Positions 1 to 64,000 of a DNA stretch of 64,000 bases are shown piece after piece. Each line of letters opens with the position of its first letter. The stretch's first letter is position 1. Source of the stretch: Actinomycetospora straminea (GTDB lineage Bacteria > Actinomycetota > Actinomycetes > Mycobacteriales > Pseudonocardiaceae); NCBI RefSeq assembly GCF_028737255.1, contig NZ_JAQZAN010000004.1, positions 62,001-126,000 on the forward strand. The letters run 5' to 3'. A program made the position numbers and the translations under genes. The notes below the pieces were generated by a model, which did not search any database, had not been told where the DNA came from, and saw nothing but the letters and a program-made list of their open reading frames with translations.

Positions 1-308
1 TCGCCGCCGCCGGGCAGCTCTCCGACGACGCCGAGCGCTCCGTGCCGTTCCGGGCCTACCTGCTGTGGCTGACGTTCCCGCCGATGCTGCTGCTGTTCCT
101 CGGGCGGCCGTTCGCGCTGGTCGTCGCGTACGGCGCGCTCGGGGCGTTCTTCATGCCGTTCCTGGCGATCACGCTGCTGTGGTTGCTCAACAGCAGCCGC
201 ACCCCGCGGGAGTGGCGCAACGGGTGGCTCTCGACGACGTTGCTCGTCGGCGCCGCGGCGCTGTTCCTCGTCCTGTGCGTGACCGAGCTGATCGACACGT
301 TCGGGTAG
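1..308 (+). CDS. NRAMP-family divalent metal transporter, C-terminal end (partial)
   Basis: Last ~101 codons of a gene that begins left of the window; the frame is open from base 3. The visible part has three hydrophobic segments, a WLLNSS stretch and a WRNGW motif between the last two helices, as in the C-terminus of NRAMP (MntH-like) Mn2+/Fe2+:H+ symporters. It would sit in the cytoplasmic membrane and import divalent metal. The DPGN and MPH signature motifs of the family would lie outside the window, so the call rests on the C-terminal pattern alone. A perfect hairpin follows the stop codon. Confidence 0.72.
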   Translation, partial: AAAGQLSDDAERSVPFRAYLLWLTFPPMLLLFLGRPFALVVAYGALGAFFMPFLAITLLWLLNSSRTPREWRNGWLSTTLLVGAAALFLVLCVTELIDTFG

Positions 309-314
309 GGCTAT

Positions 315-354
315 GTGCGTGATCTCCTGAGCTATGGCTCAGGAGATCACGCAC
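315..354. terminator. Perfect 18-bp hairpin between convergent genes (copy 1)
   Basis: Arms 315-332 (GTGCGTGATCTCCTGAGC) and 337-354 are exact reverse complements around a TATG loop. It lies between the stop of the transporter (+) and the stop of the oxidoreductase (-), so it can end transcription from both sides. There is no long T run, as is usual for actinobacterial intrinsic terminators. A sister copy with a compensatory base pair change lies at 6223-6262. Confidence 0.75.
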
Positions 355-361
355 GTCGAGG

Positions 362-1300
362 TCAGAACGTCAGGACCAGGCGGCCCCGGACGCCGCCGGC
401 CTCGAGGCGCCGGTGGGCCTCGGGCGCCTTCTCGTACGGGATGGTGTCGGCGACGCGCAGGGTCAGCACGCCCTCCTCGGCCTGGCGGCGCAGCCGGTCC
501 AGCGCCGCGTGGTCCTCGGCCACCTCGCGCACCAGCACCGGGTGCCAGGTGATCCCGCGCTCGTCGGCGCCCCGGTGGCCCCGCACCGTCGCGATCCTCC
601 CGCCGTCGCGCACCGCGTCGAGCAGCGCGTCGCCCTGCAGCGAGCCGTCGACCACGGCGTCGACCCCGCCCGGCTGGTCGTCGCGGATGCGCCGGGCCAC
701 GTCGTCCCCGCGGCGCACGACGACGTCGGCGCCCAGCTCCCGCACCAGGGCCTCGTCGTCCTCGGAAGCGTCGGCGACGACGGTCAGCCGGTCGGCCTTC
801 GCGAGCTGCACGACGTAGCCCCCGAGGGCGCCCGCCGCCCCGGTGACCGCGACCGTCTGCCCCGGGGCGAGCGCGAGCGTGTCGAGCGCGAGGCGCGCGG
901 TCAGGGCGTTCATGGGCAGGGTGGCGGCCTCGACGATCGACGCGGTCGACGGCGCCCGCACCGCCGACGCCGCGGGCACGACGACGTGCTCGGCGTAGGC
1001 GCCGTGGGTGCCGTCGGGCACGACGATCGCCATCGCCGCGTCGCCGACGTGCAGCTCGGTGTCGGTGCCCTCGCCGATCTCGTCGACCTCGCCCGCGGCG
1101 TCCATGCCCGGCACGTACGGCGGCGGGTCCTTGCGCTGGCGCTCGGCCCGGGAGCCGTCGCGGGCGAGGGTGTCGGTGGGGTTGACGGCCGCCGCCCGCA
1201 CGCGCAGCCGGACCTCGCCGGGACCGGCGTGGGGCTCGGGCAGCTCGACGACCTCGAGGGCGTCGGGCCCTCCGTAGGACTTCACTCCGATGGCTCGCAC
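362..1300 (-). CDS. NAD(P)H:quinone oxidoreductase-like MDR family protein
   Basis: 312 aa, GTG start. It belongs to the medium-chain dehydrogenase/reductase superfamily. The N-terminal GroES-like domain (about 1-125) contains the AAVNPTD motif and lacks the cysteine cluster of zinc alcohol dehydrogenases. The Rossmann domain carries VTGAAGALGGYVVQLAK for NADPH binding. Known relatives reduce quinones or enones with NADPH in the cytosol. The substrate cannot be told from sequence. The start lies 35 bases from the divergent DNA-repair gene, if that gene starts at 1336. Confidence 0.8.
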   Translation of the reverse strand: MRAIGVKSYGGPDALEVVELPEPHAGPGEVRLRVRAAAVNPTDTLARDGSRAERQRKDPPPYVPGMDAAGEVDEIGEGTDTELHVGDAAMAIVVPDGTHGAYAEHVVVPAASAVRAPSTASIVEAATLPMNALTARLALDTLALAPGQTVAVTGAAGALGGYVVQLAKADRLTVVADASEDDEALVRELGADVVVRRGDDVARRIRDDQPGGVDAVVDGSLQGDALLDAVRDGGRIATVRGHRGADERGITWHPVLVREVAEDHAALDRLRRQAEEGVLTLRVADTIPYEKAPEAHRRLEAGGVRGRLVLTF

Positions 1301-1335
1301 GCATCGTGCCTACCCGGACGGGTAGACCGGGACGC

Positions 1336-1839
1336 GTGACGACATCGCCGCGCCGCTTCCGCGTCGTCGACAGCCCGATCGGCCCGCTCACGCTCACGTG
1401 GGACGACGAGCGCGGGGCCGTCGTCGGGGTGCACGTCCACGACCAGCACGAGCGCGGGCCCGACCCCGCGTTCGGCGTCCCCGACGAGGGCGCCTGCGCG
1501 GGCCTCGACGCCCTCGCCGTCGAGCTCGACGAGTACTTCGCGGGGGAGCGGCAGCGGTTCTCGGTGCCCGTCGACCCGCCCGGGACGGCGTTCTCGCGGG
1601 CCGTGTGGGCGGCCCTGGCCGAGGTGCCCTACGGGTCGGTGACGACCTACGGCGCGCTCGCGGCGGCGGTCGGGAAACCGCGCGCGGCGCAGGCCGTCGG
1701 GACCGCGAACGCTCGCAATCCGGTCAGCCTGCTCGTTCCCTGTCATCGCGTGGTCACCGCGGCGGGTCATCCCTCGGGTGGGGGACCCGGGATCGCACGC
1801 AAGCGATTGCTCTTGGCGCTGGAGCGCCGGAGCCCTTGA
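1336..1839 (+). CDS. ogt: Methylated-DNA--[protein]-cysteine S-methyltransferase
   Basis: 167 aa from the GTG at 1336, which is preferred because an upstream in-frame start at 1306 would almost touch the divergent gene. The C-terminal domain has the PCHRV active site (acceptor Cys136), a helix-turn-helix DNA-binding stretch (PYGSVTTYGALAAAVGKPRA) and the conserved GTANARNP segment. It repairs O6-alkylguanine by irreversible transfer of the alkyl group to its cysteine. No Ada-type N-terminal regulator is fused. A good promoter (1836-1863) overlaps its stop codon and points to a separate downstream transcript. Confidence 0.9.
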   Translation: MTTSPRRFRVVDSPIGPLTLTWDDERGAVVGVHVHDQHERGPDPAFGVPDEGACAGLDALAVELDEYFAGERQRFSVPVDPPGTAFSRAVWAALAEVPYGSVTTYGALAAAVGKPRAAQAVGTANARNPVSLLVPCHRVVTAAGHPSGGGPGIARKRLLLALERRSP

Positions 1840-1863
1840 CCCTGCCCTCGCGGCGAGTACCGT
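1836..1863 (+). promoter_or_regulatory. Sigma70-type promoter overlapping the ogt stop codon
   Basis: TTGACC (1836-1841), 16-base spacer, TACCGT (1858-1863). Both hexamers fit the main actinobacterial sigma consensus (TTGACN, TAnnnT). Predicted start of transcription is near 1869-1871. The next gene on this strand is more than 5 kb of mixed-strand DNA away, so the promoter appears to serve only the short transcript ending at the terminator at 2128. Confidence 0.55.
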
Positions 1864-1866
1864 CGG

Positions 1867-2166
1867 ACGTGTTGCTGTGGTGCCGATCACAGGAGCTGAC
1901 GGGTGATCCGCACCGCGCACGCGACCGCAGTGGAATGACCGGGAAGAGGTGATGGATTGGACGCAGGGAAGACCCCGCACCGCATCACGAGGACCCGGTC
2001 GTCCCGGCGCCGCACCGCGCACGGGAGCTGATCCAGACCAGACTCCACGCCGCTGAGCGCATCCAGTCGGTCGGTGGGACGACCGGGACCGTGCGGGTCC
2101 CGAGCTGACACTTCCTCCCAGAAACGGACCGGCGTCCCCGCCACGGGGGCGCCGGTTCGTTGTGTT
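1867..2166 (+). ncRNA. Putative stand-alone ~300-nt transcript (small RNA or small-peptide mRNA)
   Basis: This 447-base stretch between ogt and the SDR gene contains no convincing long gene. A promoter (1836-1863) and a strong intrinsic terminator (2128-2166) bracket about 300 bases. Visible structure includes GGGACC-GTGCG-GGTCCC at 2085-2101 and GATCAC/GTGATC near 1885-1908. Two tiny frames exist: a leaderless GTG frame 1869-1952 (27 codons), and a TTG frame 1957-2031 (24 aa, very basic, contains TPHRITRTRSSRRRT) preceded by AGAGG. I do not recognise the RNA family; it is not tmRNA or RNase P by any motif I could find. Confidence 0.4.
2128..2166 (+). terminator. Intrinsic terminator with T-rich tail
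   Basis: Arms 2128-2140 (ACCGGCGTCCCCG) and 2144-2156 pair over 13 positions, with one G-T wobble, around a CCA loop. They are followed by TCGTTGTGTT (2157-2166), an unusually T-rich tail for this genome. Confidence 0.75.
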
Positions 2167-2184
2167 CGGGGTGGCTCCTCGCTG

Positions 2185-2241
2185 GTGATCGACGGGGACT
2201 TCGCGCGCGTAGAAGCAGCGAACAGCCCGTTCGCTGCGACC
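2185..2241. repeat. 57-bp dispersed repeat, copy 1
   Basis: Nearly identical to 51489-51545 (4 differences in 57). It runs from GTGATC through GACGGGGACTTCGCGCGCGT to a hairpin, GCAGCGAAC-AGCCC-GTTCGCTGC (2215-2237). Both copies lie just beyond the stop codon of a minus-strand gene in the same orientation, suggesting a terminator-associated or mobile non-coding repeat. Confidence 0.7.
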
Positions 2242-2288
2242 GGGCCCGTCCGCGGCGGCCGGGCCCGTCCGCCGCGACCGGGCCCGTC
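2240..2288. repeat. 19-bp tandem repeat, about 2.6 copies
   Basis: CCGGGCCCGTC recurs at 2240, 2259 and 2278, exactly 19 bases apart. The full units are CCGGGCCCGTCCGCGGCGG and CCGGGCCCGTCCGCCGCGA. Each contains the palindrome GGGCCC. The third copy runs into the stop codon of the SDR gene. Confidence 0.6.
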
Positions 2289-3090
2289 AGTAGTGGACGA
2301 CGCCCCGCTCGCCGCCGGCGGCCGCGACGGCGCCGCCGGTGACGCTGACCGCGCGGGGGGAGGCGAGGAACGCGACGACGTCGGCGACCTCGTCGGCGGT
2401 GATGATCCGCCGCAGGCTGGTGGCCGCGGCGAGCTCGGCGCGGACCTCGTCCTCGGAGCGCCCGGTGGCCGCGACCCGGTCGGCGATCATGCCGGCCGTG
2501 CGCTCGGTCTCGGTGTAGCCCGGGTGCACGACGACGACGCCGACGCCGTGCGGGCCGAGCTCGTCGGCGAGGTTCGCGGTGAGCGCGGCGACGCCGACGT
2601 TGCGGATCGTGCCCGCGATCGAGCCGGTGCGCCGGGCGTTGAGGCCGGAGATGTTGACGATCCGCCCCCAGCCCTGCGCGGTCATGTGCGGCGCCACGGC
2701 GCGTGCCGTGCGCAGGTAGCCGAGCACCTTGGTGTCGACCTCGGCGAGCACCGCGTCGTCGGTCAGCTCCGCCAGCGGCGGGATCGGCGACCCGCCCGCC
2801 GGCCGCGCCGCCGCGTTGACCAGCACGTCCACGCCACCGAGCACGCCGACCGCGCGGTCGACCATCGTGCGCACCGCCGCGTCGTCGGTGGTGTCGGCGA
2901 CGATCGTCAGCACCGTCGACGCCGGGCCGGCCGAGCGCACCCGCCCCGCCGCGCCCTCCAGCGTGTCGGCGTCCCGGCCGACGAGCACGACGTGCGCGCC
3001 CTCCGTCGCGAGTGCCCGCGCGCACGCCAGGCCGATGCCCCGCGAGGCGCCGGTGACGATGGCGACCCGCCCGCCGAGGTCCAGGTCCAC
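2287..3090 (-). CDS. SDR-family protein with degenerate catalytic motif
   Basis: 267 aa, GTG start two bases after the stop of the upstream hydroxyacyl-CoA dehydrogenase, so the two are probably co-transcribed. The N-terminal Rossmann motif VTGASRGIG and the NAA motif for NAD(P) binding are intact. Where classical SDRs carry YxxxK, this one reads GTIRN (after SGLNARRTGSIA), so both the catalytic Tyr and Lys are missing. It may be a non-classical SDR subgroup or a binding protein. An oxidoreductase role in acyl-CoA or ketone metabolism is inference from the neighbour. Confidence 0.75.
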   Translation of the reverse strand: MDLDLGGRVAIVTGASRGIGLACARALATEGAHVVLVGRDADTLEGAAGRVRSAGPASTVLTIVADTTDDAAVRTMVDRAVGVLGGVDVLVNAAARPAGGSPIPPLAELTDDAVLAEVDTKVLGYLRTARAVAPHMTAQGWGRIVNISGLNARRTGSIAGTIRNVGVAALTANLADELGPHGVGVVVVHPGYTETERTAGMIADRVAATGRSEDEVRAELAAATSLRRIITADEVADVVAFLASPRAVSVTGGAVAAAGGERGVVHY

Positions 3091-3092
3091 GC

Positions 3093-3944
3093 TCAGCTCC
3101 AGTCGTAGAAGCCGCGCCCGGACTTCTGCCCGAGCTCGCCGCGCTCCACCTTGTCGCGCAGCAGCTGCGGCGGGGTGAACCGCGGGCCGAGCTCCCGCGT
3201 GAGGTGCTCGGCGATCGCCAGGCGCACGTCCAGGCCGACGACGTCGGTGAGGCGCAGCGGGCCCATCGGCCAGCGGTAGCCCAGCTGCATGCCGGTGTCG
3301 ATGTCGTCGGGGCTCGCGACGCCCTCCTCGACCATGCGGATCGCCTCGAGGCCCACGGTCAGGCCCAGGCGCGAGGTCGCGAAGCCGGGCGCGTCGTTGA
3401 CGACGATCGAGGTCTTGCCCAGCGCGTCCACCCAGTCGCGGCAGGCCTGCGTGGTGGCCTCCGAGGTCCCCGGGTGCACGACGAGCTCGACGAGCTTCTG
3501 GGCCGGCACCGGGTTGAAGAAGTGCATGCCGATGACGCGCTCGCCGGGCAGCTCGGCCGCGATCGCGCCGATCGAGAGCGACGAGGTGTTCGACGCGAGC
3601 ACGGCCTCGGGGCAGGCGCGGGCGGCGGCGCCGAGCACCGTCTGCTTGATCTCGACCCGCTCGGGCACCGCCTCGACCACCAGCGCGGTGTCGGCGGGCA
3701 GCTCCTCCACCGCGGTGGTGGGCGTGAGCCGGGCGACGAGGTCGTCGCGCGTGGTTCCCTCGGGCAGCTTGCCGCGCTGCGCGGCGCCGTCGAGGCTCGC
3801 CGCGACGGCCTGGGCCGCCGCGTCCAGCCGGGAGCCGTCCGCCTCCACGAGCACGACCGGGGAGCCGGCGGCGAGCAGGACGTGGGCGATCCCGGCGCCC
3901 ATCGTGCCGCCCCCGATGACGGCGGTCGTCGGGCGTGCGTCCAT
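3093..3944 (-). CDS. 3-hydroxyacyl-CoA dehydrogenase (stand-alone)
   Basis: 283 aa, the usual length for single-domain enzymes (Hbd/FadB2 type). The N-terminal NAD-binding motif is GGGTMGAGIA and the catalytic region is SNTSSLSI...GMHFFNPVP with the conserved histidine. The C-terminal domain has the DAPGFATSRL and GPLRLTDVVGLD signatures. It oxidises (S)-3-hydroxyacyl-CoA to 3-oxoacyl-CoA in beta-oxidation or related pathways. A strong ribosome-binding site (AGGAGG, 8 bases upstream) supports the ATG. It is followed two bases later by the SDR gene. Confidence 0.88.
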   Translation of the reverse strand: MDARPTTAVIGGGTMGAGIAHVLLAAGSPVVLVEADGSRLDAAAQAVAASLDGAAQRGKLPEGTTRDDLVARLTPTTAVEELPADTALVVEAVPERVEIKQTVLGAAARACPEAVLASNTSSLSIGAIAAELPGERVIGMHFFNPVPAQKLVELVVHPGTSEATTQACRDWVDALGKTSIVVNDAPGFATSRLGLTVGLEAIRMVEEGVASPDDIDTGMQLGYRWPMGPLRLTDVVGLDVRLAIAEHLTRELGPRFTPPQLLRDKVERGELGQKSGRGFYDWS

Positions 3945-3983
3945 GCGGTGGGACCTCCTGGGTGATCGAGCGCTCAGCCCGTG

Positions 3984-4919
3984 TCATAGCACGGCGGGGC
4001 CGTGCAGCGCCGCCGTGACGTGGTCGGGCAGCAGGACCGCGTGCCGGGCGACGTCGCCGAGGAAGCGGTTGGTCAGGGCGTCCGGGTCGGCGCCGGTGTA
4101 GGCGGCGAGCTCGCGCTCGACGCGCGGGACCGGGCGGGCGACGGTGCCGGGGAAGTCCGTCGGGACGATCGCCGCGGGCACCAGTGACGGCCCGATCCCG
4201 GCCGCCGTGAGCAGGGGCGCGACGGCCGTCTGCTCGGTGCGCACCGCCACCCGCGGCCGGTAGCCGACGCGCTCGCAGGCGTCGAGGAGGACGTCGGCGA
4301 GCGCGTGGTCGGGCGCGTACTGCACCCACGGGACGTGCTCGAGGCGCGTGAGGGCGATCTCACCGCCGGCGGGGGCCATGACGTCGTCGGGGCCGAGGTT
4401 CGGCGGCAGCAGCACGACCATCTCCTCCTGGCCCAGCGTGCGCTGGCGCCCGCGCCACCGGGCGGGCACCGGCCCGACGCCGACGTCGGCCTGCCCGTCG
4501 GCGATCGCGGCGGCGAGCGCGTCGCCGTGGCGGTGCTCGAAGAGGCGCACGGTGACGTCGGGGTTCTCGGCGCGCCAGCGGCGCAGCACGCCGGGCAGCA
4601 GGCCCAGGCTCACCGAGTAGACGCAGGCGATGCGCAGCTCACCGCCCTCCGATCCGGTGACCTGGCGCGCCGCGGCGTGGCCGCGCTCGGCCGCGGTGAC
4701 CGCGGTGCGGGCGTGGGGGAGCAGGGCGCGGCCGGTGGGCGTGAGGTGCACCGCACGCGGGAGGCGGTCGAACACCGACCCGCCCAGGTCCTTCTCCAGC
4801 GCCGCGATCTGCTGCGACAGGCCGGGCTGGGTGACGAACAGCCGGTCGGCGGCCCGGGTGAACGAGCCCTCGTCGACGACGGCGAGGAACGACTCGAGCT
4901 GCCGCAGGGTCGGTGCCAT
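3984..4919 (-). CDS. LysR-family transcriptional regulator
   Basis: 311 aa. The N-terminal winged helix-turn-helix (about 1-60: LRQLESFLAVVDEGSFTRAA...TQPGLSQQIAALE) is typical of LysR regulators. The rest is a two-lobed effector-binding domain (about 90-295). It is divergent from the MFS transporter gene across 109 bases that are AT-richer than the surroundings and contain repeats of CTTATcGA/GACTTATG, a plausible operator region. Control of the transporter is the simplest guess. The ligand is unknown. Confidence 0.88.
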   Translation of the reverse strand: MAPTLRQLESFLAVVDEGSFTRAADRLFVTQPGLSQQIAALEKDLGGSVFDRLPRAVHLTPTGRALLPHARTAVTAAERGHAAARQVTGSEGGELRIACVYSVSLGLLPGVLRRWRAENPDVTVRLFEHRHGDALAAAIADGQADVGVGPVPARWRGRQRTLGQEEMVVLLPPNLGPDDVMAPAGGEIALTRLEHVPWVQYAPDHALADVLLDACERVGYRPRVAVRTEQTAVAPLLTAAGIGPSLVPAAIVPTDFPGTVARPVPRVERELAAYTGADPDALTNRFLGDVARHAVLLPDHVTAALHGPAVL

Positions 4920-5028
4920 CAGCTCATCTTATCGATCCTCGCACTCAGCTTCTTCGACTTATGGTTGCTGGCCGCGAACCGTGGATCGGGACGACAGCCA
5001 GCCCGTCGAACCCCCCGAGGAGCTCCCC

Positions 5029-6216
5029 GTGCCTCTGGCCCTGCTCGCCCTCGCCCTGGGCACCTTCGGCATCGGTACCACCGAATTCGTGATCATGGGC
5101 CTCCTGCCCGAGGTCGCCTGCGCGCTCGGCGTCCCGGTCAGCGAGGCCGGACACCTCGTCTCCGCCTACGCGGCGGGCGTCGTGGTCGGCGCGCCCCTGC
5201 TCGCCGGCGCCACCGTCAAGCTCCCCCGCCGCCCGGTGCTCATGGCGCTGATGGGCGTGTTCGCGGTCGGCAACCTGCTCTCGGCGGTCGCGCCGGGGAT
5301 GGGCTCGCTGCTCGCGATCCGCTTCCTCACCGGCCTGCCGCACGGCGCCTTCTTCGGCGCGGCGTCGGTGGCCGCGGCGGCGATGGTCGGCCGCGACCGG
5401 CGCGCGACCGCCGTCTCGCGCGTGTTCCTGGGCCTGACCGTCGCCAACGTGGTCGGCGTGCCGCTGGGCACCCTGCTCGGCCAGGCCGCGGGCTGGCGGG
5501 CCACCTTCGCGGTCGTCGGCGTGATCGGCCTGGTCGCCGTCGCCGGGATCGCCGCCTTCGTGCCGGCCGCCGAGCCCGCCGCGACCGGGCGCGGCGCGCT
5601 GCGTACCGAGGTCGCGACCCTGCGCCACCCGCAGGTCGTGCTCGCCCTCGCCGCCGTGGTCTTCGGCTTCGGCGCCATGTTCGCCTGCTACAGCTACGTC
5701 ACCCCGATGCTCACCGAGGTCGGCGGCTTCTCGACCGCCACGGTCACGGTCCTGCTCGCCGTCGTGGGCCTGGGCATGACCGCGGGCTCGGTGCTCGGCG
5801 GGCGCGCCGCGGACCGGGCGCCGATGACCACCCTGTACGCGTGCCTCGTGGCGCTCGCCGGGGTGCTGGTGAGCTTCGTGGTCACCGTGCACCACCCGGT
5901 GCTCGCGGTGCTCTCGCTGTTCGGGGCGGGCATGTTCTCGCTGGCCCTGGGCCCGGCGATCCAGACGCGCATCCTCGACCTGGTCGGCGAGGCCCCGACG
6001 ATGGCGTCGGCGGCGATCCAGTCGGCGTCGAACATCGCAAACTCGCTGGGCGCCTGGCTCGGCGGGATGGTCATCGCCGCGGGCCTGGGCTACCTCGCCC
6101 CCGCGGTGGTCGGGGCGGTCCTCGCGGTCGTGGGCCTCGCCGTCCTCGCGCTCTCCGGTGGCCTGGAGGTCCGCGTGCGCCGGCGCGACGCCCGGGCGGC
6201 GCTGGCGGCGGCCTGA
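5029..6216 (+). CDS. MFS efflux transporter (DHA1 / AraJ-like)
   Basis: 395 aa from the GTG at 5029, chosen because GAGGAG lies 7 bases upstream. It has twelve hydrophobic segments and the N-terminal signature GTTEFVIMGLLPEVA of the arabinose-efflux/chloramphenicol-resistance branch. The loop after TM2 is LPRRPVLMAL. It probably exports a small hydrophobic compound by proton antiport across the inner membrane. It is divergent from the LysR gene, which likely controls it, and is followed by a perfect hairpin. Confidence 0.85.
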   Translation: MPLALLALALGTFGIGTTEFVIMGLLPEVACALGVPVSEAGHLVSAYAAGVVVGAPLLAGATVKLPRRPVLMALMGVFAVGNLLSAVAPGMGSLLAIRFLTGLPHGAFFGAASVAAAAMVGRDRRATAVSRVFLGLTVANVVGVPLGTLLGQAAGWRATFAVVGVIGLVAVAGIAAFVPAAEPAATGRGALRTEVATLRHPQVVLALAAVVFGFGAMFACYSYVTPMLTEVGGFSTATVTVLLAVVGLGMTAGSVLGGRAADRAPMTTLYACLVALAGVLVSFVVTVHHPVLAVLSLFGAGMFSLALGPAIQTRILDLVGEAPTMASAAIQSASNIANSLGAWLGGMVIAAGLGYLAPAVVGAVLAVVGLAVLALSGGLEVRVRRRDARAALAAA

Positions 6217-6222
6217 CCTCAT

Positions 6223-6262
6223 GTGCGTGATCTTCTGAGCCATAGCTCAGAAGATCACGCAC
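6223..6262. terminator. Perfect 18-bp hairpin between convergent genes (copy 2)
   Basis: Arms 6223-6240 (GTGCGTGATCTTCTGAGC) and 6245-6262 are exact complements around CATA. Relative to copy 1 (315-354) one stem pair changes from C-G to T-A on both arms, so pairing is preserved. The loop is the reverse complement of that of copy 1, so the elements are inverted relative to one another. It sits between convergent stops. Confidence 0.75.
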
Positions 6263-7180
6263 CTAGAGCGCCACGACCAGCAGCACCGGCACGCTGACCA
6301 GCGTCGTGAGCAGCGCGGCGTCGCGGGCCAGCGGGACGCCGGTGCCGAAGCGCACGGCGTAGCCGAAGACGTTCTGCGCGGTAGGCAGGGCCGCCGAGAC
6401 CACGACCGCGAGCAGCGCCGGGCCGGTCAGCCCGAACGCCGACCCGATCGCCCACGCCAGGAACGGGTGCGCGAGGTTCTTGAGGACGATCACCGCGCCG
6501 AGGCACACCGGGTCGTCGTCGCGGCCCGGGCGCTGGGCGTGCGCCAGCGAGAGCCCGAACGCCAGCAGCATCGCCGGCACCGCGAGGTCGGCGAGCAGCT
6601 CGACCGGCTCGAGCAGGCTCTCGGGGACCGCCACGCCCGCCACGTTGAGCAGCAGGCCCGCCACCGTCGCCAGCAGCAGCGGGTTGCGCAGCGGCGCGAC
6701 CAGCGCGTCCGCCAGGCCCGGCTCCTCGCCCCGGCGCCGGGCGGCGACGACGTCGAGCAGCGTCGTGTACGCCGGCGTGAGCACGGCCAGCTGGAAGATC
6801 AGCGACGGCGCGATCTCGGCCGCGCTGCCCAGCGCGTACGTCGCGATCGGGATGCCGAGGTTGCCGGCGTTGAGGTAGCCGCTGGCCATCGACCCGACGA
6901 CGGTCTCCCCGCGCGGGCGCCGCCGCAGCAGGCCGACCGGGACGTAGAGCAGGCACACCGCCACCGCCGCGAGCGCGGTCACGACGAGCCCGGTCGACAG
7001 CACGCGGGCCACGTCCGCGCGCAGCAGCGTGACGAACAGCAGCGCCGGGCTCGCGACGAAGAAGGCGGTGCGCGAGAGCGTCTCGGTCGCGCCGTCGGGC
7101 AGCACCCCGAGGCGCCCGACGACGATCCCGACCGCGACGACCACCCCGATGACGAGGAAGCCCTCCAGCACCCCGCTCAC
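6263..7180 (-). CDS. AEC-family permease
   Basis: 305 aa, GTG start, about ten hydrophobic segments in two halves separated by a short cytosolic loop (residues ~150-165). The overall pattern (GFLVIGVVVAVGIVVGRLGVLP at the start, conserved N and P residues in GYLNAGNLGIPIA) matches the auxin-efflux-carrier/malonate-permease family. Members export or exchange small organic anions. The substrate is not apparent. It is convergent with the MFS gene and shares its terminator hairpin. Confidence 0.8.
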   Translation of the reverse strand: MSGVLEGFLVIGVVVAVGIVVGRLGVLPDGATETLSRTAFFVASPALLFVTLLRADVARVLSTGLVVTALAAVAVCLLYVPVGLLRRRPRGETVVGSMASGYLNAGNLGIPIATYALGSAAEIAPSLIFQLAVLTPAYTTLLDVVAARRRGEEPGLADALVAPLRNPLLLATVAGLLLNVAGVAVPESLLEPVELLADLAVPAMLLAFGLSLAHAQRPGRDDDPVCLGAVIVLKNLAHPFLAWAIGSAFGLTGPALLAVVVSAALPTAQNVFGYAVRFGTGVPLARDAALLTTLVSVPVLLVVAL

Positions 7181-7240
7181 CGGTCGACCACGCCCGGCAC
7201 CCTAGGAGCGCTGCGCGGCGTGCCCTACGGTCCCGTGACC

Positions 7241-8002
7241 ATGGGCATCCTCGACCGCTTCCGACTCGACGACCGCGTCGCCGTGATCACCGGCGCCTCC
7301 TCCGGGCTGGGCGTGGTGTTCGCCACCGCGCTGGCCGAGGCGGGCGCCGACGTCGTGCTCGGCGCCCGGCGCGCCGAGAAGCTCGAGGACACCCGCCGCG
7401 CCGTCGAGGAGCGCGGGCGCCGCGCGATCACCGTCAGCACCGACGTCGCGTCACCCGACGACTGCCGCAAGCTGGCCGACGCCGCCGCGAACGAGTTCGG
7501 CAAGATCGACATCCTGGTCAACAACGCCGGTGTCGGCACCGCCTACCCGGCGACCAAGGAGACCCCGGACCAGTTCCGGCAGGTCATCGACGTCAACCTC
7601 AACGGGTGCTACTGGATGGCCCAGGCCGTCGTGCCGCACATGCCCCACGGCGGTGCCATCGTCAACGTCTCGAGCATCCTCGCGCTGACCACCGCCGGGC
7701 TGCCGCAGGCCGCCTACTCGGCGTCGAAGGCGGGCCTGATCGGCCTGACCCGCGACCTCGCCCAGCAGTGGACGCCACGCAAGGGCATCCGCGTCAACGC
7801 CCTCGCCCCCGGCTTCTTCACCTCGGAGATGACCGACAGCTACCAGGAGGGCTACCTCGAGAAGATGATGCCCCGGGTGCTGGCCGGGCGGATCGGCGAT
7901 CCCGAGGAGCTCGCCGCGACGCTGGTGTGGCTCGTCTCCGACGCCGGCTCGTACGTCACCGGGACCACCGTCACGGTCGACGGCGGGGTGACGACCACCT
8001 AG
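7241..8002 (+). CDS. SDR-family oxidoreductase, classical
   Basis: 253 aa from ATG 7241. It has a complete classical SDR signature: GASSGLG cofactor loop (around residue 17), NNAGVG, catalytic Ser in NVSS, and Tyr/Lys in AYSASKAG, then PGFF for the lid and the C-terminal VTGTTVTVDGG. An Arg after the glycine loop (GARR) suggests NADPH preference. It resembles 3-oxoacyl-ACP reductase/gluconate dehydrogenase types; the substrate is undetermined. An in-frame GTG exists upstream, but the ATG fits the family N-terminus (MGILDRFRLDDRVAVITG). Confidence 0.85.
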   Translation: MGILDRFRLDDRVAVITGASSGLGVVFATALAEAGADVVLGARRAEKLEDTRRAVEERGRRAITVSTDVASPDDCRKLADAAANEFGKIDILVNNAGVGTAYPATKETPDQFRQVIDVNLNGCYWMAQAVVPHMPHGGAIVNVSSILALTTAGLPQAAYSASKAGLIGLTRDLAQQWTPRKGIRVNALAPGFFTSEMTDSYQEGYLEKMMPRVLAGRIGDPEELAATLVWLVSDAGSYVTGTTVTVDGGVTTT

Positions 8003-8023
8003 CGGCCGGGTAGCCCGGCGGTC

Positions 8024-8707
8024 ATGGACGACACCCTCACCGAGGAGCAGAAGCTGACCGCCCGCGCCGTGCTCGAGCGCGAGGGCCGAGGGTTCGCCGA
8101 GGAGATCGGGCTCGGACGCACCGACAACCCGGCGAGCCTGTTCGGTCTGCTCGTGGCGGCGGTCCTCGTCGCCCCCCGCGGCGAGGCGACGGGACCCGCG
8201 CGCGCCGCGCACGAGGTCACCAACCGCTGGCACACCGCCTCCGACCTCGCGGCCGCGAACGAGCAGGACGTCGCCAAGGAGCTCGGGGCGGCCGTCGAGG
8301 GGTTCGACCGCGACGACGACCGCGACGACAGCGCCTCCGCCGACGCCGGGACGCTGGTGGCGCTCGCGTCGTCGCTGTCGGCGGACTGGGGCGGTGACCT
8401 GCGCACGCTGCGCGACGAGGCCGGCCGCGACCCCGCCCGCGAGCGCGAGCTGCTCACCGCCCTGCCCGGGGTCGACGACGCCGTCGCCGACGTGTTCCTG
8501 CGCGAGGTGCAGGTGCTCTGGGAGGAGGTCTCCCCGTTCGCCGACACCCGCGCCCTGCGGGCCGCCGCCACGCTCGGGCTCGGCGAGACGGCCGCCGACC
8601 TCGCCCGCTACGGCAGCGGCGCCGAGAAGACCGGCCGCCTCGCCGGGGCCCTGGCCCGCATCGAGGTCGAGGGCTCCCACGACGAGGTGCGGCGCACGAC
8701 CTCCTAG
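8024..8707 (+). CDS. Endonuclease III-like HhH-GPD fold protein, probably without glycosylase activity
   Basis: 227 aa. The C-terminal half carries a helix-hairpin-helix motif (LTALPGVDDAVADVFL) followed by FADTRALRAAATLGLG, which aligns with the LPGVG..K and VDTH.RV stretches of endonuclease III. The catalytic lysine position is Ala here, and no C-terminal 4Fe-4S cysteines are present. A DNA-binding role is therefore more likely than base excision, but this is inference. Its stop codon overlaps that of the convergent gene in the tetranucleotide CTAG. Confidence 0.55.
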   Translation: MDDTLTEEQKLTARAVLEREGRGFAEEIGLGRTDNPASLFGLLVAAVLVAPRGEATGPARAAHEVTNRWHTASDLAAANEQDVAKELGAAVEGFDRDDDRDDSASADAGTLVALASSLSADWGGDLRTLRDEAGRDPARERELLTALPGVDDAVADVFLREVQVLWEEVSPFADTRALRAAATLGLGETAADLARYGSGAEKTGRLAGALARIEVEGSHDEVRRTTS

Positions 8708-9480
8708 GTGGCCGCGGTCTCGTCGGCCGCCAGGGCCTCGGGCAGCACGTGCGCGGCCTCGAGCAGGCTCGGCCCGTACCAGGTGAGCAGGCGCCCGCTG
8801 ACCAGCGCGGACGGGGCGTCGAACGCCTCCGGGCCGTCGTCGGCGGTGAACCGGTACGGCTCGTCGGGCAGGACGACGAGGTCGTGGGCCGGCAGGTCCG
8901 CCGGGTCGAAGCGCGGGTAGCGCTCGGGGCTGTCGCCCAGCACGTTCTCGATGCCGAGGCGGGCGAGGACGGACCCGGTGAAGGTGTCCGAGCCGACCGC
9001 CATCCACGGCCTGCGCCAGATCGGGACGACGGCGCGGCGCGGGTGGTCGGGGAGCAGGAGCGAGTCCCACGCCGCGCGGGCCCCGTCGAGCCACGCCGGG
9101 CGGTCGAGCCCGCACGCGGCCAGGACGCGCTCCAGCGAGCGCAGGGCGCCGTCGACGGTGCGGATGTCGGTGACGTAGACCGCGAGGCCGGCCGCGCGCA
9201 GCTTCTCGAGCTCCGCGGGCTTGTTCTCCTCGGCGTTGGCGAGCACGACGTCGGGCGCCAGCGCGACGATCGTGTCGATGTCGGGGTTCTTCGTCCCCCG
9301 CACCCGCGTGACCCCGTGGTCGTCGAGGTCGTCGGGATGGGTGCACCAGTCCGTCGCACCCACCAGCAGGCCGGGCTCGGTGACCCCGACGGCCTCGGTG
9401 AGCGACGGGACGAGGCTGACCACACGCCTGACGGTCGCGGGGAGCGGGACGCGGCGGCCCTCGTCGTCGACGACGTTCAT
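8704..9480 (-). CDS. Helical-backbone metal receptor / BtuF-like binding protein without signal peptide
   Basis: 258 aa. It has the two-domain fold of periplasmic B12/siderophore-binding proteins: RRVVSLVPSLTEAV at the start, APDVVLANAEEN and AVGSDTFTGSVLARLGIENVLGD later. No signal peptide or lipobox is present at the ATG start, and no ABC transporter genes are adjacent. This matches a cytosolic subgroup found in actinobacteria whose function I do not know. It may bind a cobalamin- or metal-containing ligand. Confidence 0.65.
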   Translation of the reverse strand: MNVVDDEGRRVPLPATVRRVVSLVPSLTEAVGVTEPGLLVGATDWCTHPDDLDDHGVTRVRGTKNPDIDTIVALAPDVVLANAEENKPAELEKLRAAGLAVYVTDIRTVDGALRSLERVLAACGLDRPAWLDGARAAWDSLLLPDHPRRAVVPIWRRPWMAVGSDTFTGSVLARLGIENVLGDSPERYPRFDPADLPAHDLVVLPDEPYRFTADDGPEAFDAPSALVSGRLLTWYGPSLLEAAHVLPEALAADETAAT

Positions 9481-9556
9481 GCCCCCAGCGTGCCACCCCC
9501 GCGAAGTCCGATACCGTCGGTACCGCCATCTTCTGCGTGACCGGAGGAACACCGCC

Positions 9557-10921
9557 GTGGACCGTTGGGCGTCGGGCATCGACACCGCCTGGCTGCAGCT
9601 CGAGCAGCCGGCCAACCGCATGGTCGTGCACGGCGTGCTGTTCTGCGACGGGCCGGTGGACGTCGCGGCGGTGCGCGAGCGGGTCGCGGAGCGGTGGCTG
9701 CCCGCCTACCCGGGGCTGCGCCAGCGCCCGACGTGGTCGGCCGGCGGGCTCGGGCCGGTGCGGTGGGTCGACCACGAGCCCGACCTCGCCGCGCACATCG
9801 ACACCGTCGCGCTCGAGGCGCCGGGCGACGACGCCGCGCTGGCCCGGCACGTCGGGCACCTGATGTCTCGTCCGCTGCCCGACGACCGCCCCTGGTGGGC
9901 GATGCACGTGCTCACGGGCTGGCAGGGCTCGGGGACCGCGGTGATCGTCAGCATCCACCACGGGCTCGCCGACGGCGTGGCGCTCAACCACCTCTTCCAC
10001 GCCCTGGCCGACGACCCGCCCGGCACCGACGAGGGCACCCCGGTCGCCTACGCCGCGCCGCCCAAGCGCCGGCGCGGAGCGCGCGACGTCCGCCTCGTGC
10101 GCCGCGAGATCCCGCAGCGCCTGCGCCGGCTGACGCGCACGGTGGCGGGGTCGTCGCGGCCCGGCGGGGCGCAGGAGCTCGCGGCGACGAGCACGGCGAT
10201 CGGGCGCTCGACGGCGCTCATCGTCCGCCCGCCCGCCGACGCCGCGACCGCGCTGCAGGGCGAGCTGGGGACGGAGAAGTCGGCGCGCCGGACCCGCGCG
10301 GTGGACCTCGCCGCGGTCAAGCAGGCGGGCAAGGAGCACGGCGCGAGCGTCAACGACGTGCTGTGCGCGGCGATCGCGGGCGCGCTGCGGACCTACCTGG
10401 GGGAGGACACGCCGCGCCTGCGGGCGGTCATGCCGACGAACCTGCGCCGCCTCGACCGCCCGGTGTCGCACTGGCTGGGTAACGAGTTCGGGCTCGTGCT
10501 CCCGACGATCCCCACCGACGAGCCGGATCCCGGCAGGCGCGTGGAGCGCGTGCACCACGTGATGTCGCAGATCAAGCGCACCAACCAGGCGCTGGCGACC
10601 TTCATCGGGATCGCCGCCGCCGGTCACGGCCGCGCCGCGTGGACCCAGGCGCTCGTCGCGCGCTACGCCGAGGCCGCCTCGCTGATCATCACGAACGTGC
10701 CCGGGCCGGTGCGGGAGCTGACCCTCGCCGGCACGCCGATCCGCGACCTGCTGTTCTGGGTGCCGTGCTCCGGGCGCCTGGCCCTCGGCGTGAGCATCCT
10801 GAGCTACGCCGGCCGCGTGCGCCTCGGTGTCGCCGCCGACACCGGCGTGCTGGGCGGCGCCGACGGCGTCGACCGCTTCCTCGCGGCCCTGGACGAGCAG
10901 CTCGCCGACATGCTCGCCTGA
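9557..10921 (+). CDS. Wax ester synthase / diacylglycerol acyltransferase (WS/DGAT)
   Basis: 454 aa from GTG 9557, supported by GGAGG nine bases upstream. The acyltransferase motif HHGLADG (134-140) is present. Conserved later blocks are ASVNDVLCAAIAGALR, the NLRR loop and a C-terminal ITNVPGP motif (LIITNVPGPVREL), all typical of actinobacterial bifunctional enzymes that make triacylglycerol or wax ester storage lipid from acyl-CoA. The protein is membrane-associated in characterised members. A hairpin lies immediately after the stop codon. Confidence 0.9.
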   Translation: MDRWASGIDTAWLQLEQPANRMVVHGVLFCDGPVDVAAVRERVAERWLPAYPGLRQRPTWSAGGLGPVRWVDHEPDLAAHIDTVALEAPGDDAALARHVGHLMSRPLPDDRPWWAMHVLTGWQGSGTAVIVSIHHGLADGVALNHLFHALADDPPGTDEGTPVAYAAPPKRRRGARDVRLVRREIPQRLRRLTRTVAGSSRPGGAQELAATSTAIGRSTALIVRPPADAATALQGELGTEKSARRTRAVDLAAVKQAGKEHGASVNDVLCAAIAGALRTYLGEDTPRLRAVMPTNLRRLDRPVSHWLGNEFGLVLPTIPTDEPDPGRRVERVHHVMSQIKRTNQALATFIGIAAAGHGRAAWTQALVARYAEAASLIITNVPGPVRELTLAGTPIRDLLFWVPCSGRLALGVSILSYAGRVRLGVAADTGVLGGADGVDRFLAALDEQLADMLA

Positions 10922-10932
10922 CGTGCCCGGTG

Positions 10933-10973
10933 ACTGGCTCGTATCGCTCGCTGGGCGAGCGATACGGGCCAGT
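10933..10973. terminator. 19-bp hairpin between convergent genes
   Basis: Arms 10933-10951 (ACTGGCTCGTATCGCTCGC) and 10955-10973 pair throughout with one G-T wobble around a TGG loop. It sits between the stops of the acyltransferase (+) and IcmF (-), so it probably terminates both. Confidence 0.7.
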
Positions 10974-10990
10974 AACCGTCGGGATCGCGG

Positions 10991-13900
10991 CTACATCGAG
11001 CGCCGGTACTGCCCGCCGACCTCGAAGAACGCCTCGGTGAGCTGGCCCAGGGTGCAGACGCGGGCCGCGGACATGAGCTCGGCGAAGACGTTGCCGCCCG
11101 AGGTGGCGACGTCCTGGAGCCGGCGCAGGGCCTCGGGCGCGGTGTCGGCGTGGCGGGCCTGGAAGTCGGCGACCCGCTGGAGCTGGCCCTGCTTCTCCTC
11201 CTCGGTGCCGCGCGAGAGGTCGAGCTCGGGCGCCTCCTGCTCGGCGTCCTCGGGGGGCAGGAAGGTGTTGACGCCGACGATCGGCAGCGTGCCGTCGTGC
11301 TTGCGCGACTCGTAGAGCAGCGACTCGTCCTGGATCTTGCCGCGCTGGTAGCCGGTCTCCATGGCGCCGAGCACGCCGCCGCGCTCCGCGAGGCGGTCGA
11401 ACTCCGCGAGCACGGCCTCCTCGACGAGGTCGGTCAGCTCGTCGATGACGAAGGACCCCTGCAGCGGGTTCTCGTTCATCGACAGGCCCCACTCGCGGTT
11501 GATGATCAGCTGGATCGCCAGCGCGCGGCGCACCGACTCCTGCGACGGGGTGGTGACGGCCTCGTCGTAGGCGTTGGTGTGCAGGGAGTTCGCGTTGTCG
11601 TAGAGCGCGCACAGCGCCTGGAGCGTCGTGCGGATGTCGTTGAAGTTCATCTCCTGCGCGTGCAGCGACCGCCCCGAGGTCTGCACGTGGTACTTCAGCT
11701 TCTGGCTGCGCTCGTTCGCGCCGTAGCGCTCGCGCATCGCCACGGCCCAGATGCGGCGCGCGACCCGCCCGATGACGGAGTACTCGGCGTCCATGCCGTT
11801 GGAGAAGAAGAACGACAGGTTGGGCGCGAAGGCGTCGATGTCCATCCCGCGGGCGAGGTACGACTCGACGTAGGTGAAGCCGTTCGCCAGCGTGAAGGCG
11901 AGCTGGCTGATGGGGTTCGCCCCGGCCTCCGCGATGTGGTAGCCGGAGATCGACACCGAGTAGAAGTTGCGCACGCCGTGCTCGATGAACCACTCCTGGA
12001 TGTCGGCCATCATCCGCAGCGAGAACTCGGTGGAGAAGATGCAGGTGTTCTGGCCCTGGTCCTCCTTGAGGATGTCGGCCTGCACCGTGCCCCGGACGTT
12101 GCGGTACGCGTGCTCCGCGAGCTCGGCGCGCTCGTCGGAGGACGGCTCGCGGTCGTGCTCGGCGCGGAACGCGTCCACCTGCTGGTCGACCGCGGTGTTG
12201 AGGAAGAACGCGAGGATCGCCGGTGCCGGGCCGTTGATCGTCATCGACACCGACGTCGTCGGCGACGTCAGGTCGAAGCCGGAGTAGAGGACCTCCATGT
12301 CGTCGAGGGAGGCGATCGAGACCCCGGACGTGCCGACCTTGCCGTAGACGTCGGGCGGGGTCGCCGGGTCGTGGCCGTAGAGGGTCACCGAGTCGAACGC
12401 GGTCGACAGGCGCTTGGCCGGCGAGTCCTGCGAGAGGTAGTGGAAGCGGCGGTTGGTGCGGAACGCGTCGCCCTCGCCCGCGAACATGCGCGCCGGGTCC
12501 TCGCCCTCGCGCTTGAACGCGAACACCCCGGCGGTGAACGGGAAGTGCCCGGGGAGGTTCTCGCGGCGCAGGAAGCGCAGGACCTCCTCGTCGGCGGTGA
12601 ACGGCGGCAGCGCGACGCGGTTGACCTTGTTGCCCGAGAGCGTCTCGCGCGTGAGCTGGGTGCGCAGCTCCTTGTCGCGCACGTGGACGACCATCTCGTC
12701 GCCGGCGTACGCCTCGACCGTCTCCGGCCAGGAGTCGATGAGGGCGGCGGCCTCGCCGGGCAGGTCGCGCTCGGCCTCGGCGAGCACGGCGGGCAGCTCG
12801 CCGGCGTCGCGGTCGCCGAGGGCCTCGACGGCGGTGCGCAGGGCCGCGCGCCGCCGGGCCGCGGTGACCATCGCGTCGGTCGCCTCGTGGTAGCCGCGCA
12901 CCGTGGCCGCGACGTCGGCGAGGTAGCGGGCGCGCTCGGGCGGGATCGAGGCGGCGAACTCGGTGGAGGTCTTCGTGTCCGGGATCGTCAGCCGGCCCTC
13001 GCCGACCGTGAGGCCGTGCTCGCCGAGCAGCGTGCGCAGGTGGCCGTAGAGCGCGGTCACGCCGTCGTCGTGGAACGTCGCGGCGCTCGTGCCGTAGACC
13101 GGCATGTCCTCCCACGATGACGAGAACGCGTCGCGGTTGCGGACGAGCTGGCGCGCGACGTCGCGGCGGGCGTCGTCGGCCCCGCGGCGCTCGAACTTGT
13201 TGATCGCGACGGCGTCCGCGAAGTCCAGCATGTCGATCTTCTCGAGCTGCGACGCGGCGCCGAACTCCGGCGTCATGACGTAGAGCGAGGCGTCGACGAG
13301 GTCGACGATCCCGGCGTCGCCCTGTCCGATGCCCGGCGTCTCGACGATGACGAGGTCGACGCCCGAGGCGCGCAGCAGCAGGATCGCGTCGTCGAGGTGC
13401 TCGGGCAGCGTGCCCCCCGAGTTGGACCCCTTATGGCCGCGCGACGCCATCGACCGGAAGTAGACCTGTGCGCCGCCGAGGGAGTTCATGCGGATGCGGT
13501 CGCCGAGCAGCGCGCCGCCGCCCTTGCGCCGGGTCGGGTCGACCGCGAGGACCGCGATGCGCAGCTTGTCCTCCTGGTCGAGGCGGAAGCGGCGCACGAG
13601 CTCGTCGGTCAGCGACGACTTGCCCGAGCCGCCGGTGCCGGTGATCCCGAGGACCGGCACCTGCCGGCCCTCGATCGTCGACGTCGCGCGCTCGCGGACG
13701 TCGTCGGGCAGGGCGCCCGCCTCGGCGACCGACAGGGCGCGGGCCAGGGTCGCCGGCTCGCCGGTGAACACGCCGTCCCAGCTCGACGGGGGCTGCGCGC
13801 CGAGGTCGACGTCGCAGGCCCTGATCATCGTGTTGATCATGCCCGGCAGGCCCAGGCGCTGGCCGTCGGTGGGGGAGAAGATGTGCTCCACGCCGTGGGC

Positions 13901-14239
13901 GTGCAGCTGGTCGATCTCCTCCTGCACGATGACGCCGCCGCCACCGCCGTAGACCTTCACGTGCCCGGCGCCGCGCTCGCGCAGCAGGTCGACCAGGTAC
14001 GAGAAGTACTCCAGGTGCCCGCCCTGGTAGGAGCTGATGGCGACGCCGTGGGCGTCCTCCTGGATCGCGGCGGTGACCACCTCGTCGACCGACCGGTTGT
14101 GGCCGAGGTGGACGACCTCCGCGCCCTGGCGCTGGAGGATCCGCCGCATGATGTTGATCGCGGCGTCGTGCCCGTCGAACAGGCTCGCCGCGGTGACGAA
14201 GCGGATCGGGTGGGTCGGGACGTACAGCTCGTCCGTCAT
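10991..14239 (-). CDS. icmF: Fused isobutyryl-CoA mutase IcmF
   Basis: 1082 aa, the family's usual length. Order of domains: N-terminal B12-binding domain (about 10-145, lower-axial histidine in DGHDAAINIMRR), a MeaI-type G-protein chaperone domain (Walker A ITGTGGSGKSS, 199-209; TRRKGGGALLGDRIRM switch; NKFE base recognition), and a C-terminal TIM-barrel acyl-CoA mutase domain (about 560-1080). It interconverts isobutyryl-CoA and n-butyryl-CoA with adenosylcobalamin; the G-domain loads cofactor. GAGGGA precedes the ATG. It stands alone, with no acyl-CoA dehydrogenase nearby. Confidence 0.95.
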   Translation of the reverse strand: MTDELYVPTHPIRFVTAASLFDGHDAAINIMRRILQRQGAEVVHLGHNRSVDEVVTAAIQEDAHGVAISSYQGGHLEYFSYLVDLLRERGAGHVKVYGGGGGVIVQEEIDQLHAHGVEHIFSPTDGQRLGLPGMINTMIRACDVDLGAQPPSSWDGVFTGEPATLARALSVAEAGALPDDVRERATSTIEGRQVPVLGITGTGGSGKSSLTDELVRRFRLDQEDKLRIAVLAVDPTRRKGGGALLGDRIRMNSLGGAQVYFRSMASRGHKGSNSGGTLPEHLDDAILLLRASGVDLVIVETPGIGQGDAGIVDLVDASLYVMTPEFGAASQLEKIDMLDFADAVAINKFERRGADDARRDVARQLVRNRDAFSSSWEDMPVYGTSAATFHDDGVTALYGHLRTLLGEHGLTVGEGRLTIPDTKTSTEFAASIPPERARYLADVAATVRGYHEATDAMVTAARRRAALRTAVEALGDRDAGELPAVLAEAERDLPGEAAALIDSWPETVEAYAGDEMVVHVRDKELRTQLTRETLSGNKVNRVALPPFTADEEVLRFLRRENLPGHFPFTAGVFAFKREGEDPARMFAGEGDAFRTNRRFHYLSQDSPAKRLSTAFDSVTLYGHDPATPPDVYGKVGTSGVSIASLDDMEVLYSGFDLTSPTTSVSMTINGPAPAILAFFLNTAVDQQVDAFRAEHDREPSSDERAELAEHAYRNVRGTVQADILKEDQGQNTCIFSTEFSLRMMADIQEWFIEHGVRNFYSVSISGYHIAEAGANPISQLAFTLANGFTYVESYLARGMDIDAFAPNLSFFFSNGMDAEYSVIGRVARRIWAVAMRERYGANERSQKLKYHVQTSGRSLHAQEMNFNDIRTTLQALCALYDNANSLHTNAYDEAVTTPSQESVRRALAIQLIINREWGLSMNENPLQGSFVIDELTDLVEEAVLAEFDRLAERGGVLGAMETGYQRGKIQDESLLYESRKHDGTLPIVGVNTFLPPEDAEQEAPELDLSRGTEEEKQGQLQRVADFQARHADTAPEALRRLQDVATSGGNVFAELMSAARVCTLGQLTEAFFEVGGQYRRSM

Positions 14240-14458
14240 GCTTCCCTCGCAGTCCTGGGGGGCGCCTCGCCGGAGAATAGTAGGACGTCAAAGCGTTTTC
14301 CGGTGGGCGACGCGCATCACTCACGCAGCGAAGTCGGCGTTGGGCCGAACGAGTGGCTACTAGGGCGCGTCGGCGCCCGTAATGGTTACTGTGCGTCGAG
14401 AACGACAAGGAACCCGCCGTTCCCGCCCCACTCGCTCCTTCCCCCCGGGAGACCTGTT

Positions 14459-15154
14459 GTGACCACCCCGACCACGCCCTCCGGTCCGCCCGCCGGTCAG
14501 GGCGTCCCGTCCGCCCCGACCAGCGTCGTCGGGCAGCCGGGCCACGCCCCGTACGGGTACGGCGGGTATCCACCGGCGGGGCAGGGCGGATACGGGCCCC
14601 CGGCGTTCGGTGGCGGCCCCGGGTACGGCATGCCCCCGACGGGTGCGATGCCCGGGTACGGCCCGCCGCCGCCGGCGCCCCGACGTGGCTGGATCGGCTG
14701 GCTCGTCGGCGGCGTCGCGCTCGTGCTCGTGGCGGGCGTCGTCGGCGCGTTCCTGCTGTTCTCCGGCGGCGGCACGCTCATCGCGGTGTCGACGACCAGC
14801 GCGGCGATCCCCGACGCCGACCCGAACGGCCTCGCCGCACCGCTGGTGCTCGACGGCTCGGGCAAGGTGCAGTCGATGCACGTCGAGGCGTCGATCACCC
14901 ACCCCTACACCTGCGACCTCACCGTCGTGCTGGTGTCGCCGCAGGGCACCCCGGTGACCCTCGCCGACCCGCCGACCTGCAGCCGCTCGACCCCGGACCT
15001 CGACATCAACCTCGACAGCGCCACGCCGGGCAGCCCGCTCGCCCCGGTCGTCGGGCAGGAGGCCGGCGGGGAGTGGCGCCTGCAGGTCGTCGACGCCGTC
15101 GGCATCGATCAGGGCTCGCTCACCGGCTGGGGCCTGACGGTCCAGACGGACTAG
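14459..15154 (+). CDS. Membrane-anchored P-domain protein with Gly/Pro/Tyr-rich tail
   Basis: 231 aa, GTG start with GGGAGA upstream. Residues 1-78 are low complexity (Pro, Gly, Tyr; repeats such as GYGG, GPGYG). One transmembrane helix (about 80-105) follows a basic PRRGW. The outer part (about 110-231) resembles the proprotein-convertase P (Homo B) domain: THPYTCDLTVVLVSPQGT...GEWRLQVVDAV...GSLTGWGLTV. Topology would be tail inside, P-domain outside. There is no protease domain. It is a clear paralogue of the gene at 34925; function unknown. The 3' end overlaps the NUDIX gene. Confidence 0.7.
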   Translation: MTTPTTPSGPPAGQGVPSAPTSVVGQPGHAPYGYGGYPPAGQGGYGPPAFGGGPGYGMPPTGAMPGYGPPPPAPRRGWIGWLVGGVALVLVAGVVGAFLLFSGGGTLIAVSTTSAAIPDADPNGLAAPLVLDGSGKVQSMHVEASITHPYTCDLTVVLVSPQGTPVTLADPPTCSRSTPDLDINLDSATPGSPLAPVVGQEAGGEWRLQVVDAVGIDQGSLTGWGLTVQTD

Positions 15155-15746
15155 GCCCCGCATCCGTGCGCTCGTGGGGCGGGCCCCCACGGGTGCGCTC
15201 GGACTGCAGCGCGAGCACGCCGACGAGGGACCCGGCGCCGAGCAGCTCGCCCGCGAGGGCCAGCCGCAGCGCCTCGGCGAACGGCATCCAGCGGGCGCGG
15301 CCGGGTTCGTAGGGGTCGAGGGGGCGGTCGCCGGGCTCGCTGTCGGTCCACACGTGCACCGACATGGGCGAGACGACCATGCCGGGCAGCGGCTCGAAGG
15401 CCACGAGCGTGCGCCCGGGGCCGGCCGGACGGCGGCCGGTCTCCTCGGCGGCCTCGCGGGCCGCGGCCTCCTGGGGATCCTCGCCGGGCTCGACGATCCC
15501 GCCCGGGAGCTCCCACCCCTCCTGGTCCACGACGTGGCGGTGGGTGCGCAGGACGAGCACCCGGTCGTCGGCGTCGAGGACGAGGGCGACGGCCACCCGG
15601 GGGAGCACCGCCCGTTCGTGGTCGAAGCGGTCCCCGGCCGGCGCAGTGACGTCCTCGACCTCGACGCGGAGTGTCCGGCCGGCATACGCGGTGTGCCGCG
15701 AATGGACGACCCAGGAATGGTCCGGTTGCGGCGTGTCTTCGGTCAT
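15120..15746 (-). CDS. NUDIX hydrolase (ADP-ribose pyrophosphatase-like)
   Basis: 208 aa. The full Nudix box is present (GGIVEPGEDPQ...REAAEETG, residues ~75-98), and ELPGG precedes it. The N-terminal beta-sheet part and the size resemble ADP-ribose/nucleoside-diphosphate sugar pyrophosphatases. It hydrolyses a nucleoside diphosphate linked to another moiety; the exact substrate is unknown. The last ~30 residues are a Ser/Gly/Pro/Arg-rich tail. The gene ends 35 bases inside the convergent P-domain gene. Confidence 0.85.
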   Translation of the reverse strand: MTEDTPQPDHSWVVHSRHTAYAGRTLRVEVEDVTAPAGDRFDHERAVLPRVAVALVLDADDRVLVLRTHRHVVDQEGWELPGGIVEPGEDPQEAAAREAAEETGRRPAGPGRTLVAFEPLPGMVVSPMSVHVWTDSEPGDRPLDPYEPGRARWMPFAEALRLALAGELLGAGSLVGVLALQSERTRGGPPHERTDAGPSPSGPSGPSR

Positions 15747-15806
15747 GCGGCGGGGTAATTGGCAGTCCCGAGCAAGTGATCAACTCGTGACCGAGGAGTA
15801 GTAGCA

Positions 15807-15962
15807 GTGATCATCCTGGGCGTCATCCTCATCATCATCGGGGCCCTCACGGGCATCTCGATCCTCTACACGATCGGCGCCATCCTCGCTGTCGTCGGCC
15901 TCGTGCTGACGATCCTGGGCGCCGTCGGCCGTGGCGTGGGCGGTCGCAAGACCTACTTCTGA
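15807..15962 (+). CDS. Small two-helix membrane protein (DUF6131-like)
   Basis: 51 aa, GTG start with GAGGAG nine bases upstream. Two hydrophobic segments are separated by a short turn (TGISILYTIGAI), followed by a glycine/basic tail (GRGVGGRKTYF). The pattern matches very small actinobacterial membrane proteins of unknown function that I associate with DUF6131. Its end overlaps the convergent gene by ten bases, and a 12-bp perfect hairpin 20 bases on may terminate it. Confidence 0.65.
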   Translation: MIILGVILIIIGALTGISILYTIGAILAVVGLVLTILGAVGRGVGGRKTYF

Positions 15963-17068
15963 TCCCCGAGTGACGTGCGCGGCCCGTCCCCCGTGGGGGA
16001 CGGGCCGTTCCCGTCCGCGGCCCGCCTCTCGCGGTCCAGGCGCGCGACGACCTCGCCCGCCGGCTCCTCGGTGACCGCGTGGTACCCCGTGCCCGCCCAG
16101 AGGTGCACCGCCTCGGCGTCGCCCGCGCGCGACGCCGCGGCGCGCAGGGGGCGGGTGAGGTGGTGCAGCTCGGGATAGGCGGCCGGCGCCGCGGTCGAGT
16201 GCTCGCGGGTGAAGCGGTTGACCAGCGCCCGCGCGGGCCGCCCCGTGAACGCCCGCGTCACCACCGTGTCGCGGCCGCCGGCGCGCAGCGCCGCCCGGTG
16301 GGTCGCCGACGTGCCGGCCTCCGGCGCACCGAGGAACGCGGTGCCCAGCCCGACCGCGGTCGCCCCCAGCGCGAGCATCCGCGCGATCCCCCGCCCGTCG
16401 TGGAGCCCGCCCGCGGCGACGATCGGGAGGTCGGTCGCGGTCCGGATCGCGGGCAGCAGGCGCTCGAGCGGCTCGGCGCCCGCCTCCGGGTCGCCGCCCG
16501 GGTCGACGTGCACCCCGCGGTGCCCGCCCGCCTCGCGGCCCTGCACCCACAGCGCGTCGACGCCCTGGACCTCCGCGGCGCGGGCCTCGGCCACCGACGT
16601 CACGGTGGCGACGAGGCAGGCCCCGGTGTCGCGCAGTGCGGCGTACCGCTCGGACGAGGGCAGCGCGAACGTCACCGACACGACCGCGGGCCGGTGCCGC
16701 GCCAGCACGGCGATCTTGGCGTCGACGGCGTCGTCGTCGATCCGCGGCTCCCCGAGCTCGACGCCGTGGCGCGCCGCGTCCTGCTGGAGCCGCGCGCCGT
16801 AGTCCCGGACCGCAGCGGCCCGGGCGGTGGCGTGGCCGGGGTCCGGGTCGGGCGGCGCGGGCAGGAAGAGGTTCGCCCCGAAGGGCCGGTCGCTGCGGGA
16901 CCGCAGGTCGGTGAGCTGCTCGTCGAACGCCTCCGCGGTGAGGTAGCCGCCGGCGAGGAAGCCCATCGCCCCCGCCTCGGCGACGGCGGCGACCAGGGCG
17001 GGGGTGGACGGACCGCCGGCCATGGGCGCGGCGATCAGCGGCACGTCGAGCGGGGGGAGCGTCGGCAC
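15953..17068 (-). CDS. Nitronate monooxygenase (2-nitropropane dioxygenase family)
   Basis: 371 aa, GTG start. FMN-binding TIM barrel: PLIAAPMAGG at the N-terminus, GFLAGGYL, QGREAGGHRG with the conserved histidine, AAGGLHDGRGIARMLALGA and GTAFLGAPEAG for phosphate binding. Family members oxidise alkyl nitronates or propionate-3-nitronate to carbonyls, a detoxification step in the cytosol. The C-terminal tail is rich in Gly/Pro/Asp and its coding DNA forms a strong hairpin (15981-16006). Confidence 0.85.
   Translation of the reverse strand: MPTLPPLDVPLIAAPMAGGPSTPALVAAVAEAGAMGFLAGGYLTAEAFDEQLTDLRSRSDRPFGANLFLPAPPDPDPGHATARAAAVRDYGARLQQDAARHGVELGEPRIDDDAVDAKIAVLARHRPAVVSVTFALPSSERYAALRDTGACLVATVTSVAEARAAEVQGVDALWVQGREAGGHRGVHVDPGGDPEAGAEPLERLLPAIRTATDLPIVAAGGLHDGRGIARMLALGATAVGLGTAFLGAPEAGTSATHRAALRAGGRDTVVTRAFTGRPARALVNRFTREHSTAAPAAYPELHHLTRPLRAAASRAGDAEAVHLWAGTGYHAVTEEPAGEVVARLDRERRAADGNGPSPTGDGPRTSLGDQK
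15981..16006. terminator. 12-bp perfect hairpin inside the end of the nitronate monooxygenase gene
   Basis: GGCCCGTCCCCC (15981-15992), loop GT, GGGGGACGGGCC (15995-16006). It lies 18 bases after the stop of the small membrane protein gene and within the last codons of the convergent gene. A terminator for the plus-strand gene is likely, with the minus-strand protein tail shaped by it. Confidence 0.5.
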
Positions 17069-17080
17069 GCCCGCATGGTG

Positions 17081-17599
17081 CTACGGCGCGGCATCCCGGA
17101 ACAGGTACTCCCCGGCCGCGTCCCAGGGCCCGCCGCGGTAGCGCCACAGCCCCAGCCCGGTGATCGTCGCCGACCACGGCCGGTGGGTGGCCGTGAGCTC
17201 GGCGAGGGTCGCGCGCGCGGTCGGCGGGTCGACCTTGTTCTGCACGGTGACGTGCGCGCGGAGGCGCTGCTGGTCCTGGCGGGTCAGGTCGCCGGCGAAG
17301 CGCCGCGCGATCGCCGTGTGCACGTCGGCGAGCCCCGGCGCGTCGACGGGGTGGGCGACGCCGCGGCCCAGCGAGATCGGCGCCTCGATGGTCGCGGCGA
17401 TCGGCGGCCGGTCGGTGACCTCGTCGAGCGCCGCCGCGACCTCGCCCACCCGCGCCCCGGGCAGCGCGTGGAACAGCGTCAGGTGCGCGCCGACGACCCG
17501 CCGCCCCGCCGGGAACCAGCGCCGGCGCCGGGCGTCGAGCTCGTCCTGGCTCGCGGCGTCGAACAGGGCGGTGACGATCAGGGGATCGGTGTCGGTCAC
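17081..17599 (-). CDS. 2'-5' RNA ligase / cyclic phosphodiesterase family protein
   Basis: 172 aa from a GTG that overlaps the stop of the pseudouridine synthase by four bases (translational coupling). Two HxT motifs, HLTLF and HVTVQ, mark the 2H phosphoesterase fold. The bacterial relatives act on RNA 2',3'-cyclic phosphate or 2'-5' linkages in vitro. It is co-expressed with an rRNA/tRNA-modifying enzyme, so an RNA role is plausible. Confidence 0.75.
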   Translation of the reverse strand: MTDTDPLIVTALFDAASQDELDARRRRWFPAGRRVVGAHLTLFHALPGARVGEVAAALDEVTDRPPIAATIEAPISLGRGVAHPVDAPGLADVHTAIARRFAGDLTRQDQQRLRAHVTVQNKVDPPTARATLAELTATHRPWSATITGLGLWRYRGGPWDAAGEYLFRDAAP

Positions 17600-18525
17600 G
17601 GGCCCGCCCGCCAGCCGTCGGGGTCGTCCCAGGCCTGCAGCGTCCGCCTGCTCGTGAAGCGGCGCTCGGTACCCGTCCGCGGGTCGGGGAAGGCGAGCTC
17701 GCGCGCGAGCAGCTGCAGCGGCGCGCGGAAGTCGTCGAGCGGCACGTCGCGCACCTCCGGGTAGAACGGGTCGCCGAGCAGCGGTACCCCGAGCGAGGCC
17801 ATGTGCACCCGCAGCTGGTGGGTGCGGCCGGTGTGGGGGGTGAGCCGGTAGCGGGCGAGCTCGTCGCGGTGCTCGATCAGCTCGACCAGCGTCTCCGCGT
17901 TCGGCTCGCCGGGGACCTCCTGCGCGGTGACCACCCCGCGCTCCTTGACGATGCGGCTCTGCACCACCCTCGGGAGGTCCAGCGCCGGGTCGTGCGGCGC
18001 GACGGCCTCGTAGACCTTCGCGACGCGCCGGTCGCGGAAGAGGTTCTGGTAGGTGCCGCGCCGCGCGGGCTCGGCGACGAACAGCACCAGCCCCGCGGTG
18101 ACCCGGTCGAGCCGGTGGGCGGGGCTCAGGAACGGCAGGTCCAGCGCGTGGCGCAGCCGGACCAGCGCGGTCTCGCGGACGTGGCGCCCGCGCGGGATCG
18201 TCGCGAGGAAGTGGGGCTTGTCGACGACGACGATCTCCTCGTCGCGGTGCACGACCTCGACGTCGAACGGCACCGGCGCCTCGTCGGGCAGGTCGCGGTG
18301 GAACCACACCACCGACCGCGGCACGAACGGCGCGTCCGGGCCGAGCGGCCCGTCGTCGCCGACGATCCGGCCCTCGGCGAGCATCGCGTCGACCCGCGCG
18401 GACGGGACCGGCAGCCGGTCGACGAGGTGGTCGCGCAGCGTCGCCCACGGCCCGTCGTCGGGCATCCGCACCCGCGCCGGGTCCAGCCCGTCCCGCGGTG
18501 GGAGCGGGGGACGGCGGCGGGGCAC
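17596..18525 (-). CDS. RluA-family pseudouridine synthase
   Basis: 309 aa. The catalytic motif HRLDRVTAG contains the essential aspartate. It is preceded by VVDKPHFLATIPRGRH and followed by KVYEAV and HTGRTHQLRVHMASLGVPLLGD, the standard RluA/RluC order. The N-terminal ~70 residues may form an S4-like RNA-binding extension (SARVDAMLAEGRI). It converts uridine to pseudouridine in rRNA or tRNA. It is coupled to the 2H phosphoesterase gene. Confidence 0.9.
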   Translation of the reverse strand: MPRRRPPLPPRDGLDPARVRMPDDGPWATLRDHLVDRLPVPSARVDAMLAEGRIVGDDGPLGPDAPFVPRSVVWFHRDLPDEAPVPFDVEVVHRDEEIVVVDKPHFLATIPRGRHVRETALVRLRHALDLPFLSPAHRLDRVTAGLVLFVAEPARRGTYQNLFRDRRVAKVYEAVAPHDPALDLPRVVQSRIVKERGVVTAQEVPGEPNAETLVELIEHRDELARYRLTPHTGRTHQLRVHMASLGVPLLGDPFYPEVRDVPLDDFRAPLQLLARELAFPDPRTGTERRFTSRRTLQAWDDPDGWRAGP

Positions 18526-18535
18526 GGCGTCGAGG

Positions 18536-19285
18536 TTAGATCAGCGCCGTCGCGAGGCCCGTGGTCAGCAGGTCGAGCGTGGCCTCGGGCACCGTGCGGT
18601 AGCTCGAGCTGCCGCGGTGGCGCCACATGCGGTCGGCGAAGTCCCAGGCGAGGTCCCGGGTGCCGGTGACGAGGATGTCGCCGAGGACGTTGCCCGCGCG
18701 GTCGAAGAACGACCCGTCGCCGCCCACGTCCGACCACGGCGCGTCGAAGCGGTTGCAGAGCTCGTCCATGTTGCGCTCGAAGATCGTGTTGATCGCGAGG
18801 TAGTCCGCGTACTGCTGCTCGACGGTGCCGAGCGGCACGCGGTGGCGCTCCCAGACGTCGAGCAGGGCGAACGCGAGGTCGAAGTTGACGTGCGCGTTCA
18901 CCCCGGCCGCCGCGAACCGCCACGGGGCCGTGTCCTCCTGGCGCCGGTCGAACAGCACCTGCCAGCACCGCGGCGCCCCGGAGCCGTCGGCGTGGGCGAC
19001 GATCGCGTCGAGGTAGCGGCGGGCGAACGCGATGTCGAGCTCGATGATGAAGTCGCCCGGGCACGTGAAGAGCCCGCCCTGCCGGTAGCCGTCCAGCACG
19101 TCGACCGTGATCTGGTGGTAGAGCCGGCTGAAGGACGCGACGCCGTCCTCGGCACCCTGCGGGGGCAGCTTGGCCGCCCGGTCGGCGATCCGCTCGAGCG
19201 CCCTGATCACCTTCGGGACGTCGTCGGGCCGCGGCTCGGACAGCTTGGCCAGCGCCTTGGCGTTGGCCTTGGGGGAATCAGCCAC
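18536..19285 (-). CDS. DUF5995 family protein
   Basis: 249 aa, GTG start. The family pattern of DUF5995 is visible: FSRLYHQITVDV, FIIELDIAFARRYLDA, CWQVLF, FAAAGVNAHVNFDLAFAL, NTIFERNMDELC. There are no membrane segments. The many conserved His/Asn/Asp residues suggest a catalytic or metal site, but the function is unknown to me. The start overlaps the end of the large LuxR-type regulator by eight bases, so it is likely co-transcribed with it. Confidence 0.75.
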   Translation of the reverse strand: MADSPKANAKALAKLSEPRPDDVPKVIRALERIADRAAKLPPQGAEDGVASFSRLYHQITVDVLDGYRQGGLFTCPGDFIIELDIAFARRYLDAIVAHADGSGAPRCWQVLFDRRQEDTAPWRFAAAGVNAHVNFDLAFALLDVWERHRVPLGTVEQQYADYLAINTIFERNMDELCNRFDAPWSDVGGDGSFFDRAGNVLGDILVTGTRDLAWDFADRMWRHRGSSSYRTVPEATLDLLTTGLATALI

Positions 19286-22200
19286 GATGGCCTCTCTCCG
19301 ATCCGGTGGGTCGGGCGCGGACGCGCTGGAGCAGCGCCGCGGCCTGGGTGCGGGAGCGGGTGCCGGTCTTGGCGAGCACCCGGGAGACGTGGACGGCGAC
19401 GGTGCGCTCGCTGATGTAGAGCCGGTGGGCGATCTCGCGGTTGGACAGCCCGTCGGCGAGGACGGCGAGGACCTCGTGCTCGCGGGAGGTCAGCGCGGCG
19501 AGCTCGGGGGCCACGCCGCCGTCGCCCGCGCCGGGCGCCGTCGTCACCGCCGCCTCGCCGGCGTGGGCGATGTCGAGGCGGGCCCGGCGGGCGAGCCCGG
19601 CGATCTCGTCGAGGAACGGGCCGGCGCCCATCTCGCTCGCGGTCGCCGCCGCCGCGCGCAGCGCACGGGCCGCCTCCCCACGCCGCTCGCCGGTGTCCAG
19701 CAGGGCCTCGGCGCGGCGCAGCAGGGCGTAGGCGGCGGGGTAGCGGTTGAGCTGCGCGCTCCACATCTCCGCGACCTGCCCCCACGCCACCGGGTCCGAC
19801 GCCCCGGCCGCGCGCCCGGTCTCGGCGTGGCACATCCGCACGTAGGCCAGGACGACGCGGCGCAGCGCCGGCACCGTGTGCGGGATGCGCCGCTCGAGGT
19901 GGGCGACGTGGCGGGCGAGGCGGTCGAGGGCCGCCCGGTCGGTGGTCATGCCGTGGGCGGCGGCCTCGGCCTCGGCGCGCAGCCCGTGCCAGACCAGCGG
20001 CGCGACGAGGAAGACGTCGTCGGGCGTGTGCTCGGCGACGTCGAGACCGCGCGCGACGAGGGCGCGCGCGAGGTCGGGGCGCCCGCGCCACATCTCGACG
20101 CCGGCGCGCAGGGTCAGCAGCGGCACGCGGTAGCGCGAGGCGACCGTGCGGCGCCGGGGCGGCGCGGCGGCGCGGGCGTCGAGCACGTCGACGTCGCTGC
20201 CGGACGGGCCGAGCAGGTCCCCGGCCTCCTCGCCGGTGCCGTCGAGCGCGAGGAGGTCGACGGCGCGGAGGTCCTCGTCGGCCTCGACGAACTCGCCGCG
20301 CCCGACCTGCAGCCGGCACCGGGCGAGCCGCACCTCGAGCGCGTCGGCGCCCGTGGGGGAGAGCGCCCAGGCCTCGTCGACGGCGTCGGAGGCCTCCGAC
20401 CAGCGCCCGAGCCGGAACAGGCCGTTGGCCGCCGTCGCGAGCAGCCGCACGCCCGCGGAGCGTGCGAGCCCGAGGTCCCGCATGCGCGCCACGCCCTGCC
20501 GGGCGATCTCGACGCCCTCGTGCAGCTCGCCCAGCGGGCCGGAGAGGAGGTCCGCCCAGGACTGGTAGGCGCGCCCGACCGCGGCCGCGTCGCCCGAGCG
20601 CTCGGCGATCATCAGGCCGTCGGCGACGGCGGCCAGACCGGCGTCGGGGTTCTCGAGGTAGGCCAGCGCGAAGCCCAGCGTGGCGAGCATCGGCGCCTGC
20701 TCGGCGAGCTCGCCCTCCCGGCGCGACACGGCGAGCGCGCGCTCGGCCTCGCGGCGGGCCCCGCGCACGTCCCCGGTGATCAGGAGCGCCTCGGCGTGCG
20801 CGGCGTGCACCGCGGCGAGGGCGGGGTCGTCACCGACGCGCCCCGCGGCCCGTCCGGCGTCGTGCAGGACGGCCACGGCGTCACCGGTGCGCCCGGCGTC
20901 GAGCAGCGAGCGCCCGAGCCGCACCACCGCGGGCAGCTCGGCGGCCCCGGCCGCGGCGGGATCGGGCACGAGGCGTTGCAGCAGGTCGACCGCGACGTCG
21001 TACTCGCCGGCGAGCCGGGCGGTGTCGGCGGCGCGGGCCAGGAGGTCGCCGGCGTCGGCGTCGGCCGGGGGCAGCGCCGGTGGTCGGTGCCCCGGCAGGA
21101 CCCTCGCGGCGGGCGGGACGGCGCGGGCGGCGACGAGGGCCAGCGCGGCCATCCACTGCCGGTACGCGGTGCCGAACTCGTGCATCTGCTCGGCGACCGT
21201 GGCCGCGTGCACGACGGCGGGCAGCGCCCGCTCGGGGTCGTCGGCGCGGGCCCAGTGGTGGGCGCGGCGCAGCGTCACCGCCGGGCCGTGGTCCGGGTCG
21301 GGCTCGCGCCCGTCGCCGAGGACGGCCTCGTAGGCGAGCGCGTAGCGGCGGTGCAGCCCGCGGCGCTCGCCGGGCATCAGCTCGCCGGCCACGACGTCGC
21401 GCATCAGCCCGTGGCGCAGCGCGTAGCCGTCCACCTCGGGGTCGACCACGACCATCGCCGCCTCCGCGGCCTCGCGCAGCGCCGCGAGCAGGTCGTCCTC
21501 GTCGTCGGTGCGGACCACCTCGGCGAGCAGCCGGTGCGGGACGGGCTCCTCGCCGAGCGCGAGGGCGGCGACGACGGTCTGGGCGAGCGGGCGCAGCGCG
21601 GAGAGCCGGCCCAGGACGAGCCCGCGCAGCCCGGGGGACAGGCCGTCGGCGGCGCCGTCGGCCACGGCGGCGAGGGTCTCGGCGATGATGAAGGGGTTGC
21701 CGCCCGAGCGTCGCCAGACGAGCTCGGAGAGCGCCGCGTCCCCGCCGTCGGCCCGCACGATGTCGGTGACGACCGCCCGCGGCAGCGGCGTGAGCGCGAT
21801 CGCGCGGACGGCCCGGTCGCGCGTGAGCTCGGGGAGCATGCGGCGCAGCGGGTGGGCGGCGTCGAGGGCCTCCGAGCGGGCCGTGGCGACGAGCAGGATG
21901 CGCTCGTCGGCGAGGTGCGCGACGAGCGAGACGACGAGCTCGCGGGTGGTGCGGTCGGCCCAGTGCAGGTCGTCGACGACGACGAGCACCGGCACCTCGG
22001 CGGCGATCGCGACGAGCACCCGGCGCACGAGCTCGAGCAGGTGCCCGCCCGACGGCAGCGTCGTCCCCGGCCCGGGCTCCAGGAGCGGGGCCAGCTCGTC
22101 GCGCCACGGGGTGAGGGCCGCGCGGGCGGCCAGCACGGGCGGCGGCGCGTCGTCGGGGGCGCGCAGCAGGCGGCGCAGCCCGGTGGCGACCGGCCACAGG

Positions 22201-22442
22201 GGTAGCTGCTCGCCGACGTCCACCGCGGCGCCCGCGACGACCACCCCGCCGTCGGCCTCGGCGCGGTCGGCCAGCCCGCGGACCAGCCGGGTCTTGCCCG
22301 CGCCGGCGTCGCCGGTGAGCACGACGGTGAGCGCGCCCTCGGTGCGCGCCCGGTCCCAGCAGCGGGCGAGCACGGCGGCGTCGGCGGCGCGCCAGGGTGC
22401 GGCGGCGGTCCCGCCGGCGTCGGATCCCCCCTGACCTGGCAC
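19278..22442 (-). CDS. Large ATP-binding LuxR-family regulator (LAL/MalT-like)
   Basis: 1054 aa. The N-terminal AAA/NB-ARC-like ATPase has Walker A GDAGAGKT (~44-51) and a Walker B-like VLVVVDDLHWAD. A long helical repeat (TPR-like) middle follows, and a C-terminal LuxR helix-turn-helix (~985-1045: LTSREHEVLAVLADGLSNREIA...RTVAVHVSRVLAKTG). Such proteins sense a ligand through the ATPase and repeat domains and activate transcription. A TAGCGT -10 box lies eight bases before the GTG, so the mRNA is probably leaderless. The target is unknown. Confidence 0.9.
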   Translation of the reverse strand: MPGQGGSDAGGTAAAPWRAADAAVLARCWDRARTEGALTVVLTGDAGAGKTRLVRGLADRAEADGGVVVAGAAVDVGEQLPLWPVATGLRRLLRAPDDAPPPVLAARAALTPWRDELAPLLEPGPGTTLPSGGHLLELVRRVLVAIAAEVPVLVVVDDLHWADRTTRELVVSLVAHLADERILLVATARSEALDAAHPLRRMLPELTRDRAVRAIALTPLPRAVVTDIVRADGGDAALSELVWRRSGGNPFIIAETLAAVADGAADGLSPGLRGLVLGRLSALRPLAQTVVAALALGEEPVPHRLLAEVVRTDDEDDLLAALREAAEAAMVVVDPEVDGYALRHGLMRDVVAGELMPGERRGLHRRYALAYEAVLGDGREPDPDHGPAVTLRRAHHWARADDPERALPAVVHAATVAEQMHEFGTAYRQWMAALALVAARAVPPAARVLPGHRPPALPPADADAGDLLARAADTARLAGEYDVAVDLLQRLVPDPAAAGAAELPAVVRLGRSLLDAGRTGDAVAVLHDAGRAAGRVGDDPALAAVHAAHAEALLITGDVRGARREAERALAVSRREGELAEQAPMLATLGFALAYLENPDAGLAAVADGLMIAERSGDAAAVGRAYQSWADLLSGPLGELHEGVEIARQGVARMRDLGLARSAGVRLLATAANGLFRLGRWSEASDAVDEAWALSPTGADALEVRLARCRLQVGRGEFVEADEDLRAVDLLALDGTGEEAGDLLGPSGSDVDVLDARAAAPPRRRTVASRYRVPLLTLRAGVEMWRGRPDLARALVARGLDVAEHTPDDVFLVAPLVWHGLRAEAEAAAHGMTTDRAALDRLARHVAHLERRIPHTVPALRRVVLAYVRMCHAETGRAAGASDPVAWGQVAEMWSAQLNRYPAAYALLRRAEALLDTGERRGEAARALRAAAATASEMGAGPFLDEIAGLARRARLDIAHAGEAAVTTAPGAGDGGVAPELAALTSREHEVLAVLADGLSNREIAHRLYISERTVAVHVSRVLAKTGTRSRTQAAALLQRVRARPTGSERGHRG

Positions 22443-22726
22443 GACGGAAGACGCTAGGCCGGACGATTCGACGCCGTCCAGTGGCGTACGCGGGCACCGT
22501 CGCTACCTAGTCATTTCTTCTGATGTCCCGCTCGCGGGTGATCCGCGAGGCTTCTCCCCGAGGGCGGGTCGACGGTCGTCGGGGGACCGGGAGGGGTCGC
22601 TCGGACGTCCTCGCGCTCGCCCGCCGGACCCCGGCCGGGCGCGCGACGGGAGGGGGAGGCGGGGCAGCGGGCGCCCGGGGGGACGCCGGCCGGGCCCCGC
22701 CTCCCCTTTCCGCGTGCCCGGGCCGC
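22443..22726. other. 284-base intergenic region between two minus-strand genes
   Basis: It holds the -10 box of the LuxR-type gene (TAGCGT on the minus strand, 22456-22451) and a long inverted repeat (22653-22706) just downstream of the MetE-like gene. The rest is GC-rich with no gene I can support. Confidence 0.6.
22653..22706 (-). terminator. Long-range 13-bp stem after the MetE-like gene
   Basis: GGGGAGGCGGGGC (22653-22665) pairs exactly with GCCCCGCCTCCCC (22694-22706), enclosing 28 bases that include CCGGCCGG. It begins about 20 bases after the stop of the minus-strand MetE-like gene, so a terminator or 3'-end stabiliser is likely. Confidence 0.5.
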
Positions 22727-23884
22727 TCAGCCCCAGAGACGCTCGGTGGCGATCGCGGCGCCCCGGCTCAGCGCCCGGAACTTCTCCCACACCACCGTCG
22801 GGTGCACCTCCGGCGAGTAGCTCGCGCGCGACGAGAACCCGCAGTCCGCGCCGGCGATGACGTTCTCCCGCCCGACCACCGAGGCGTACCAGCCGATCAT
22901 GTCGGCGATCAGCTCCGGGTGCTCCACGTAGTTCTGCGCGTGACCGAGCAGCCCCGGGATGAGCACCGACCCGTCGGGCAGCGGGAGGTCCTGCCAGATC
23001 TTCCACTCGTGCATGTGGCGCGGGTTGGCGACCTCGAAGGAGTAGCCCCCGGCGCGGATGCCGAGCATGTACGGCGCGACCTCGCCCATGCCGATGTCGT
23101 GGATTCGCGGGCCGTGGTTGAGCCCGTAGCAGGTGTGCAGCCGGATCTTCTCGGTCGGGATGCCGCGCAGGCTGTGGTTGACGATCTCGGCGTGCTCGCG
23201 GGCGGTGCGGTCGCGCTCGGCGGGCTCGAGGGTCGGGTCGGAGAGGATCTCGATCAGCCACGGGTCGTCGACCTGCAGCAGGAATCCCGCGTCGACGATC
23301 GCCAGGTACTCCTCGCGCAGCGCCTCGCCGACGGCCTCGTAGTACTCCCGCTCGGTCGCGTAGTACTCGTTGCGCCCGAAGCCGCGGGGCGACGTCGAGG
23401 GCAGGAACGCCTCGACGACCCCGGAGACGCCCGCGAGCGCCTTCTGCAGGTTGGCCAGGTCGGTCTGCAGCTCGTCGTGACCGGTGTAGCGCACCGGCCC
23501 CGTGCAGGCGATCTCGACCATGGGCGCGACCGTCTTCGCGTACTTGCCGAGGTAGCCCGCGTAGTACTCCGGGAACGCGTCGATCTCGACCTGCCAGGAC
23601 GGCGGCAGGAGGCGCTCGCCGGAGTCGGGCGCGAACCCGTCGAGCCGGCGCTGGATGTAGGTCGCGAAGCTGACCTTGCCCATCTCGCCGTCGGTGACGA
23701 CGTCGAGGCCGACCTCGCGCTGGCGGGCGACGACGTCGGCGACGGCGTCGGTGACCTGCCGGGCGAAGAGATCGGCGTCGTAGGGGCGGCCGTGCTCCTT
23801 CTCCCGCATCGTGTCGAGCAGGGCCTCGGGCCGGGCGAGGCTGCCGACGTGGGTCGTCAGGACACGGTCGGTGCTGCGCTGCAT
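22727..23884 (-). CDS. MetE-like (cobalamin-independent methionine synthase family) methyltransferase
   Basis: 385 aa, corresponding only to the C-terminal catalytic barrel of MetE. The start TTHVGSLARP, EVGLDVVTDGE, DPW, a zinc-site-like HTCYG and GADCGFSSR are visible. Short MetE-like proteins transfer methyl groups from varied donors to thiols or other acceptors; the donor here is unknown. TAGCGT (23897-23892) lies seven bases before the ATG, so the transcript is likely leaderless. A regulon palindrome is centred 52 bases upstream, linking this gene to the aromatic cluster. Confidence 0.82.
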   Translation of the reverse strand: MQRSTDRVLTTHVGSLARPEALLDTMREKEHGRPYDADLFARQVTDAVADVVARQREVGLDVVTDGEMGKVSFATYIQRRLDGFAPDSGERLLPPSWQVEIDAFPEYYAGYLGKYAKTVAPMVEIACTGPVRYTGHDELQTDLANLQKALAGVSGVVEAFLPSTSPRGFGRNEYYATEREYYEAVGEALREEYLAIVDAGFLLQVDDPWLIEILSDPTLEPAERDRTAREHAEIVNHSLRGIPTEKIRLHTCYGLNHGPRIHDIGMGEVAPYMLGIRAGGYSFEVANPRHMHEWKIWQDLPLPDGSVLIPGLLGHAQNYVEHPELIADMIGWYASVVGRENVIAGADCGFSSRASYSPEVHPTVVWEKFRALSRGAAIATERLWG

Positions 23885-23926
23885 GGCACCGACGCTAAGA
23901 GGGCCGCGGGGAGGCGGGCACCACGT

Positions 23927-23945
23927 CGTTCCGGTGGGGCGAACG
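23927..23945 (-). promoter_or_regulatory. Regulon operator S1 (MetE-like gene)
   Basis: CGTTCCG-GTGGG-GCGAACG, 7-5-7 inverted repeat, centre 23936. It lies 52 bases upstream of the ATG and 44 bases from the 3' T of the TAGCGT -10 box (23897-23892). Same architecture as S2-S7. Confidence 0.65.
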
Positions 23946-23947
23946 CC

Positions 23948-25561
23948 TCAGCGGCCGGCCGTCAGGGGGACGGTCGCCGCGGGCAGCGGCGGCGGCACCC
24001 GGGCGTGCAGGCCCTCCTCGACACCGGCGGCCACCGCCAGCAGCCGGCCCTCCGACCAGCGGCCGCCGATCAGCGACAACCCCAGCGGTACCCCGTGGGA
24101 CATCGCCATGGGGACGCTGGTGCTGGGGTAGCCGGCGGTCGCCGCGGGCCCGGCCGGGCTGACCGAGAAGTGGTCGCCGTTCACGAGGTCGGTGGGCCAG
24201 GCGGGGGCATTGGTGGGCGAGACGAGGGCGTCGACGCCGGCGAGCGCCGCGTCGAGGTCCGCCCGGCTGAGTGCGGTCGGGTCGGCGCGGGCGGCCCGGT
24301 AGCGCGGGTCGGTCACGTCGCCGCGGGTCGCCGCGGCCTGCTCGAAGAGCTCCTGACCGAAGAACGGCATCTCCCGGCCCGCCTGCTCGCGGCCGAAGGC
24401 GATGAGCTCGTCGAGCGAGCGCGGCCCCGACACCCCGGGCGAGCGCAGGTAGGCGCCGAGGTCGTGCGCGATCTCCGTGGTCAGCGCGCTGTTCGCGGCC
24501 GCCCTGGCCCGGCTCGCGTTCGGCAGCCGCACGGGGTCGACGAGCTCGGCGCCCAGGCCGCGGAGGCGGTCGAGCGCCGCGGCGTAGGCGTCGTCGGTCT
24601 CCTCGCTCGCGCCCTGGTCGTCGCGCAGCACGCCGAGCCGGACCCCGGCGAGCGGTCGGGGCGCCACGGTCGGGGTGACCGGGTGGGCGTCGGCCTCGGC
24701 GGTGGAGGGGTCGCTCGCGTCGCTGCCCTGCACGACCGCGAGGACGGCGGCGGCGTCGCGCACCGAGCGCGCGAGCGGCCCGACCGTGTCCTGGGCCTGC
24801 GAGTACGGCACCACGCCCGACCGGCTGACCAGCCCGACGCCCGGCTTGACGCCGACCACGCCGTTCGTCCCTGCGGGGCAGACGATCGAGCCCGAGGTCT
24901 CGGTGCCGAGCGCCACCGGGGCGAGCGCCGCCGCCACCGCGGCCGCCGAGCCGGAGCTCGACCCGCAGGCGGTGCGGGTCGGGTCGTAGGGGTTGCCGGT
25001 GGTGGCACCGGTGGCGCTCCAGCCGCTGGCGGACTGCGACGAGCGCGCGCCCGCCCACGCCGTCATCGTCGTCGACCCGAGGATCACCGCCCCGGCCTCG
25101 CGCAGCCGGCGCACGGCCTCGGCCTCCGGCGGGCGGGAGTCGGCGAGGGCGAGCGAGCCCGCGGTCGTCGGGAGGGTCGGCCCGACGCTGGTGTTGCCCT
25201 TGGCCATCACGGGGACGCCCTCGAGCGGACCGGTCCGCCCGGCGGCCCGGCGGGCGTCGCTGGCCGTGGCCTGGTCGCGGGCGGTGGGGTCGACGGCCAG
25301 GACGGCGTGGACCCCGGGGTCGACGGTGCGGATGCGCTCGAGCGACCACGCGGTCAGCGCCGCCGCGGTGAGCCGGCCGCGCGCCATCGCGTCCTGGAGC
25401 GTCGCGAGGTCGGCGGTCTGGAGGTCGAGGTCCGCGGGCGGGATCGGCGGGGGAGCGGTCGGCGCGGCGGTCGCGGGCGGCGGCGGGGTGTCGACCGGCC
25501 GGTCGGCGCAACTCGCGAGGAGGGTCGCGAGCAGGGCGAGGACGGCGAGGAGCAGGCGCAT
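23948..25561 (-). CDS. Amidase-signature family lipoprotein
   Basis: 537 aa. N-terminal lipoprotein signal (MRLLLAVLALLATLLASC, lipobox LASC) then a Pro/Thr/Ala-rich spacer. The amidase domain has the Ser-cisSer-Lys triad region: VMAKGNTSVG (Lys), GSSSGSAAAVAAALAPVALG, and GTETSGSIVCPAG (Ser nucleophile). It hydrolyses an amide bond outside the cytoplasmic membrane. Its ATG overlaps the stop of the upstream exporter as TGATG, so the two are co-translated. The substrate is unknown. Confidence 0.85.
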   Translation of the reverse strand: MRLLLAVLALLATLLASCADRPVDTPPPPATAAPTAPPPIPPADLDLQTADLATLQDAMARGRLTAAALTAWSLERIRTVDPGVHAVLAVDPTARDQATASDARRAAGRTGPLEGVPVMAKGNTSVGPTLPTTAGSLALADSRPPEAEAVRRLREAGAVILGSTTMTAWAGARSSQSASGWSATGATTGNPYDPTRTACGSSSGSAAAVAAALAPVALGTETSGSIVCPAGTNGVVGVKPGVGLVSRSGVVPYSQAQDTVGPLARSVRDAAAVLAVVQGSDASDPSTAEADAHPVTPTVAPRPLAGVRLGVLRDDQGASEETDDAYAAALDRLRGLGAELVDPVRLPNASRARAAANSALTTEIAHDLGAYLRSPGVSGPRSLDELIAFGREQAGREMPFFGQELFEQAAATRGDVTDPRYRAARADPTALSRADLDAALAGVDALVSPTNAPAWPTDLVNGDHFSVSPAGPAATAGYPSTSVPMAMSHGVPLGLSLIGGRWSEGRLLAVAAGVEEGLHARVPPPLPAATVPLTAGR

Positions 25562-27138
25562 CAGTGGTGGGGGTGCCCGTGGGTCGCGGCGGTGGTGTGG
25601 GCGTCGGTGGCGTCGTCGGAGGTGCTGTCGGGAGCGCTGTCGGTCGCGGTGCCGGAGGCGAGGCCGGTGCCCACCGCGGCGAGGTCGGGGTCGGGCCGGC
25701 GGGCCCGGCGGCGGCGCACGACGACGTCGGCGAGCCCGAGGGCGGCCGCGGCGAGGACGCAGGCGAGCACCACCGCGAGGCCCGCGGCGAGCGCGGTGCC
25801 CTGCTGCCCGGAGGCGGCGAGGACCGCGAAGAACACCGTCGCCACCAGCGCGATCCCGATCGACGACCCGATGCGCTGCGCGGTCTGCTGCATCCCGCCC
25901 GCGGTACCGCCCTGGTCGGTGGGCACCTGCTGCAGCGTCAGCGCCTGGTTCGGCGTGATCACGAGCCCGCTGCCGATGCCGGCGACGAGCAGCGGCAGCG
26001 CGGTCAGCAGCCCGGTCGACGGGTCGGTCCGCGCGTTGACGATCAGCAGCGTCGCGAGGATCCCGGCGGCCATGACGAGCGTGCCGGCCAGCACCAGCGG
26101 TCGCCCGACCCGCACGACCACGCGCCCGCCCCACGCCGCCGCGACCGCCGAGCCCACCGCGTAGGGCATCGTCGCGAGCCCCGCGAGCAGGGCGGAGTAG
26201 CCCAGGCCCTGCTGCAGGTAGACGGTGAGCACGAAGAAGATCGCGGTCGAGCCGGCCATGTACAGCGTGCCGAGCGAGGTCCCGAGGACGTAGCCGGGGC
26301 TGCGCAGCACCCGCTCGTGGAGCAACGGGTCGTTCCCGCGCCGGGCGTAGCGCCGCTCCCACGCCACGAAGCCCACACCGACGGCGAGCCCGACCGCGAG
26401 CGTCCACCACGGGGCGGCGGCCGGATCGCGCTCGGCGAGGACCACCGGGAGCAGGACCCCGAGCACCGCGACGCCCAGGAGGACCGCCCCGACCGGGTCG
26501 AGGGAGGTGCGCGTGCGCTCGGCGGGTGCCGGGTCGGCGGGCAGCAGGCGGGGCGCGAGCACGAGGGCCGCGAGCGCCAGTGGCAGGTTGACGAGGAAGA
26601 CCCAGCGCCAGCCCTCGCCCGGCCCGCCCAGCGCGATGAGCAGCCCGCCCAGCAGGGGCCCGACCGCCGTCGACGACGCGTTGACCGCGCCGAAGACGCC
26701 GAACGCCGTCCCGCGCTCGGTGCCGCGGAACATCTGCTGGATGAGGCCGAGCAGCTGCGGGTTGACCAGCCCCCCGGCGAGGCCCTGGACCAGGCGGGCG
26801 ACCACCAGCCACGTCGCGTCCTGCGCCAGCCCGGCCGCGAGGCTCGCGAGGGCGAAGAGCACGAGGCCGGCGACCAGCACCCGCTTGCGGCCGCGCCCGT
26901 CGCCCAGGCGTCCGGCGGGGACGAGGGCGAGGCCGAAGGTCAGCGTGTAGCCCGCGACGATCCACGAGAGGTCCGCCGGGCTCGCGCCCAGGCCCTCCCG
27001 GAAGGCCGGCAGGGCGACGTTCACGATGCTGACGTCGACGAAGATCATGACGCCGGCGAGCATGCAGACCGCGAGGGCTCGCCAGCGTCCGGGGACGGGT
27101 GTCCCGTCGTCGGTGCGCTGGTGATCCGTCGCGGGCAC
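25561..27138 (-). CDS. MFS drug-exporter family transporter (DHA2, 14 TM)
   Basis: 525 aa, GTG start. Fourteen hydrophobic segments; motif A LGDGRGRKRV after TM2 and the motif-C-like GPLLGGLLIALGG in TM5 mark a drug:H+ antiporter of the EmrB/QacA branch. The C-terminal tail is rich in Asp/Ser/Thr and ends in His residues (ATHGHPHH), which could bind metal. It is coupled to the amidase lipoprotein gene, suggesting a shared substrate or resistance role. No regulon operator is visible upstream. Confidence 0.85.
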   Translation of the reverse strand: MPATDHQRTDDGTPVPGRWRALAVCMLAGVMIFVDVSIVNVALPAFREGLGASPADLSWIVAGYTLTFGLALVPAGRLGDGRGRKRVLVAGLVLFALASLAAGLAQDATWLVVARLVQGLAGGLVNPQLLGLIQQMFRGTERGTAFGVFGAVNASSTAVGPLLGGLLIALGGPGEGWRWVFLVNLPLALAALVLAPRLLPADPAPAERTRTSLDPVGAVLLGVAVLGVLLPVVLAERDPAAAPWWTLAVGLAVGVGFVAWERRYARRGNDPLLHERVLRSPGYVLGTSLGTLYMAGSTAIFFVLTVYLQQGLGYSALLAGLATMPYAVGSAVAAAWGGRVVVRVGRPLVLAGTLVMAAGILATLLIVNARTDPSTGLLTALPLLVAGIGSGLVITPNQALTLQQVPTDQGGTAGGMQQTAQRIGSSIGIALVATVFFAVLAASGQQGTALAAGLAVVLACVLAAAALGLADVVVRRRRARRPDPDLAAVGTGLASGTATDSAPDSTSDDATDAHTTAATHGHPHH

Positions 27139-27253
27139 GAGGCCGTGGCTACCCGTGCCCGCGACGCGTCATGTCCCGGCGTGTCGCGTCACCCAACGTG
27201 GTGGCGATCCTGTCGTCCAGTGCCAGCGTGGACGCCAGGCTGGTACGCGCCGC

Positions 27254-28069
27254 TCAGCTCCGGGCGCGCTCCAGGTCGGCGGAGACGCGGGCGGCGGCGC
27301 GGCGCACGCCCTGGACGACGGCGGGCTTGCGCGGGCCCAGGATGCGCGAGGTCGGCGCGACCACCGACAGGGCGGCCACCGGGTGCGGGCGCCCGCCGCG
27401 GGTCAGCGTGATCGGCGCGGCGATCGACGACCAGCCGGGCTCGAACTCCTCGCGCGACGTGGCGTAGCCCTGTTCGCGGGTCGAGGCGAGGATCTGGCGG
27501 TAGCGCAGCGGGTCGACCACGGTGAACGGGGTGTAGCGCTGCAGGCCCCGCTCGAGGATCGCGGTGACCAGCGCCGGGTCCGCGGCCGCCAGCACCCGGC
27601 CGGCGCTGGACGAGTGCGCCGGGTTGCGGCGGTGCTCGCTGCGGAAGCGGACGTTCATGCTCGCGGCCTCGGCGCGCTCGACGTAGAGCACGTCGGTGCC
27701 GACGACGACGCCGAGCTGGATCGTCTCGCGCAGCAGCTCGCGCAGCTCGCCCATCGCGGGCAGGGCGACGTCGCGCAGCATCAGCCGGTCGACGGCGAGC
27801 TGGCCGTACTCGAAGAGCCGCAGGCCCAGGCGGTAGCGCCCCGAGCCGGTCCGTTCCAGCAGCCCGCCGGTGGCGAGCGCGGCGAGCATCCGACACGCGG
27901 TGCTCTTGGCGATGCCGAGCCGGGTGGCGACGCGCGTCGCGCCGAGCTCGGCCTCGTCGGCGAAGCAGTCGAGCACCGCGACGGCGGTGGACACCGACCG
28001 CAGCGGCGAGTCGTCGTCCCCCGTGGGACCGGTGTCGAGGTCGAGCGGGGGCAGGGACAGGACTGTCAT
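27254..28069 (-). CDS. IclR-family transcriptional regulator (A)
   Basis: 271 aa. N-terminal winged helix (about 22-85: RSVSTAVAVLDCFADE...GIAKSTACRMLAALATGGLLE) and C-terminal IclR effector domain (about 100-265). It is the last gene of the dioxygenase operon, four bases after the phosphatase stop. IclR proteins often activate aromatic catabolic genes on binding a pathway intermediate. It is one of four IclR genes in the region and could act on the shared palindromes. Confidence 0.88.
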   Translation of the reverse strand: MTVLSLPPLDLDTGPTGDDDSPLRSVSTAVAVLDCFADEAELGATRVATRLGIAKSTACRMLAALATGGLLERTGSGRYRLGLRLFEYGQLAVDRLMLRDVALPAMGELRELLRETIQLGVVVGTDVLYVERAEAASMNVRFRSEHRRNPAHSSSAGRVLAAADPALVTAILERGLQRYTPFTVVDPLRYRQILASTREQGYATSREEFEPGWSSIAAPITLTRGGRPHPVAALSVVAPTSRILGPRKPAVVQGVRRAAARVSADLERARS

Positions 28070-28073
28070 CGAC

Positions 28074-29180
28074 TCACGCCTCCCCGGTCTCTTCCCACCG
28101 CGGGAACTCGTCCGGCGGCGGCACGTTCACCTCGGTGACCCGGTTGCGGTACGACACGAAGGCGGTGCGGCAGCCCTCGCGCATCTTGATGCGGATCTCC
28201 TCGGTGTTCAGCGGCTCGCCCGGGTCGTAGCCGTGCGCCCAGGTGGCGAACGCCCGCATCGGCCCGGAGTGCGTCGCGGCGAGGATGCGGCGGTGGCTCA
28301 CCGAGCCGTCGGGCTGCGTCGACTCCGTGATGAGCCGGTGGAACCCGCGCCAGAAGCGGCGCACGCACATCGCCGGCGGCTCGAAGTACATCATCGGGAT
28401 CGTCAGCCACTCCTGGATCGGGTCCGCCCCGCCCAGCTGGGTCCGGTAGAAGCGGTCGATCTCGACGAGCCAGCGCGGGCGGTCGCCGACGGCGAGGCGC
28501 TCGAGGGTCTCGTTGGTGGCCTGGTACTGCCGGAACGCCGAGGTGACGTCGCGCAGCCCGTCCGGGGTCCACACCCCGAAGTTGCGCAGCTCCGGGATCG
28601 GCTCCTTCTCGCTGATCTCGGCGTCGATGCCCCACATCTGCAGGCCGTCGGTGACGCCGTTGTAGAGCTGGTCGGCGGTCTGGCGGGCGCGGTTGGTGTC
28701 GGCGCAGACGAGGCGCACGCGGTCGCCGTGGTCGAAGCGCCGGGCCAGCTCGTGCCCGCGGCGGTGCGCCTGCCAGCCGCCCATCGGCGTCAGGCCGGCG
28801 TCGGTGGAGTAGCCCTGGGTGATGCCGTGCCGGATGATCGAGATCTCGCAGACGATCTTCTCGGACGACCGGCGCTCCACCGGCGCCGCGATCTCCTTGC
28901 CGCGGCTCGCCTCGGCCAGCGCCGGGGTGAACGACGCGCCGTCGTGGGTGACGGTCGTCGTCTCCACCGGCGCCGACCCGCGGTCGCGGAACCGGCGCAG
29001 GTAGAGCGGCGTGCCGTCACCCTCGGGCGGGGCCTCGGGTGCGCTCGGCGCCGCGGCGGCCGACGCGCGGTCGGACTCCGGGGCCTTCCCGCCACCCCGG
29101 CGCGCGCGGTAGCGGGCGAGGTAGTCGGGGGCCTCGTAGCGGTGGACCGACCGGGCGTCGGGCCGCTCCACGCCGGTCAC
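28074..29180 (-). CDS. Histidine phosphatase superfamily protein with long N-terminal extension
   Basis: 368 aa, GTG start overlapping the dioxygenase stop (GTGA). The catalytic domain (about 108-350) has the RHG signature at 117-119 (IIRHGITQGYSTDAGLTPMG) and the second histidine in ATHSGPMRAF. Residues 1-105 are an extension with two similar motifs, APDYLARYRARRG (17-29) and TPLYLRRFRDRGS (57-69), joined by an Ala/Pro/Glu linker. The tail may recruit it to a complex or shell. In this setting it may remove phosphate from a phosphorylated phenol made by the dikinases; that is inference. Confidence 0.8.
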   Translation of the reverse strand: MTGVERPDARSVHRYEAPDYLARYRARRGGGKAPESDRASAAAAPSAPEAPPEGDGTPLYLRRFRDRGSAPVETTTVTHDGASFTPALAEASRGKEIAAPVERRSSEKIVCEISIIRHGITQGYSTDAGLTPMGGWQAHRRGHELARRFDHGDRVRLVCADTNRARQTADQLYNGVTDGLQMWGIDAEISEKEPIPELRNFGVWTPDGLRDVTSAFRQYQATNETLERLAVGDRPRWLVEIDRFYRTQLGGADPIQEWLTIPMMYFEPPAMCVRRFWRGFHRLITESTQPDGSVSHRRILAATHSGPMRAFATWAHGYDPGEPLNTEEIRIKMREGCRTAFVSYRNRVTEVNVPPPDEFPRWEETGEA

Positions 29181-30115
29181 GAGTGCACCGTGAAGAAGCG
29201 CTCGTTGACCTGGCGGTGGTAGTAGAAGATGGCGCGCCCCATCTCCTCCTCGGTCCAGGTGATCGGCTCGAAGTCCGGGTCGACCCAGTAGCCGCCGGTG
29301 AAGAGCTCGTTGCGGTTGCCGGCCGGGTCGAAGAAGTAGGTCGTGTAGCCGCGGGTGACGCCGTGGCGCGTGGGGGCCACATCGATCGTCACGCCGTGGT
29401 ACGCGAGTGCGTCGGCGGCCTCCCGGATGCCGTTCCAGTCGTCCATCCAGAACGCGAAGTGGTGCAGCGCCCCGTTCGGCCCGGTGATGACGGCGATGTC
29501 GTGTGGGGTGTGGGAGTGCTCGAGGAACGTCGCGAGCTGGTGGCCGTCGTTGGCGAGGATCTGCTCGGTGAGCCGGAACTCGAGCAGCTCGGTGAAGAAC
29601 GCCGTGAACGCCTCGACGTCCTCGGCCATGACGAACAGGTGGTCGAGGCGCGGCGGCGCGATGCCGATGAGGTCCTGCGGGCGGGGCGGCGGGTTCGTCC
29701 TCGGCAGCATGTTGCCGATGCGCTCGGTGCCGTGCGTCAGCTCGACGAGGTGGCCCGACGGGGACTCGAAGCGGATCGCCTCGCCCCAGCCCGGGCCGAG
29801 CTCGCGGGCGGCGAACCGCTTGACCGGCACCCCGGCCGCCTCGAGCTTGGTCGTGAAGTGGTCGAGGTCGCCGGCCTCGTTGAGCTTGAACGACATGTGG
29901 TCGAGGCCGTAGGTGGGGGCCTCGCGCAGGATCACCGAGTGGTGCTCGCGCTCGTCCCAGCACTTGAGGAAGACCCGCGGGGCGCCGTCGCGCTCGTCGC
30001 GCGCCGTCTCCACGAGGCCGAGGACCTCGGTGTAGTACGCGGTCGCGAGCTCCAGGTCGGGGACCCGGACCTCGACGTGCTGCAGCCGGATGATCCGGTC
30101 GGAGGTGGTGGCCAC
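29177..30115 (-). CDS. Class I extradiol (catechol 2,3-dioxygenase-like) dioxygenase 2
   Basis: 312 aa with two VOC modules. All XylE-type catalytic residues align: Fe(II) ligands His159, His219 and Glu270, and catalytic His251 and Tyr260 in TRHGVTRGYTTYFFDPAGNRNE. It should cleave a catechol next to the hydroxyl pair to a semialdehyde. It is 13 bases downstream of a second, similar dioxygenase and overlaps the phosphatase gene. The two paralogues are clearly divergent, which suggests different catechol substrates. Confidence 0.9.
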   Translation of the reverse strand: MATTSDRIIRLQHVEVRVPDLELATAYYTEVLGLVETARDERDGAPRVFLKCWDEREHHSVILREAPTYGLDHMSFKLNEAGDLDHFTTKLEAAGVPVKRFAARELGPGWGEAIRFESPSGHLVELTHGTERIGNMLPRTNPPPRPQDLIGIAPPRLDHLFVMAEDVEAFTAFFTELLEFRLTEQILANDGHQLATFLEHSHTPHDIAVITGPNGALHHFAFWMDDWNGIREAADALAYHGVTIDVAPTRHGVTRGYTTYFFDPAGNRNELFTGGYWVDPDFEPITWTEEEMGRAIFYYHRQVNERFFTVHS

Positions 30116-30128
30116 GTGTCCTTCTCCC

Positions 30129-31043
30129 TTACGTATGCATCCGCAGGAAGCGCTGGCTGACGACGTTCTCGTAGTAGAAGAGGCCCTTGCCGAAGTTGTC
30201 CTCGGTCCAGGTGAGGATCTCGGTGTCGGGGTCGACCCAGTAGCCGCCGGTGAAGACCTCGTTGCGGATGCCGAGCGGGTCGAAGAAGTAGATGGTGTTG
30301 CCGCGCGTGACGCCGTGGCGCGTCGGGCCCTGGTCGATCTGGACGCCGTTGTAGGCGAGCGTGTCGGCGGCCTGGCGGATGTGGTCCCAGTCGTCGAGCC
30401 AGTAGGCCCAGTGGTGCAGGGCGCCGTTCGGGCCGTTGACGATGGCGATGTCGTGCGGGGAGCGGGTGTTGCCCGCGAGCCACACGCCGAGCTGGTGGCC
30501 GTTGCCGTCGAGCACCTGCTCGGTCATGCGCATGCCGAGCACGTCGATGAAGAACGCCGCGGACTCCGCGACCTCCTCGGCGTTGACCAGCATGTGGTCC
30601 ATGCGCGGCGGGGCGATGCCGGGCAGGTCGGGCGGCGGGACGGGCGACGGGTTGCGCTTGCCGAGCACGTTGCCGGTCTTCTCGATGTCCCAGACCAGCT
30701 CCATGATCTGGCCCGACGGGACCTCGAACCGGATCGACTCGCCCTGGCCGACGGCCTCGCCGCGGCTGACCCGCGACGTCGGGCAGCCGTACGCCTCGAC
30801 CTTCTTCTCCAGGTCGTGGAGGTCGTCCTCCTCCTCGACGCGGAAGGTGAAGGAGTCCATCCCGGTGCGCGGGTTGTAGCGCATCCGCAGGGAGTGGTGG
30901 TCCTCCTCGTCCCAGCACTTGAGGTAGACGCAGTCCTCGGTCCGCCGGACCTGCTGGAGGCCCATGACCTCGGTGTAGTAGGCAGCGGAGAGGTCCAGGT
31001 CGGGCGTGCGGACGTCCACGTGGGCCAGGCGCAGGATCCCCAT
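30129..31043 (-). CDS. Class I extradiol (catechol 2,3-dioxygenase-like) dioxygenase 1
   Basis: 304 aa, ATG with AAGGAG upstream. Two VOC modules; Fe(II) ligands His150, His211 and Glu262 and catalytic His243/Tyr252 are intact with the exact XylE spacing (61 and 51). First gene of the operon dioxygenase 1 - dioxygenase 2 - phosphatase - IclR. Its promoter has TAGCGT at 31092-31087 and a perfect regulon palindrome (31124-31142) upstream. Role: meta ring cleavage of a catechol. Confidence 0.9.
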   Translation of the reverse strand: MGILRLAHVDVRTPDLDLSAAYYTEVMGLQQVRRTEDCVYLKCWDEEDHHSLRMRYNPRTGMDSFTFRVEEEDDLHDLEKKVEAYGCPTSRVSRGEAVGQGESIRFEVPSGQIMELVWDIEKTGNVLGKRNPSPVPPPDLPGIAPPRMDHMLVNAEEVAESAAFFIDVLGMRMTEQVLDGNGHQLGVWLAGNTRSPHDIAIVNGPNGALHHWAYWLDDWDHIRQAADTLAYNGVQIDQGPTRHGVTRGNTIYFFDPLGIRNEVFTGGYWVDPDTEILTWTEDNFGKGLFYYENVVSQRFLRMHT

Positions 31044-31086
31044 GCCTCGGCTCCTTTCCGGTCCTCCCGGCGTGCTTGACGTCGCG

Positions 31087-31105
31087 ACGCTAACCGCCCT
31101 AGCGT
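31087..31105. promoter_or_regulatory. Divergent -10 boxes between dioxygenase 1 and the hydratase operon
   Basis: TAGCGT occurs on the minus strand (31092-31087, for dioxygenase 1) and on the plus strand (31100-31105, for the operon beginning at 31190). Neither has a good -35 box, consistent with activator dependence. Confidence 0.5.
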
Positions 31106-31123
31106 TCCGGAAGGAAGCAGTTG

Positions 31124-31142
31124 CGTTCCGCACATCGGAACG
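31124..31142. promoter_or_regulatory. Regulon operator S2 (perfect palindrome)
   Basis: CGTTCCG-CACAT-CGGAACG; with one further base each side it reads GCGTTCCG...CGGAACGC. Its centre (31133) is 46 bases from the 3' T of the minus-strand -10 box. An extra half-site, CGTTCCG, lies at 31103-31109. For the plus-strand promoter the site lies downstream of the likely start, where a bound regulator could repress. Confidence 0.75.
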
Positions 31143-31189
31143 CGGCCCCTTGACTGCGGGCGCGACGGAGGGCACGGAGGGGACACGGC

Positions 31190-31879
31190 ATGGCGGACCC
31201 GATGGCGATGCGCCGCGCGGTCGCCGGCTACGTCGAGGGCGTCCACCGCGCCTACCTGCAGCAGGCGACGACGTTCCCGCCGGCGGTGCAGGGCCGCCTG
31301 CCCCTGCTGTCCGCCGGACGCCTCACGGTCGCGGCGGTCGGCGCGCGCAACCTGCACATCCTCGCCACCACCGAGGGCCTCGGTCCGCCGCGCGGGCAGG
31401 AGGTGGAGGTGCCGGGGTCGGCCGAGGGGCTCGAGTGGGTGGTGCGGTTCTACGACCCGGTCGTCGTGCCCGCGCTCGGGCTCATCGACGAGTCCGACGG
31501 CCCGGCGTCGGAGAAGGTGCGGGCCGCGCTGGGGATCTCCACGGTCGTCTATCACGTCGTCACCCAGCCCGGGTCCGGGCTCTCGCCGCACCACGCCGGC
31601 CACGTCGGCTCCGGGCTGGCCAGCGCGCACTCGGCGGCCGCGCGCGACTTCGAGCGCCTGCGCGACCGGGCCCGCGGGCGCGAGGCGCTCGTCGACGAGA
31701 TGGAGGGTGCGGCGGTCGCCGGCCTGCCGCGCGCCCAGGTGCTGCTGGCCCGCGCGATCCGCCCGCACGACGCCGCGGTCGGCGAGGCCGTCGACGCCGC
31801 CCTGCGCCCGGGCGCCACGCCCGACCCGGACGCGGTGCGCAAGGTGCTGCTCGCGAGCTTCATCCAGGAGCCGGCGTGA
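31190..31879 (+). CDS. Hypothetical protein of the aromatic cluster
   Basis: 229 aa, ATG with GGAGGGG region upstream. I do not recognise it. It is soluble, alpha/beta in appearance, with a possible conserved block HVVTQPGSGLSPHHAGHVGSGLA and a helical Ala/Arg/Glu-rich second half. It is the first gene of an operon with an IclR regulator, hydratase, decarboxylase, tautomerase and a Rieske protein, and its position suggests a role in, or regulation of, ring-cleavage product metabolism. Confidence 0.6.
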   Translation: MADPMAMRRAVAGYVEGVHRAYLQQATTFPPAVQGRLPLLSAGRLTVAAVGARNLHILATTEGLGPPRGQEVEVPGSAEGLEWVVRFYDPVVVPALGLIDESDGPASEKVRAALGISTVVYHVVTQPGSGLSPHHAGHVGSGLASAHSAAARDFERLRDRARGREALVDEMEGAAVAGLPRAQVLLARAIRPHDAAVGEAVDAALRPGATPDPDAVRKVLLASFIQEPA

Positions 31880-31886
31880 GCCCGTC

Positions 31887-32678
31887 ATGAGCGATGCGCC
31901 CCTGCAGACGGTCACCAACGCTGCGCGCCTGCTCAAGGCGTTCCTCACCCGCGAGGAGTCGCTCGGGGTCTCCGAGCTCGCGCGGCGCCTGGGCCTGGGC
32001 AAGAGCGCGGTGCACCGGCTGCTCGTCACGCTGGCCGCGGAGGGGCTCGTCGAGCAGGACCCGCACACCGGCGGCTACCGCCTCGGGCTCGTCGTCTTCG
32101 AGCTCGGCGAGGCGGTGCGGGTGCACATGGACCTGCACGCCGCGGCCGGCTCCGTGCTCGCCCACCTCCGCGAGGAGACCGGCGAGTCCACGCAGGTCGG
32201 CATGCTCGACGGCCACGACGTCGTCTACGTCGACCGCCTCGAGTCGAGCCACGCGCTGCGGCTGTTCACCGAGACCGGCCGGCGCGTGCCGGTGCACTGC
32301 ACCAGCTCGGGCAAGGTGCTCATGGCCTTCGCGTCCGAGCCGGTCCGCGAGCGCTTCCTCGCGACCGCGACCCTGGCCCGCCACACCCCGCACACGATCA
32401 CCGACCCCGACGAGCTGCGCCGGGCGCTGGCCACCGTGCGCGCCCGGGGCTGGGCCGACGCCGTCGACGAGCGCGAGATCGGCGTGGCGTCCCTCGCGGC
32501 GCCCATCCGCGACGCGCGCGGCGTCGTCGTCGCCGCGATCGGCATCGGCGCGCCGGTCAGCCGGTTCCGCGCCATCCCGCGCAAGCGCCTGGCCCGCACG
32601 ATCGTCGAGGCCGGTGAGGCCGTGTCCCGCCGCCTCGGCTGGTCGGAAGAGGCACCCCTACTCGAGAAGGAGAGCTGA
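31887..32678 (+). CDS. IclR-family transcriptional regulator (B)
   Basis: 263 aa. N-terminal helix-turn-helix (about 5-65: VTNAARLLKAFL...LGVSELARRLGLGKSAVHRLLVTLA) and a full IclR ligand domain with SSGKVLMAF and VASLAAPIRDARG. It lies in the middle of the catabolic operon and next to the strongest regulon palindrome (31124-31142), so it is a leading candidate for the regulator that binds those sites. The next gene starts at the base after its stop codon. Confidence 0.9.
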   Translation: MSDAPLQTVTNAARLLKAFLTREESLGVSELARRLGLGKSAVHRLLVTLAAEGLVEQDPHTGGYRLGLVVFELGEAVRVHMDLHAAAGSVLAHLREETGESTQVGMLDGHDVVYVDRLESSHALRLFTETGRRVPVHCTSSGKVLMAFASEPVRERFLATATLARHTPHTITDPDELRRALATVRARGWADAVDEREIGVASLAAPIRDARGVVVAAIGIGAPVSRFRAIPRKRLARTIVEAGEAVSRRLGWSEEAPLLEKES

Positions 32679-33479
32679 GTGGCCGTCACCGACGCCCCGG
32701 TAGATCCGATCAAGGCGAAGGCGCGCGCACTCTTCGAGGCGCGGCGCACGCGGGTGCCGATCCCGCCGTTCACCGACAGCGAGCCCGACCTCGGGATGGC
32801 CGACGGCTACGCGATCCAGCAGGAGCTCGTGCCGCTGCTGCTCGCCGACGGCGACCGGGTCGTCGGGCACAAGGTGGGCGTCACGTCGGCGGCGATGCAG
32901 AAGATGATCGGCATCGACACCCCGGACTACGGCCCGACCCTGGCGTCGACGGTCTACCGCGACGGCGACGCGATCCCGCTCTCGCGGTTCATCCAGCCCA
33001 AGGTCGAGGCCGAGATCGTCTTCGTGCTCGGCGAACGGCTGCAGGGCCCGGGCATCCGGCCGACCGACGTCGCGCCCGCGATCGCCGGGGTCGCGGCGGC
33101 GATGGAGATCGTCGACTCGCGCATCGTCGACTGGCGGATCAAGCTCGCCGACACCGTCGCCGACATGGCGTCCAACGGTGCGGTCGCGATGTCCTCGCGG
33201 CTCGTGCCGCTCGCGGGGCTCGACACCCGGCTCATCGGGATGACGTTCACCCGCAACGGCGAGCTCGTCGACACCGGGGCGGGCGCCGCGGCGCTCGGGG
33301 ACCCGCTGGCGGTGGTGGCGTGGCTGGCGAACGTGCTCGGCGAGGCCGGCGTGGCGCTCGAGCCCGGCCACACGATCATGACCGGGGCGCTGCACGCGGC
33401 GGTCCCGATGGCCGCGGGCGACGTGTTCCGCGCGGAGTTCGACCGGCTGGGACCGGTGACGATCAGGGTGGTGGAGTGA
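32679..33479 (+). CDS. 2-keto-4-pentenoate hydratase family enzyme
   Basis: 266 aa, GTG start. The FAH/MhpD-fold family pattern is clear: GYAIQQELV, VVGHKVGVTS, IQPKVEAEIVFVLG with the metal-binding glutamates, and MEIVDSRIVDWRIKLADTVADMASNG. It adds water to 2-hydroxypenta-2,4-dienoate to give 4-hydroxy-2-oxovalerate, the substrate of the aldolase at 51950. It forms a pair with the related decarboxylase that follows; the two families are easily confused. Confidence 0.85.
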   Translation: MAVTDAPVDPIKAKARALFEARRTRVPIPPFTDSEPDLGMADGYAIQQELVPLLLADGDRVVGHKVGVTSAAMQKMIGIDTPDYGPTLASTVYRDGDAIPLSRFIQPKVEAEIVFVLGERLQGPGIRPTDVAPAIAGVAAAMEIVDSRIVDWRIKLADTVADMASNGAVAMSSRLVPLAGLDTRLIGMTFTRNGELVDTGAGAAALGDPLAVVAWLANVLGEAGVALEPGHTIMTGALHAAVPMAAGDVFRAEFDRLGPVTIRVVE

Positions 33480-33481
33480 CC

Positions 33482-34243
33482 ATGGCCGATGTCCACGAGC
33501 TGGCGTCCCGGCTGACCAAGGCCGTCACCGAGCGCACCGCGATCGACCCGCTCACCGACGACGTCCGCGACCTCGACCTCGAGACGGGCTACGCCGTCCA
33601 GCGCGTGCTGCGCGAGCAGGCCGGACCGCGGGCGGGCTGGAAGCTCGGGGTGACGTCGCGGGCGAAGCAGGCCCAGGTCGGGGTGTCCGACCCGGTCTTC
33701 GGTTTCCTGCCGGGTGCCGCGGCGCTCGACCTCGGCGCGCCCCTGCGCACCGGGGAGCTGATCCAGCCCCGCGCCGAGCCGGAGATCGTCTTCGTGCTGG
33801 GCCGGGACCTCGCCGGCGAGCACGTCACCGCGGCCGACGTGCTGTCGGCGACCTCCGGGCTCGCGGTGGGCATCGAGATCCTCGACTCCCGGTTCCGTGA
33901 CTACCGCTTCACCATGGCCGACGTCGTCGCCGACAACACCTCGGCGGCCCGCTTCGTCGTCGGCACGCCGGTGCCCGCGGCGGGCATCGACGTCCGCCTG
34001 GTCGGCGTGCTCCTGGAGAAGAACGGCCAGCTCGTCGCGACCGCGTCGGGCGCGGCGTCCCTGGGCCACCCGGCGGCGGCCGTGGCCTGGCTGGTGCGCC
34101 GCCTCGCCGCGTCGGGGGAGGGCCTCGCCGCCGGGGAGGTCGTCCTGTCCGGTGGCCTGACCGCCGCCACCCCCGTCGTCGCCGGCGACGTCGTGACCGT
34201 GACCATCGACCGCCTCGGGACGGTCGAGCTCGCCTGTACGTGA
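33482..34243 (+). CDS. 4-oxalocrotonate decarboxylase / hydratase family enzyme
   Basis: 253 aa. It shares the hydratase fold (GWKLGVTSRAKQ, IQPRAEPEIVFVLG, IEILDSRFRDYRFTMADVVADNTSAARFVVG). The NTSAARFV block resembles 4-oxalocrotonate (2-oxo-3-hexenedioate) decarboxylases that form a complex with the hydratase. With the tautomerase next door, this completes the dehydrogenative branch of meta-cleavage. Assignment as decarboxylase rather than second hydratase is likely but not certain. Confidence 0.8.
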   Translation: MADVHELASRLTKAVTERTAIDPLTDDVRDLDLETGYAVQRVLREQAGPRAGWKLGVTSRAKQAQVGVSDPVFGFLPGAAALDLGAPLRTGELIQPRAEPEIVFVLGRDLAGEHVTAADVLSATSGLAVGIEILDSRFRDYRFTMADVVADNTSAARFVVGTPVPAAGIDVRLVGVLLEKNGQLVATASGAASLGHPAAAVAWLVRRLAASGEGLAAGEVVLSGGLTAATPVVAGDVVTVTIDRLGTVELACT

Positions 34244-34280
34244 GTGGTTTTCCCGGCTGCAGCCGTGGATTTCGCTCACG
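34239..34280. promoter_or_regulatory. Symmetric nested palindrome between decarboxylase and tautomerase genes
   Basis: CGTGAG (34239-34244) and CTCACG (34275-34280) are placed exactly symmetrically around an inner palindrome GGCTGCAGCC (34255-34264). Several intervening positions also pair. It could be an operator, or an RNA hairpin that partly terminates or stabilises the operon transcript. Confidence 0.4.
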
Positions 34281-34298
34281 AGGACCGGAGGCAACGCC

Positions 34299-34502
34299 AT
34301 GCCGCTCGTGCAGATCACCCTCGCCCGGGGCCGCAGCCCCGAGCAGCTCGCCGCGCTGGGGGAGGAGGTCACCGCCGCGGTGACGCGCGCGGTGGGCGCC
34401 CCGGCCGAGAACGTCCGGGTCGTCGTCACCGAGTGCGAGCCGGAGCACTGGTTCGTGGGCGGTGAGTCGCTGGCGTCGCTGCGGGCCTCGGGCCGGCGGT
34501 GA
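34299..34502 (+). CDS. 4-oxalocrotonate tautomerase family protein
   Basis: 67 aa, the typical 4-OT length. Pro at position 2 becomes the N-terminal catalytic proline after Met removal; it starts MPLVQITLARGRS, and Arg11 matches the family. The enzyme ketonises 2-hydroxymuconate to 2-oxo-3-hexenedioate, feeding the decarboxylase encoded just upstream. GGAGG lies upstream of the ATG. A second, longer and frameshifted tautomerase lies at 51545. Confidence 0.85.
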   Translation: MPLVQITLARGRSPEQLAALGEEVTAAVTRAVGAPAENVRVVVTECEPEHWFVGGESLASLRASGRR

Positions 34503-34509
34503 GCCGGTC

Positions 34510-34851
34510 GTGAGCTGGGTGCGCGTCGACGCGCCGGGCGTCGTGACCAGCGACGACGGCCGGCGCTTCGTCGTGGTCGCGGTCGACGACGGCTACCGGG
34601 TCGTCGACGCCGTGTGCCCCCACAACCGCGGCCCGCTCGAGCAGGGCTGGGTCCGGGACGGGCGCACCCTCGTCTGCCCGTGGCACTGGTACCGCTTCGA
34701 CCTGGACACGGGGGCGTGCCCGACCTCGCCGCAGCACGTGCTCGGCGTCTACCCCCTGCGCGAGGTGGACGGCGTGCTGCACGCCGACGTCGGGGACCCG
34801 CCGCGGGCGCTGTCCTGGTCGGAGCGCCTGCGCGCCCACGCCCGGGAGTGA
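34510..34851 (+). CDS. Rieske [2Fe-2S] ferredoxin
   Basis: 113 aa, GTG start. Rieske ligands Cys36 and His38 ([10 protein letters not shown]) and Cys56 and His59 (CPWHWYRFD) are complete. The small size and lack of a catalytic domain indicate an electron-transfer ferredoxin, which could serve the Rieske oxygenase at 37598. No flavoprotein reductase gene is visible in the window, so the electron source must be elsewhere or shared. Confidence 0.85.
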
Positions 34852-34924
34852 CCGGTCCCCTGTCCGGACCGCGTCGGGGAAACGGCGCCCTCGTCGTGAT
34901 CGGCGGCGGGGTATGTTGCCGCGC

Positions 34925-35872
34925 GTGTCCTCCCCCTTCGGCGGCTCCGGGTCCGAGGACCCCCAGCGCTCCGAGTCGTTCGGCTCCCAGCCCACCCAGC
35001 ACGGCCCGACGGCCGACCCCTCGGCGGCCCAGGGAGGCCAGGGCGCCCCGGCGCCGGGTCAGGGGCAGTACGGCCAGTCCGGCCCGCAGCCCTACTACGG
35101 CGGCTACGAGCAGCAGGGGTACGGCCAGCAGGGGTACGGCCAGCAGCAGGGGTACGGCCAGCCCTACGCCCAGCCCGGCTACGACCCGCAGCAGGGCTAC
35201 GGGCAGCCGGGCTACGGCCAGCCGGGCTACGGCCAGCCCTACGGCCAGCCGGGGTACGGCCAGCCGGGATACGGGCAGCCGGGGTACGGCCAGCCCTACG
35301 GTCAGCAGGGGTACGGGCAGCCGGGCTACGGGGCGCCCTACGGCCAGCCCGGCTACAACCCCTACGGCCAGCCCGGCTACGGCCAGCAGCCGCCGAGGAA
35401 GAACAAGGCGCTGCCCTGGATCCTCGGTGGGGTGGCCGTCCTGGTCGTCGCGATCGTGGCGGTCGTCGTCCTGGTCGTGACGCTCGGCGGCGGGCCCGTG
35501 CAGGCGGCCTCGGCCCGGTCGGTGCCGATCCCCGACGCGAACCCGGCGGGCGTCACCGACGTCCTCACCCTCGACGGCTCGGGCTCGGTGTCGGCGCTGC
35601 AGGTCAACGCGACGATCTCGCACCCGTACACCTGTGACCTCGTGGTCTCGCTGCGCTCCCCGCAGGGGGCGACGGCCGTGCTCGCCGACAGCAACGACTG
35701 CGACCGCAACCGCCCCGGCCTCGTCCTGGCGCTCGACAGCCGCCAGCCCGGCAGCCCGCTGGCCCCGCTCGTCGGCCAGCAGGTCCAGGGCCCGTGGACG
35801 CTGGTCGTCGCCGACGGTGTCGCGATCGACCGCGGCACGCTCGACGGCTGGAACATCACCGCCGAGCGCTGA
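34925..35872 (+). CDS. Membrane-anchored P-domain protein with long YGQP-repeat tail
   Basis: 315 aa from GTG 34925; TATGTT (34912-34917) seven bases upstream suggests a leaderless mRNA (an ATG at 34913 is the alternative). Residues ~40-155 are tandem [10 protein letters not shown] repeats, an intrinsically disordered, probably cytosolic tail. PPRKNK precedes one transmembrane helix (~163-188). The outer domain (~195-315) resembles a convertase P-domain: [38 protein letters not shown]. Paralogue of 14459; no protease domain; function unknown. Confidence 0.7.
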
Positions 35873-35949
35873 CCGTCGACCGGCCCGGAGCTGAGGCGTT
35901 CTCAGCAACTCGCGCAGGACTGTCAGGGGTCGGGTCTACCGTCGAACAC

Positions 35950-37296
35950 ATGAGCGAACAGGTGATGGGGCCAGAGGCACGGGCCGCGCTCGAACGCGCC
36001 CGCCTCGGCGAGGTCGCCCGTCGACGCGAGAGCTACACACGGCTGGAGCAGGTCGCCGAGCTCGATCGGTCCGCGGTCGCGGAGGTGACCGGCGACCGCT
36101 CGACCGAGCGGCTGCTCGAGGAGCTCTGGCGAATCAGCGCCGCGGAAGCCCGCCGCGCGGTCGCCGAGTCCCGCGACCTGTGCCCCCGGCGCTCGTTGCT
36201 CGGCGAGGCACTGCCGCCCCGGTTGCCCTGCACCGCCACCGTGGCTGCCTCCGGGGAGATCGGGCCGGCCCACATCGCGATCATCCGCGCCACCATGCGA
36301 CGGCTCGACGGCGTCGAGGGCCTCCCGGCGCACGCGTGGGCCGACGCGGAGCAGGCCCTGGCCGACGAGGCCACGCGGTGGGGACCGCGGGGACTGCAGG
36401 CCGTGGCCGACCGACTGCTCGCCCACCTCGACCCCGACGGGGACGAGCCGCCCGAGGAGGCCCGGAGCCGGGACGACGAGCTGCTGGTCACCCGTCGGCG
36501 CAACGGCACCCTGCTGTTCCGCGGGCGCATGGGCGACCCGGTGGACGGCGAGGCGTTCCTCGAGGTCATCGACGGGCTCGCCACCCGGTGCGGGCCCGAG
36601 GACCAGCGCGAGCTCGCGCTGCGCCGCGTCGACGGGCTCAAGGACCTCGTCGCCGACGCCCGCAGCCCCCGCGGCATCGCCGGCGACACCACCGGCCCCG
36701 ACCCCGATGGTCGACCCGAGGGCGACGGCGAGGTGCCGACAGCGTTGCTCCCTGAGCCGCGCCGCGCCGACCCCGCCGAGGGTGCGTCGCGGGTCGAGCG
36801 GCCCGGCAGGGCGCTGCTGACCATCACCATCGACCACCGGTGGCTCCGCCAGGCCCTCGGGGAGCGGGGCGGCTACGGGTTGCTCGATTCCGGAGCGCGG
36901 GTCCACCCCGCCACCGCCCGTCGCTGGGCCTGCGACGCCGAGATCATTCCCGTGGTCCTCGGCTCCCGGTCCGAACCCCTCGACGTCGGTCGCACCCGGC
37001 GCACCGCCACCGACGCCATCCGCCGGGCGCTCGACCTGCGCGACGGCGGTTGCGCCTTCCCCGGATGCGCCCGCCGGCCCCGCCGCTGCCAGGCCCATCA
37101 CGTCGATCACTGGCTCGACGGCGGCGACACGGCGCTCGACAACATGTGCCTGCTGTGCTCGTTCCACCACCAGCTGATCCACCACGGCCACTGGACGACT
37201 CGGATGATCGACGGGCGGCCCTGGTTCACCCCGCCCTGGGTGATCGACCCCGACCGACGGCCTCGACCCGGCGGACGGCCCCGCGTCCCCACCTGA
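35950..37296 (+). CDS. DUF222 / HNH endonuclease domain protein
   Basis: 448 aa. The N-terminal ~300 residues form the DUF222 region typical of the actinobacterial 13E12-type family; the C-terminus has an HNH nuclease motif (CAFPGCARRP...CQAHHVDHWLDGGDTALDNMCLLCSFHH). These genes are often multi-copy and may be selfish or phage-defence related, but no function is established that I can cite. It breaks the catabolic operon from the Rieske oxygenase region and may be an insertion. Confidence 0.88.
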   Translation: MSEQVMGPEARAALERARLGEVARRRESYTRLEQVAELDRSAVAEVTGDRSTERLLEELWRISAAEARRAVAESRDLCPRRSLLGEALPPRLPCTATVAASGEIGPAHIAIIRATMRRLDGVEGLPAHAWADAEQALADEATRWGPRGLQAVADRLLAHLDPDGDEPPEEARSRDDELLVTRRRNGTLLFRGRMGDPVDGEAFLEVIDGLATRCGPEDQRELALRRVDGLKDLVADARSPRGIAGDTTGPDPDGRPEGDGEVPTALLPEPRRADPAEGASRVERPGRALLTITIDHRWLRQALGERGGYGLLDSGARVHPATARRWACDAEIIPVVLGSRSEPLDVGRTRRTATDAIRRALDLRDGGCAFPGCARRPRRCQAHHVDHWLDGGDTALDNMCLLCSFHHQLIHHGHWTTRMIDGRPWFTPPWVIDPDRRPRPGGRPRVPT

Positions 37297-37334
37297 CGGG
37301 AGGAGTGGAGCGGTACCCGATCTCCGGAGGACGG

Positions 37335-37601
37335 TCAGTGCTCCGGCTCGTGCCCCAGGGCGGTCTCGCCGGTGGTGGTCACCTCGCCGGTCCAGCCGCA
37401 CGAGCCGCACCAGCAGTAGAAGCGGCGGGCGTCGCCCTCCCAGAACTCGGTCGCGAGCCCGAGGTCGCGGGCGCACGCCGGGCAGAACCGGGGGGCGTCG
37501 CGGCGGTGGGCCTCGACGTCCGCGGCGAACCGGCGGTCGATCCGGGCCCCGGGGGAGCCGTCGGGCGGCCGGGGCGGGGGCTGCGGAGGGGGAGGTGTCA
37601 C
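37335..37601 (-). CDS. Small zinc-ribbon protein coupled to the Rieske oxygenase
   Basis: 88 aa from a GTG overlapping the oxygenase stop (GTGA). A Pro-rich start (PPPPQPPPRPP) is followed by two cysteine pairs, CPAC and CWCGSCGW, that could bind zinc or iron. I do not recognise the family. Tight coupling to the oxygenase suggests a helper, for example in assembly or electron transfer, but this is inference. Confidence 0.55.
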   Translation of the reverse strand: MTPPPPQPPPRPPDGSPGARIDRRFAADVEAHRRDAPRFCPACARDLGLATEFWEGDARRFYCWCGSCGWTGEVTTTGETALGHEPEH

Positions 37602-38947
37602 CGCGGGATCAGCCCCGAGTCGACCTGCGCCGAGGTGTCGGGGGCGAGGGTGGCCGTGCCGATCCCGCCCTCGGGGGTGAAGGACGGGCGCCCGGCCTCC
37701 TTGTCGGCCTCCACCCGCGCGGCCGCCGAGAGGTGGACCTGGGTGATCGTGTCGAGCGCAGGGGAGTAGCGCGTCGAGCCCATGCGGCAGAAGTCGAGCG
37801 CGAACCCGGCGCCGCCGGCGTGGAACTTGTCCTTCTCGCAGGGCAGGTCGATGCGCTCGTGCGGCTCGCGGATGGTGCCCAGCGGGTCCTCGCCCTTGGC
37901 GACCGCGGCCATCTGCTGGCGGAACATCTTGCGCAGCATCGCGACGCCGATGTCCGAGCGGCCGAGGTGCTCGGTGGTCCGGTCGGTGATCGGTCCCTGC
38001 GTCACCCAGGCCATGATGTCCTGGCCCTCGACGTAGTTGACGACGTGGTGGCCCCGCTCGTCGAACACCGGGATCTCGTAGTCGGGCACCCTCTCCTGCG
38101 CCACCGGCTCGTACCCCTCGGGGGCGTGGACGGTGTAGAGCATGAACCGGGTGGTCGTCCGATTGATCGGCACGCGGATCTGCATCTGGTGGATGCCGCC
38201 GCCCCCGACGCGCATGTTGTAGGGGAAGACGAGCGGGTGCCCGACCTTCCAGTCGTCGTTGTCCTCGCTGGCCCCGGCGAGCACGCGGCGCTTGATGATG
38301 CCCCACTCGAAGGCGTCGAACCCGATGCGCTGGTGCTTCTTGCCGAACGACGCCGGTGCCTCGAAGCCCTCGTGGCGCCCGATGAACTCGAAGTAGCGCC
38401 CGTGCAGGTGCTCGACGTGGTGCGGGTCGACGGCGTTCTCCATGACCTGCACGTAGTTGCAGGGGATGTCGGCCCAGCCGATGTCGCGGAAACCGTCCAT
38501 GACGTAGACGTCGAAACGCGGCAGCAGCGGCGCCGGGTCCGGCCCGACGTAGGCCCACACGAGCCCGCCGAGCTCCTCGACCTTGCCGGCGGTGGCCCGC
38601 ACGCGCTCCTGGAAGTTGGTGTTGTCCTTCTCCGCGGGCTGGTCGGTGCACGCGCCGTCGGTGTCGAACTTCCAGCCGTGGTACGGGCAGCGCAGGCCGT
38701 CGCCCTCCACGACGCCGTAGGCCATCGACGCCTTCCGGTGCGGGCAGGGCTCCGGGATGATCCCGTAGCGCCCGGACGGCGAGCGCCAGAGCGCGAAGAA
38801 GTCACCGAGCAGCTCGACCCGCTTCACCGGGAACTCCTCGAGCTCGCGGGTGAACGCGACGGGGTACCAGTAGCGGCGCAGCACCTCGCCCATCGGCGTG
38901 CCGGCCTCGACGGCGGTGAGTTCCTCGTTCTGCTCGGCGGTCAGCAC
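37598..38947 (-). CDS. Rieske non-haem iron aromatic oxygenase, alpha subunit
   Basis: 449 aa from GTG 38947 with GGGAGG upstream. Rieske ligands Cys68, His70, Cys87 and His90 (CPHRK, CPYHGW) and the mononuclear iron site NAVDPHHVEHLHG (171-183) are intact. The single-subunit layout resembles phthalate/vanillate/phenoxybenzoate-type oxygenases that hydroxylate or O-demethylate aromatics. Its electron donor may be the ferredoxin at 34510. The promoter has TAGCGT (38984-38979) and regulon palindrome S3. Confidence 0.88.
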   Translation of the reverse strand: MLTAEQNEELTAVEAGTPMGEVLRRYWYPVAFTRELEEFPVKRVELLGDFFALWRSPSGRYGIIPEPCPHRKASMAYGVVEGDGLRCPYHGWKFDTDGACTDQPAEKDNTNFQERVRATAGKVEELGGLVWAYVGPDPAPLLPRFDVYVMDGFRDIGWADIPCNYVQVMENAVDPHHVEHLHGRYFEFIGRHEGFEAPASFGKKHQRIGFDAFEWGIIKRRVLAGASEDNDDWKVGHPLVFPYNMRVGGGGIHQMQIRVPINRTTTRFMLYTVHAPEGYEPVAQERVPDYEIPVFDERGHHVVNYVEGQDIMAWVTQGPITDRTTEHLGRSDIGVAMLRKMFRQQMAAVAKGEDPLGTIREPHERIDLPCEKDKFHAGGAGFALDFCRMGSTRYSPALDTITQVHLSAAARVEADKEAGRPSFTPEGGIGTATLAPDTSAQVDSGLIPR

Positions 38948-39013
38948 GTGAGCCCTCCCGGGGTGTGGCGGTGCCCCGACGCTAGGCAGCCGCCGCACCG
39001 GCGAGAAGGGTTC

Positions 39014-39032
39014 CGTCCCGCTCCGCGGGATG
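39014..39032 (-). promoter_or_regulatory. Regulon operator S3 (Rieske oxygenase)
   Basis: CGTCCCG-CTCCG-CGGGATG, centre 39023, 44 bases from the 3' T of the TAGCGT -10 box at 38984-38979. One mismatch in 14 arm bases. Found by looking at the position predicted from S1 and S7, which strengthens it. Confidence 0.65.
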
Positions 39033-39043
39033 GTGCGCTGCGC

Positions 39044-39091
39044 GCAGGTGAGCAGAAAGGAGTGCTCCAGCACTCATTTCTGCTCACCTGC
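39044..39091. terminator. 23-bp hairpin overlapping the end of the GlxA-like gene
   Basis: Arms 39044-39066 and 39069-39091 pair at 22 of 23 positions (each arm contains GGTGAGCAGAAA or its complement). The last codons and stop of the minus-strand regulator gene lie in one arm, so it is likely that gene's terminator. Confidence 0.6.
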
Positions 39092-40072
39092 CGCAGGCAC
39101 CCGGAAGCGCCGGCGGTAGGCCAGCGGCGACAGGCCGACCGTCTCGCCGAGGTGGGCCCGCAACGACGCCGCCGTGCCCAGGCCGACGGCCGCGGCGACC
39201 CGGTCGACGGGCAGGTCGGTGCCCTCGAGCAGGCGCCGCGCGTGGGCGAGGCGCTGGGCGACCAGCCAGGCGTGGGGCGAGGTCCCGGTCTCGGCGCGGA
39301 AGCGGCGGGTGAAGGTGCGGACGCTCATCGCCGCGTGCGAGGCGAGGGCCGCGACGTCGAGGTCCTCGTCGAGGTGCTCGAGCGCCCAGGCCCGCGCTCC
39401 GCCGGTGGTGCCGGTGGTCCCCACGCCGGCGCGGGGGAGCGGGTGGTCGATGAACTGGGCCTGCCCGCCGTCGCGCCACGGCGACACGACGAGGTGGCGG
39501 GCGACGGCGTTGGCGACCTCCGCGCCCTGGTCGCCGCGCAGCACGTGCAGGCACAGGTCGAGACCGGCGGCGAGGCCCGCCGAGGTGGCGACGTCCCCGT
39601 CGTCGACGAACAGCACGGACTCGTCGACGTCGAGGTCGGGGTGCAGGCGGCGCAGGTCGCCGGCCCGGGCCCAGTGGGTGGCGACCCGGCGCCCGGCGAG
39701 CCGCCCGGCCGCGGCGAGCACGAACGCGCCGGTGCAGATCGACATCCAGCGGGCGTGCGCGGGCACGGTGGCGAGCGCGGCGAGGAGGTCGTCGGGCAGC
39801 GCGCCGTCGCGGCGGGCCGGCACGTAGTGCGTGCCGGGGACGATCACCGTGTCGGCGACCGCGAGCGCCTCCGTGCCGTGCTCGAGCAGCAGCGAGAAGC
39901 CCGCGGTGGACGCGACGCGCTCCTCGAGGCCGCACACCCGCACGTCGTAGAGCGGGCCGTCCGGTCCCTCCGCGGTCCCGAACACCTGCGGCGGGATCTG
40001 CAGGTCGAAGCCGACCACCGGGGGCAGGGCGAGGACGGCGACGACGTGCGGTCGGCCGGCGGCAGCGGGCAT
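39074..40072 (-). CDS. GlxA-like regulator (DJ-1/PfpI domain plus AraC HTH)
   Basis: 332 aa. The N-terminal DJ-1/PfpI-like domain (about 8-190) includes SICTGAFVLAAAG with the nucleophile-elbow cysteine. The C-terminal AraC helix-turn-helix pair (about 225-325) includes MSVRTFTRRFRAETGTSP and VAAAVGLGTAASLRAHLGETVGLSP. It is a transcription regulator of unknown ligand. It is divergent from the MFS transporter at 40145 and upstream of the Rieske oxygenase gene on the same strand, from which it is separated by a hairpin. Confidence 0.88.
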   Translation of the reverse strand: MPAAAGRPHVVAVLALPPVVGFDLQIPPQVFGTAEGPDGPLYDVRVCGLEERVASTAGFSLLLEHGTEALAVADTVIVPGTHYVPARRDGALPDDLLAALATVPAHARWMSICTGAFVLAAAGRLAGRRVATHWARAGDLRRLHPDLDVDESVLFVDDGDVATSAGLAAGLDLCLHVLRGDQGAEVANAVARHLVVSPWRDGGQAQFIDHPLPRAGVGTTGTTGGARAWALEHLDEDLDVAALASHAAMSVRTFTRRFRAETGTSPHAWLVAQRLAHARRLLEGTDLPVDRVAAAVGLGTAASLRAHLGETVGLSPLAYRRRFRVPAAGEQK

Positions 40073-40144
40073 GGCCGGATTCTTGCACGAGTTGGCGTTC
40101 CGGCCACTGGCTCGGCGCGCGCTCCTGGCGCAGGCTGTCCCCTC

Positions 40145-41443
40145 GTGACCGAGACGCGGCCCGACCCCCCGGCCCCGAGCCCGCCCCGCACCCGCTCCTC
40201 CGCCTGGCCCTGGGCCGTCGCCGCGACCGCGTTCGTGACCCTGCTCGGCGCGTCGGGCTTCCGCTCCGCGCCCGGGGTGTTCGTCGAGCCGCTGCACGCG
40301 GAGTTCGGCTGGTCGACGGCGACCATCTCGTCGGCGGTGTCGCTGAACCTGCTGCTCTACGGGCTCATGTCGCCCTTCGCGGCGGCGCTGATGGAGCGCT
40401 TCGGGATGCGGCGCGTCGTCTCGATCGCGCTCGTGCTCGTGGCGGTGGGCAGCGGGCTGACCGTCTTCATGACGGCGTCGTGGCAGCTCATCCTGCTGTG
40501 GGGCGTGCTCATCGGTGGGGGGACCGGGTCGATGGCGCTGGCGTTCGTCGCCGTCGTCACCGGGCGCTGGTTCGTGCAGCGCCGCGGCCTGGTGTCCGGC
40601 GTGCTCACCGCGGCACAGGCGGCGGGCGGGCTCGTGTTCCTGCCGCTCATGGCGTCGCTCGCGGGCTCCGTGGGCTGGCGCGCGGCGTCCCTGGTGATCG
40701 CGGCCGGGGCCCTGCTCGTCGTGCCGCTGGTCCTGCTGTTCCTGCGCGACCGGCCGTCCGACGTCGGGACCGTGGCCCACGGCGCGGACCCGGCGGTGGA
40801 CGAGCCCACCGAGGTCGTGACGACGGGCGCGGCCCGGCGGACCGTCACCGTCCTCGCCGACGCCGCTCGCACCGGCACGTTCTGGCTGCTCGCGGGCGGG
40901 TTCGCGATCTGCGGCGCGACCACCGTCGGCCTGCTCAACACCCACTTCGTGCCCGCCGCCCACGACCACGGCATGCCGGCGACGACGGCGGCGGGCCTGC
41001 TCGCGGTGGTCGGCGTCTTCGACGTCGTCGGCACGATCGCGTCCGGCTGGTTCACCGACCGCGTCGACCCGCGCAAGCTGCTCGCCGTCTACTACCTGCT
41101 GCGCGGCGGGTCGCTGGCGGTCCTGCCGTTCCTGCTCGCGCCGACCGCCGCCCCGCCGCTGTGGGCGTTCATCGTCTTCTACGGGCTGGACTGGGTCGCG
41201 ACCGTCCCGCCGACCGTGGCGCTGTGCCGCGAGCGGTTCGGCGCCCGCGCCCCGATCGTCTTCGGCTGGGTCTTCGCCGCCCACCAGCTCGGCTCGGCGA
41301 TCGCCGCGGTCGGGGCCGGTCTCATCCGGGACGTCACCGGCGACTACGACGGCGCCTGGTGGGCCGCGGGCGTGCTCTGCGTCGTGGCCGCCGGGCTCTC
41401 GCTCGCGATCTCCCGGCGGGCGGGGATAGCGTCGGTGCGGTGA
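40145..41443 (+). CDS. MFS transporter (monocarboxylate/oxalate-formate-like)
   Basis: 432 aa, GTG start. Twelve transmembrane segments; GVFVEPLHAEFGWSTATISSAVSLN near TM1-2 is typical of the monocarboxylate/OFA-like MFS branch in actinobacterial catabolic clusters. It may import the aromatic acid or export an intermediate. It overlaps the next gene by four bases (GTGA). A CTTGCACGAGTT region and a single CGTTCCG half-site (40096-40102) lie upstream. Confidence 0.82.
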   Translation: MTETRPDPPAPSPPRTRSSAWPWAVAATAFVTLLGASGFRSAPGVFVEPLHAEFGWSTATISSAVSLNLLLYGLMSPFAAALMERFGMRRVVSIALVLVAVGSGLTVFMTASWQLILLWGVLIGGGTGSMALAFVAVVTGRWFVQRRGLVSGVLTAAQAAGGLVFLPLMASLAGSVGWRAASLVIAAGALLVVPLVLLFLRDRPSDVGTVAHGADPAVDEPTEVVTTGAARRTVTVLADAARTGTFWLLAGGFAICGATTVGLLNTHFVPAAHDHGMPATTAAGLLAVVGVFDVVGTIASGWFTDRVDPRKLLAVYYLLRGGSLAVLPFLLAPTAAPPLWAFIVFYGLDWVATVPPTVALCRERFGARAPIVFGWVFAAHQLGSAIAAVGAGLIRDVTGDYDGAWWAAGVLCVVAAGLSLAISRRAGIASVR

Positions 41444-42060
41444 CGATCTCCGTGCACCCCCCGGCCGGCGACCGCGACTGGGGCGGTCGGCTCCCGCGCA
41501 ACGAGACGCTCGACCTCGACGACGACCAGCGCGCCGCCCGCGAGGAGATCCTCGAGCGCTCCGCGCGCTGGGCCGAGCGTTCCGGGTTCGCGCCGACCGA
41601 CGACGCGGGCGGGCTGATCGGCCCCTTCAACGCGTTCGCGCTGCGGCCCGCGCCCGGGCGGGCGTTCAACCGCTGGGTGCAGACCGACCAGCGCGGCTCG
41701 TCGCTCTCGGCGCCGATCCGCGAGGTCGTCATCCTCACCGTCGGGGTCGCCTGGCAGGCCGACTACGAGGTCTACGCCCACGTCGCGGTCGCGCGGACCG
41801 TGGGGCTGTCCGAGACCGTCATCGCCGGGCTGCGCGCCGGGGACACCGACGGCTTCGCGCCCGATGAGCTCGCCGCCCACCGCTTCGCCGAGGAGCTCGT
41901 GCGCACCCACCGCGTCACCGACGCGACCTACGCCGCCGCCGTCGCGGCGTTCGGCCGCGACGGGGTGCTCGACCTGGTCCACCTCGTCGGCATGTACCTC
42001 GCGACCTCGGCGCTGCTCAACGCGTTCGAGGTCCCGGCGCCGCCGATCCCGGCGCCCTAG
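41440..42060 (+). CDS. Carboxymuconolactone decarboxylase family (AhpD-like) protein
   Basis: 206 aa, GTG start coupled to the transporter. The helical CMD fold is indicated by REVVILTVGVAWQADYEVYAHVAVARTVGLSE and a later LAAHRFAEELVRTHRVTD repeat. The CxxC pair of peroxiredoxin-reducing AhpD is absent. Family members often occur with aromatic catabolism but the reaction is uncertain. The TAG stop codon forms part of a TAGCCT -10 box for the following IclR gene. Confidence 0.75.
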   Translation: MTISVHPPAGDRDWGGRLPRNETLDLDDDQRAAREEILERSARWAERSGFAPTDDAGGLIGPFNAFALRPAPGRAFNRWVQTDQRGSSLSAPIREVVILTVGVAWQADYEVYAHVAVARTVGLSETVIAGLRAGDTDGFAPDELAAHRFAEELVRTHRVTDATYAAAVAAFGRDGVLDLVHLVGMYLATSALLNAFEVPAPPIPAP

Positions 42061-42069
42061 CCTCTCGGC

Positions 42070-42846
42070 ATGGCGGCGCGCCCGAGCTGGGAGCTGACCT
42101 CGGTGCGCAACGCCGCGCGCCTGCTCAAGGAGTTCTCGGTGACCGACCGGGAGCTGGGGGTCGCCGAGCTCGCCCGCCGTCTCGGCCTGGGGACGAGCAC
42201 CGTGCACCGCCTGCTCGCGACCCTCGCCGACGAGCGCCTGCTCGAGCGCGGCCCGACCGGCACCTACCGGCTCGGGCTGGCGGTGCACGAGCTCGGGGCG
42301 TCCGTCGCGCCGCACGTCGGGCTGCACGAGGCGGCGATGCCGGCGATGGCGGGCCTGCGCCACGCCACCGGCGAGACCGTGCAGCTCGCGGTGCTCGACG
42401 GCCTGCACTCGGTGTACGTCGAGCGCCTCGAGAGCCCGCACACCGTGCGCATCTTCGCCCGCGTCGGGACGCGGCTGCCGGCGACGACGACGAGTACGGG
42501 CAAGGTCCTGCTCGCCGCCCTGTCGCCCGCGGACCTCGACGCCCGGCTCGCAGACTGGACCCCCGAGCGGCCCACCCCGCACTCCATCGCCGACCCCGCC
42601 ACGCTGCGCCGGCGCCTGCGCGAGATCGCCGCACGGGGCTGGGCCGACAACCGCGAGGAGAGCCGCCTGGGCGTCGTGTCGGTGGGCGCGCTGATCCGCG
42701 ACGGGGCGGGGGCGCCGGTGGCCGCGGTCAGCGTCGCCGTCCCCGTCGACCGGGCCGCCGCCGCGACGATGCGCCGCTACACGACGCTCGTGACCGACAC
42801 CGCCGACGTCATCACCCGGCGGCTCGCCGCTGGAGCAGGAGGCTGA
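42070..42846 (+). CDS. IclR-family transcriptional regulator (C)
   Basis: 258 aa. Helix-turn-helix (about 8-70: VRNAARLLKEFSVTDRELGVAELARRLGLGTSTVHRLLATLA) and IclR ligand domain with TSTGKVLLAAL and VSVGALIRDGAG. Close in type to regulator B. TAGCCT at 42058-42063, six bases before the ATG, suggests leaderless expression independent of the transporter operon. Its end overlaps the convergent MFS gene by 35 bases. Confidence 0.88.
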   Translation: MAARPSWELTSVRNAARLLKEFSVTDRELGVAELARRLGLGTSTVHRLLATLADERLLERGPTGTYRLGLAVHELGASVAPHVGLHEAAMPAMAGLRHATGETVQLAVLDGLHSVYVERLESPHTVRIFARVGTRLPATTTSTGKVLLAALSPADLDARLADWTPERPTPHSIADPATLRRRLREIAARGWADNREESRLGVVSVGALIRDGAGAPVAAVSVAVPVDRAAAATMRRYTTLVTDTADVITRRLAAGAGG

Positions 42847-44059
42847 CGAAGGCGACGAGCGCGAGCAGCGCGACGATGCCGGCGAAGACGACGCCCGCGG
42901 TGACCGGCCCGAACGCCGCGGACGCGACGCCCTCGCCGACCACGGGCAGCGAGATGCCGACGTAGAGCACGAGGAAGAAGCTCGACGCGACCTCGCTGCG
43001 CCGCTCCGGCGGGCTGCCGGCGTTCACCGCGCCCAGCCCGGCGCGGAAGCTCATGCCCTGCCCGACGCCCGCGACCGCGGCCCCGGCCACGAGCAGCGCG
43101 AGCGAGGCCAGCGCGAGCGCGGATCCGACGCCGGCGGCGCCGACGACGAGCGCGGCGCAGCCGACGAGCAGCGAGCGGCGCTCCGGCAGCCGCGACGACG
43201 CGATCTGCCCGATCGTCGACGCCCCGAGCAGCGTGAACACGACGAGCCCGGTGACGAGGTGGTCCCGCACGCCGAGGACCTGGCCGAGGAACGACGCCGA
43301 GACCGCGGTGAACAGGCCGAGCACCGCGAACCCGGCGAACCCGGCGATGGCCGCGCGCACGAACACCCCGCGGACCTCGGGCGGCACCGCGACCCGCTGC
43401 GGGCGCCAGCTGACCGGGCCGTCGGTGCGCTCGGTCGGGTCGACCACCCGCCACAGGAACGCCCCGACCACCAGCACCATGCCGATGTGCACCGCGTACG
43501 GGAGGGACAGCGGTGCGGGCAGGTACTCGGCGAGGGCGCCGGCGACGACGGGGCCCAGGCCCAGCCCGAGCATGTTCACGCAGGCGGCCGCGAGGCTGTA
43601 GCGGCTCTGCCGGCCCGCCGGCGCCAGGTCGACGAGGGCGGCGGTGGCCGTGCCGGTGAAGATGCCGGCCGAGAGCCCGGAGAGCACGCGCCCGGCGAAG
43701 AGCGCCGGGACGCTGTCCGGGACGAGGAACACGGCGCTGGAGACGGCGGCCAGCGCGAGGCCCGGCAGCAGCACGGCGCGGCGCCCGAGCTGGTCGGACA
43801 GCCGCCCGAAGAACAGCAGGGCCAGCATCACGCCCACGGCGTACGTCGCGAAGACGAGGGTCACCACGACCCCGCCGAACCCGAGCTCCTGCTCGTAGAT
43901 CGGGTAGAGCGGCGTCGGCAGCGTCGCGCCGAGCATCGTGACCAGGAACGCGAGGGCGACGACCACCGCGGCCGTCGGGCCCCGCAGTCCCCGGGCGGGG
44001 CGGGTGGTCTCGGTCGACGAGCTGATGGTGGTTCTCCGTCCGGCGGTGCGCGATCGCAC
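42812..44059 (-). CDS. MFS transporter
   Basis: 415 aa, GTG start (no other start codon is available nearby). Twelve hydrophobic segments; TLPTPLYPIYEQELGFGG near TM1 and GRLSDQLGRRAVLLPG after TM2 (motif A) are typical of an actinobacterial DHA1 exporter group. The start region is covered by a large palindrome (44037-44067). Substrate unknown. It is convergent and overlapping with the IclR gene. Confidence 0.8.
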   Translation of the reverse strand: MRSRTAGRRTTISSSTETTRPARGLRGPTAAVVVALAFLVTMLGATLPTPLYPIYEQELGFGGVVVTLVFATYAVGVMLALLFFGRLSDQLGRRAVLLPGLALAAVSSAVFLVPDSVPALFAGRVLSGLSAGIFTGTATAALVDLAPAGRQSRYSLAAACVNMLGLGLGPVVAGALAEYLPAPLSLPYAVHIGMVLVVGAFLWRVVDPTERTDGPVSWRPQRVAVPPEVRGVFVRAAIAGFAGFAVLGLFTAVSASFLGQVLGVRDHLVTGLVVFTLLGASTIGQIASSRLPERRSLLVGCAALVVGAAGVGSALALASLALLVAGAAVAGVGQGMSFRAGLGAVNAGSPPERRSEVASSFFLVLYVGISLPVVGEGVASAAFGPVTAGVVFAGIVALLALVAFVSLLLQRRAAG

Positions 44060-44067
44060 GCCGGACG
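44037..44067. promoter_or_regulatory. Large palindrome at the MFS start codon
   Basis: CGTCCGGCG-g-TGCG (44037-44050), loop CGAT, CGCACGCCGGACG (44055-44067): 13 paired positions with one bulged G. It covers the start codon of the minus-strand MFS gene. It may be a repressor operator or an mRNA hairpin that limits translation. Confidence 0.45.
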
Positions 44068-44120
44068 GCGTTCCCCCGCCGCGCCGGCCCCATACCGGCG
44101 CGACCGGGGGTGTGACCGGA

Positions 44121-45278
44121 CTAGCGCCCCGGGATCGGCTTGCCGGAGAACAGGTACTTCTGCGCCAGCGCCACCGGGTCGTACGCGGCCGGCGTCGCCT
44201 CCTCGGGCGCGGCGGTCACCGTCACGGGGCGGGTCTGCACGATGCAGACCGGGTCGCCGGCCCGCCGGTGCCGGCTGATCACCCACTCCACGTCCACCGG
44301 GTGGCCGTAGTGGTCCTCGATGGCGCGGACCGCGGCGCAGATCGCGCCGATCTGCTCGTCGTCGAGCACGCGGCGGTCCGCCAGCTTGGCCGGCATGTCG
44401 ATCTCGGTGACGGCGCCGACCGCGAAGTCGAACGCCGACACGATCCGCTTGTGCGCGACGTCGTACTTGAGGACCCGGCCGTCGGCCTTGCCGATCTCGA
44501 CGTGGTCGGGATCGACGAGGCCCTGCACGATCGCCTCGCCCCAGCCCCAGCTGGTCTCGACGACGATCCGGTCGGCCTTGCCGGTCACCGGGTGGACCGA
44601 GAACGCCACGCCCGACGCGCGGGCGTGGATGAGCTCGATGACCCCGACGGCGATCGGCATCGCGTGGTGGCTGATGCCGCGGCGCAGCCGGTAGGCGAGC
44701 GCCCGGCCGGTGAACAGCGAGCCCCAGCAGTTGCGGACCGCGTCGAGCACCCGCTCGATGCCCGACACCCCGAGGTAGGTGTCGAAGATGCCGGCGAACG
44801 AGGCGTCCGCGGCGTCCTCGCCGGTGGCCGACGAGCGCACCGCGACCGGCACGTTGACGTCGACGGCGCGCAGGCAGAGCTCCTCGTAGGCCTCGGTGAG
44901 CCGGGCGGTGAGGTGCTCGCCGATCGGGGTGTCGCGGAACATCGCGCGGATCGCGGCCGAGGCCTCCTCGACCTCCGCCTCGGACGGTGTCGCGCCGAGC
45001 CGCTCGATCACCGCGTCGATCCGCGCGTCGAGGCCCGACTCGGAGCAGTGCCGGGCGTAGGCGTCGACGGTGACGGCGAAGCCCTGCGGGACCTCCACCC
45101 CCGACTGCAGGAGCTCCGCGAGCCGCCCCATCTTCGAGCCGCCGGCCGCGATCGCGCGCTGCGGGTCGACCTCGTCGATCCAGACGACGGCGTCGCAGCT
45201 GTGCACGGGCTCGGCCGTCCCGCTGGTACCGCTGCTCCCGCTGGCCTCGGGGGACCCGAGGGGGTCGGTCACGCTCAT
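44121..45278 (-). CDS. Dikinase pair 1: ATP-binding (PEP-synthase N-domain) subunit
   Basis: 385 aa, ATG with GGAGG six bases upstream. After a low-complexity start (SPEASGSSGTSGTAEP) comes the ATP-grasp domain of PEP synthase/PPDK: GGSKMGRL (46-53), VRSSATGED (147-155), ETSWGWGEAIVQG and a terminal VQTRPVT. It lacks the swivelling histidine and substrate domains, which are on the preceding gene. Split enzymes of this type include phenylphosphate synthase, which phosphorylates phenol with ATP. It is 20 bases after its partner. Confidence 0.85.
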   Translation of the reverse strand: MSVTDPLGSPEASGSSGTSGTAEPVHSCDAVVWIDEVDPQRAIAAGGSKMGRLAELLQSGVEVPQGFAVTVDAYARHCSESGLDARIDAVIERLGATPSEAEVEEASAAIRAMFRDTPIGEHLTARLTEAYEELCLRAVDVNVPVAVRSSATGEDAADASFAGIFDTYLGVSGIERVLDAVRNCWGSLFTGRALAYRLRRGISHHAMPIAVGVIELIHARASGVAFSVHPVTGKADRIVVETSWGWGEAIVQGLVDPDHVEIGKADGRVLKYDVAHKRIVSAFDFAVGAVTEIDMPAKLADRRVLDDEQIGAICAAVRAIEDHYGHPVDVEWVISRHRRAGDPVCIVQTRPVTVTAAPEEATPAAYDPVALAQKYLFSGKPIPGR

Positions 45279-45298
45279 GGCTGCCTCCGGCGCGGCGG

Positions 45299-47077
45299 TC
45301 ACCCGGCGACCCCCGCAGGGGTCTCGGCGACGCCGGACGTGGTGGTGGGTGCCTTCGTGAGGATGGTGACGGTGCCGTTCGTCCCGTCGACCTCGATCTC
45401 GTCGCCGTCGGAGATCGACAGCGTCGCGACGCCGACCGCGGTGACCGTCGGGACGCCGTACTCGCGCCCGACGATCGCCGCGTGGGACAGCATGCCGCCT
45501 CCGTCGCACACCGCACCCGCGATCTTGCCGAAGGCCGGCGTCCAGTTCGGCGACGTCGACTCGCAGACGAGGATCGAGCCGGGCTCGAGGCGGTGCAGGT
45601 CGTCGGAGGACTGCAGCACCCGGGCGATGCCCCGCGCCGTGCCCTTCGCGGCCGCGACGCCGGACATCACGGTCTGCCGGGCCGCGTCGGGGTTCTGCAC
45701 GGCCTTGATCGACTGCGGGTTCAGCCCGAAGATCTCGATGAGGATCGGGTCCTCGACCGCCTCGGGGATGGTGCCGAGCACCTTGGGCATCTCGCCGCGC
45801 TTGGCGTGCCAGTGGTCGAAGTACTGGCGGCGGTCGGCGACGAGGCTCTTGAGCTCGCCCGCGTAGGGCCGGCGTCCGGCGGCGACGTCCATGAGCTCCG
45901 GCCAGAACAGGTAGAGCATGTCGTCCTTGTGGTCGGCGCCCTGGCGCCGCGCCAGCTCCTGGCAGCCCCACCGCAGCGGGAGCATGACCTTGAGGTCGAT
46001 GTAGTAGTTGTGGTCGTCCTGCCACCAGGGGAAGTTGGCCTCCTGGTTGGACCGCAGGCCGGCGTCGAAGACGGCCTGCTCCTCCCGGGTCAGGCCCGAC
46101 CGCGCGTTCTCGATGGCCGTGTCGCGCTCGGCGAGCGCGTTGCGGGCGGCGGCCTCGAAGTCGTGGTCCTCGGGTCGCTTGAGGAAGGTCTTGACCAGGC
46201 CCAGGGCGACCGAGTTGTCCTCGATCCAGCTCGGGACGCCGACGTCGCAGGTCGCCTCCGCGCGCCAGCCGTAGACCTGCAGGAAGTCGTCGAACTCGGT
46301 CAGCCAGGTCGACGCGGCGCCGCCGTGGCGCGCGAGGGCGTCGCGCAGCTCGTGCGGCTCGTGGGTCTCGAAGACGTCGGCGAGGCCCAGCTGCCGGGCG
46401 CGGCCGGCGAGCCGGTCCAGCTCGCGGTCCGTCTCCATGATCTTGGTGTCCTCGCCCTGGAGGAACTTGCCGATCTCGTTGGGGTTGATCCCCATGTCGG
46501 CGCAGGCCCCGTAGAAGCCGAGGAAGTTGGCGAGCATCGGGTACATGACGCCGAAGTGGATCTCCATGGCGCGCTTGTGGTAGCGGCGGCCCTGGCCCAG
46601 CAGGTCGCTGAGGTCCGGCGTGCCGGCGAAGTCCACGCCGCGGAAGTACTGCCAGGTGGCCTCGAGCTCGTCGCGGCCGCTCTCCCAGATCGAGCGGTAG
46701 TTCTGCAGGAAGTGGGGGAGGTTCGTCGCGATGCGGTTGGCGCGCGCACCGATCTCGCGGGGATCGGTCTCGGGGAGCGCACAGCCGTAGAGGTGCGTGC
46801 CGGCGAACCGGGCGGTGACGCCGCGCCCCGGGGGCAGGGGCAGCGACTCGGCGGCGTGCTGGGTGCCCCAGCAGTAGCCGTCGCCGCTCCACAGCGTCGC
46901 CGCGAGCGGGGTCAGGCCGCGCGACCAGTGGAAGTCGAGGAACCAGAACCCCTGCTCGTCGCCCGGCCGGAAGGGGCTCGCCGGGTCGACGATCCACGGC
47001 ATCTCGAAGTGCTCGGGCCGGTATCCCGGGTACCACTCGCCCGTGGCGAACTCGTCCACCGGCACCACGTTGGCCAT
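45299..47077 (-). CDS. Dikinase pair 1: phosphohistidine (PEP-utilizing mobile domain) subunit
   Basis: 592 aa from ATG 47077 (GGAGG six bases upstream). Residues 1-~480 form a helical domain resembling the substrate module of phenylphosphate synthase/rifampin phosphotransferase types. The C-terminal swivelling domain has TSPNWTPAF and GGGMLSHAAIVGREYGVPTV with catalytic His532. Expected cycle: partner transfers pyrophosphate from ATP to His532, which phosphorylates an aromatic hydroxyl. The identity of the substrate is inference. Palindrome S4 lies upstream. Confidence 0.83.
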   Translation of the reverse strand: MANVVPVDEFATGEWYPGYRPEHFEMPWIVDPASPFRPGDEQGFWFLDFHWSRGLTPLAATLWSGDGYCWGTQHAAESLPLPPGRGVTARFAGTHLYGCALPETDPREIGARANRIATNLPHFLQNYRSIWESGRDELEATWQYFRGVDFAGTPDLSDLLGQGRRYHKRAMEIHFGVMYPMLANFLGFYGACADMGINPNEIGKFLQGEDTKIMETDRELDRLAGRARQLGLADVFETHEPHELRDALARHGGAASTWLTEFDDFLQVYGWRAEATCDVGVPSWIEDNSVALGLVKTFLKRPEDHDFEAAARNALAERDTAIENARSGLTREEQAVFDAGLRSNQEANFPWWQDDHNYYIDLKVMLPLRWGCQELARRQGADHKDDMLYLFWPELMDVAAGRRPYAGELKSLVADRRQYFDHWHAKRGEMPKVLGTIPEAVEDPILIEIFGLNPQSIKAVQNPDAARQTVMSGVAAAKGTARGIARVLQSSDDLHRLEPGSILVCESTSPNWTPAFGKIAGAVCDGGGMLSHAAIVGREYGVPTVTAVGVATLSISDGDEIEVDGTNGTVTILTKAPTTTSGVAETPAGVAG

Positions 47078-47143
47078 CTGATCCTCCTCGACGATGAGCG
47101 CCCGATCACCGTTCATCGCCGCGCCGCTGTGAGGCAAGCAACA

Positions 47144-47162
47144 CGTTCCGCCACCGCGAACG
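47144..47162 (-). promoter_or_regulatory. Regulon operator S4 (dikinase pair 1)
   Basis: CGTTCCG-CCACC-GCGAACG, centre 47153. A weak -10 (AACGGT on the minus strand, 47113-47108) lies 45 bases away. It overlaps S5 by two bases, giving a two-site divergent control region. Confidence 0.6.
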
Positions 47163-47179
47163 TTGCCCGCCGCCGAACG
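47161..47179 (+). promoter_or_regulatory. Regulon operator S5 (SDR gene)
   Basis: CGTTGCC-CGCCG-CCGAACG, a weaker copy whose outer CGTT/AACG is kept. The centre (47170) is 52 bases before the GTG at 47222 and 43 from the 3' T of TAGGGT (47208-47213). The position matches the other sites exactly. Confidence 0.5.
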
Positions 47180-47221
47180 GGCCTCTGGTGTGCCACTCGT
47201 GGACCCCTAGGGTCACGCGCC

Positions 47222-47989
47222 GTGGGAGATCGTGCGGACCCGCTCCTCGCCGTCGTCGTCGGGGCCACCGGCGCGCTGGGCGGGGCGATCGTGCGCCGGC
47301 TGCGGGACCGCGGCCTGCCGGTGCTCGCCGTCGCCCGGTCCGCGGAGGCGGTCGCGGCGCTGGCCGCCGACGACGAGGGCGTGCTCCCCTGCGCCGCGGA
47401 CATCGGCGACGACGCCTCCGGCCCGGTGATCGCCGAATCCCTGGCGGCGCGCGGGCTGCCGGTGCGGATGGTCGTGCAGGCCGCGGGCCTGCCGGCGCTG
47501 GGTGGCCTCGACGCCGTGGAGCCGGCGGCGCTGGGCGCGGCGGTCGCGCTCAAGGTCGGCGGCCTGCTGCGCCTGGTCCGCGCGGCCGAGCCGTGGCTGG
47601 GGGAGGGCTCGCGGATCGTCGCCCTCGGCGGGCACTACGGCGCCGAGCCCTCGCCGCACGTGCCGGGGGCGGGGGTCACCAACGCGGCGCTCGCGAACCT
47701 CGTCCGCCAGCTCGCCGACGCGTACGGACCGCGCGGGATCACCGCGCACCTCGTCGCCCCCGGGCCCGCCGACACCGAGCGCCTGCGCCGGCTCTCGACC
47801 GCGCAGGCCGAGGTCCGGGGCGTGGACGTCGAGGCGGTCCTCGCCGAGCGGCGCGCCGAGTCCCCGCTGGGCGCGCTCGTCACCCCCGAGCAGGTCGCGT
47901 GGGCCGTCGCGACCCTCCTCGACCCCGAGGCCTCGGCCCTCACCGGCTCCACCCTCGCCCTCGACATGGGGGCGCGCCGGGGCGTCTGA
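47222..47989 (+). CDS. SDR-family protein with degenerate catalytic motif (aromatic regulon)
   Basis: 255 aa, GTG start eight bases after a TAGGGT -10 box, so probably leaderless. The cofactor motif GATGALGG is intact and the C-terminus ends in LTGSTLALDMG, but the YxxxK region reads GAGVTN, lacking both Tyr and Lys. Its activity is uncertain. Placement under operator S5, divergent from dikinase 1, ties it to the aromatic pathway. It is one of two degenerate SDRs in the window (the other at 2287). Confidence 0.72.
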   Translation: MGDRADPLLAVVVGATGALGGAIVRRLRDRGLPVLAVARSAEAVAALAADDEGVLPCAADIGDDASGPVIAESLAARGLPVRMVVQAAGLPALGGLDAVEPAALGAAVALKVGGLLRLVRAAEPWLGEGSRIVALGGHYGAEPSPHVPGAGVTNAALANLVRQLADAYGPRGITAHLVAPGPADTERLRRLSTAQAEVRGVDVEAVLAERRAESPLGALVTPEQVAWAVATLLDPEASALTGSTLALDMGARRGV

Positions 47990-47997
47990 CCCCGGCG

Positions 47998-48825
47998 TCA
48001 GGGCGGCGCCACCGCCATCACGGCCTCGACGACCGCGGGCCCGTGGCCGAGCACGGCGTCGTTGTGGTCCGCGCCGGGCACGGCCACGACCCGCCCGCCG
48101 GCCGCCGCGGCCACCGCCCGGCTCTGGGCCGGCGGGATGATGCGGTCGGCCTCGCCGAGGACCACGACCGTCGGCACGCGGGTGCCCGCCACGGTCTCGA
48201 CGACGGGGAAGCGGTCGGTCAGCAGGGCGCGGACCGGCAGGAACGGGTAGGCGAGCTCGCCGACGGCGGCGAGGTCGATGAACGGCGAGCGCAGCACCAT
48301 CCCGGCGGGCGGCGCCTCCGTCGCGAGCCGGGCGGCCACCGCCGACCCGAGGCTCTCGCCGAGGTGGATCAGCCGGTCCGGGGCGACGCCGCGCTCGCGG
48401 ACGAGGTGCTCGCGGGCCGCGCGGGCGTCGGCGAGCAGCCCGTCCTCGCTCGGGCGTCCCGGGTTGCCGCCGAAGCCCCGGTAGTCGAACAGCAGCACGT
48501 CGAGCCCGCGTGCGGTGAGCGCGGCGGCGAGGGGCGCGCGCAGCGACCGGTCGCCGGCGTTCCCGTTCGTCACCAGCACCGTGACGTCGCGGCGCTCGCC
48601 CTGCGCCGGGGCGAACCACGCGCCGAGGCGCAGCCCGTCGGCGGTGGTGAGCACGACGTCCTCGCCCTGCGCGAGCATCGTGCCTGCCGGCGGGACCGGC
48701 CCCGACGAGGGCAGGTAGACCAGCTCACGCTGGAACCACCACAGCCCGCCGACCAGCACGAGCGCCGCCACGACCAGCACCGCGACGACCGTCGCCACCG
48801 GTCCGATCAGCGCACGCACCGCCAC
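47998..48825 (-). CDS. Membrane-anchored alpha/beta hydrolase (BEM46/ABHD13-like)
   Basis: 275 aa. One N-terminal transmembrane helix (about 8-32), then an alpha/beta hydrolase domain with oxyanion region NGNAGDRS, DYRGFGGNPG, nucleophile GESLGS, an acid in GEADRIIP and catalytic His in GADHNDAV. It is probably anchored on the outer face of the membrane. The substrate is unknown. Convergent with the SDR gene, with an eight-base gap. Confidence 0.8.
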   Translation of the reverse strand: MAVRALIGPVATVVAVLVVAALVLVGGLWWFQRELVYLPSSGPVPPAGTMLAQGEDVVLTTADGLRLGAWFAPAQGERRDVTVLVTNGNAGDRSLRAPLAAALTARGLDVLLFDYRGFGGNPGRPSEDGLLADARAAREHLVRERGVAPDRLIHLGESLGSAVAARLATEAPPAGMVLRSPFIDLAAVGELAYPFLPVRALLTDRFPVVETVAGTRVPTVVVLGEADRIIPPAQSRAVAAAAGGRVVAVPGADHNDAVLGHGPAVVEAVMAVAPP

Positions 48826-48859
48826 CCACCTCCCGGTGTCGATGATGACGTGCCCGATT

Positions 48860-48878
48860 CGTACCGTCTGGCGGAACG
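48860..48878 (+). promoter_or_regulatory. Possible regulon operator S8 (formyltransferase)
   Basis: CGTACCG-TCTGG-CGGAACG; extended, TTCGTACCG and CGGAACGAA pair with one mismatch. Same 7-5-7 form, but here it overlaps a TACCGT -10 box (48862-48867), so it would act as a repressor site or be coincidental. Confidence 0.4.
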
Positions 48879-48911
48879 AACGGCACGGGGAGTCCGGACC
48901 GGGAGGTGCTC

Positions 48912-49823
48912 GTGGACGTCGCGATCGTCGCCGAGGAGGCCGCGGGGGCGCGCGCCCTGCAGCGGGTCGCCCGTAGCGACCACCGTCCCGTCGTCGTGCT
49001 CACCGCGAGCAGCCCTGACGACGCCGGCTCGGTGGCCGCGACGGCCGCCGGCCTCGGCGTCCCGACCCTGCCCGCCGACCGCGTCCGCGACCCCGCCCTG
49101 GCCGACGACCTGCGCGCCCGCGGCGTGGACGTGCTGCTCAACGTCCACTCGCTGCACCTCGTCCGCCCGGAGGTCCTCGACGCGCCGCGCCTCGGCGCGT
49201 TCAACCTCCACCCCGGCCCCCTGCCCGAGTGCGCGGGCCTCAACGCCCCGAGCTGGGCGATCGCGCGGGGCCACACCGAGCACGGGGTGACGCTGCACTG
49301 GATGGAGGCCGGGATCGACACCGGCGACGTCGTCGACCAGGTCCGGTTCCCGATCACGCCCGACGACACGGGGCTCACGGTGTCGGTGCGCTGCATCGGC
49401 CACGGGCAGGAGCTCGTCGACCGGCTGCTCGGCCACCTCGACGCGGGCACCGTGCCCCGCCACCCCCAGGACCGCAGCGCCCGGCGGTACTTCGGACGCG
49501 GGGTGCCGCACGAGGGCCGGGTGCCCTGGTCGGCGCCGGCCGACGAGGTCCTCGCCTTCCTGCGGGCCTGCGACTACGGGCCCTACCCCTCGCCCTGGGG
49601 CGTGCCGCGGACCTCCCGGAACGGCGCCGGGGAGATCGGGATCGTGCGCGCGGCGGCCACCGGGCGGTCCTCCGCGGGCCACGCGCCCGGCGAGGTGGAC
49701 CGCGACGACGAGGGCCCGGTCGTCGCCACCGCCGACACCTGGATCCGCCCGCGCCGGGTCGTCGTCGACGGCCGGGGGACCGACCCGGCCGAGGTGCTGG
49801 CGGCGGGGGACCGGCTCTCCTAG
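48912..49823 (+). CDS. Formyltransferase family protein (Fmt/ArnA-like)
   Basis: 303 aa from GTG 48912, which is preferred over GTG 48906 because GGGAGG (48901-48906) then has proper spacing. The N-terminal domain has the formyl transferase site: FNLHPGPLPECAGLNAPSWAI with Asn-His and GVTLHWMEAGIDTGDVV with the Asp. It uses 10-formyltetrahydrofolate to formylate an amine. It is not the housekeeping Fmt by context (no def or tRNA genes). Presence in an aromatic cluster suggests an amino-sugar, amino acid or aminophenol-derived substrate. Confidence 0.75.
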   Translation: MDVAIVAEEAAGARALQRVARSDHRPVVVLTASSPDDAGSVAATAAGLGVPTLPADRVRDPALADDLRARGVDVLLNVHSLHLVRPEVLDAPRLGAFNLHPGPLPECAGLNAPSWAIARGHTEHGVTLHWMEAGIDTGDVVDQVRFPITPDDTGLTVSVRCIGHGQELVDRLLGHLDAGTVPRHPQDRSARRYFGRGVPHEGRVPWSAPADEVLAFLRACDYGPYPSPWGVPRTSRNGAGEIGIVRAAATGRSSAGHAPGEVDRDDEGPVVATADTWIRPRRVVVDGRGTDPAEVLAAGDRLS

Positions 49824-49832
49824 CCCGATCCG

Positions 49833-50555
49833 TCAGACGACCTGCAGGCCCAGCGCCCGGCACACGTCCGCGGCCTGGGCGGTCGACACGATCGCGCCCC
49901 GCAGCACCGCCGGCGTGTCCGGGGTGATCTCGCCGAGGTCGGCCCCGCGCAGGTCGGCGCCGGCCAGCCGGGCGTGGGTGAGGTCGGTGCCGCGCAGCGC
50001 GCAGTCGGTGAGGACCGCGTCGCGCAGGTCGGCGCCGGACAGGTCGGCGTCGGAGAGGTCGACCCGCTCGAGGCGCCAGCCCCGCAGAGCGGCGTCGGCG
50101 AGCCGGGCCAGGGCGAGCGAGCAGCCGTCGACGCTGAAGGTGACCGCGAGGCTGCGCATGCCGGTGAGGTCGGCGCCGATCATGCGGCAGTCGCGGAACG
50201 CCGTGTCGGTGAGGCGGGTGCCGACGAGGCGGGCGCGGGAGAGGTCGACGCCGGTGAGGACCGCGTCGGTGAGGTCGGCGTCGGAGAGGTCGGCCTCGGC
50301 CAGCGAGCCGCCCTCGACCGTCGCGCCGTCGAGCACCGCGCCGCGCAGCCGCGTCCTCGTCAGCGTGCAGCGCTCGAGCGTCGCGGCGCCGAGGTCGACC
50401 CCGGAGAGGTCGAGCTCGGTGAGGTCGCAGCGCCGGAGCACCCACCGGCCGCCGTCGGACAACGCCTCGCGGACCGCCTCGGGGTCGGCGCCGGAGAGGT
50501 CGACGTCGGTGACCTCGGGGCCGAGCTCCAGGGCGGCGAGGGGGTCGGTGCGCAC
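49833..50555 (-). CDS. Pentapeptide-repeat protein
   Basis: 240 aa. Tandem A(D/N)LXX repeats throughout (for example LSGADL, LTDAVLTGVDLSRARL, LRGADLGE), predicting a right-handed quadrilateral beta-helix. A non-repeat N-terminal ~30 residues and C-terminal ~30 residues cap the helix. Size and form resemble MfpA/Qnr-type DNA mimics that protect gyrase, but most family members have no known role. Convergent with the formyltransferase gene. Confidence 0.82.
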   Translation of the reverse strand: MRTDPLAALELGPEVTDVDLSGADPEAVREALSDGGRWVLRRCDLTELDLSGVDLGAATLERCTLTRTRLRGAVLDGATVEGGSLAEADLSDADLTDAVLTGVDLSRARLVGTRLTDTAFRDCRMIGADLTGMRSLAVTFSVDGCSLALARLADAALRGWRLERVDLSDADLSGADLRDAVLTDCALRGTDLTHARLAGADLRGADLGEITPDTPAVLRGAIVSTAQAADVCRALGLQVV

Positions 50556-50573
50556 GGGCGCCGAGTCTGCTCC

Positions 50574-51086
50574 TCAGCCGGGGATCGGGGCCCCGGAGGG
50601 CACGCCGGCGTCCACGTAGGCCCGGTAGAGCTCCTCCCACGCCGGGGTGCGGCCCCCGGGGGCACCGCCGGGCGTGCCGGCGAGCGCGGCGTCGAGGGCG
50701 TCCAGGCACAGGTCCCACCCGGCGGCGTTGCGCGAGGCGCCGTCGCGCTCCTCCATGACGTGGGTGAACGTCAGCCGCGTGCGGCCGTCGCGCAGCGTCT
50801 CGACCTCGAACCACAGCTGCTCGCCGCCCCACGAGAACCCCACGCGGTGCGGCGGCTCGTGGACCAGGACCTCGCCGCCCCCGCCGTCGCCGTCCTCCTC
50901 GAAGGAGAAGGTGACCGCCGCGCCCGGCGCCCACGACGACGCCGCGACCCGGGCGGGGAACCAGTGCGCGAGCTCGTCGGGGTCGGTGAGCAGCGTGAAC
51001 ACCCGGTCGGCGGGGTGGTCGTACTCGCGGACGAAGCGCAGCGCGGGGCGGCCGTCGATCTCGAGGTAGCTGCCGGTGGGGCTCAC
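50574..51086 (-). CDS. SRPBCC (AHSA1-like) domain protein
   Basis: 170 aa from a GTG overlapping the ArsR stop by four bases. A START-like fold is indicated by REYDHPADRVFTLLTDPDELAHWFP and LTFTHVMEERDG...GWDLCLDALDAAL. ArsR-SRPBCC pairs are common in actinobacteria; the SRPBCC protein binds a hydrophobic ligand or acts as a co-chaperone-like factor. Exact function unknown. Confidence 0.8.
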   Translation of the reverse strand: MSPTGSYLEIDGRPALRFVREYDHPADRVFTLLTDPDELAHWFPARVAASSWAPGAAVTFSFEEDGDGGGGEVLVHEPPHRVGFSWGGEQLWFEVETLRDGRTRLTFTHVMEERDGASRNAAGWDLCLDALDAALAGTPGGAPGGRTPAWEELYRAYVDAGVPSGAPIPG

Positions 51087-51433
51087 GGGGTGTCCTTCCG
51101 TGGATCGGTCTCCTCGAGTCGCCGGCCGAGGGCGTCGAGGCTGTCGGACCACAGCCGCCGGTAGGGCGCGAGCCAGGCGTCGAGGGCGACGAGCGGTGCG
51201 GGGTCGACCTCGTACACGCGCCGCTGGGCCTCGGGTCGCGCGCGCACCAGCCCCGCCTCGCGCAGCACCCGCAGGTGCTTCGACGTGCTGGGCTGGCTGA
51301 GCGCGAGCAGGTCGACGAGCTCACCGACCGCCCGGGGCCGCTCGCGCAGCAGCCCGAGCATGGCCCGGCGGTGCGGGTCGGCGAGCGCCGTCCACGTGCC
51401 GGCGTCGGGGGCGGTGGTCACGGCGTCGAGCAT
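51083..51433 (-). CDS. ArsR-family transcriptional regulator
   Basis: 116 aa. Winged helix (about 12-85: TWTALADPHRRAMLGLLRERPRAVGELVDLLALSQPSTSKHLRVLREAGLVRA). No cysteine metal site is visible, so it belongs to the non-metal ArsR group that pairs with SRPBCC proteins. Direct repeats ATGCCGCAT/ATGCCGCGC lie at the start codon and may be its operator. Confidence 0.85.
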   Translation of the reverse strand: MLDAVTTAPDAGTWTALADPHRRAMLGLLRERPRAVGELVDLLALSQPSTSKHLRVLREAGLVRARPEAQRRVYEVDPAPLVALDAWLAPYRRLWSDSLDALGRRLEETDPRKDTP

Positions 51434-51488
51434 GCCGCATCGGGAATATGCCGCGCAAGGCATAAGGCGGTCGCGTGGCGCCGCGCGC

Positions 51489-51545
51489 GTGATCAACGGG
51501 GAGTTCGCGCGCGTAGAGGCAGCGAACAGCACGTTCGCTGCGACC
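51489..51545. repeat. 57-bp dispersed repeat, copy 2
   Basis: Differs from copy 1 (2185-2241) at 4 of 57 positions. It contains the same GCAGCGAAC/GTTCGCTGC hairpin (loop AGCAC). It ends at the first base of the tautomerase stop codon. Same orientation relative to a minus-strand gene as copy 1. Confidence 0.7.
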
Positions 51546-51948
51546 TACCCCGAGGCCCGCGCCGCGATCTCGTCCCGGCGGGCCCCGGACGCCGGCACGC
51601 CGCCGATGGCCCAGTCGTCCGGCGGCACCTGGAGGACCCGCCCGCGCACCCGGGAGCGCTCGACCCCGAGGACGTCGACGATCAGGTCGGTGACCTCGGC
51701 GAGCAGCCGGTGACGCTGCTCGACCGGCCGGCCCTCGAGCACCACCGCGGTGAAGTACGGCGCCGGCGCGCTGCCGGTCTCGCCGCCGACCACGACCTGC
51801 TCGCGGGCGTGGAGCGTCGCGACGCCCGGATGCGCTCGAGCGGCGACCCGAGCACCTCGGCGTAGCGTCGGCTCGCCTCGCGCAGCAGGCGCGTCACGTC
51901 CGCGGGGTCGTGGTCGCCCTCGACGAGGTGGACCTCGAGGACGGGCAC
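51545..51948 (-). pseudogene. Two-part tautomerase family protein, apparently frameshifted
   Basis: The frame from GTG 51948 begins MPVLEVHLVEGDHDPADV with the catalytic Pro and reads through SPLERIR. From about 51825 the sense continues in another frame (VATLHAREQVVVGGETG...YFTAVVLEGRP...VRGRVLQVPPDDWAIGG). Restoring one base near 51825 would give a ~134-residue fused tautomerase. Either a real inactivating deletion or a sequencing error. Its start follows the aldolase stop by one base, so it belongs to that operon. Confidence 0.65.
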
Positions 51949-51949
51949 G

Positions 51950-52984
51950 TCAGCCCTGCTCCCGCTCGCGGGCCAGCTCGAGGGCGATGTCGATGATCAT
52001 GTCCTCCTGGCCGCCGACGAGGCCGAGCTCGCCGCAGCGGCGCAGGATGTCGGGCACCGGGACCTTGTAGCGCTCGCCGGCGTGCTCGGCGTGGAGCAGG
52101 AAGCTCGAGTAGACCCCGGCCCAGCCCTGGGTGATGGCGTTGCGGTCCATCTTCGGCCAGCGGTGCAGGTAGGGGCGCACGACGTCCTCGGCGGCGTCGA
52201 GCAGCGCGGTGACGTCGAGGCCGGTGGCGATGCCCATCCGGTCGAAGACGGCCGCGAGCACCTCGGTCGGCGAGTTGCCCGACCCGGCCCCGAGCGCGCA
52301 GAGCGAGCCGTCGATCTCCTTGACGCCGACCTCCGCGGCGATCACCGAGTTGGCGACGCCGAGCGAGAGGTTCTGGTGACCGTGGTAGCCGACCCACGCC
52401 TCGTCCCCGACCTCGGCGAGCAGCGCCTCGAACCGCGCGCGGGCGTCGTGCATGAGCAGCGCGCCCGCGGAGTCGGTGACGTACGGGCACTGGCAGCCCG
52501 CGTCGACCATGATCCGCGCCTGCTTCGCCAGGTCCTCGGGCGAGGTGCGGTGGGCCATCATGAGGAACCCGACGGTCTCCATGCCCAGGTCGCGGGCGAC
52601 CCCGAAGTGCTGCGGGGAGACGTCGGCCTCGGTGCAGTGGGTGGCGACGCGCACGACGTCGGCGCCGGCGTCGCGGGCGCGGCGCAGGTCGTCGACCGTC
52701 CCGATGCCGGGCACGAGCAGCACCGCGATCCGGGCCTGCGTCGCCTCCTCGCGGGCGGCGGCGATGAGCTCGAGCTCACTCGTGTGCGAGAAGCCGTAGT
52801 TGAAGCTGGAGCCGCCCAGCCCGTCGCCGTGGGTCACCTCGATGACCTCGACGCCGGCCCGGTCGAGCGCGCGCACCGTGTCGCGGACCTGCTCGACGGT
52901 GAACTGGTGGGCCTGCGCGTGGCTGCCGTCGCGCAGCGTCGTGTCGGTGATGCGGACGTCGTGACGAATCTCCGGCCGGCTCAC
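51950..52984 (-). CDS. dmpG: 4-hydroxy-2-oxovalerate aldolase
   Basis: 344 aa, GTG start overlapping the dehydrogenase stop by four bases. DmpG-type residues are in place: DTTLRDG with Arg18 and Asp19, His22, and metal ligands His201/His203 (GYHGHQN). It splits 4-hydroxy-2-oxoacids to pyruvate and an aldehyde (acetaldehyde or propanal), which is channelled to the partner dehydrogenase. The last steps of meta-cleavage meet here. Such volatile aldehydes are typical products that microcompartments contain. Confidence 0.93.
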
Positions 52985-53886
52985 GCGGCCACCTCCATCT
53001 CGGCCGCGACGAGCTCGCCGACCTGCGCGGCGGCCGCCGTCATGATGTCCAGGTTGCCGGCGTACTCGGGCAGGAAGTCGCCGTTGCCCTTGACCTCGAG
53101 GAACACCGCGACCCGGCCGCGCCCGCCCCACGTGTCGGTCGGCGGGTCGAACTGCGGCTCGGCGCGCAGCGTGTAGCCCGGGACGTACTGCTGGACCCGC
53201 TCGACCATCCGGTGCACCGAGGCGGCGACGGCGTCGTGGTCGGCGTCGGGCGGCAGCGAGCAGAACACCGTGTCCCGCATGATCATCGGCGGCTCGACGG
53301 GGTTGAGGATGATGATCGCCTTGCCGCGCTCGGCGCCGCCGACCTCCTCGACCGCCCGCGCGGTGGTCTGGGTGAACTCGTCGATGTTGGCCCGCGTGCC
53401 CGGCCCCGCCGACCGCGAGGCGGCCGATGCGACGATCTCGGCGTAGGCCACCGGCACCACCTGCGACACCGCCGCGACGATCGGGATCGTGGCCTGCCCG
53501 CCGCAGGTGATCATGTTGACGTTCGGGGCGTCGAGGTGCTCGGGCATGTTCACCGCCGGGCAGACCATGGGCCCGAGGTGCGCGGGCGTCAGGTCGATCG
53601 CGCGGATGCCCGCCTGCTCGTAGCGGGGCGCGTTGGCCGCGTGCGCCTTGGCCGACGTGGCCTCGAAGACGATCCGGGGCAGCGGGTCCTGGCGCAGCAG
53701 CCAGTCGACGCCCTCGGCCGACGCGGGCACGCCCATCGCCCGCGCCCGGTCCAGCCCCTCGGACTCGACCACCCCGACCATCGCGGTGACCTCGATCCGC
53801 GCGCTGCGCGCGAGCTTGGCCAGCAGGTCGGTGCCGATGTTGCCCGGCCCGACGATCGCGGCCGGGACCTTCGCAGGCGCAGTCAT
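52981..53886 (-). CDS. dmpF: Acetaldehyde dehydrogenase (acylating)
   Basis: 301 aa. Rossmann motif VGPGNIGTD (12-20), catalytic Cys128 in [11 protein letters not shown], and the NP(V)EPP(M)IMRDTVFC region. It converts acetaldehyde plus CoA and NAD+ to acetyl-CoA in complex with the aldolase. The C-terminus ends in a helical Ala/Glu stretch ([19 protein letters not shown]). It is not of the EutE/PduP type. Operator S6 is centred 52 bases upstream of the ATG and a -10-like CACGCT (53898-53893) suggests a leaderless mRNA. Confidence 0.93.
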
Positions 53887-53928
53887 GACCGCAGCGTGGC
53901 ACCGGTCACGCCCGCCGGGGAACCGCGA

Positions 53929-53947
53929 CGTTCCGCCGACCGGGACG
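53929..53947 (-). promoter_or_regulatory. Regulon operator S6 (aldehyde dehydrogenase/aldolase operon)
   Basis: CGTTCCG-CCGAC-CGGGACG, centre 53938, exactly 52 bases from the ATG at 53886 and 45 from the 3' T of the -10-like CACGCT. One mismatch between arms. Confidence 0.65.
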
Positions 53948-53962
53948 GGTCGGGTCCGTTGT

Positions 53963-54697
53963 TCAGGTCAGTTGTCGTGCGGCCCGGCCGGCGGCCTCGA
54001 CGACCTCCTCGGCGCAGCGCGCCAGCACCGGGCGGGTGAACAGCGAGGAGGGCCCGGCGACCGACAGCCCGCCGACCGGCCGGCCGTCGGCGTCGACCAC
54101 CGCCGCCGCGACGGAGGTCCGCCCCGCCTGGAAGGTCGAGGACACGACGTAGCCCGCGCGCCGCGCGGCGTCCAGCTCGTCGTGCAGCGCCGCGCGGTCG
54201 GGTGGGGCGACCTGCTCGTCGCGGCACAGGCGCCCGATGCGCTCGTCGACCTCCGCGGCCGGCAGCCGTGACAGCGCCGCCTTGCCGCACCCGCCGCGCC
54301 AGGCGGGCGCCCGCAGGCCGACCCGGTTGTCCATCGGTGCGCGCACCGGACCGGCCTCCCGGTGCAGGTAGACGGTCCAGCCCCCGACGAGCTGCGCGAC
54401 GTGGACCTCCTGCCCGGCCGCCCGGCGCAGCCCGCCGAGCCCGCCCTCGACGGCGGCGACGAGCCCGGTGCGTTCGATGATCTGGCCGGCCAGGCCCACG
54501 AGCAACGGACCGAGCCGCCAGCCGCGGCGGGGCACGGTCTCCAGCAGCCCCTCGGCGGCCAGCGTGCTGGCCAGGACGTGGACGGTGCTGCGCGGGATGC
54601 CGGTCCGCTCGGCGAGGGCGCGGGTGGACAGCACGACGGTGGTCGGGCCGAAGGCGCGCAGCAGCACCGCGGACTTGCTCACCGCCGCGACCGTCAC
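53963..54697 (-). CDS. IclR-family transcriptional regulator (D)
   Basis: 244 aa, GTG start. Helix-turn-helix (about 5-60: [10 protein letters not shown]...[28 protein letters not shown]) and a shorter IclR effector domain. Its promoter faces that of the BMC operon, with operator S7 and a pair of TGTCCAGC direct repeats in the 108-base gap. It is a candidate for local control of the microcompartment operon. CAGACT seven bases before the GTG may be its -10 box. Confidence 0.85.
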
Positions 54698-54743
54698 CCG
54701 ATCGAGTCTGGGGCGCCCCGATCGCCGGTGTCCAGCACGGCGT

Positions 54744-54762
54744 TGTCCAGCTCAGCGGGACG
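54744..54762 (+). promoter_or_regulatory. Regulon operator S7 (BMC operon)
   Basis: TGTCCAG-CTCAG-CGGGACG, centre 54753. The right arm equals that of S6; the left has two mismatches. It lies 53 bases before the ATG at 54806 and 44 from the 3' T of the -10 box, as in S1 and S3. Confidence 0.5.
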
Positions 54763-54791
54763 GCGGCCTGGGGAGCCGGTCGCGGTCTGCC

Positions 54792-54797
54792 TAGCGT
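54792..54797 (+). promoter_or_regulatory. -10 box of the BMC operon
   Basis: TAGCGT eight bases before ATG 54806, with no ribosome-binding site between them. The transcript is probably leaderless. No -35 box is visible, consistent with activation from S7. Confidence 0.5.
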
Positions 54798-54805
54798 CCC
54801 GGGCC

Positions 54806-55786
54806 ATGGCTCGTGTGTTCCACGTCACCGCCGGCAGCGGCCGGTCGGCCGCGCGGCGGGCGCCGCGCCACGAGCCCGCCCCCGGCCCCGCCGCTGTGCC
54901 GGCGGGCCCGTCCGGCGGCGGCGGCATCGTCGCCGGCTACCTCGCCCCGCACCCGCCGCACCTCGTCTACGCCGAGAACCCCCCGCAGAACGAGCCGCGG
55001 TCGACGGGCGGCTGGGAGGTGCTGCGCTGGGGCTACGAGGAGCTGCGCCGCCGGCTGAAGGCCCACCGGCCCGACGTGCTCGTGGTGCACGCGCCGCACT
55101 GGATCACCATGGTCGGCCACCACGTCAACTGCGTGCCGAACCCGCGTGGCGTCTCCGTCGAGCCGATCTTCCCGCACCTGTTCCGCTACCACTACGACTT
55201 CCGCACCGACGTCGACCTCGCCGAGGCGATCGTCGACGAGGGCGCCCGCGCCGGGCTGGTCACCAGCGCCCTGCGTGAGGAGGGCGTCCGCGTCGACTAC
55301 GCGACGATCGGGGCGCTGCACCTGGCCAACCCCGACTGGGATCTGCCGGTCGTGTCGCTCTCGGCCAACAACAACCCGTACTACTACTCCGACGCCTCGC
55401 TGGCCGAGATGGAGACGCTCGGCGCCGCGACCCGCCGGGCGATCGAGCGCACCGGTCGGCGCGCGGTGCTGCTCGCGTCCAACTCGCTGTCCCACCTGCA
55501 CTGGGACACCGAGCCCGAGCTCCCCGAGGACATGGGCGTCGAGCGCCCCTTCGACCACGCCCAGTACGCGGGCGACATGGCGCTGCTGCAGACCATCCGC
55601 GAGGGCCCGACCTCCCGGCTGAAGGAGGCCGTGCCGGCGCACATCGAGGCCACGTCGTCCGAGACGAAGGCGGGCAGCCTCACCTGGCTGCTCGCCGCGA
55701 TGGGCTGGCCCGCGATCGCCGGCGACGTGCTCGCCTACGGCACGGTCATCGCGACGGGCAACGCGGTCGTGGAGTGGGTCCCGTGA
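54806..55786 (+). CDS. LigB-type extradiol dioxygenase, catalytic subunit (2-aminophenol 1,6-dioxygenase beta-like)
   Basis: 326 aa. From residue 41 it matches class III dioxygenases: YLAPHPPHLVYAENPPQNEP (Fe ligand region near His49/His52), VVHAPHWIT (second His), and SETKAG with the third ligand Glu, as in AmnB. It cleaves the ring of 2-aminophenol or a catechol. Residues 1-40 are an extra tail, a short basic start followed by a Pro/Ala/Gly linker (HEPAPGPAAVPAGPSGGGG), which could be a shell-targeting peptide. First gene of the BMC operon. Confidence 0.87.
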   Translation: MARVFHVTAGSGRSAARRAPRHEPAPGPAAVPAGPSGGGGIVAGYLAPHPPHLVYAENPPQNEPRSTGGWEVLRWGYEELRRRLKAHRPDVLVVHAPHWITMVGHHVNCVPNPRGVSVEPIFPHLFRYHYDFRTDVDLAEAIVDEGARAGLVTSALREEGVRVDYATIGALHLANPDWDLPVVSLSANNNPYYYSDASLAEMETLGAATRRAIERTGRRAVLLASNSLSHLHWDTEPELPEDMGVERPFDHAQYAGDMALLQTIREGPTSRLKEAVPAHIEATSSETKAGSLTWLLAAMGWPAIAGDVLAYGTVIATGNAVVEWVP

Positions 55787-56601
55787 CCCCGCCGGCAGCC
55801 CTGGTCCCGGCCATGCCCCACCTCCTCGCCGGCGACCCCGCCCCGAGCTGGGCCGAGCTCGCCGCCGCGACCCGCACCGTCGGCGACCGCCTGCGCGCCG
55901 CCCGCGTCGACACGGTGCTGCTGCTCTCGACCCAGTGGTTCACCGTGCTCGGCCACCAGGTGCAGTGCGACGACCGGCTGCGCGGGCGGCGCACCGACGA
56001 GAACTGGTACGCCTACGACTACGGCCACCTCGACCACGACCTGGCCGTCGACGTCGAGCTCGCCCACGCCTGGGCCGACGCGATCGACGCCGCCGGCATG
56101 CAGGCCCGACGCACCCGCTACGACGGCTTCCCGGTCGACACCGGCAGCGTCGTCGCCTCCCGCTTGCTGGACCCCGACGGTCGGGGCCGGTGGGCGCAGG
56201 TGTCGTGCAACCTCTACGCCGACCCGTCGGCGATGGCCGAGGTCGCCGCCGCCGGGGTGCGCGCCGCGTCCGGGCTGGGCCGCCGCCCCGGCGTGGTCGC
56301 GGTGAGCGGGCTGTCGTCCGGGCTCACGCCCCGCTGGATCCGCCCGTCGGAGGACCGGGTCGAGCCCGAGCACGACCGGTGGAACCGGAAGGTGCTCGAC
56401 GCGATCGCTGCGGGCGACCGCGACGCGGTGCTCGGGATGCGCGAGGAGTTCGCCGCCGCGGCGCAGGCGGACAGCCAGTTCCGGGCCGTCGCGTTCCTCG
56501 CCGGCGGCGGCGCGGTGGACCGACCGGGCGAGGTCCTCGCCTACGGGCCGGTGTGGGGCACGGGTGCGGCGGTCGTCTGGTGGAACGAACAGGAGACGTG
56601 A
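55783..56601 (+). CDS. LigB-like dioxygenase, non-catalytic alpha subunit (AmnA-like)
   Basis: 272 aa, GTG start overlapping the beta gene by four bases. It has the same overall fold (LVPAMPHLLAGD, TVLLLSTQWFTVLGHQVQC, WGTGAAVVWW), but the metal histidines of the beta subunit are replaced, as in the alpha subunit of 2-aminophenol 1,6-dioxygenase (271-276 aa). It probably forms a heterotetramer with the preceding protein. Its stop overlaps the start of the first shell protein gene (TGATG). Confidence 0.85.
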   Translation: MTPPAALVPAMPHLLAGDPAPSWAELAAATRTVGDRLRAARVDTVLLLSTQWFTVLGHQVQCDDRLRGRRTDENWYAYDYGHLDHDLAVDVELAHAWADAIDAAGMQARRTRYDGFPVDTGSVVASRLLDPDGRGRWAQVSCNLYADPSAMAEVAAAGVRAASGLGRRPGVVAVSGLSSGLTPRWIRPSEDRVEPEHDRWNRKVLDAIAAGDRDAVLGMREEFAAAAQADSQFRAVAFLAGGGAVDRPGEVLAYGPVWGTGAAVVWWNEQET

Positions 56602-56891
56602 TGGCACGGGCAGTGGGGTTCATCGAGGCCGAGGGGTTCGTGCCGGTCTTCGACGCGGTCGACGCGATGGTCAAGGCCACCGAGGTGGAGGTCCGCGGCG
56701 CGGTCCGCCTCGGCGGCGGGCTCGTCGCCGTCGCCGTGACCGGCGACCTCGCGACGGTCGAGGAGGCCGTCGAGGTCGGCGAGGAGGTGGCGCGGGCGGT
56801 GTCCGGCCGCGCCGTGAAGTCGATCGTGTTCGCGAGCCCGTGCGTCCCGGTCCAGGCGCTGGCCGGCGACCTGTCGATGGTGGGGAGCTGA
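56601..56891 (+). CDS. Bacterial microcompartment hexameric shell protein (BMC-H) 1
   Basis: 96 aa. BMC domain signature: AVGFIEAEGFVPVFDAVDAM and VKATEVEVRGAVRLGGGLVAV, then VEEAVEVGEEVARAV. Such proteins form flat hexamers that tile the facets of a protein shell and conduct small metabolites through a central pore; the pore loop here is probably LGGG. GGAG precedes the ATG. It is followed five bases later by a second, different BMC-H gene. Confidence 0.9.
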   Translation: MARAVGFIEAEGFVPVFDAVDAMVKATEVEVRGAVRLGGGLVAVAVTGDLATVEEAVEVGEEVARAVSGRAVKSIVFASPCVPVQALAGDLSMVGS

Positions 56892-56896
56892 CCGAC

Positions 56897-57226
56897 GTGG
56901 CCGAACGGGGTGCGGGAGCCATCGGGATCCTCGAGACGCGCGGCGTGGTCGCGCTGTCGGCGGGGATCGAGGCGATGATGAAGACCGCCGACGTCGAGAC
57001 CATCGCCGTCGAGCGGGTCAGCAGCGGCTATCTCGCCGCGGCCGTCCGCGGCTCGCTGGCCGCGGTCCGGCAGGCCGTCAACGCCGGGTCGGCGGCGGTC
57101 GAGCAGTACGGCGAGCTGCGCGCGGCGCAGGTCTACCCGAAGCCGCACGGTGTGTCGGTCGGCCTGCTGGAGAACGGCAGCTCCGAGCGGCTCGCGCGGG
57201 CGATCGCGTCCGGGGCGGAGCGGTGA
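56897..57226 (+). CDS. Bacterial microcompartment hexameric shell protein (BMC-H) 2
   Basis: 109 aa, GTG start. BMC signature: AIGILETRGVVALSAGIEAM and MKTADVETIAVERVSSGYLAA, VRQAVNAGSAAVEQYGELRA. The pore loop (VSSG) differs from that of BMC-H 1, suggesting a different selectivity. The C-terminal tail is ~25 residues longer. It overlaps the vertex protein gene by four bases. Confidence 0.92.
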   Translation: MAERGAGAIGILETRGVVALSAGIEAMMKTADVETIAVERVSSGYLAAAVRGSLAAVRQAVNAGSAAVEQYGELRAAQVYPKPHGVSVGLLENGSSERLARAIASGAER

Positions 57227-57468
57227 TCCTCGGCGAGGTCGTCGGGCGCGTCTGGTCCGAGCGCGAGGTCGACGGGCTCGGCGGGGCGCGGATGGTGGTG
57301 GTGCGCGAGCCCGGGTCCGGCGCGCAGCGGGTGGCGGTCGACCTGCTCGACGCCGGCACGGGCACGACCGTGCTCGTCGCCACCGACGAGGCCGCGGCGG
57401 CGGTGACCGGCCGCAGCTGCGTCGACGCGGCGGTGGTCGCCCTCGTCGCCGGGTGGGACGGCTCGTGA
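57223..57468 (+). CDS. Bacterial microcompartment pentameric vertex protein (BMC-P, EutN/CcmL family)
   Basis: 81 aa, GTG start. The beta-barrel family signature is clear: ILGEVVGRVWSE...GARMVVVRE, VAVDLLDAGTGTTVLVATDEAA and VDAAVVALVAGWD. Pentamers close the vertices of the icosahedral shell. With two BMC-H proteins this gives a minimal closed-shell set; no trimeric BMC-T gene is in the window. Coupled to the dikinase gene by GTGA. Confidence 0.9.
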   Translation: MILGEVVGRVWSEREVDGLGGARMVVVREPGSGAQRVAVDLLDAGTGTTVLVATDEAAAAVTGRSCVDAAVVALVAGWDGS

Positions 57469-58559
57469 GCGCCGGCTGGATCGTGGGCCTGGCCGACGCC
57501 GCGGCCGCGGACGTCGCCACCGTCGGCGGGAAGGGCGCCGGGCTGCACCGGCTCGTGGCCCTGGGCGCCCGGGTGCCGGCCGGGTTCGTCGTCACGACCG
57601 ACGCCTTCCGCGCGGCCCTCGACACCGTCGCCGCCCAGGTGGAGGCCCCTCTGCAGGCACTGGGCCCCGACGCCCCGATCGACGCCGTGGAGCGGGCGGC
57701 GGCACAGGCCCGGGCGCGCCTGCTGCGCACGGCCTCGGCCGGACCGGTCCTCGAGGAGGTGCGCGCGGCCTACGACGACCTCGCGGGCGGCATCGCGCGC
57801 GTCGCGGTGCGCTCGTCCGCGGTCGGCGAGGACGCCGCGGGCGCCTCGTTCGCCGGGGAGCACGACACGTTCCTCGAGATCCGGGGCCGCGACGCGGTCG
57901 CCGACGCCGTCTGCCGGTGCTGGGCGAGCCTCTACACGGCGCGGGCGGTGTCCTACCGCGAGCACGCCGGGGCCGGACCGGCCGGGGCGATGGCGGTCGT
58001 GGTCCAGGAGATGGTCCCGGCGCGCGCGGCCGGCGTGTTCATGACCCTCAACCCCGCGAACGGCGACCGCTCGACCGTGGTCTGCGAGGCGGTGTGGGGA
58101 CTGGGCGAGCCGCTGGTCTCCGGCGCCGTCACCCCCGACCGGTTCGTCGTCGACAAGGTCAGCGGCGAGGTCGTGCGCCGCGAGATCGCCGACAAGCCGC
58201 GCCAGTTGGTCCGCGGGGAGATGCCGGGGACGGCCGAGGTCGACGTCTCCGCCGAGCGGCGCGGCCGGCCGTGCCTCGACGACGCCGAGCTCGCCGAGCT
58301 GCTCGACCTGGCCCGCCGCGTCGAGCGCGACGCGGGTGTGCCGCAGGACGGCGAGTTCGCGGTGGCCGAGCCCGGTGGCCCGGCCCGCGTCCACCTGCTC
58401 CAGACCCGCCCGGAGACGGTCTGGAGCACGCGGGCCCCGCGGGCCGCGACCAATGGTTCCGGCGCACGCACCGCCCTGTCCGCAGTGCTCGCCACGCTCA
58501 CCCGCGGCGCGGCCGCGACCAGCACGACGCCCGAAGGGACGCCCGACCATGGCGGCTGA
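57465..58559 (+). CDS. Dikinase pair 2: ATP-binding (PEP-synthase N-domain) subunit with C-terminal tail
   Basis: 364 aa, GTG start overlapping the BMC-P gene. ATP-grasp domain: GGKGAGLHRL (21-30), VRSSAVGED (115-123), CEAVWGLGEPLVSG and terminal LLQTRPE (311-317). Beyond that a ~42-residue tail follows, with a linker (RAPRAATNGSG) and an amphipathic-looking helix (ARTALSAVLATLTRGAA, 334-350), resembling a microcompartment encapsulation peptide. It overlaps its partner gene by 11 bases. Confidence 0.83.
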   Translation: MSAGWIVGLADAAAADVATVGGKGAGLHRLVALGARVPAGFVVTTDAFRAALDTVAAQVEAPLQALGPDAPIDAVERAAAQARARLLRTASAGPVLEEVRAAYDDLAGGIARVAVRSSAVGEDAAGASFAGEHDTFLEIRGRDAVADAVCRCWASLYTARAVSYREHAGAGPAGAMAVVVQEMVPARAAGVFMTLNPANGDRSTVVCEAVWGLGEPLVSGAVTPDRFVVDKVSGEVVRREIADKPRQLVRGEMPGTAEVDVSAERRGRPCLDDAELAELLDLARRVERDAGVPQDGEFAVAEPGGPARVHLLQTRPETVWSTRAPRAATNGSGARTALSAVLATLTRGAAATSTTPEGTPDHGG

Positions 58560-60363
58560 CCGTTTCCCGAGCCCGTTCGACATCGAGACACCGCCCGGCG
58601 CGGAGGGCTGGGAGTCGATGTACGACTGGTACCACCTGTTCGGCTCGGAGCGCCGTGAGCTGGACGAAGGCCGGTTCTGGTTCGCCGACCGCCTGCACCA
58701 CCCCGACGTGCTCCACCCGTACGACGAGATCCAGTGCGAGTGCTGGTGGCAGGCCCTCGGCGCCTTCAACACCCGCATCTTCGCGATGCCACCGGCCTTC
58801 GGCGTCGACCAGCGGATCGTCAACGGCCGGCTCTACGTGACGCCGGTGGCCGCGCCGGCCGAGGACGTCGCGGCCCGTGCCGAGGAGTTCGGGAAGCGGG
58901 CCGGGCACTACTACGAGCGCTGGGACGCGATCTACACGGAGTGGAAGGAGAAGGTCACCGCGAAGCTCGAGGAGATCCGCGCGCTGCGCTTCGAGCCGCT
59001 GCCCGACCTGGAGCCCGAGTCCACGGTGTTCGACCACACCGGCCACTCGGCGGGGTTCCGGATGATCCGGGACTTCGACCGCCTCGTGCTGACGATGTAC
59101 GAGACCTACCAGTACCACTTCGAGCTGCTCAACATCGGCTACGCGGCGTACCTGACGTTCTTCGCGATGTGCCGCCAGGCGTTCCCGGACATCTCCGACC
59201 AGTCGATCTCGCGGATGGTCGGTGGCCTGCGGGTCGAGCTCTACCGGCCCGACGACGAGCTCAAGCGCCTCGCGAAGGAGGCCCAGCGTCTCGGGCTGGT
59301 CGAGCGCCTGTCCGGCACCGAGGACGCGGCGACGCTGTTCGCGGCGCTGCGGCAGGACGCGGCGGGCGCCGAGTGGGTCGCCGACTGGGAGCGCACCGCC
59401 GACCCGTGGTTCCTCATCAACACCGACCCCGGGCACCCCGGCGGCTACCACACCTACCCGACCTGGGCGGACCAGCCGGACATCCCGCTGGCGTCGGTGC
59501 GCGAGTACCTGCGCCGGCTCACCGACGGCGAGTCGATCGACCGCCCGACCGACGAGGTGCTCGCCGAGCGCGACCGGATCACCGCCGGCTACCGCGAGCT
59601 GCTCGCCGACGACGACCGCGCGACGTTCGACGACACCGTGGCGCTCGCCCGCCAGGTGTTCGCGTTCATCGAGGAGCACGTGCTCTACATCGAGCACTGG
59701 ATGTGGGCGACGTTCTGGGCCAAGTCCCACGAGCTCTCCCGCGCGCTGGCCGCGATGGGCGAGATCGACGAGCCCGAGGACATGTTCTTCCTGCGCCGCT
59801 ACGAGGTCGCCGAGGCGATCTACGACTGCGTCGCGGCGTGGTCGGTCGGCTCCCGCCCGCGCGGCGCGGACCACCTGCGCCCGCTCATCGCCCGCCGCCG
59901 CGAGATCTACACCGCGCTCCGGGCGTGGGAGCCGCCGCCGGCGCTCGGGCCGCCGCCGACCCAGATCGACGAGCCGTTCACGGTGATGCTGTGGGGGATC
60001 ACGACGGCGTCGGTGTCCGAGTGGCTGCGCGCCGACGGCGACGACGGCACCCTGCGCGGCACGGCCGGCTCGCCGGGCGTCGTCGAGGGGCCGGTGCGGG
60101 TGGTCACGCACCCGTCGGAGCTCCCGGACGTCCAGCCCGGCGACGTCCTGGTCTGCCCGGCCACGTCGCCCGCGTGGGCGCCGGTGTTCGCGCGGACCGC
60201 CGCCACGGTCTCCGACGTCGGCGGGATCATGAGCCACACCGCGATCGTGTGCCGGGAGTACGGCATGCCCGCGGTGGTCGGCACCGGCAACGCCGTCGCC
60301 ACCCTGCGCACCGGGCAGCGGGTGCGGGTGGACGGGGACACCGGCGTGGTGACCGTCCTGTGA
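58549..60363 (+). CDS. Dikinase pair 2: phosphohistidine (PEP-utilizing mobile domain) subunit
   Basis: 604 aa from ATG 58549. The helical substrate domain (1-~500) contains many aromatic residues (WESMYDWYHLF, CECWWQALGAFN, EHWMWATFW). The swivelling domain has TSPAWAPVF and SDVGGIMSHTAIVCREYGMPAV with catalytic His563. It is homologous in layout to the 45299 protein but clearly divergent. It likely phosphorylates an aromatic hydroxyl with the preceding subunit. Rifampin-phosphotransferase-like activity is the main alternative. Confidence 0.82.
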   Translation: MAADRFPSPFDIETPPGAEGWESMYDWYHLFGSERRELDEGRFWFADRLHHPDVLHPYDEIQCECWWQALGAFNTRIFAMPPAFGVDQRIVNGRLYVTPVAAPAEDVAARAEEFGKRAGHYYERWDAIYTEWKEKVTAKLEEIRALRFEPLPDLEPESTVFDHTGHSAGFRMIRDFDRLVLTMYETYQYHFELLNIGYAAYLTFFAMCRQAFPDISDQSISRMVGGLRVELYRPDDELKRLAKEAQRLGLVERLSGTEDAATLFAALRQDAAGAEWVADWERTADPWFLINTDPGHPGGYHTYPTWADQPDIPLASVREYLRRLTDGESIDRPTDEVLAERDRITAGYRELLADDDRATFDDTVALARQVFAFIEEHVLYIEHWMWATFWAKSHELSRALAAMGEIDEPEDMFFLRRYEVAEAIYDCVAAWSVGSRPRGADHLRPLIARRREIYTALRAWEPPPALGPPPTQIDEPFTVMLWGITTASVSEWLRADGDDGTLRGTAGSPGVVEGPVRVVTHPSELPDVQPGDVLVCPATSPAWAPVFARTAATVSDVGGIMSHTAIVCREYGMPAVVGTGNAVATLRTGQRVRVDGDTGVVTVL

Positions 60364-61082
60364 CGGTGGGACCGTCCTGCGCTCCCCGCCCCGCCGGGCG
60401 GGGAGCGTCGGAGTCCGCGCCCCCCGACGCGGTGCGGGCCGCCCGGCGCCGGGCGCTGCGCCGCACCCGCACCACCGGCGGCACGCTGCTGCTCGACATG
60501 GGCGGGGTGGTGATCCCGACGCTGTTCGAGTCGACGGCCGTGCCGGGGTTCCCGGCCGGGCCGACCGGCACCGACGAGGACTACCGGTCGGTCGAGCGGG
60601 GCGAGTCCCAGGAACGCGACTACTGGGCACGCCTCGTCGCGCGCCGGCCGGACATCGACATCGGCGCCCTGTGGCGCGAGTGCTCCTACGTCCGCGGCGA
60701 GGTGCTCGGGCTGGTCGAGCGGCTCGCGGGACGGGTGCGGGTGGTCGCGTTCACCAACGACATGGCGCACTGGTTCGGCGACGACTGGCCGGCGCGCTTC
60801 CCGGCGGTGGCGCGGTTCGACGGGGTGCTCGAGGCCGCGAAGCTGGGCGTGCTCAAGCCCGACCCCGCCGCCTTCCGGGCCGCCGCCGACGCGCTGGCCG
60901 AGGACCCCGGGCGCTGCCTGTTCGTCGACGACCTCGCCGCCAACCTCGACGGGGCCCGGGCCGCCGGGATGGCCGCCGAGCTGTTCGAGGTCACCGACCC
61001 GGCCGGCTCGGTCGCCCGGGTCGCGCGCGCCCTGGGGCTCCCGCCCGACGAGCCCCGCCGGCGACGGGTGTGGTCGCCGTGA
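60360..61082 (+). CDS. HAD-superfamily hydrolase with basic N-terminal extension
   Basis: 240 aa, GTG start overlapping the dikinase stop. HAD motifs: nucleophile Asp46 in LLLDMGGVV, motif II TND, motif III Lys in LGVLKPDP, motif IV FVDDLAANLDGA. The second motif-I Asp is Gly, as in some HAD-IA branches. Residues 1-38 are an Arg-rich extension (PPDAVRAARRRALRRTRT). In context it may dephosphorylate a product of the dikinase. Dehalogenase-type chemistry is the alternative. Confidence 0.78.
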   Translation: MTVGPSCAPRPAGRGASESAPPDAVRAARRRALRRTRTTGGTLLLDMGGVVIPTLFESTAVPGFPAGPTGTDEDYRSVERGESQERDYWARLVARRPDIDIGALWRECSYVRGEVLGLVERLAGRVRVVAFTNDMAHWFGDDWPARFPAVARFDGVLEAAKLGVLKPDPAAFRAAADALAEDPGRCLFVDDLAANLDGARAAGMAAELFEVTDPAGSVARVARALGLPPDEPRRRRVWSP

Positions 61083-61525
61083 CGGCTCCCGAGGAGCGGC
61101 TGTCCGCGCTCGGCCTCGAGCTGCCGGCCTTGCGCCGTCCCGCCGGGCACTACCGCGGCTGGACGACCGCCGGCGACGTCCTCTACCTGTCCGGCCAGGG
61201 CGCCGACGGGCACACGGGACGCGTGGGGGCGGACCTCACCGTCGCCGCCGGCTACGCCGCGGCCCGCGCCTGCACGCTCAACCTCCTGGCCCAGGCCCGC
61301 GACGCCGTCGGCTCGCTCGACCGCGTCGCGCAGGTCCTCGTGCTGCGGGGCTACGTCGCGTGCACCGACGACTTCACCGACCAGCCCGGCGTGGTCGACG
61401 GGGCCTCGGACCTCCTCGTCGAGGTCTTCGGCGAGCGCGGGGAGCACGCCCGCACCGCGATCGGGGTCCGGGCGCTGCCGCGGGGGTTCGCCGTCGAGCT
61501 GGACGCGGTGCTGCGTGTGCGCTGA
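61079..61525 (+). CDS. RidA/YjgF family protein (possible 2-aminomuconate deaminase)
   Basis: 148 aa, GTG start overlapping the HAD gene. Family blocks: RLSALGLELPALRRPAGHY, VLYLSGQGA, CTLNLLAQARDAVGSLDRVAQVLVLRGYVACTDDFTDQPGVVDGASDLLVEVFGE split across the chain, and HARTAIGVRALPRG with the conserved Arg. RidA proteins hydrolyse imines/enamines; one branch deaminates 2-aminomuconate in aminophenol degradation, which fits the neighbouring AmnA/AmnB-like subunits. Confidence 0.82.
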   Translation: MTAPEERLSALGLELPALRRPAGHYRGWTTAGDVLYLSGQGADGHTGRVGADLTVAAGYAAARACTLNLLAQARDAVGSLDRVAQVLVLRGYVACTDDFTDQPGVVDGASDLLVEVFGERGEHARTAIGVRALPRGFAVELDAVLRVR

Positions 61526-62198
61526 GCGCGTGGCCTACGGGGACGACCCCGCGCAGTTCGTCGACCGGTACCCCGGCAGCGGGGCCGGCACGGTGGTGCT
61601 GCTGCACGGCGGGTTCTGGCGGGCCCGCGTCGGGCTCGACCACATCGCCCCCGTGGCCGCGGACCTGCACGCCCGCGGGCACGCGATCGTCAACGTCGAG
61701 TACCGGCGGGTGGGCCAGGCGCCGTGGCCCGCGACGCTCGACGACGTCGAGGCCGCGCTGCGCCTGGTGGGGGAGCCGGCCGTGCTCGTGGGCCACTCGG
61801 CGGGCGGGCACCTCGCGGCGTGGGTGGCGTCGCGGGTCCCGGCGGCCGGCGTGGTGTCGCTGGCCGGGGTGCTGACCCTCGCCGACGGTGCGCGCGAGGG
61901 CATCGGGAACGGCGCCGTCCGGGACCTCGTCGGCGGGCTGCCCGACGAGGTGCCCGAGCGCTACGCCGCCGCCGACCCGGCCGCGCTGCTGCCCCTGGGC
62001 GTGCCGCTTCGCGCGGTGCACGCGCGCGACGACGACCGCGTGCCGTTCCGGGTCAGCGAGCACTACGTCGCGGCCGCCCGGGCCGCCGGCGACGACGCGG
62101 CGCTCGTCGAGGTCCCGGGCGACCACTTCACCCTCGTCGACCCGCACCACCTCACGTGGCCGACCGTGTACGGACAGATCACGGATCTGCTCGCCTAG
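61515..62198 (+). CDS. Alpha/beta hydrolase (kynurenine-formamidase-like)
   Basis: 227 aa from GTG 61515; GTG 61530 is an equally possible start that avoids overlap with RidA. The oxyanion motif HGGFWR, nucleophile GHSAGGH and catalytic Asp (HARDDDRVP) and His (PGDHFTLVD) match bacterial arylformamidase/BD-FAE esterases. It could hydrolyse an N-formyl aromatic amine or an ester entering the pathway, which would link to the formyltransferase at 48912; this is inference. Last gene of the BMC operon. Confidence 0.78.
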   Translation: MCAERVAYGDDPAQFVDRYPGSGAGTVVLLHGGFWRARVGLDHIAPVAADLHARGHAIVNVEYRRVGQAPWPATLDDVEAALRLVGEPAVLVGHSAGGHLAAWVASRVPAAGVVSLAGVLTLADGAREGIGNGAVRDLVGGLPDEVPERYAAADPAALLPLGVPLRAVHARDDDRVPFRVSEHYVAAARAAGDDAALVEVPGDHFTLVDPHHLTWPTVYGQITDLLA

Positions 62199-62232
62199 TG
62201 GGAAGGGCCTCCGACCTGCGACGATCCGTCGG

Positions 62233-64000
62233 GTGAGCACCGTCCTGCTCGAGCGCGCCACGGAGCTCGAGGTGCTCGCCTCGACGCTCGCGCCGGCGGC
62301 CGCCGGGCAGGGGACCGTGGTCCTGCTCGCGGGCGAGGCGGGCATCGGCAAGACCAGCCTCATCCGCGCGTTCCTCGCGGCGGTCCCGCCCGGGATCCGG
62401 GTCCTGGTCGGCGCCTGCGACGACCTCGTCACGCCCCGCACGCTCGGCGCGGTGCGCGACGCCTTCGCCGGTCACTCGCCGCGCCTCGACCGCGTCCTCG
62501 CCGAGGGCACGCGCGACGACGTGCTGGTCGGGGTGCTCGCCGAGCTCGTCGAGTCGTCCCGGCCGACGGTGCTCGTCGTCGAGGACGTGCACTGGGCCGA
62601 CGACGCCACCCTCGACGTCCTGCGCTACGTGTCGCGACGCATCGAACGGACGTCGGCGGTGCTGGTGGTGTCCTACCGCGACGACGAGGTGGGTCGCGAC
62701 CACCCCGCGCAGCGCCTGCTCGGCGGACTCGCCGCCATGCCGGCGCACCGCGTCGTCATCCCGCGCCTGTCCCCGGCCGCCGTGGCGAGGCTCGCCGGGA
62801 GGACCACGTCGGGGTCGCTGTACGCGCTCACCGGCGGCAACCCCTTCTACGTCACCGAGGTCGTCGCGGCCGGGAGCCGCGGCGACGGGGCGGTGCCGCT
62901 GACCGTCGCCGACGCCGTCATGGCCCGCGTCCACGGGCTCCCGGCGGCGACCCGCAGCGCGCTCGAACAGCTCGCCGTCGTCCCGTCCCAGGTCGAGCTG
63001 CCGCTGGCCCGCGCCCTGCTGGGCGACCTCACCGTGCTGGCCGAGGCCGAGCGGCGCGGGGTCCTGCAGGTGCGTCCGGACGCCGTGGCCTTCCGTCACG
63101 AGCTGGCGCGGCGCGCGGTGGAGGACTCGCTGCCGGTGAGCGAACGCATGCATGCGCACGCCGCGGTCCTCGACGCGCTGCTCGGCGCCTCCGGCGATCC
63201 CGACGAGGTCGAGCTGCCCCGGGTGCTGCACCACGCCGTCGAGGCGGCCGACGACGAACGGGTCGTCGCGCTCGCCCCGCGGGCGGCGGCGCGGGCGGCG
63301 CGCGACGGCGGCTACGGCCAGGTGATCGAGTGCCACCGCCTCCTGCTCGAGCGCGAGCACCTCGTGCCCGCCACCGAGATCGGGACGACCCGGTGCCAGC
63401 TGGCCGCGGCGCTCTGGACGATGGACTCGCCCACCGAGGCGCTGGAGCACGGGCTGGCCGCGGCCCGGATCTTCGAGGAGCTCGGCGACGTCGTCGCCCA
63501 GGGTGAGGCGTTGGCCGTGCTCGCGCCGTCGCAGTGGTCGCTGGCGCGCACCGCCGAGGCGAAGGTGAGCCTGGCGCGTGCCGTCGCGCTGCTCGAGTCG
63601 GTGCCCGAGACGCCCACGCGGACCTTCGCGCTGCTGTGGTACGCGGTGCTGCTGGGTGTCGCCGGCGACGGGGACGCCCTGGCCGCCGCCGAGCAGGCCG
63701 CGGCCTCGGCCGAGCGCACCGGGGCGCCGGAGCACATCGGCATGAGCCGGACGTGCCTGGGCCGGGCGCGGGTGATGCGCGGCGAGCACGACGCGGGCCT
63801 GGAGCTGATGCGCGCCGGCCAGGCCGCCACCCGCGCGGCGGGGGCGCACACGTTCGCCCTCATCGCCCACGGGCTCCTCGTGCTCGACCTGTTCGCCCTG
63901 GCGCGCTACGCGGAGTGCCGGCGTCACCTCGACGAGGCCATCGCCTACGCCGAGGAGCTCGAGACCTGGTTCCTCGCGTCCTCCTGGCAGGCCATCGGGC
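62233..64000 (+). CDS. Large ATPase-containing regulator, N-terminal part (partial)
   Basis: Open from GTG 62233 to the window edge (589 codons). N-terminal ATPase: Walker A AGEAGIGKTSLIR and Walker B-like VLVVEDVHWADDATLD, then YALTGGNPFYVTEV and FRHELARRAVEDSLP, followed by TPR-like helices. These are the N-terminal features of LAL-type LuxR regulators (AAA domain protein with DUF3856-like repeats); the expected C-terminal DNA-binding domain lies beyond the window. Similar in kind to the 19278 gene. Confidence 0.8.
   Translation, partial: MSTVLLERATELEVLASTLAPAAAGQGTVVLLAGEAGIGKTSLIRAFLAAVPPGIRVLVGACDDLVTPRTLGAVRDAFAGHSPRLDRVLAEGTRDDVLVGVLAELVESSRPTVLVVEDVHWADDATLDVLRYVSRRIERTSAVLVVSYRDDEVGRDHPAQRLLGGLAAMPAHRVVIPRLSPAAVARLAGRTTSGSLYALTGGNPFYVTEVVAAGSRGDGAVPLTVADAVMARVHGLPAATRSALEQLAVVPSQVELPLARALLGDLTVLAEAERRGVLQVRPDAVAFRHELARRAVEDSLPVSERMHAHAAVLDALLGASGDPDEVELPRVLHHAVEAADDERVVALAPRAAARAARDGGYGQVIECHRLLLEREHLVPATEIGTTRCQLAAALWTMDSPTEALEHGLAAARIFEELGDVVAQGEALAVLAPSQWSLARTAEAKVSLARAVALLESVPETPTRTFALLWYAVLLGVAGDGDALAAAEQAAASAERTGAPEHIGMSRTCLGRARVMRGEHDAGLELMRAGQAATRAAGAHTFALIAHGLLVLDLFALARYAECRRHLDEAIAYAEELETWFLASSWQAIG

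Follow-up and report, generated by a model that had tools for sequence, protein, structure and literature searches.

The aromatic microcompartment itself is not new, being already published as the ARO class and partly characterised (Sutter et al. 2021, PMC8217296; Doron et al. 2023, PMC10470539), and ARO microcompartments are little-studied. The main texts of these papers describe in Micromonospora rosaria a locus with two BMC-H genes and one BMC-P gene, an IclR regulator, a LigB-type alpha/beta 2-aminophenol dioxygenase with an N-terminal extension on the beta subunit, and genes for a meta-cleavage lower pathway, all of which it shares with the locus described here. The main text of Doron et al. 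(PMC10470539) reports that the dioxygenase from M. rosaria yields muconic semialdehyde in vitro and, with no precursor yet known for the ARO pathway, that the locus contains no upper-pathway enzymes except HyuB, a possible candidate. An aldehyde dehydrogenase is described in the main ARO texts as present in all ARO loci.

Characterised two-component dikinase systems phosphorylate phenols, and pairwise identity among HpeH, CreH and PpsA is about 45%. The aryl phosphate is the substrate of an oxygenase in the Cre system and of a carboxylase in the Hpe and Pps systems. CreHI, which acts on p-cresol, resembles the pair described below as an aerobic actinobacterial two-component phenol kinase, but cre-type clusters (typed by neighbours) hold a P450 system and an HD-domain protein, and their kinases form a separate clade. 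PpsAB belongs to the same two-component kinase family but occurs with phenylphosphate carboxylase in a carboxylase cluster, as in Azoarcus sp. KH32C, and lies outside the ARO clade; no shell genes were found beside the KH32C kinase in the stretch examined. HpeHI from Rhodococcus rhodochrous GD02 (PMC12167813, PMC9618137) is likewise a two-component ATP dikinase for phenols with a catalytic His motif and a phosphatase gene in its cluster. It differs in that no shell is reported, a biotin carboxylase acts between the kinase and phosphatase steps, and HpeD is distantly NagD-like.

The window (the whole stretch of 64,000 nucleotides that was analysed) comes from Actinomycetospora straminea, a soil actinobacterium. 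Profile searches and inspection of start codons revealed a tight operon at 54806-62198 with all genes on the plus strand (Table 1). Neighbouring genes overlap or nearly touch at 55783/55786, 56601/56601, 57223/57226, 57465/57468, 58549/58559 and 60360/60363, the gene starts behind these coordinates being our choice; the true start of the RidA gene may lie slightly downstream of 61070. The first-pass annotation had proposed that the operon encodes a LigB pair, BMC-H, BMC-H, BMC-P, a split ATP dikinase, a HAD hydrolase and RidA, and Pfam matches bear this out. The two dioxygenase genes both match LigB (PF02900; 83.8 and 28.1 bits against a cut-off of 26.3), the two BMC-H genes match BMC (PF00936; 63.5 and 67.3 bits against a cut-off of 24.5), and the dikinase genes match PPDK_N (PF01326, 285 bits) and PEP-utilizers (PF00391, 81.9 bits); all three shell genes pass their Pfam cut-offs. 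The aldolase and acylating aldehyde dehydrogenase named at 51950-53886 match NCBIfam models above cut-off. By contrast, the label "formamidase-like" for the last gene of the operon was not upheld, as this is a generic alpha/beta hydrolase with NCBIfam matches that are all below cut-off.

Table 1. Features of the ARO-type locus and its surroundings in window coordinates.
Feature	Position	Strand	Match
ARO dioxygenase beta subunit (AmnB/LigB type), 326 aa	54806..55786	+	PF02900 (shorter start)
ARO dioxygenase alpha subunit, 272 aa	55783..56601	+	PF02900
BMC-H shell protein 1, 96 aa, H_lipstickred counterpart	56601..56891	+	PF00936
BMC-H shell protein 2, 109 aa, H_cerulean counterpart	56897..57226	+	PF00936
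BMC-P shell vertex protein, 81 aa	57223..57468	+	EutN_CcmL PF03319, 54.9 bits (cut-off 25)
Dikinase ATP-grasp component (HpeI/CreI/PpsB type), 364 aa	57465..58559	+	PF01326
Dikinase substrate-binding and swivel component (HpeH/CreH/PpsA type), 604 aa	58549..60363	+	NF006153, 747.9 bits (cut-off 578; longer start)
HAD-IA hydrolase, proposed aryl-phosphate phosphatase, 240 aa	60360..61082	+	PF00702, 38.9 bits (cut-off 26.4; shorter start)
RidA/YjgF family protein, candidate enamine (2-aminomuconate) deaminase	61070..61525	+	YjgF PF14588, 87.8 bits
Alpha/beta hydrolase, accessory	61530..62198	+	PF20434, 53.3 bits (cut-off 26.8)
IclR-type regulator, divergent	53963..54697	-	PcaR/PcaU- and BhcR-like matches below cut-off
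Acetaldehyde dehydrogenase (acylating), DmpF	52981..53886	-	TIGR03215, 438.6 bits (cut-off 282.25)
4-Hydroxy-2-oxovalerate aldolase, DmpG	51950..52984	-	TIGR03217, 493.9 bits (cut-off 286)
4-Oxalocrotonate tautomerase family protein	51545..51793	-	PRK01964, 46.5 bits (below cut-off of 86)
Possible satellite set: IclR, two FAA-hydrolase-fold proteins, second tautomerase	31887..34502	+	PF01614, PF01557 (twice), PF01361

The first-pass annotation had pointed to an aromatic class (ARO) in a published microcompartment catalogue, and the locus does group with the published ARO microcompartment. The LigB-type alpha/beta dioxygenase is of the ARO kind and lies upstream of the shell genes, and the IclR-type regulator adjoins the locus. 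The start at 54806 is an in-frame ATG that gives the beta subunit the 30-35 residue N-terminal extension of the class, beginning MARVFH. Of 27 aligned beta subunits, 23 begin with the pattern (M/V)-x-x-(V/I)-F; two of the remaining four are at contig edges and two (G604, G607) are outside the displayed stretch. The best PDB match of the beta subunit is 7txy_B, 2-aminophenol 1,6-dioxygenase beta from M. rosaria (E 1.6e-153; 513.7 bits versus 374.9 bits against 3vsg_B). BMC-H 1 is 75% identical to its counterpart in the M. rosaria locus, and a PKPH motif is present in BMC-H 2 only and absent from BMC-H 1.

No ARO aldehyde dehydrogenase was found between 22 and 64 kb of the window or in its 20-kb flanks, and the best copies in the host genome, at 45-47% identity, lie on other contigs. 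Since this enzyme is said to mark all ARO loci, we call the locus a variant. The M. rosaria locus differs in having a dedicated aldehyde dehydrogenase as well as HyuAB and AmnD, and its genome has no homologue of the dikinase large subunit (E<=1e-40) or of the HAD hydrolase (E<=1e-6). The candidates for lower-pathway steps in the window locus are RidA and the tautomerase-family gene, the latter below NCBIfam cut-offs; RidA and AmnD never occur in the same locus among 36 ARO loci. The earlier idea of a pathway that ends in an aldehyde stands in part, but the aldehyde relevant to the shell is most likely muconic semialdehyde, the dioxygenase product, and not acetaldehyde from DmpFG. Adjacent DmpFG genes are common (DmpF or DmpG in 23 of 36 ARO loci) but are not core. 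The satellite set may also be tied to the shell locus, and its FAA-hydrolase-fold proteins are candidates for a hydratase and a decarboxylase.

Two genes encode the dikinase, one for an ATP-grasp subunit of about 40 kDa and the other for a substrate/swivel subunit of about 70 kDa. The T/SxxGGxxxH motif is present as SDVGGIMSH, running from S555 to the catalytic His563, and S555, D556, V557, G558, G559, M561, S562 and H563 are invariant in all nine aligned ARO kinases; I560 varies. In a tree whose ARO group was limited to kinases of more than 450 residues and 60% identity, leaving out the partial kinase of L119, the kinases of ARO loci and that of genome G710 form a single clade (support 100/100), separate from kinases of the Cre, Hpe, Pps, xanthine-dehydrogenase-linked and VOC-linked groups. 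The large subunit shares 40-45% identity with kinases on plasmids that were assigned to the Cre, Pps or Hpe type from their neighbour genes. The description "phenylphosphate-synthase-like" is right as to kinase family but too narrow, as the aerobic phenolic dikinases CreHI and HpeHI are equally close kin. A PEP synthase is not favoured, as PDB matches of the large gene span only its last ~105 residues and the kinase clusters with phenol kinases. The C-terminal helix of DIK_N was rejected as an encapsulation peptide, a similar tail being present on Cre-, Pps-, Hpe- and Thermomicrobium-type subunits. The AlphaFold model of DIK_C (mean pLDDT 58.4) was set aside.

The HAD hydrolase is proposed to be an aryl-phosphate phosphatase on the basis of family, fold and residues. 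Alignment showed D46, T132, K166, D190 and D191 to be invariant in 13 of 13 rows; in motif I Asp46 is kept and the usual second Asp is Gly48. Its fold matches 3cnh_B (Z 17.4, rmsd 4.1, 160 aligned residues) and also resembles haloacid dehalogenases. The protein has a conserved, arginine-rich N-terminal extension that is absent in two non-compartment relatives, and AlphaFold predicts with modest confidence a helix at residues 22-35 directly before the domain; L178 was left out of the structure alignment (A3). The hydrophobic moment of the extension was computed for nine segments: eight fall at 0.08-0.26, and the window segment reaches 0.49. We do not claim this strongly basic extension as a classical encapsulation peptide.

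We surveyed 390 genomes of the host family, scoring the three best candidates per genome. The ARO dioxygenase and ARO BMC-H (at least 67% identity) are confined to the same 19 genomes, and 18 of these, which are related, have the ARO-type dikinase large subunit (at least 67% identity). This recurrence indicates that the operon is not a chance assembly, and the expectation that shell genes travel with the dioxygenase and dikinase in relatives held in 19/19 and 18/19 cases. Among the other 371 genomes, a large subunit above 51% identity was found only in G710, at 63%, within a different microcompartment locus with no dioxygenase. In a class-wide sample of 394 genomes, an ARO-grade dioxygenase was found in the window genome only; other matches had E values of 1e-12 or weaker.

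Across 36 ARO loci, the dikinase large subunit occurs in 19, with a twentieth across a contig break, and hydantoinase-type HyuAB in 13; none has both. The HAD gene accompanies 18 of the 19 dikinases, the exception being L119, a contig that ends within the kinase. Four loci have neither module: L094 (with a dikinase beside BMC genes on a separate contig, L189), L110 (a 5.6-kb contig), L124 (which matched no shell gene) and L115 from Amycolatopsis jejuensis. No large-subunit homologue (E<=1e-40) was found in 10 Micromonospora/Verrucosispora ARO genomes searched. On a dioxygenase tree that left out L124 the module label has to switch at least twice, which means that the dikinase and HyuAB modules replace each other. 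In Pseudonocardia spinosispora (L101) the dikinase lies beyond the divergent regulator, which argues that it is not kept merely through its operon position. It is also kept in L118, a contig of 7.1 kb from a MAG that bears the label Solirubrobacter.

Gene content, co-occurrence, clade structure and intact catalytic residues were observed directly; the substrate, the order of steps and the set of proteins inside the shell are inferred. We consider it fairly probable that this is a dikinase-type ARO variant in which a phenolic precursor gains a phosphate, loses it again at a later step, and has its ring opened by the dioxygenase inside the shell. The two-gene dikinase would phosphorylate a phenolic hydroxyl, converting ATP to AMP and phosphate, and the HAD enzyme would later strip the phosphate; phosphate is probably added and removed by the compartment's own kinase and hydrolase. 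The freed 2-aminophenol- or catechol-like ring would be opened by the dioxygenase pair in the shell, and RidA, the tautomerase or both would hand the product to DmpG/DmpF. The kinase-phosphatase pair would form an upper module, with HyuAB in its place in Micromonospora and some others; that HyuAB converts benzoxazolinone to 2-aminophenol is an idea only. This pair could provide the first step that is missing from the ARO pathway. The combination with a dikinase, which the first-pass annotation did not know as characterised, indeed goes unmentioned in the main texts of Sutter et al. 2021 (PMC8217296) and Doron et al. 2023 (PMC10470539), as does the HAD hydrolase. Record listings of the open-licence PMC literature yielded no paper tying a phenol-phosphorylating enzyme to a microcompartment. 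The module occurs in 19 of the 36 ARO loci surveyed, and the target of the kinase offers a direct route to the precursor, as it would name the substrate.

Some observations count against this proposal. Kinase followed by phosphatase is a futile cycle unless an intermediate step acts, and no carboxylase or oxygenase for the aryl phosphate was found among neighbour families that recur across genera (single neighbours are mostly unannotated). The aldehyde dehydrogenase is lacking from the window and from 10 other dikinase loci, although L096, L118 and L119 among these are short contigs. The ARO locus of A. jejuensis carries neither upper module. The fold resemblance of the HAD enzyme to haloacid dehalogenases and its Gly48 in motif I also count against the phosphatase assignment.

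The phosphate could instead be a handle that lets an oxygenase encoded elsewhere oxidise the ring or side chain, after which the HAD enzyme frees 2-aminophenol or catechol and the shell matters for the ring-cleavage steps only. We regard this as possible but rather unlikely. It has precedent in an Hpe-pathway enzyme that acts on a phosphorylated compound prior to dephosphorylation, in Rhodococcus plasmid clusters, presumably cre-type to judge by neighbours, in which the kinase is accompanied by P450, ferredoxin, reductase and HD-domain protein, and in two non-BMC neighbourhoods (L190, L210) where VOC extradiol dioxygenases and a Rieske oxygenase accompany dikinase and HAD. Yet no oxygenase family recurs across genera among the neighbours, most single ones of which are unannotated; neighbouring P450 (3 genomes) and Rieske oxygenase (4 genomes) genes are all from the genus of the window. 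Nor would this explanation lead one to expect ARO kinases almost solely at microcompartment loci, as the sample shows.

Phosphorylation of 2-aminophenol or catechol itself could serve storage or detoxification, limiting autoxidation and efflux until HAD releases it on demand. The authors of the HpeHI work suggest that phosphorylation retains diffusible phenols in the cell, and for M. rosaria concentrations of 2-aminophenol above 100 uM are toxic (main text of PMC10470539), but ATP would be spent without a pathway step and we think this explanation unlikely. It is very unlikely that this is an ordinary ARO microcompartment whose dikinase and HAD serve a separate, merely co-regulated pathway. 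Clusters for aromatics do frequently adjoin one another, and the host genome has other dikinases, including an Hpe-like cluster separate from the ARO locus. Against this stand the co-occurrence of 18/19 versus 1/371 (in related genomes), the single kinase clade found in BMC loci only, and the retention of the dikinase in L101 despite altered gene order and in the L118 contig.

Under the dikinase-type ARO variant, we favour a kinase in the cytosol and a phosphatase in the lumen. A more speculative form, which we hold only tentatively and think doubtful, is a phosphate-gated organelle. Here, the cytosolic kinase would charge phenols, the anions would enter the shell, and a HAD enzyme held to the shell by its Arg-rich N-terminal helix would unmask them, so that toxic aminophenol and semialdehyde occur in the lumen only; the module would also serve at least one further microcompartment type, the dioxygenase-free L178. 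Phosphorylation as control over shell entry is a testable idea raised by the locus.

A second dikinase pair at 44121-47116 is a distant paralogue on the tree. Its 72%-identical counterparts in L210 adjoin a VOC dioxygenase and lie close to a Rieske oxygenase in a stretch devoid of shell genes, and the pair was therefore kept out of the system. The alpha/beta hydrolase at the end of the operon has matches in 8 of 36 ARO loci (E<=1e-20) and on contig L189; these are Actinomycetospora loci, and elsewhere there is one partial match (50%) in L119.

The first-pass annotation had described a single microcompartment operon, and Pfam matches show that this operon is real. It encodes a LigB dioxygenase pair, two BMC-H proteins and one BMC-P protein, all three confirmed as shell proteins by their profiles, followed by a two-gene dikinase (one gene for the ATP-grasp part, the other for the substrate/swivel part, or large subunit), a HAD hydrolase, a RidA-family protein and an alpha/beta hydrolase. 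The window also contains a second aromatic cluster, and sets resembling it, with a dikinase and a HAD, are found at two other surveyed loci (L190 and L210). In the interval between the ArsR and tautomerase genes, relatives have, as judged by eye, a P450-like gene paired with an AraC-like one or a FAD-oxidase-like gene paired with a LuxR-like one.

Features of the window in and around the microcompartment operon
Feature	Position	Strand	Remarks
Ten-gene operon	54806-62198	+	Adjacent genes overlap or almost touch
IclR-type regulator, DmpF, DmpG, tautomerase-family gene	51545-54697		Divergent from the operon
Interval between ArsR and tautomerase	51433-51545		Neither gene pair of the relatives present
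Second aromatic cluster	22727-47116		No shell genes; two VOC extradiol dioxygenases, histidine phosphatase, Rieske ferredoxin and oxygenase, second split dikinase
Second split dikinase	44121-47116		Within the second aromatic cluster

The aromatic (ARO) microcompartment was named by Sutter et al. 2021 (PMC8217296). The structure of its dioxygenase was solved by Doron et al. 2023 (PMC10470539; PDB 7TXY), who proposed the shell as the site where 2-aminophenol or catechol is cleaved. The beta subunit from the window scored 513.7 bits against the 7TXY enzyme versus 374.9 bits against the best non-compartment enzyme. As in the published ARO, the shell consists of the same components and PKPH occurs in only one BMC-H. 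Because the dioxygenase match, shell composition and PKPH pattern all agree, the compartment belongs to this known class, as the first-pass annotation had placed it, and the class itself is not new. The nearest named relatives are Actinomycetospora loci, and the top dioxygenase identity in the tree alignment, 92%, is with A. lutea.

We scanned a GTDB genome collection for two peptide patterns taken from the aligned dioxygenases and obtained 32 named loci which, with three further loci and the window, gave 36. Since the scan relied on these two patterns, distant or unusual ARO loci may escape it. The dikinase large subunit was present in 19 of the 36 loci, the hydantoinase-type pair HyuAB in 13, and both in none. 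Four loci contained neither: L094, whose genome carries the dikinase on a different contig, adjoining shell genes (L189); L110, a contig of 5.6 kb; L124, which gave no shell-gene match; and L115 from Amycolatopsis jejuensis, which has an FMO-like monooxygenase. HyuA and HyuB were verified by Pfam in all three loci tested (L111, L116, L120). Those of L116 are diverged (39 and 33%), and this locus also encodes a protein homologous to the L115 monooxygenase. This FMO-like, perhaps Baeyer-Villiger-type, enzyme (L115:2039-3955; L116:14453-16210 in Streptomyces sp. SID8352) is possibly a third upper module.

Among 390 host-family genomes, the ARO dioxygenase was found in 19 at E < 1e-140; the match in a 20th (G405) was distant, at 32% identity. 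It had been asked whether the shell genes travel without the dioxygenase or dikinase in relatives. ARO BMC-H (at least 67% identity) occurred in exactly the same 19 genomes, and 18 of these, with the three best candidates scored per genome, had the large subunit at no less than 67% identity. G425 has its copy on a separate contig, and A. jejuensis (G496) is the one without it. Among the other 371 genomes, large-subunit identity was 63% in G710 and at most 51% in the rest. Several Actinomycetospora and related genomes (G414:C22, G417:C4, G419:C12, G423:C62, G430:C29 and others) have a second BMC-H pair, about 40-45% identical to ARO BMC-H and about 8 kb apart on opposite strands, which is apparently another, different compartment locus.

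Mapped on a tree of the dioxygenases from 35 loci, the dikinase and HyuAB labels require three changes, of which well-supported branches force at least two. This count is a lower bound rather than a history because some deep branches are weak. Thus, the two modules replace each other. No large-subunit homologue was detected at E ≤ 1e-40 in ten Micromonospora or Verrucosispora ARO genomes and no HAD homologue at E ≤ 1e-6 in the M. rosaria genome; M. rosaria ARO therefore lacks both, unlike the window locus. Distant dikinases (42-46% identity) occur elsewhere in three other HyuAB-type genomes (Streptomyces, Nocardioides, Microtetraspora) and in A. jejuensis, where the gene lies in a cre-type cluster (L186).

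A 40-row kinase tree places the 19 ARO kinases together with that of G710 in a single clade, with 100/100 support and a long stem (0.73). This clade is separate from the kinases of Cre, Hpe, Pps, xanthine-dehydrogenase-linked and VOC-linked type, labels assigned by neighbour genes rather than by enzyme data. The clade of 20 is firm, and its position among the other types is unsure as some long branches meet. The G710 kinase may nest inside the ARO group with that of L118 (95/77). The motif SDVGGIMSH is retained; its histidine is invariant across all 9 kinases aligned, and the serine preceding it matches the residue reported for CreH and PpsA. Characterized relatives phosphorylate phenols, HpeHI yielding mainly AMP (PMC12167813, PMC9618137). 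A separate Hpe-like cluster with a two-component kinase, biotin carboxylase parts and a HAD sits on another contig of the window genome (L140, G000:C35:1834-8807), so the ARO kinase is not just this genome's copy of the Hpe kinase. Loci L179-L185, L187 and L188 form a further clade of two-component dikinases from the same host family with recurring neighbour sizes; its xanthine-dehydrogenase-linked label was assigned from gene sizes and the annotation of a Thermomicrobium locus (L136) rather than from a family search.

The dikinase-HAD module is a conserved trait in roughly half the ARO loci sampled. It is tied to shells by its co-occurrence with shell genes and by a kinase clade found only in compartment loci. 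We found no discussion of it in the main texts of the ARO papers: "kinase", "phosphatase", "haloacid" and "phosphoenolpyruvate" are absent from that of Doron et al. (PMC10470539), and "dikinase" from that of Sutter et al. (PMC8217296). In the open-licence literature, we found no paper joining phenylphosphate synthase to bacterial microcompartments and, apart from these two, none on the subject; "dikinase" and "bacterial microcompartment" both occur in one long review (PMC12857756).

G710 carries the kinase and HAD inside another microcompartment locus (L178, G710:C506:3000-22999, genes 7454-14976), along with three BMC-H, one BMC-P, and ornithine-cyclodeaminase-family, PLP, DUF1611 and enolase-superfamily genes, and with no LigB match. 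This supports a tie of the kinase-HAD pair to shells rather than to the dioxygenase alone, on the basis of a single locus whose genome is fragmented and has an estimated contamination of 9%. L178 is possibly a new compartment type. Genes downstream (L212) resemble, by eye, kynureninase and tryptophan 2,3-dioxygenase.

The HAD-IA nucleophile Asp46 and other motif residues are invariant in 13 of 13 compartment-linked sequences, and the fold matches 3cnh_B (Z 17.4, rmsd 4.1, 160 aligned). All 13 have an arginine-run extension ahead of the domain, with R29 and R34 invariant. In 13 loci, a start codon that takes in this extension overlaps the preceding gene's stop or is at most about 15 bases away from it. 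The L178 HAD also has such an extension. Two non-compartment HADs near dikinases (L190, L210) have gene-caller starts that lie within a few residues of the first motif. A search of eight genomes gave HADs at 55% identity or more only among the compartment-linked ones, the remainder being at most 45%. Because the extension is conserved in compartment HADs and the two others start near the first motif, it is a fair guess from sequence that it targets the HAD to the shell. The H_lipstickred hexamer modelled by Doron et al. (PMC10470539) has a strongly negative convex face and a positive concave face. If the convex face points inward, anionic aryl phosphates would be suited by the positive outer face, and an arginine-rich helix by the negative inner one; we infer this fit from a model of the M. 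rosaria protein, and M. rosaria lacks the kinase-HAD module. In loci of Kibdelosporangium and Pseudonocardia acaciae (L107:16048-16767, L114:16166-16816 and elsewhere), the HAD is followed by a histidine-phosphatase-family gene that may encode another phosphatase for the pathway, and homologues lie near 14 of the 36 ARO loci at a loose threshold.

Several results count against the proposed phosphorylation of a phenol by the dikinase and later dephosphorylation by the HAD. No enzyme acting on an aryl phosphate recurred across the surveyed loci, and the A. jejuensis ARO locus shows that the module is dispensable for such a locus to exist. ARO aldehyde dehydrogenase is absent from the window locus, the best copies in the genome being 45-47% identical and on other contigs; it is present in 8 of 19 dikinase loci, some of which are short contigs, versus 13 of 13 HyuAB loci.

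The window-type RidA was found in 14 of the 36 loci, the 2-aminomuconate deaminase AmnD in 16, and both in none. Six had neither (L114, L124 and, at contig ends, L094, L109, L110 and L119); the RidA of the L094 genome is on its other contig. RidA and AmnD are 24% identical and have in common an aligned arginine near the C-terminus. RidA is likely, from this pattern, to be a stand-in deaminase for AmnD. By the published rule, a tautomerase marks an ARO locus as catechol-type; the tautomerase occurred in 8 of the 36 loci, every one Actinomycetospora. RidA acting as a deaminase would make the window locus 2-aminophenol-type despite its tautomerase.
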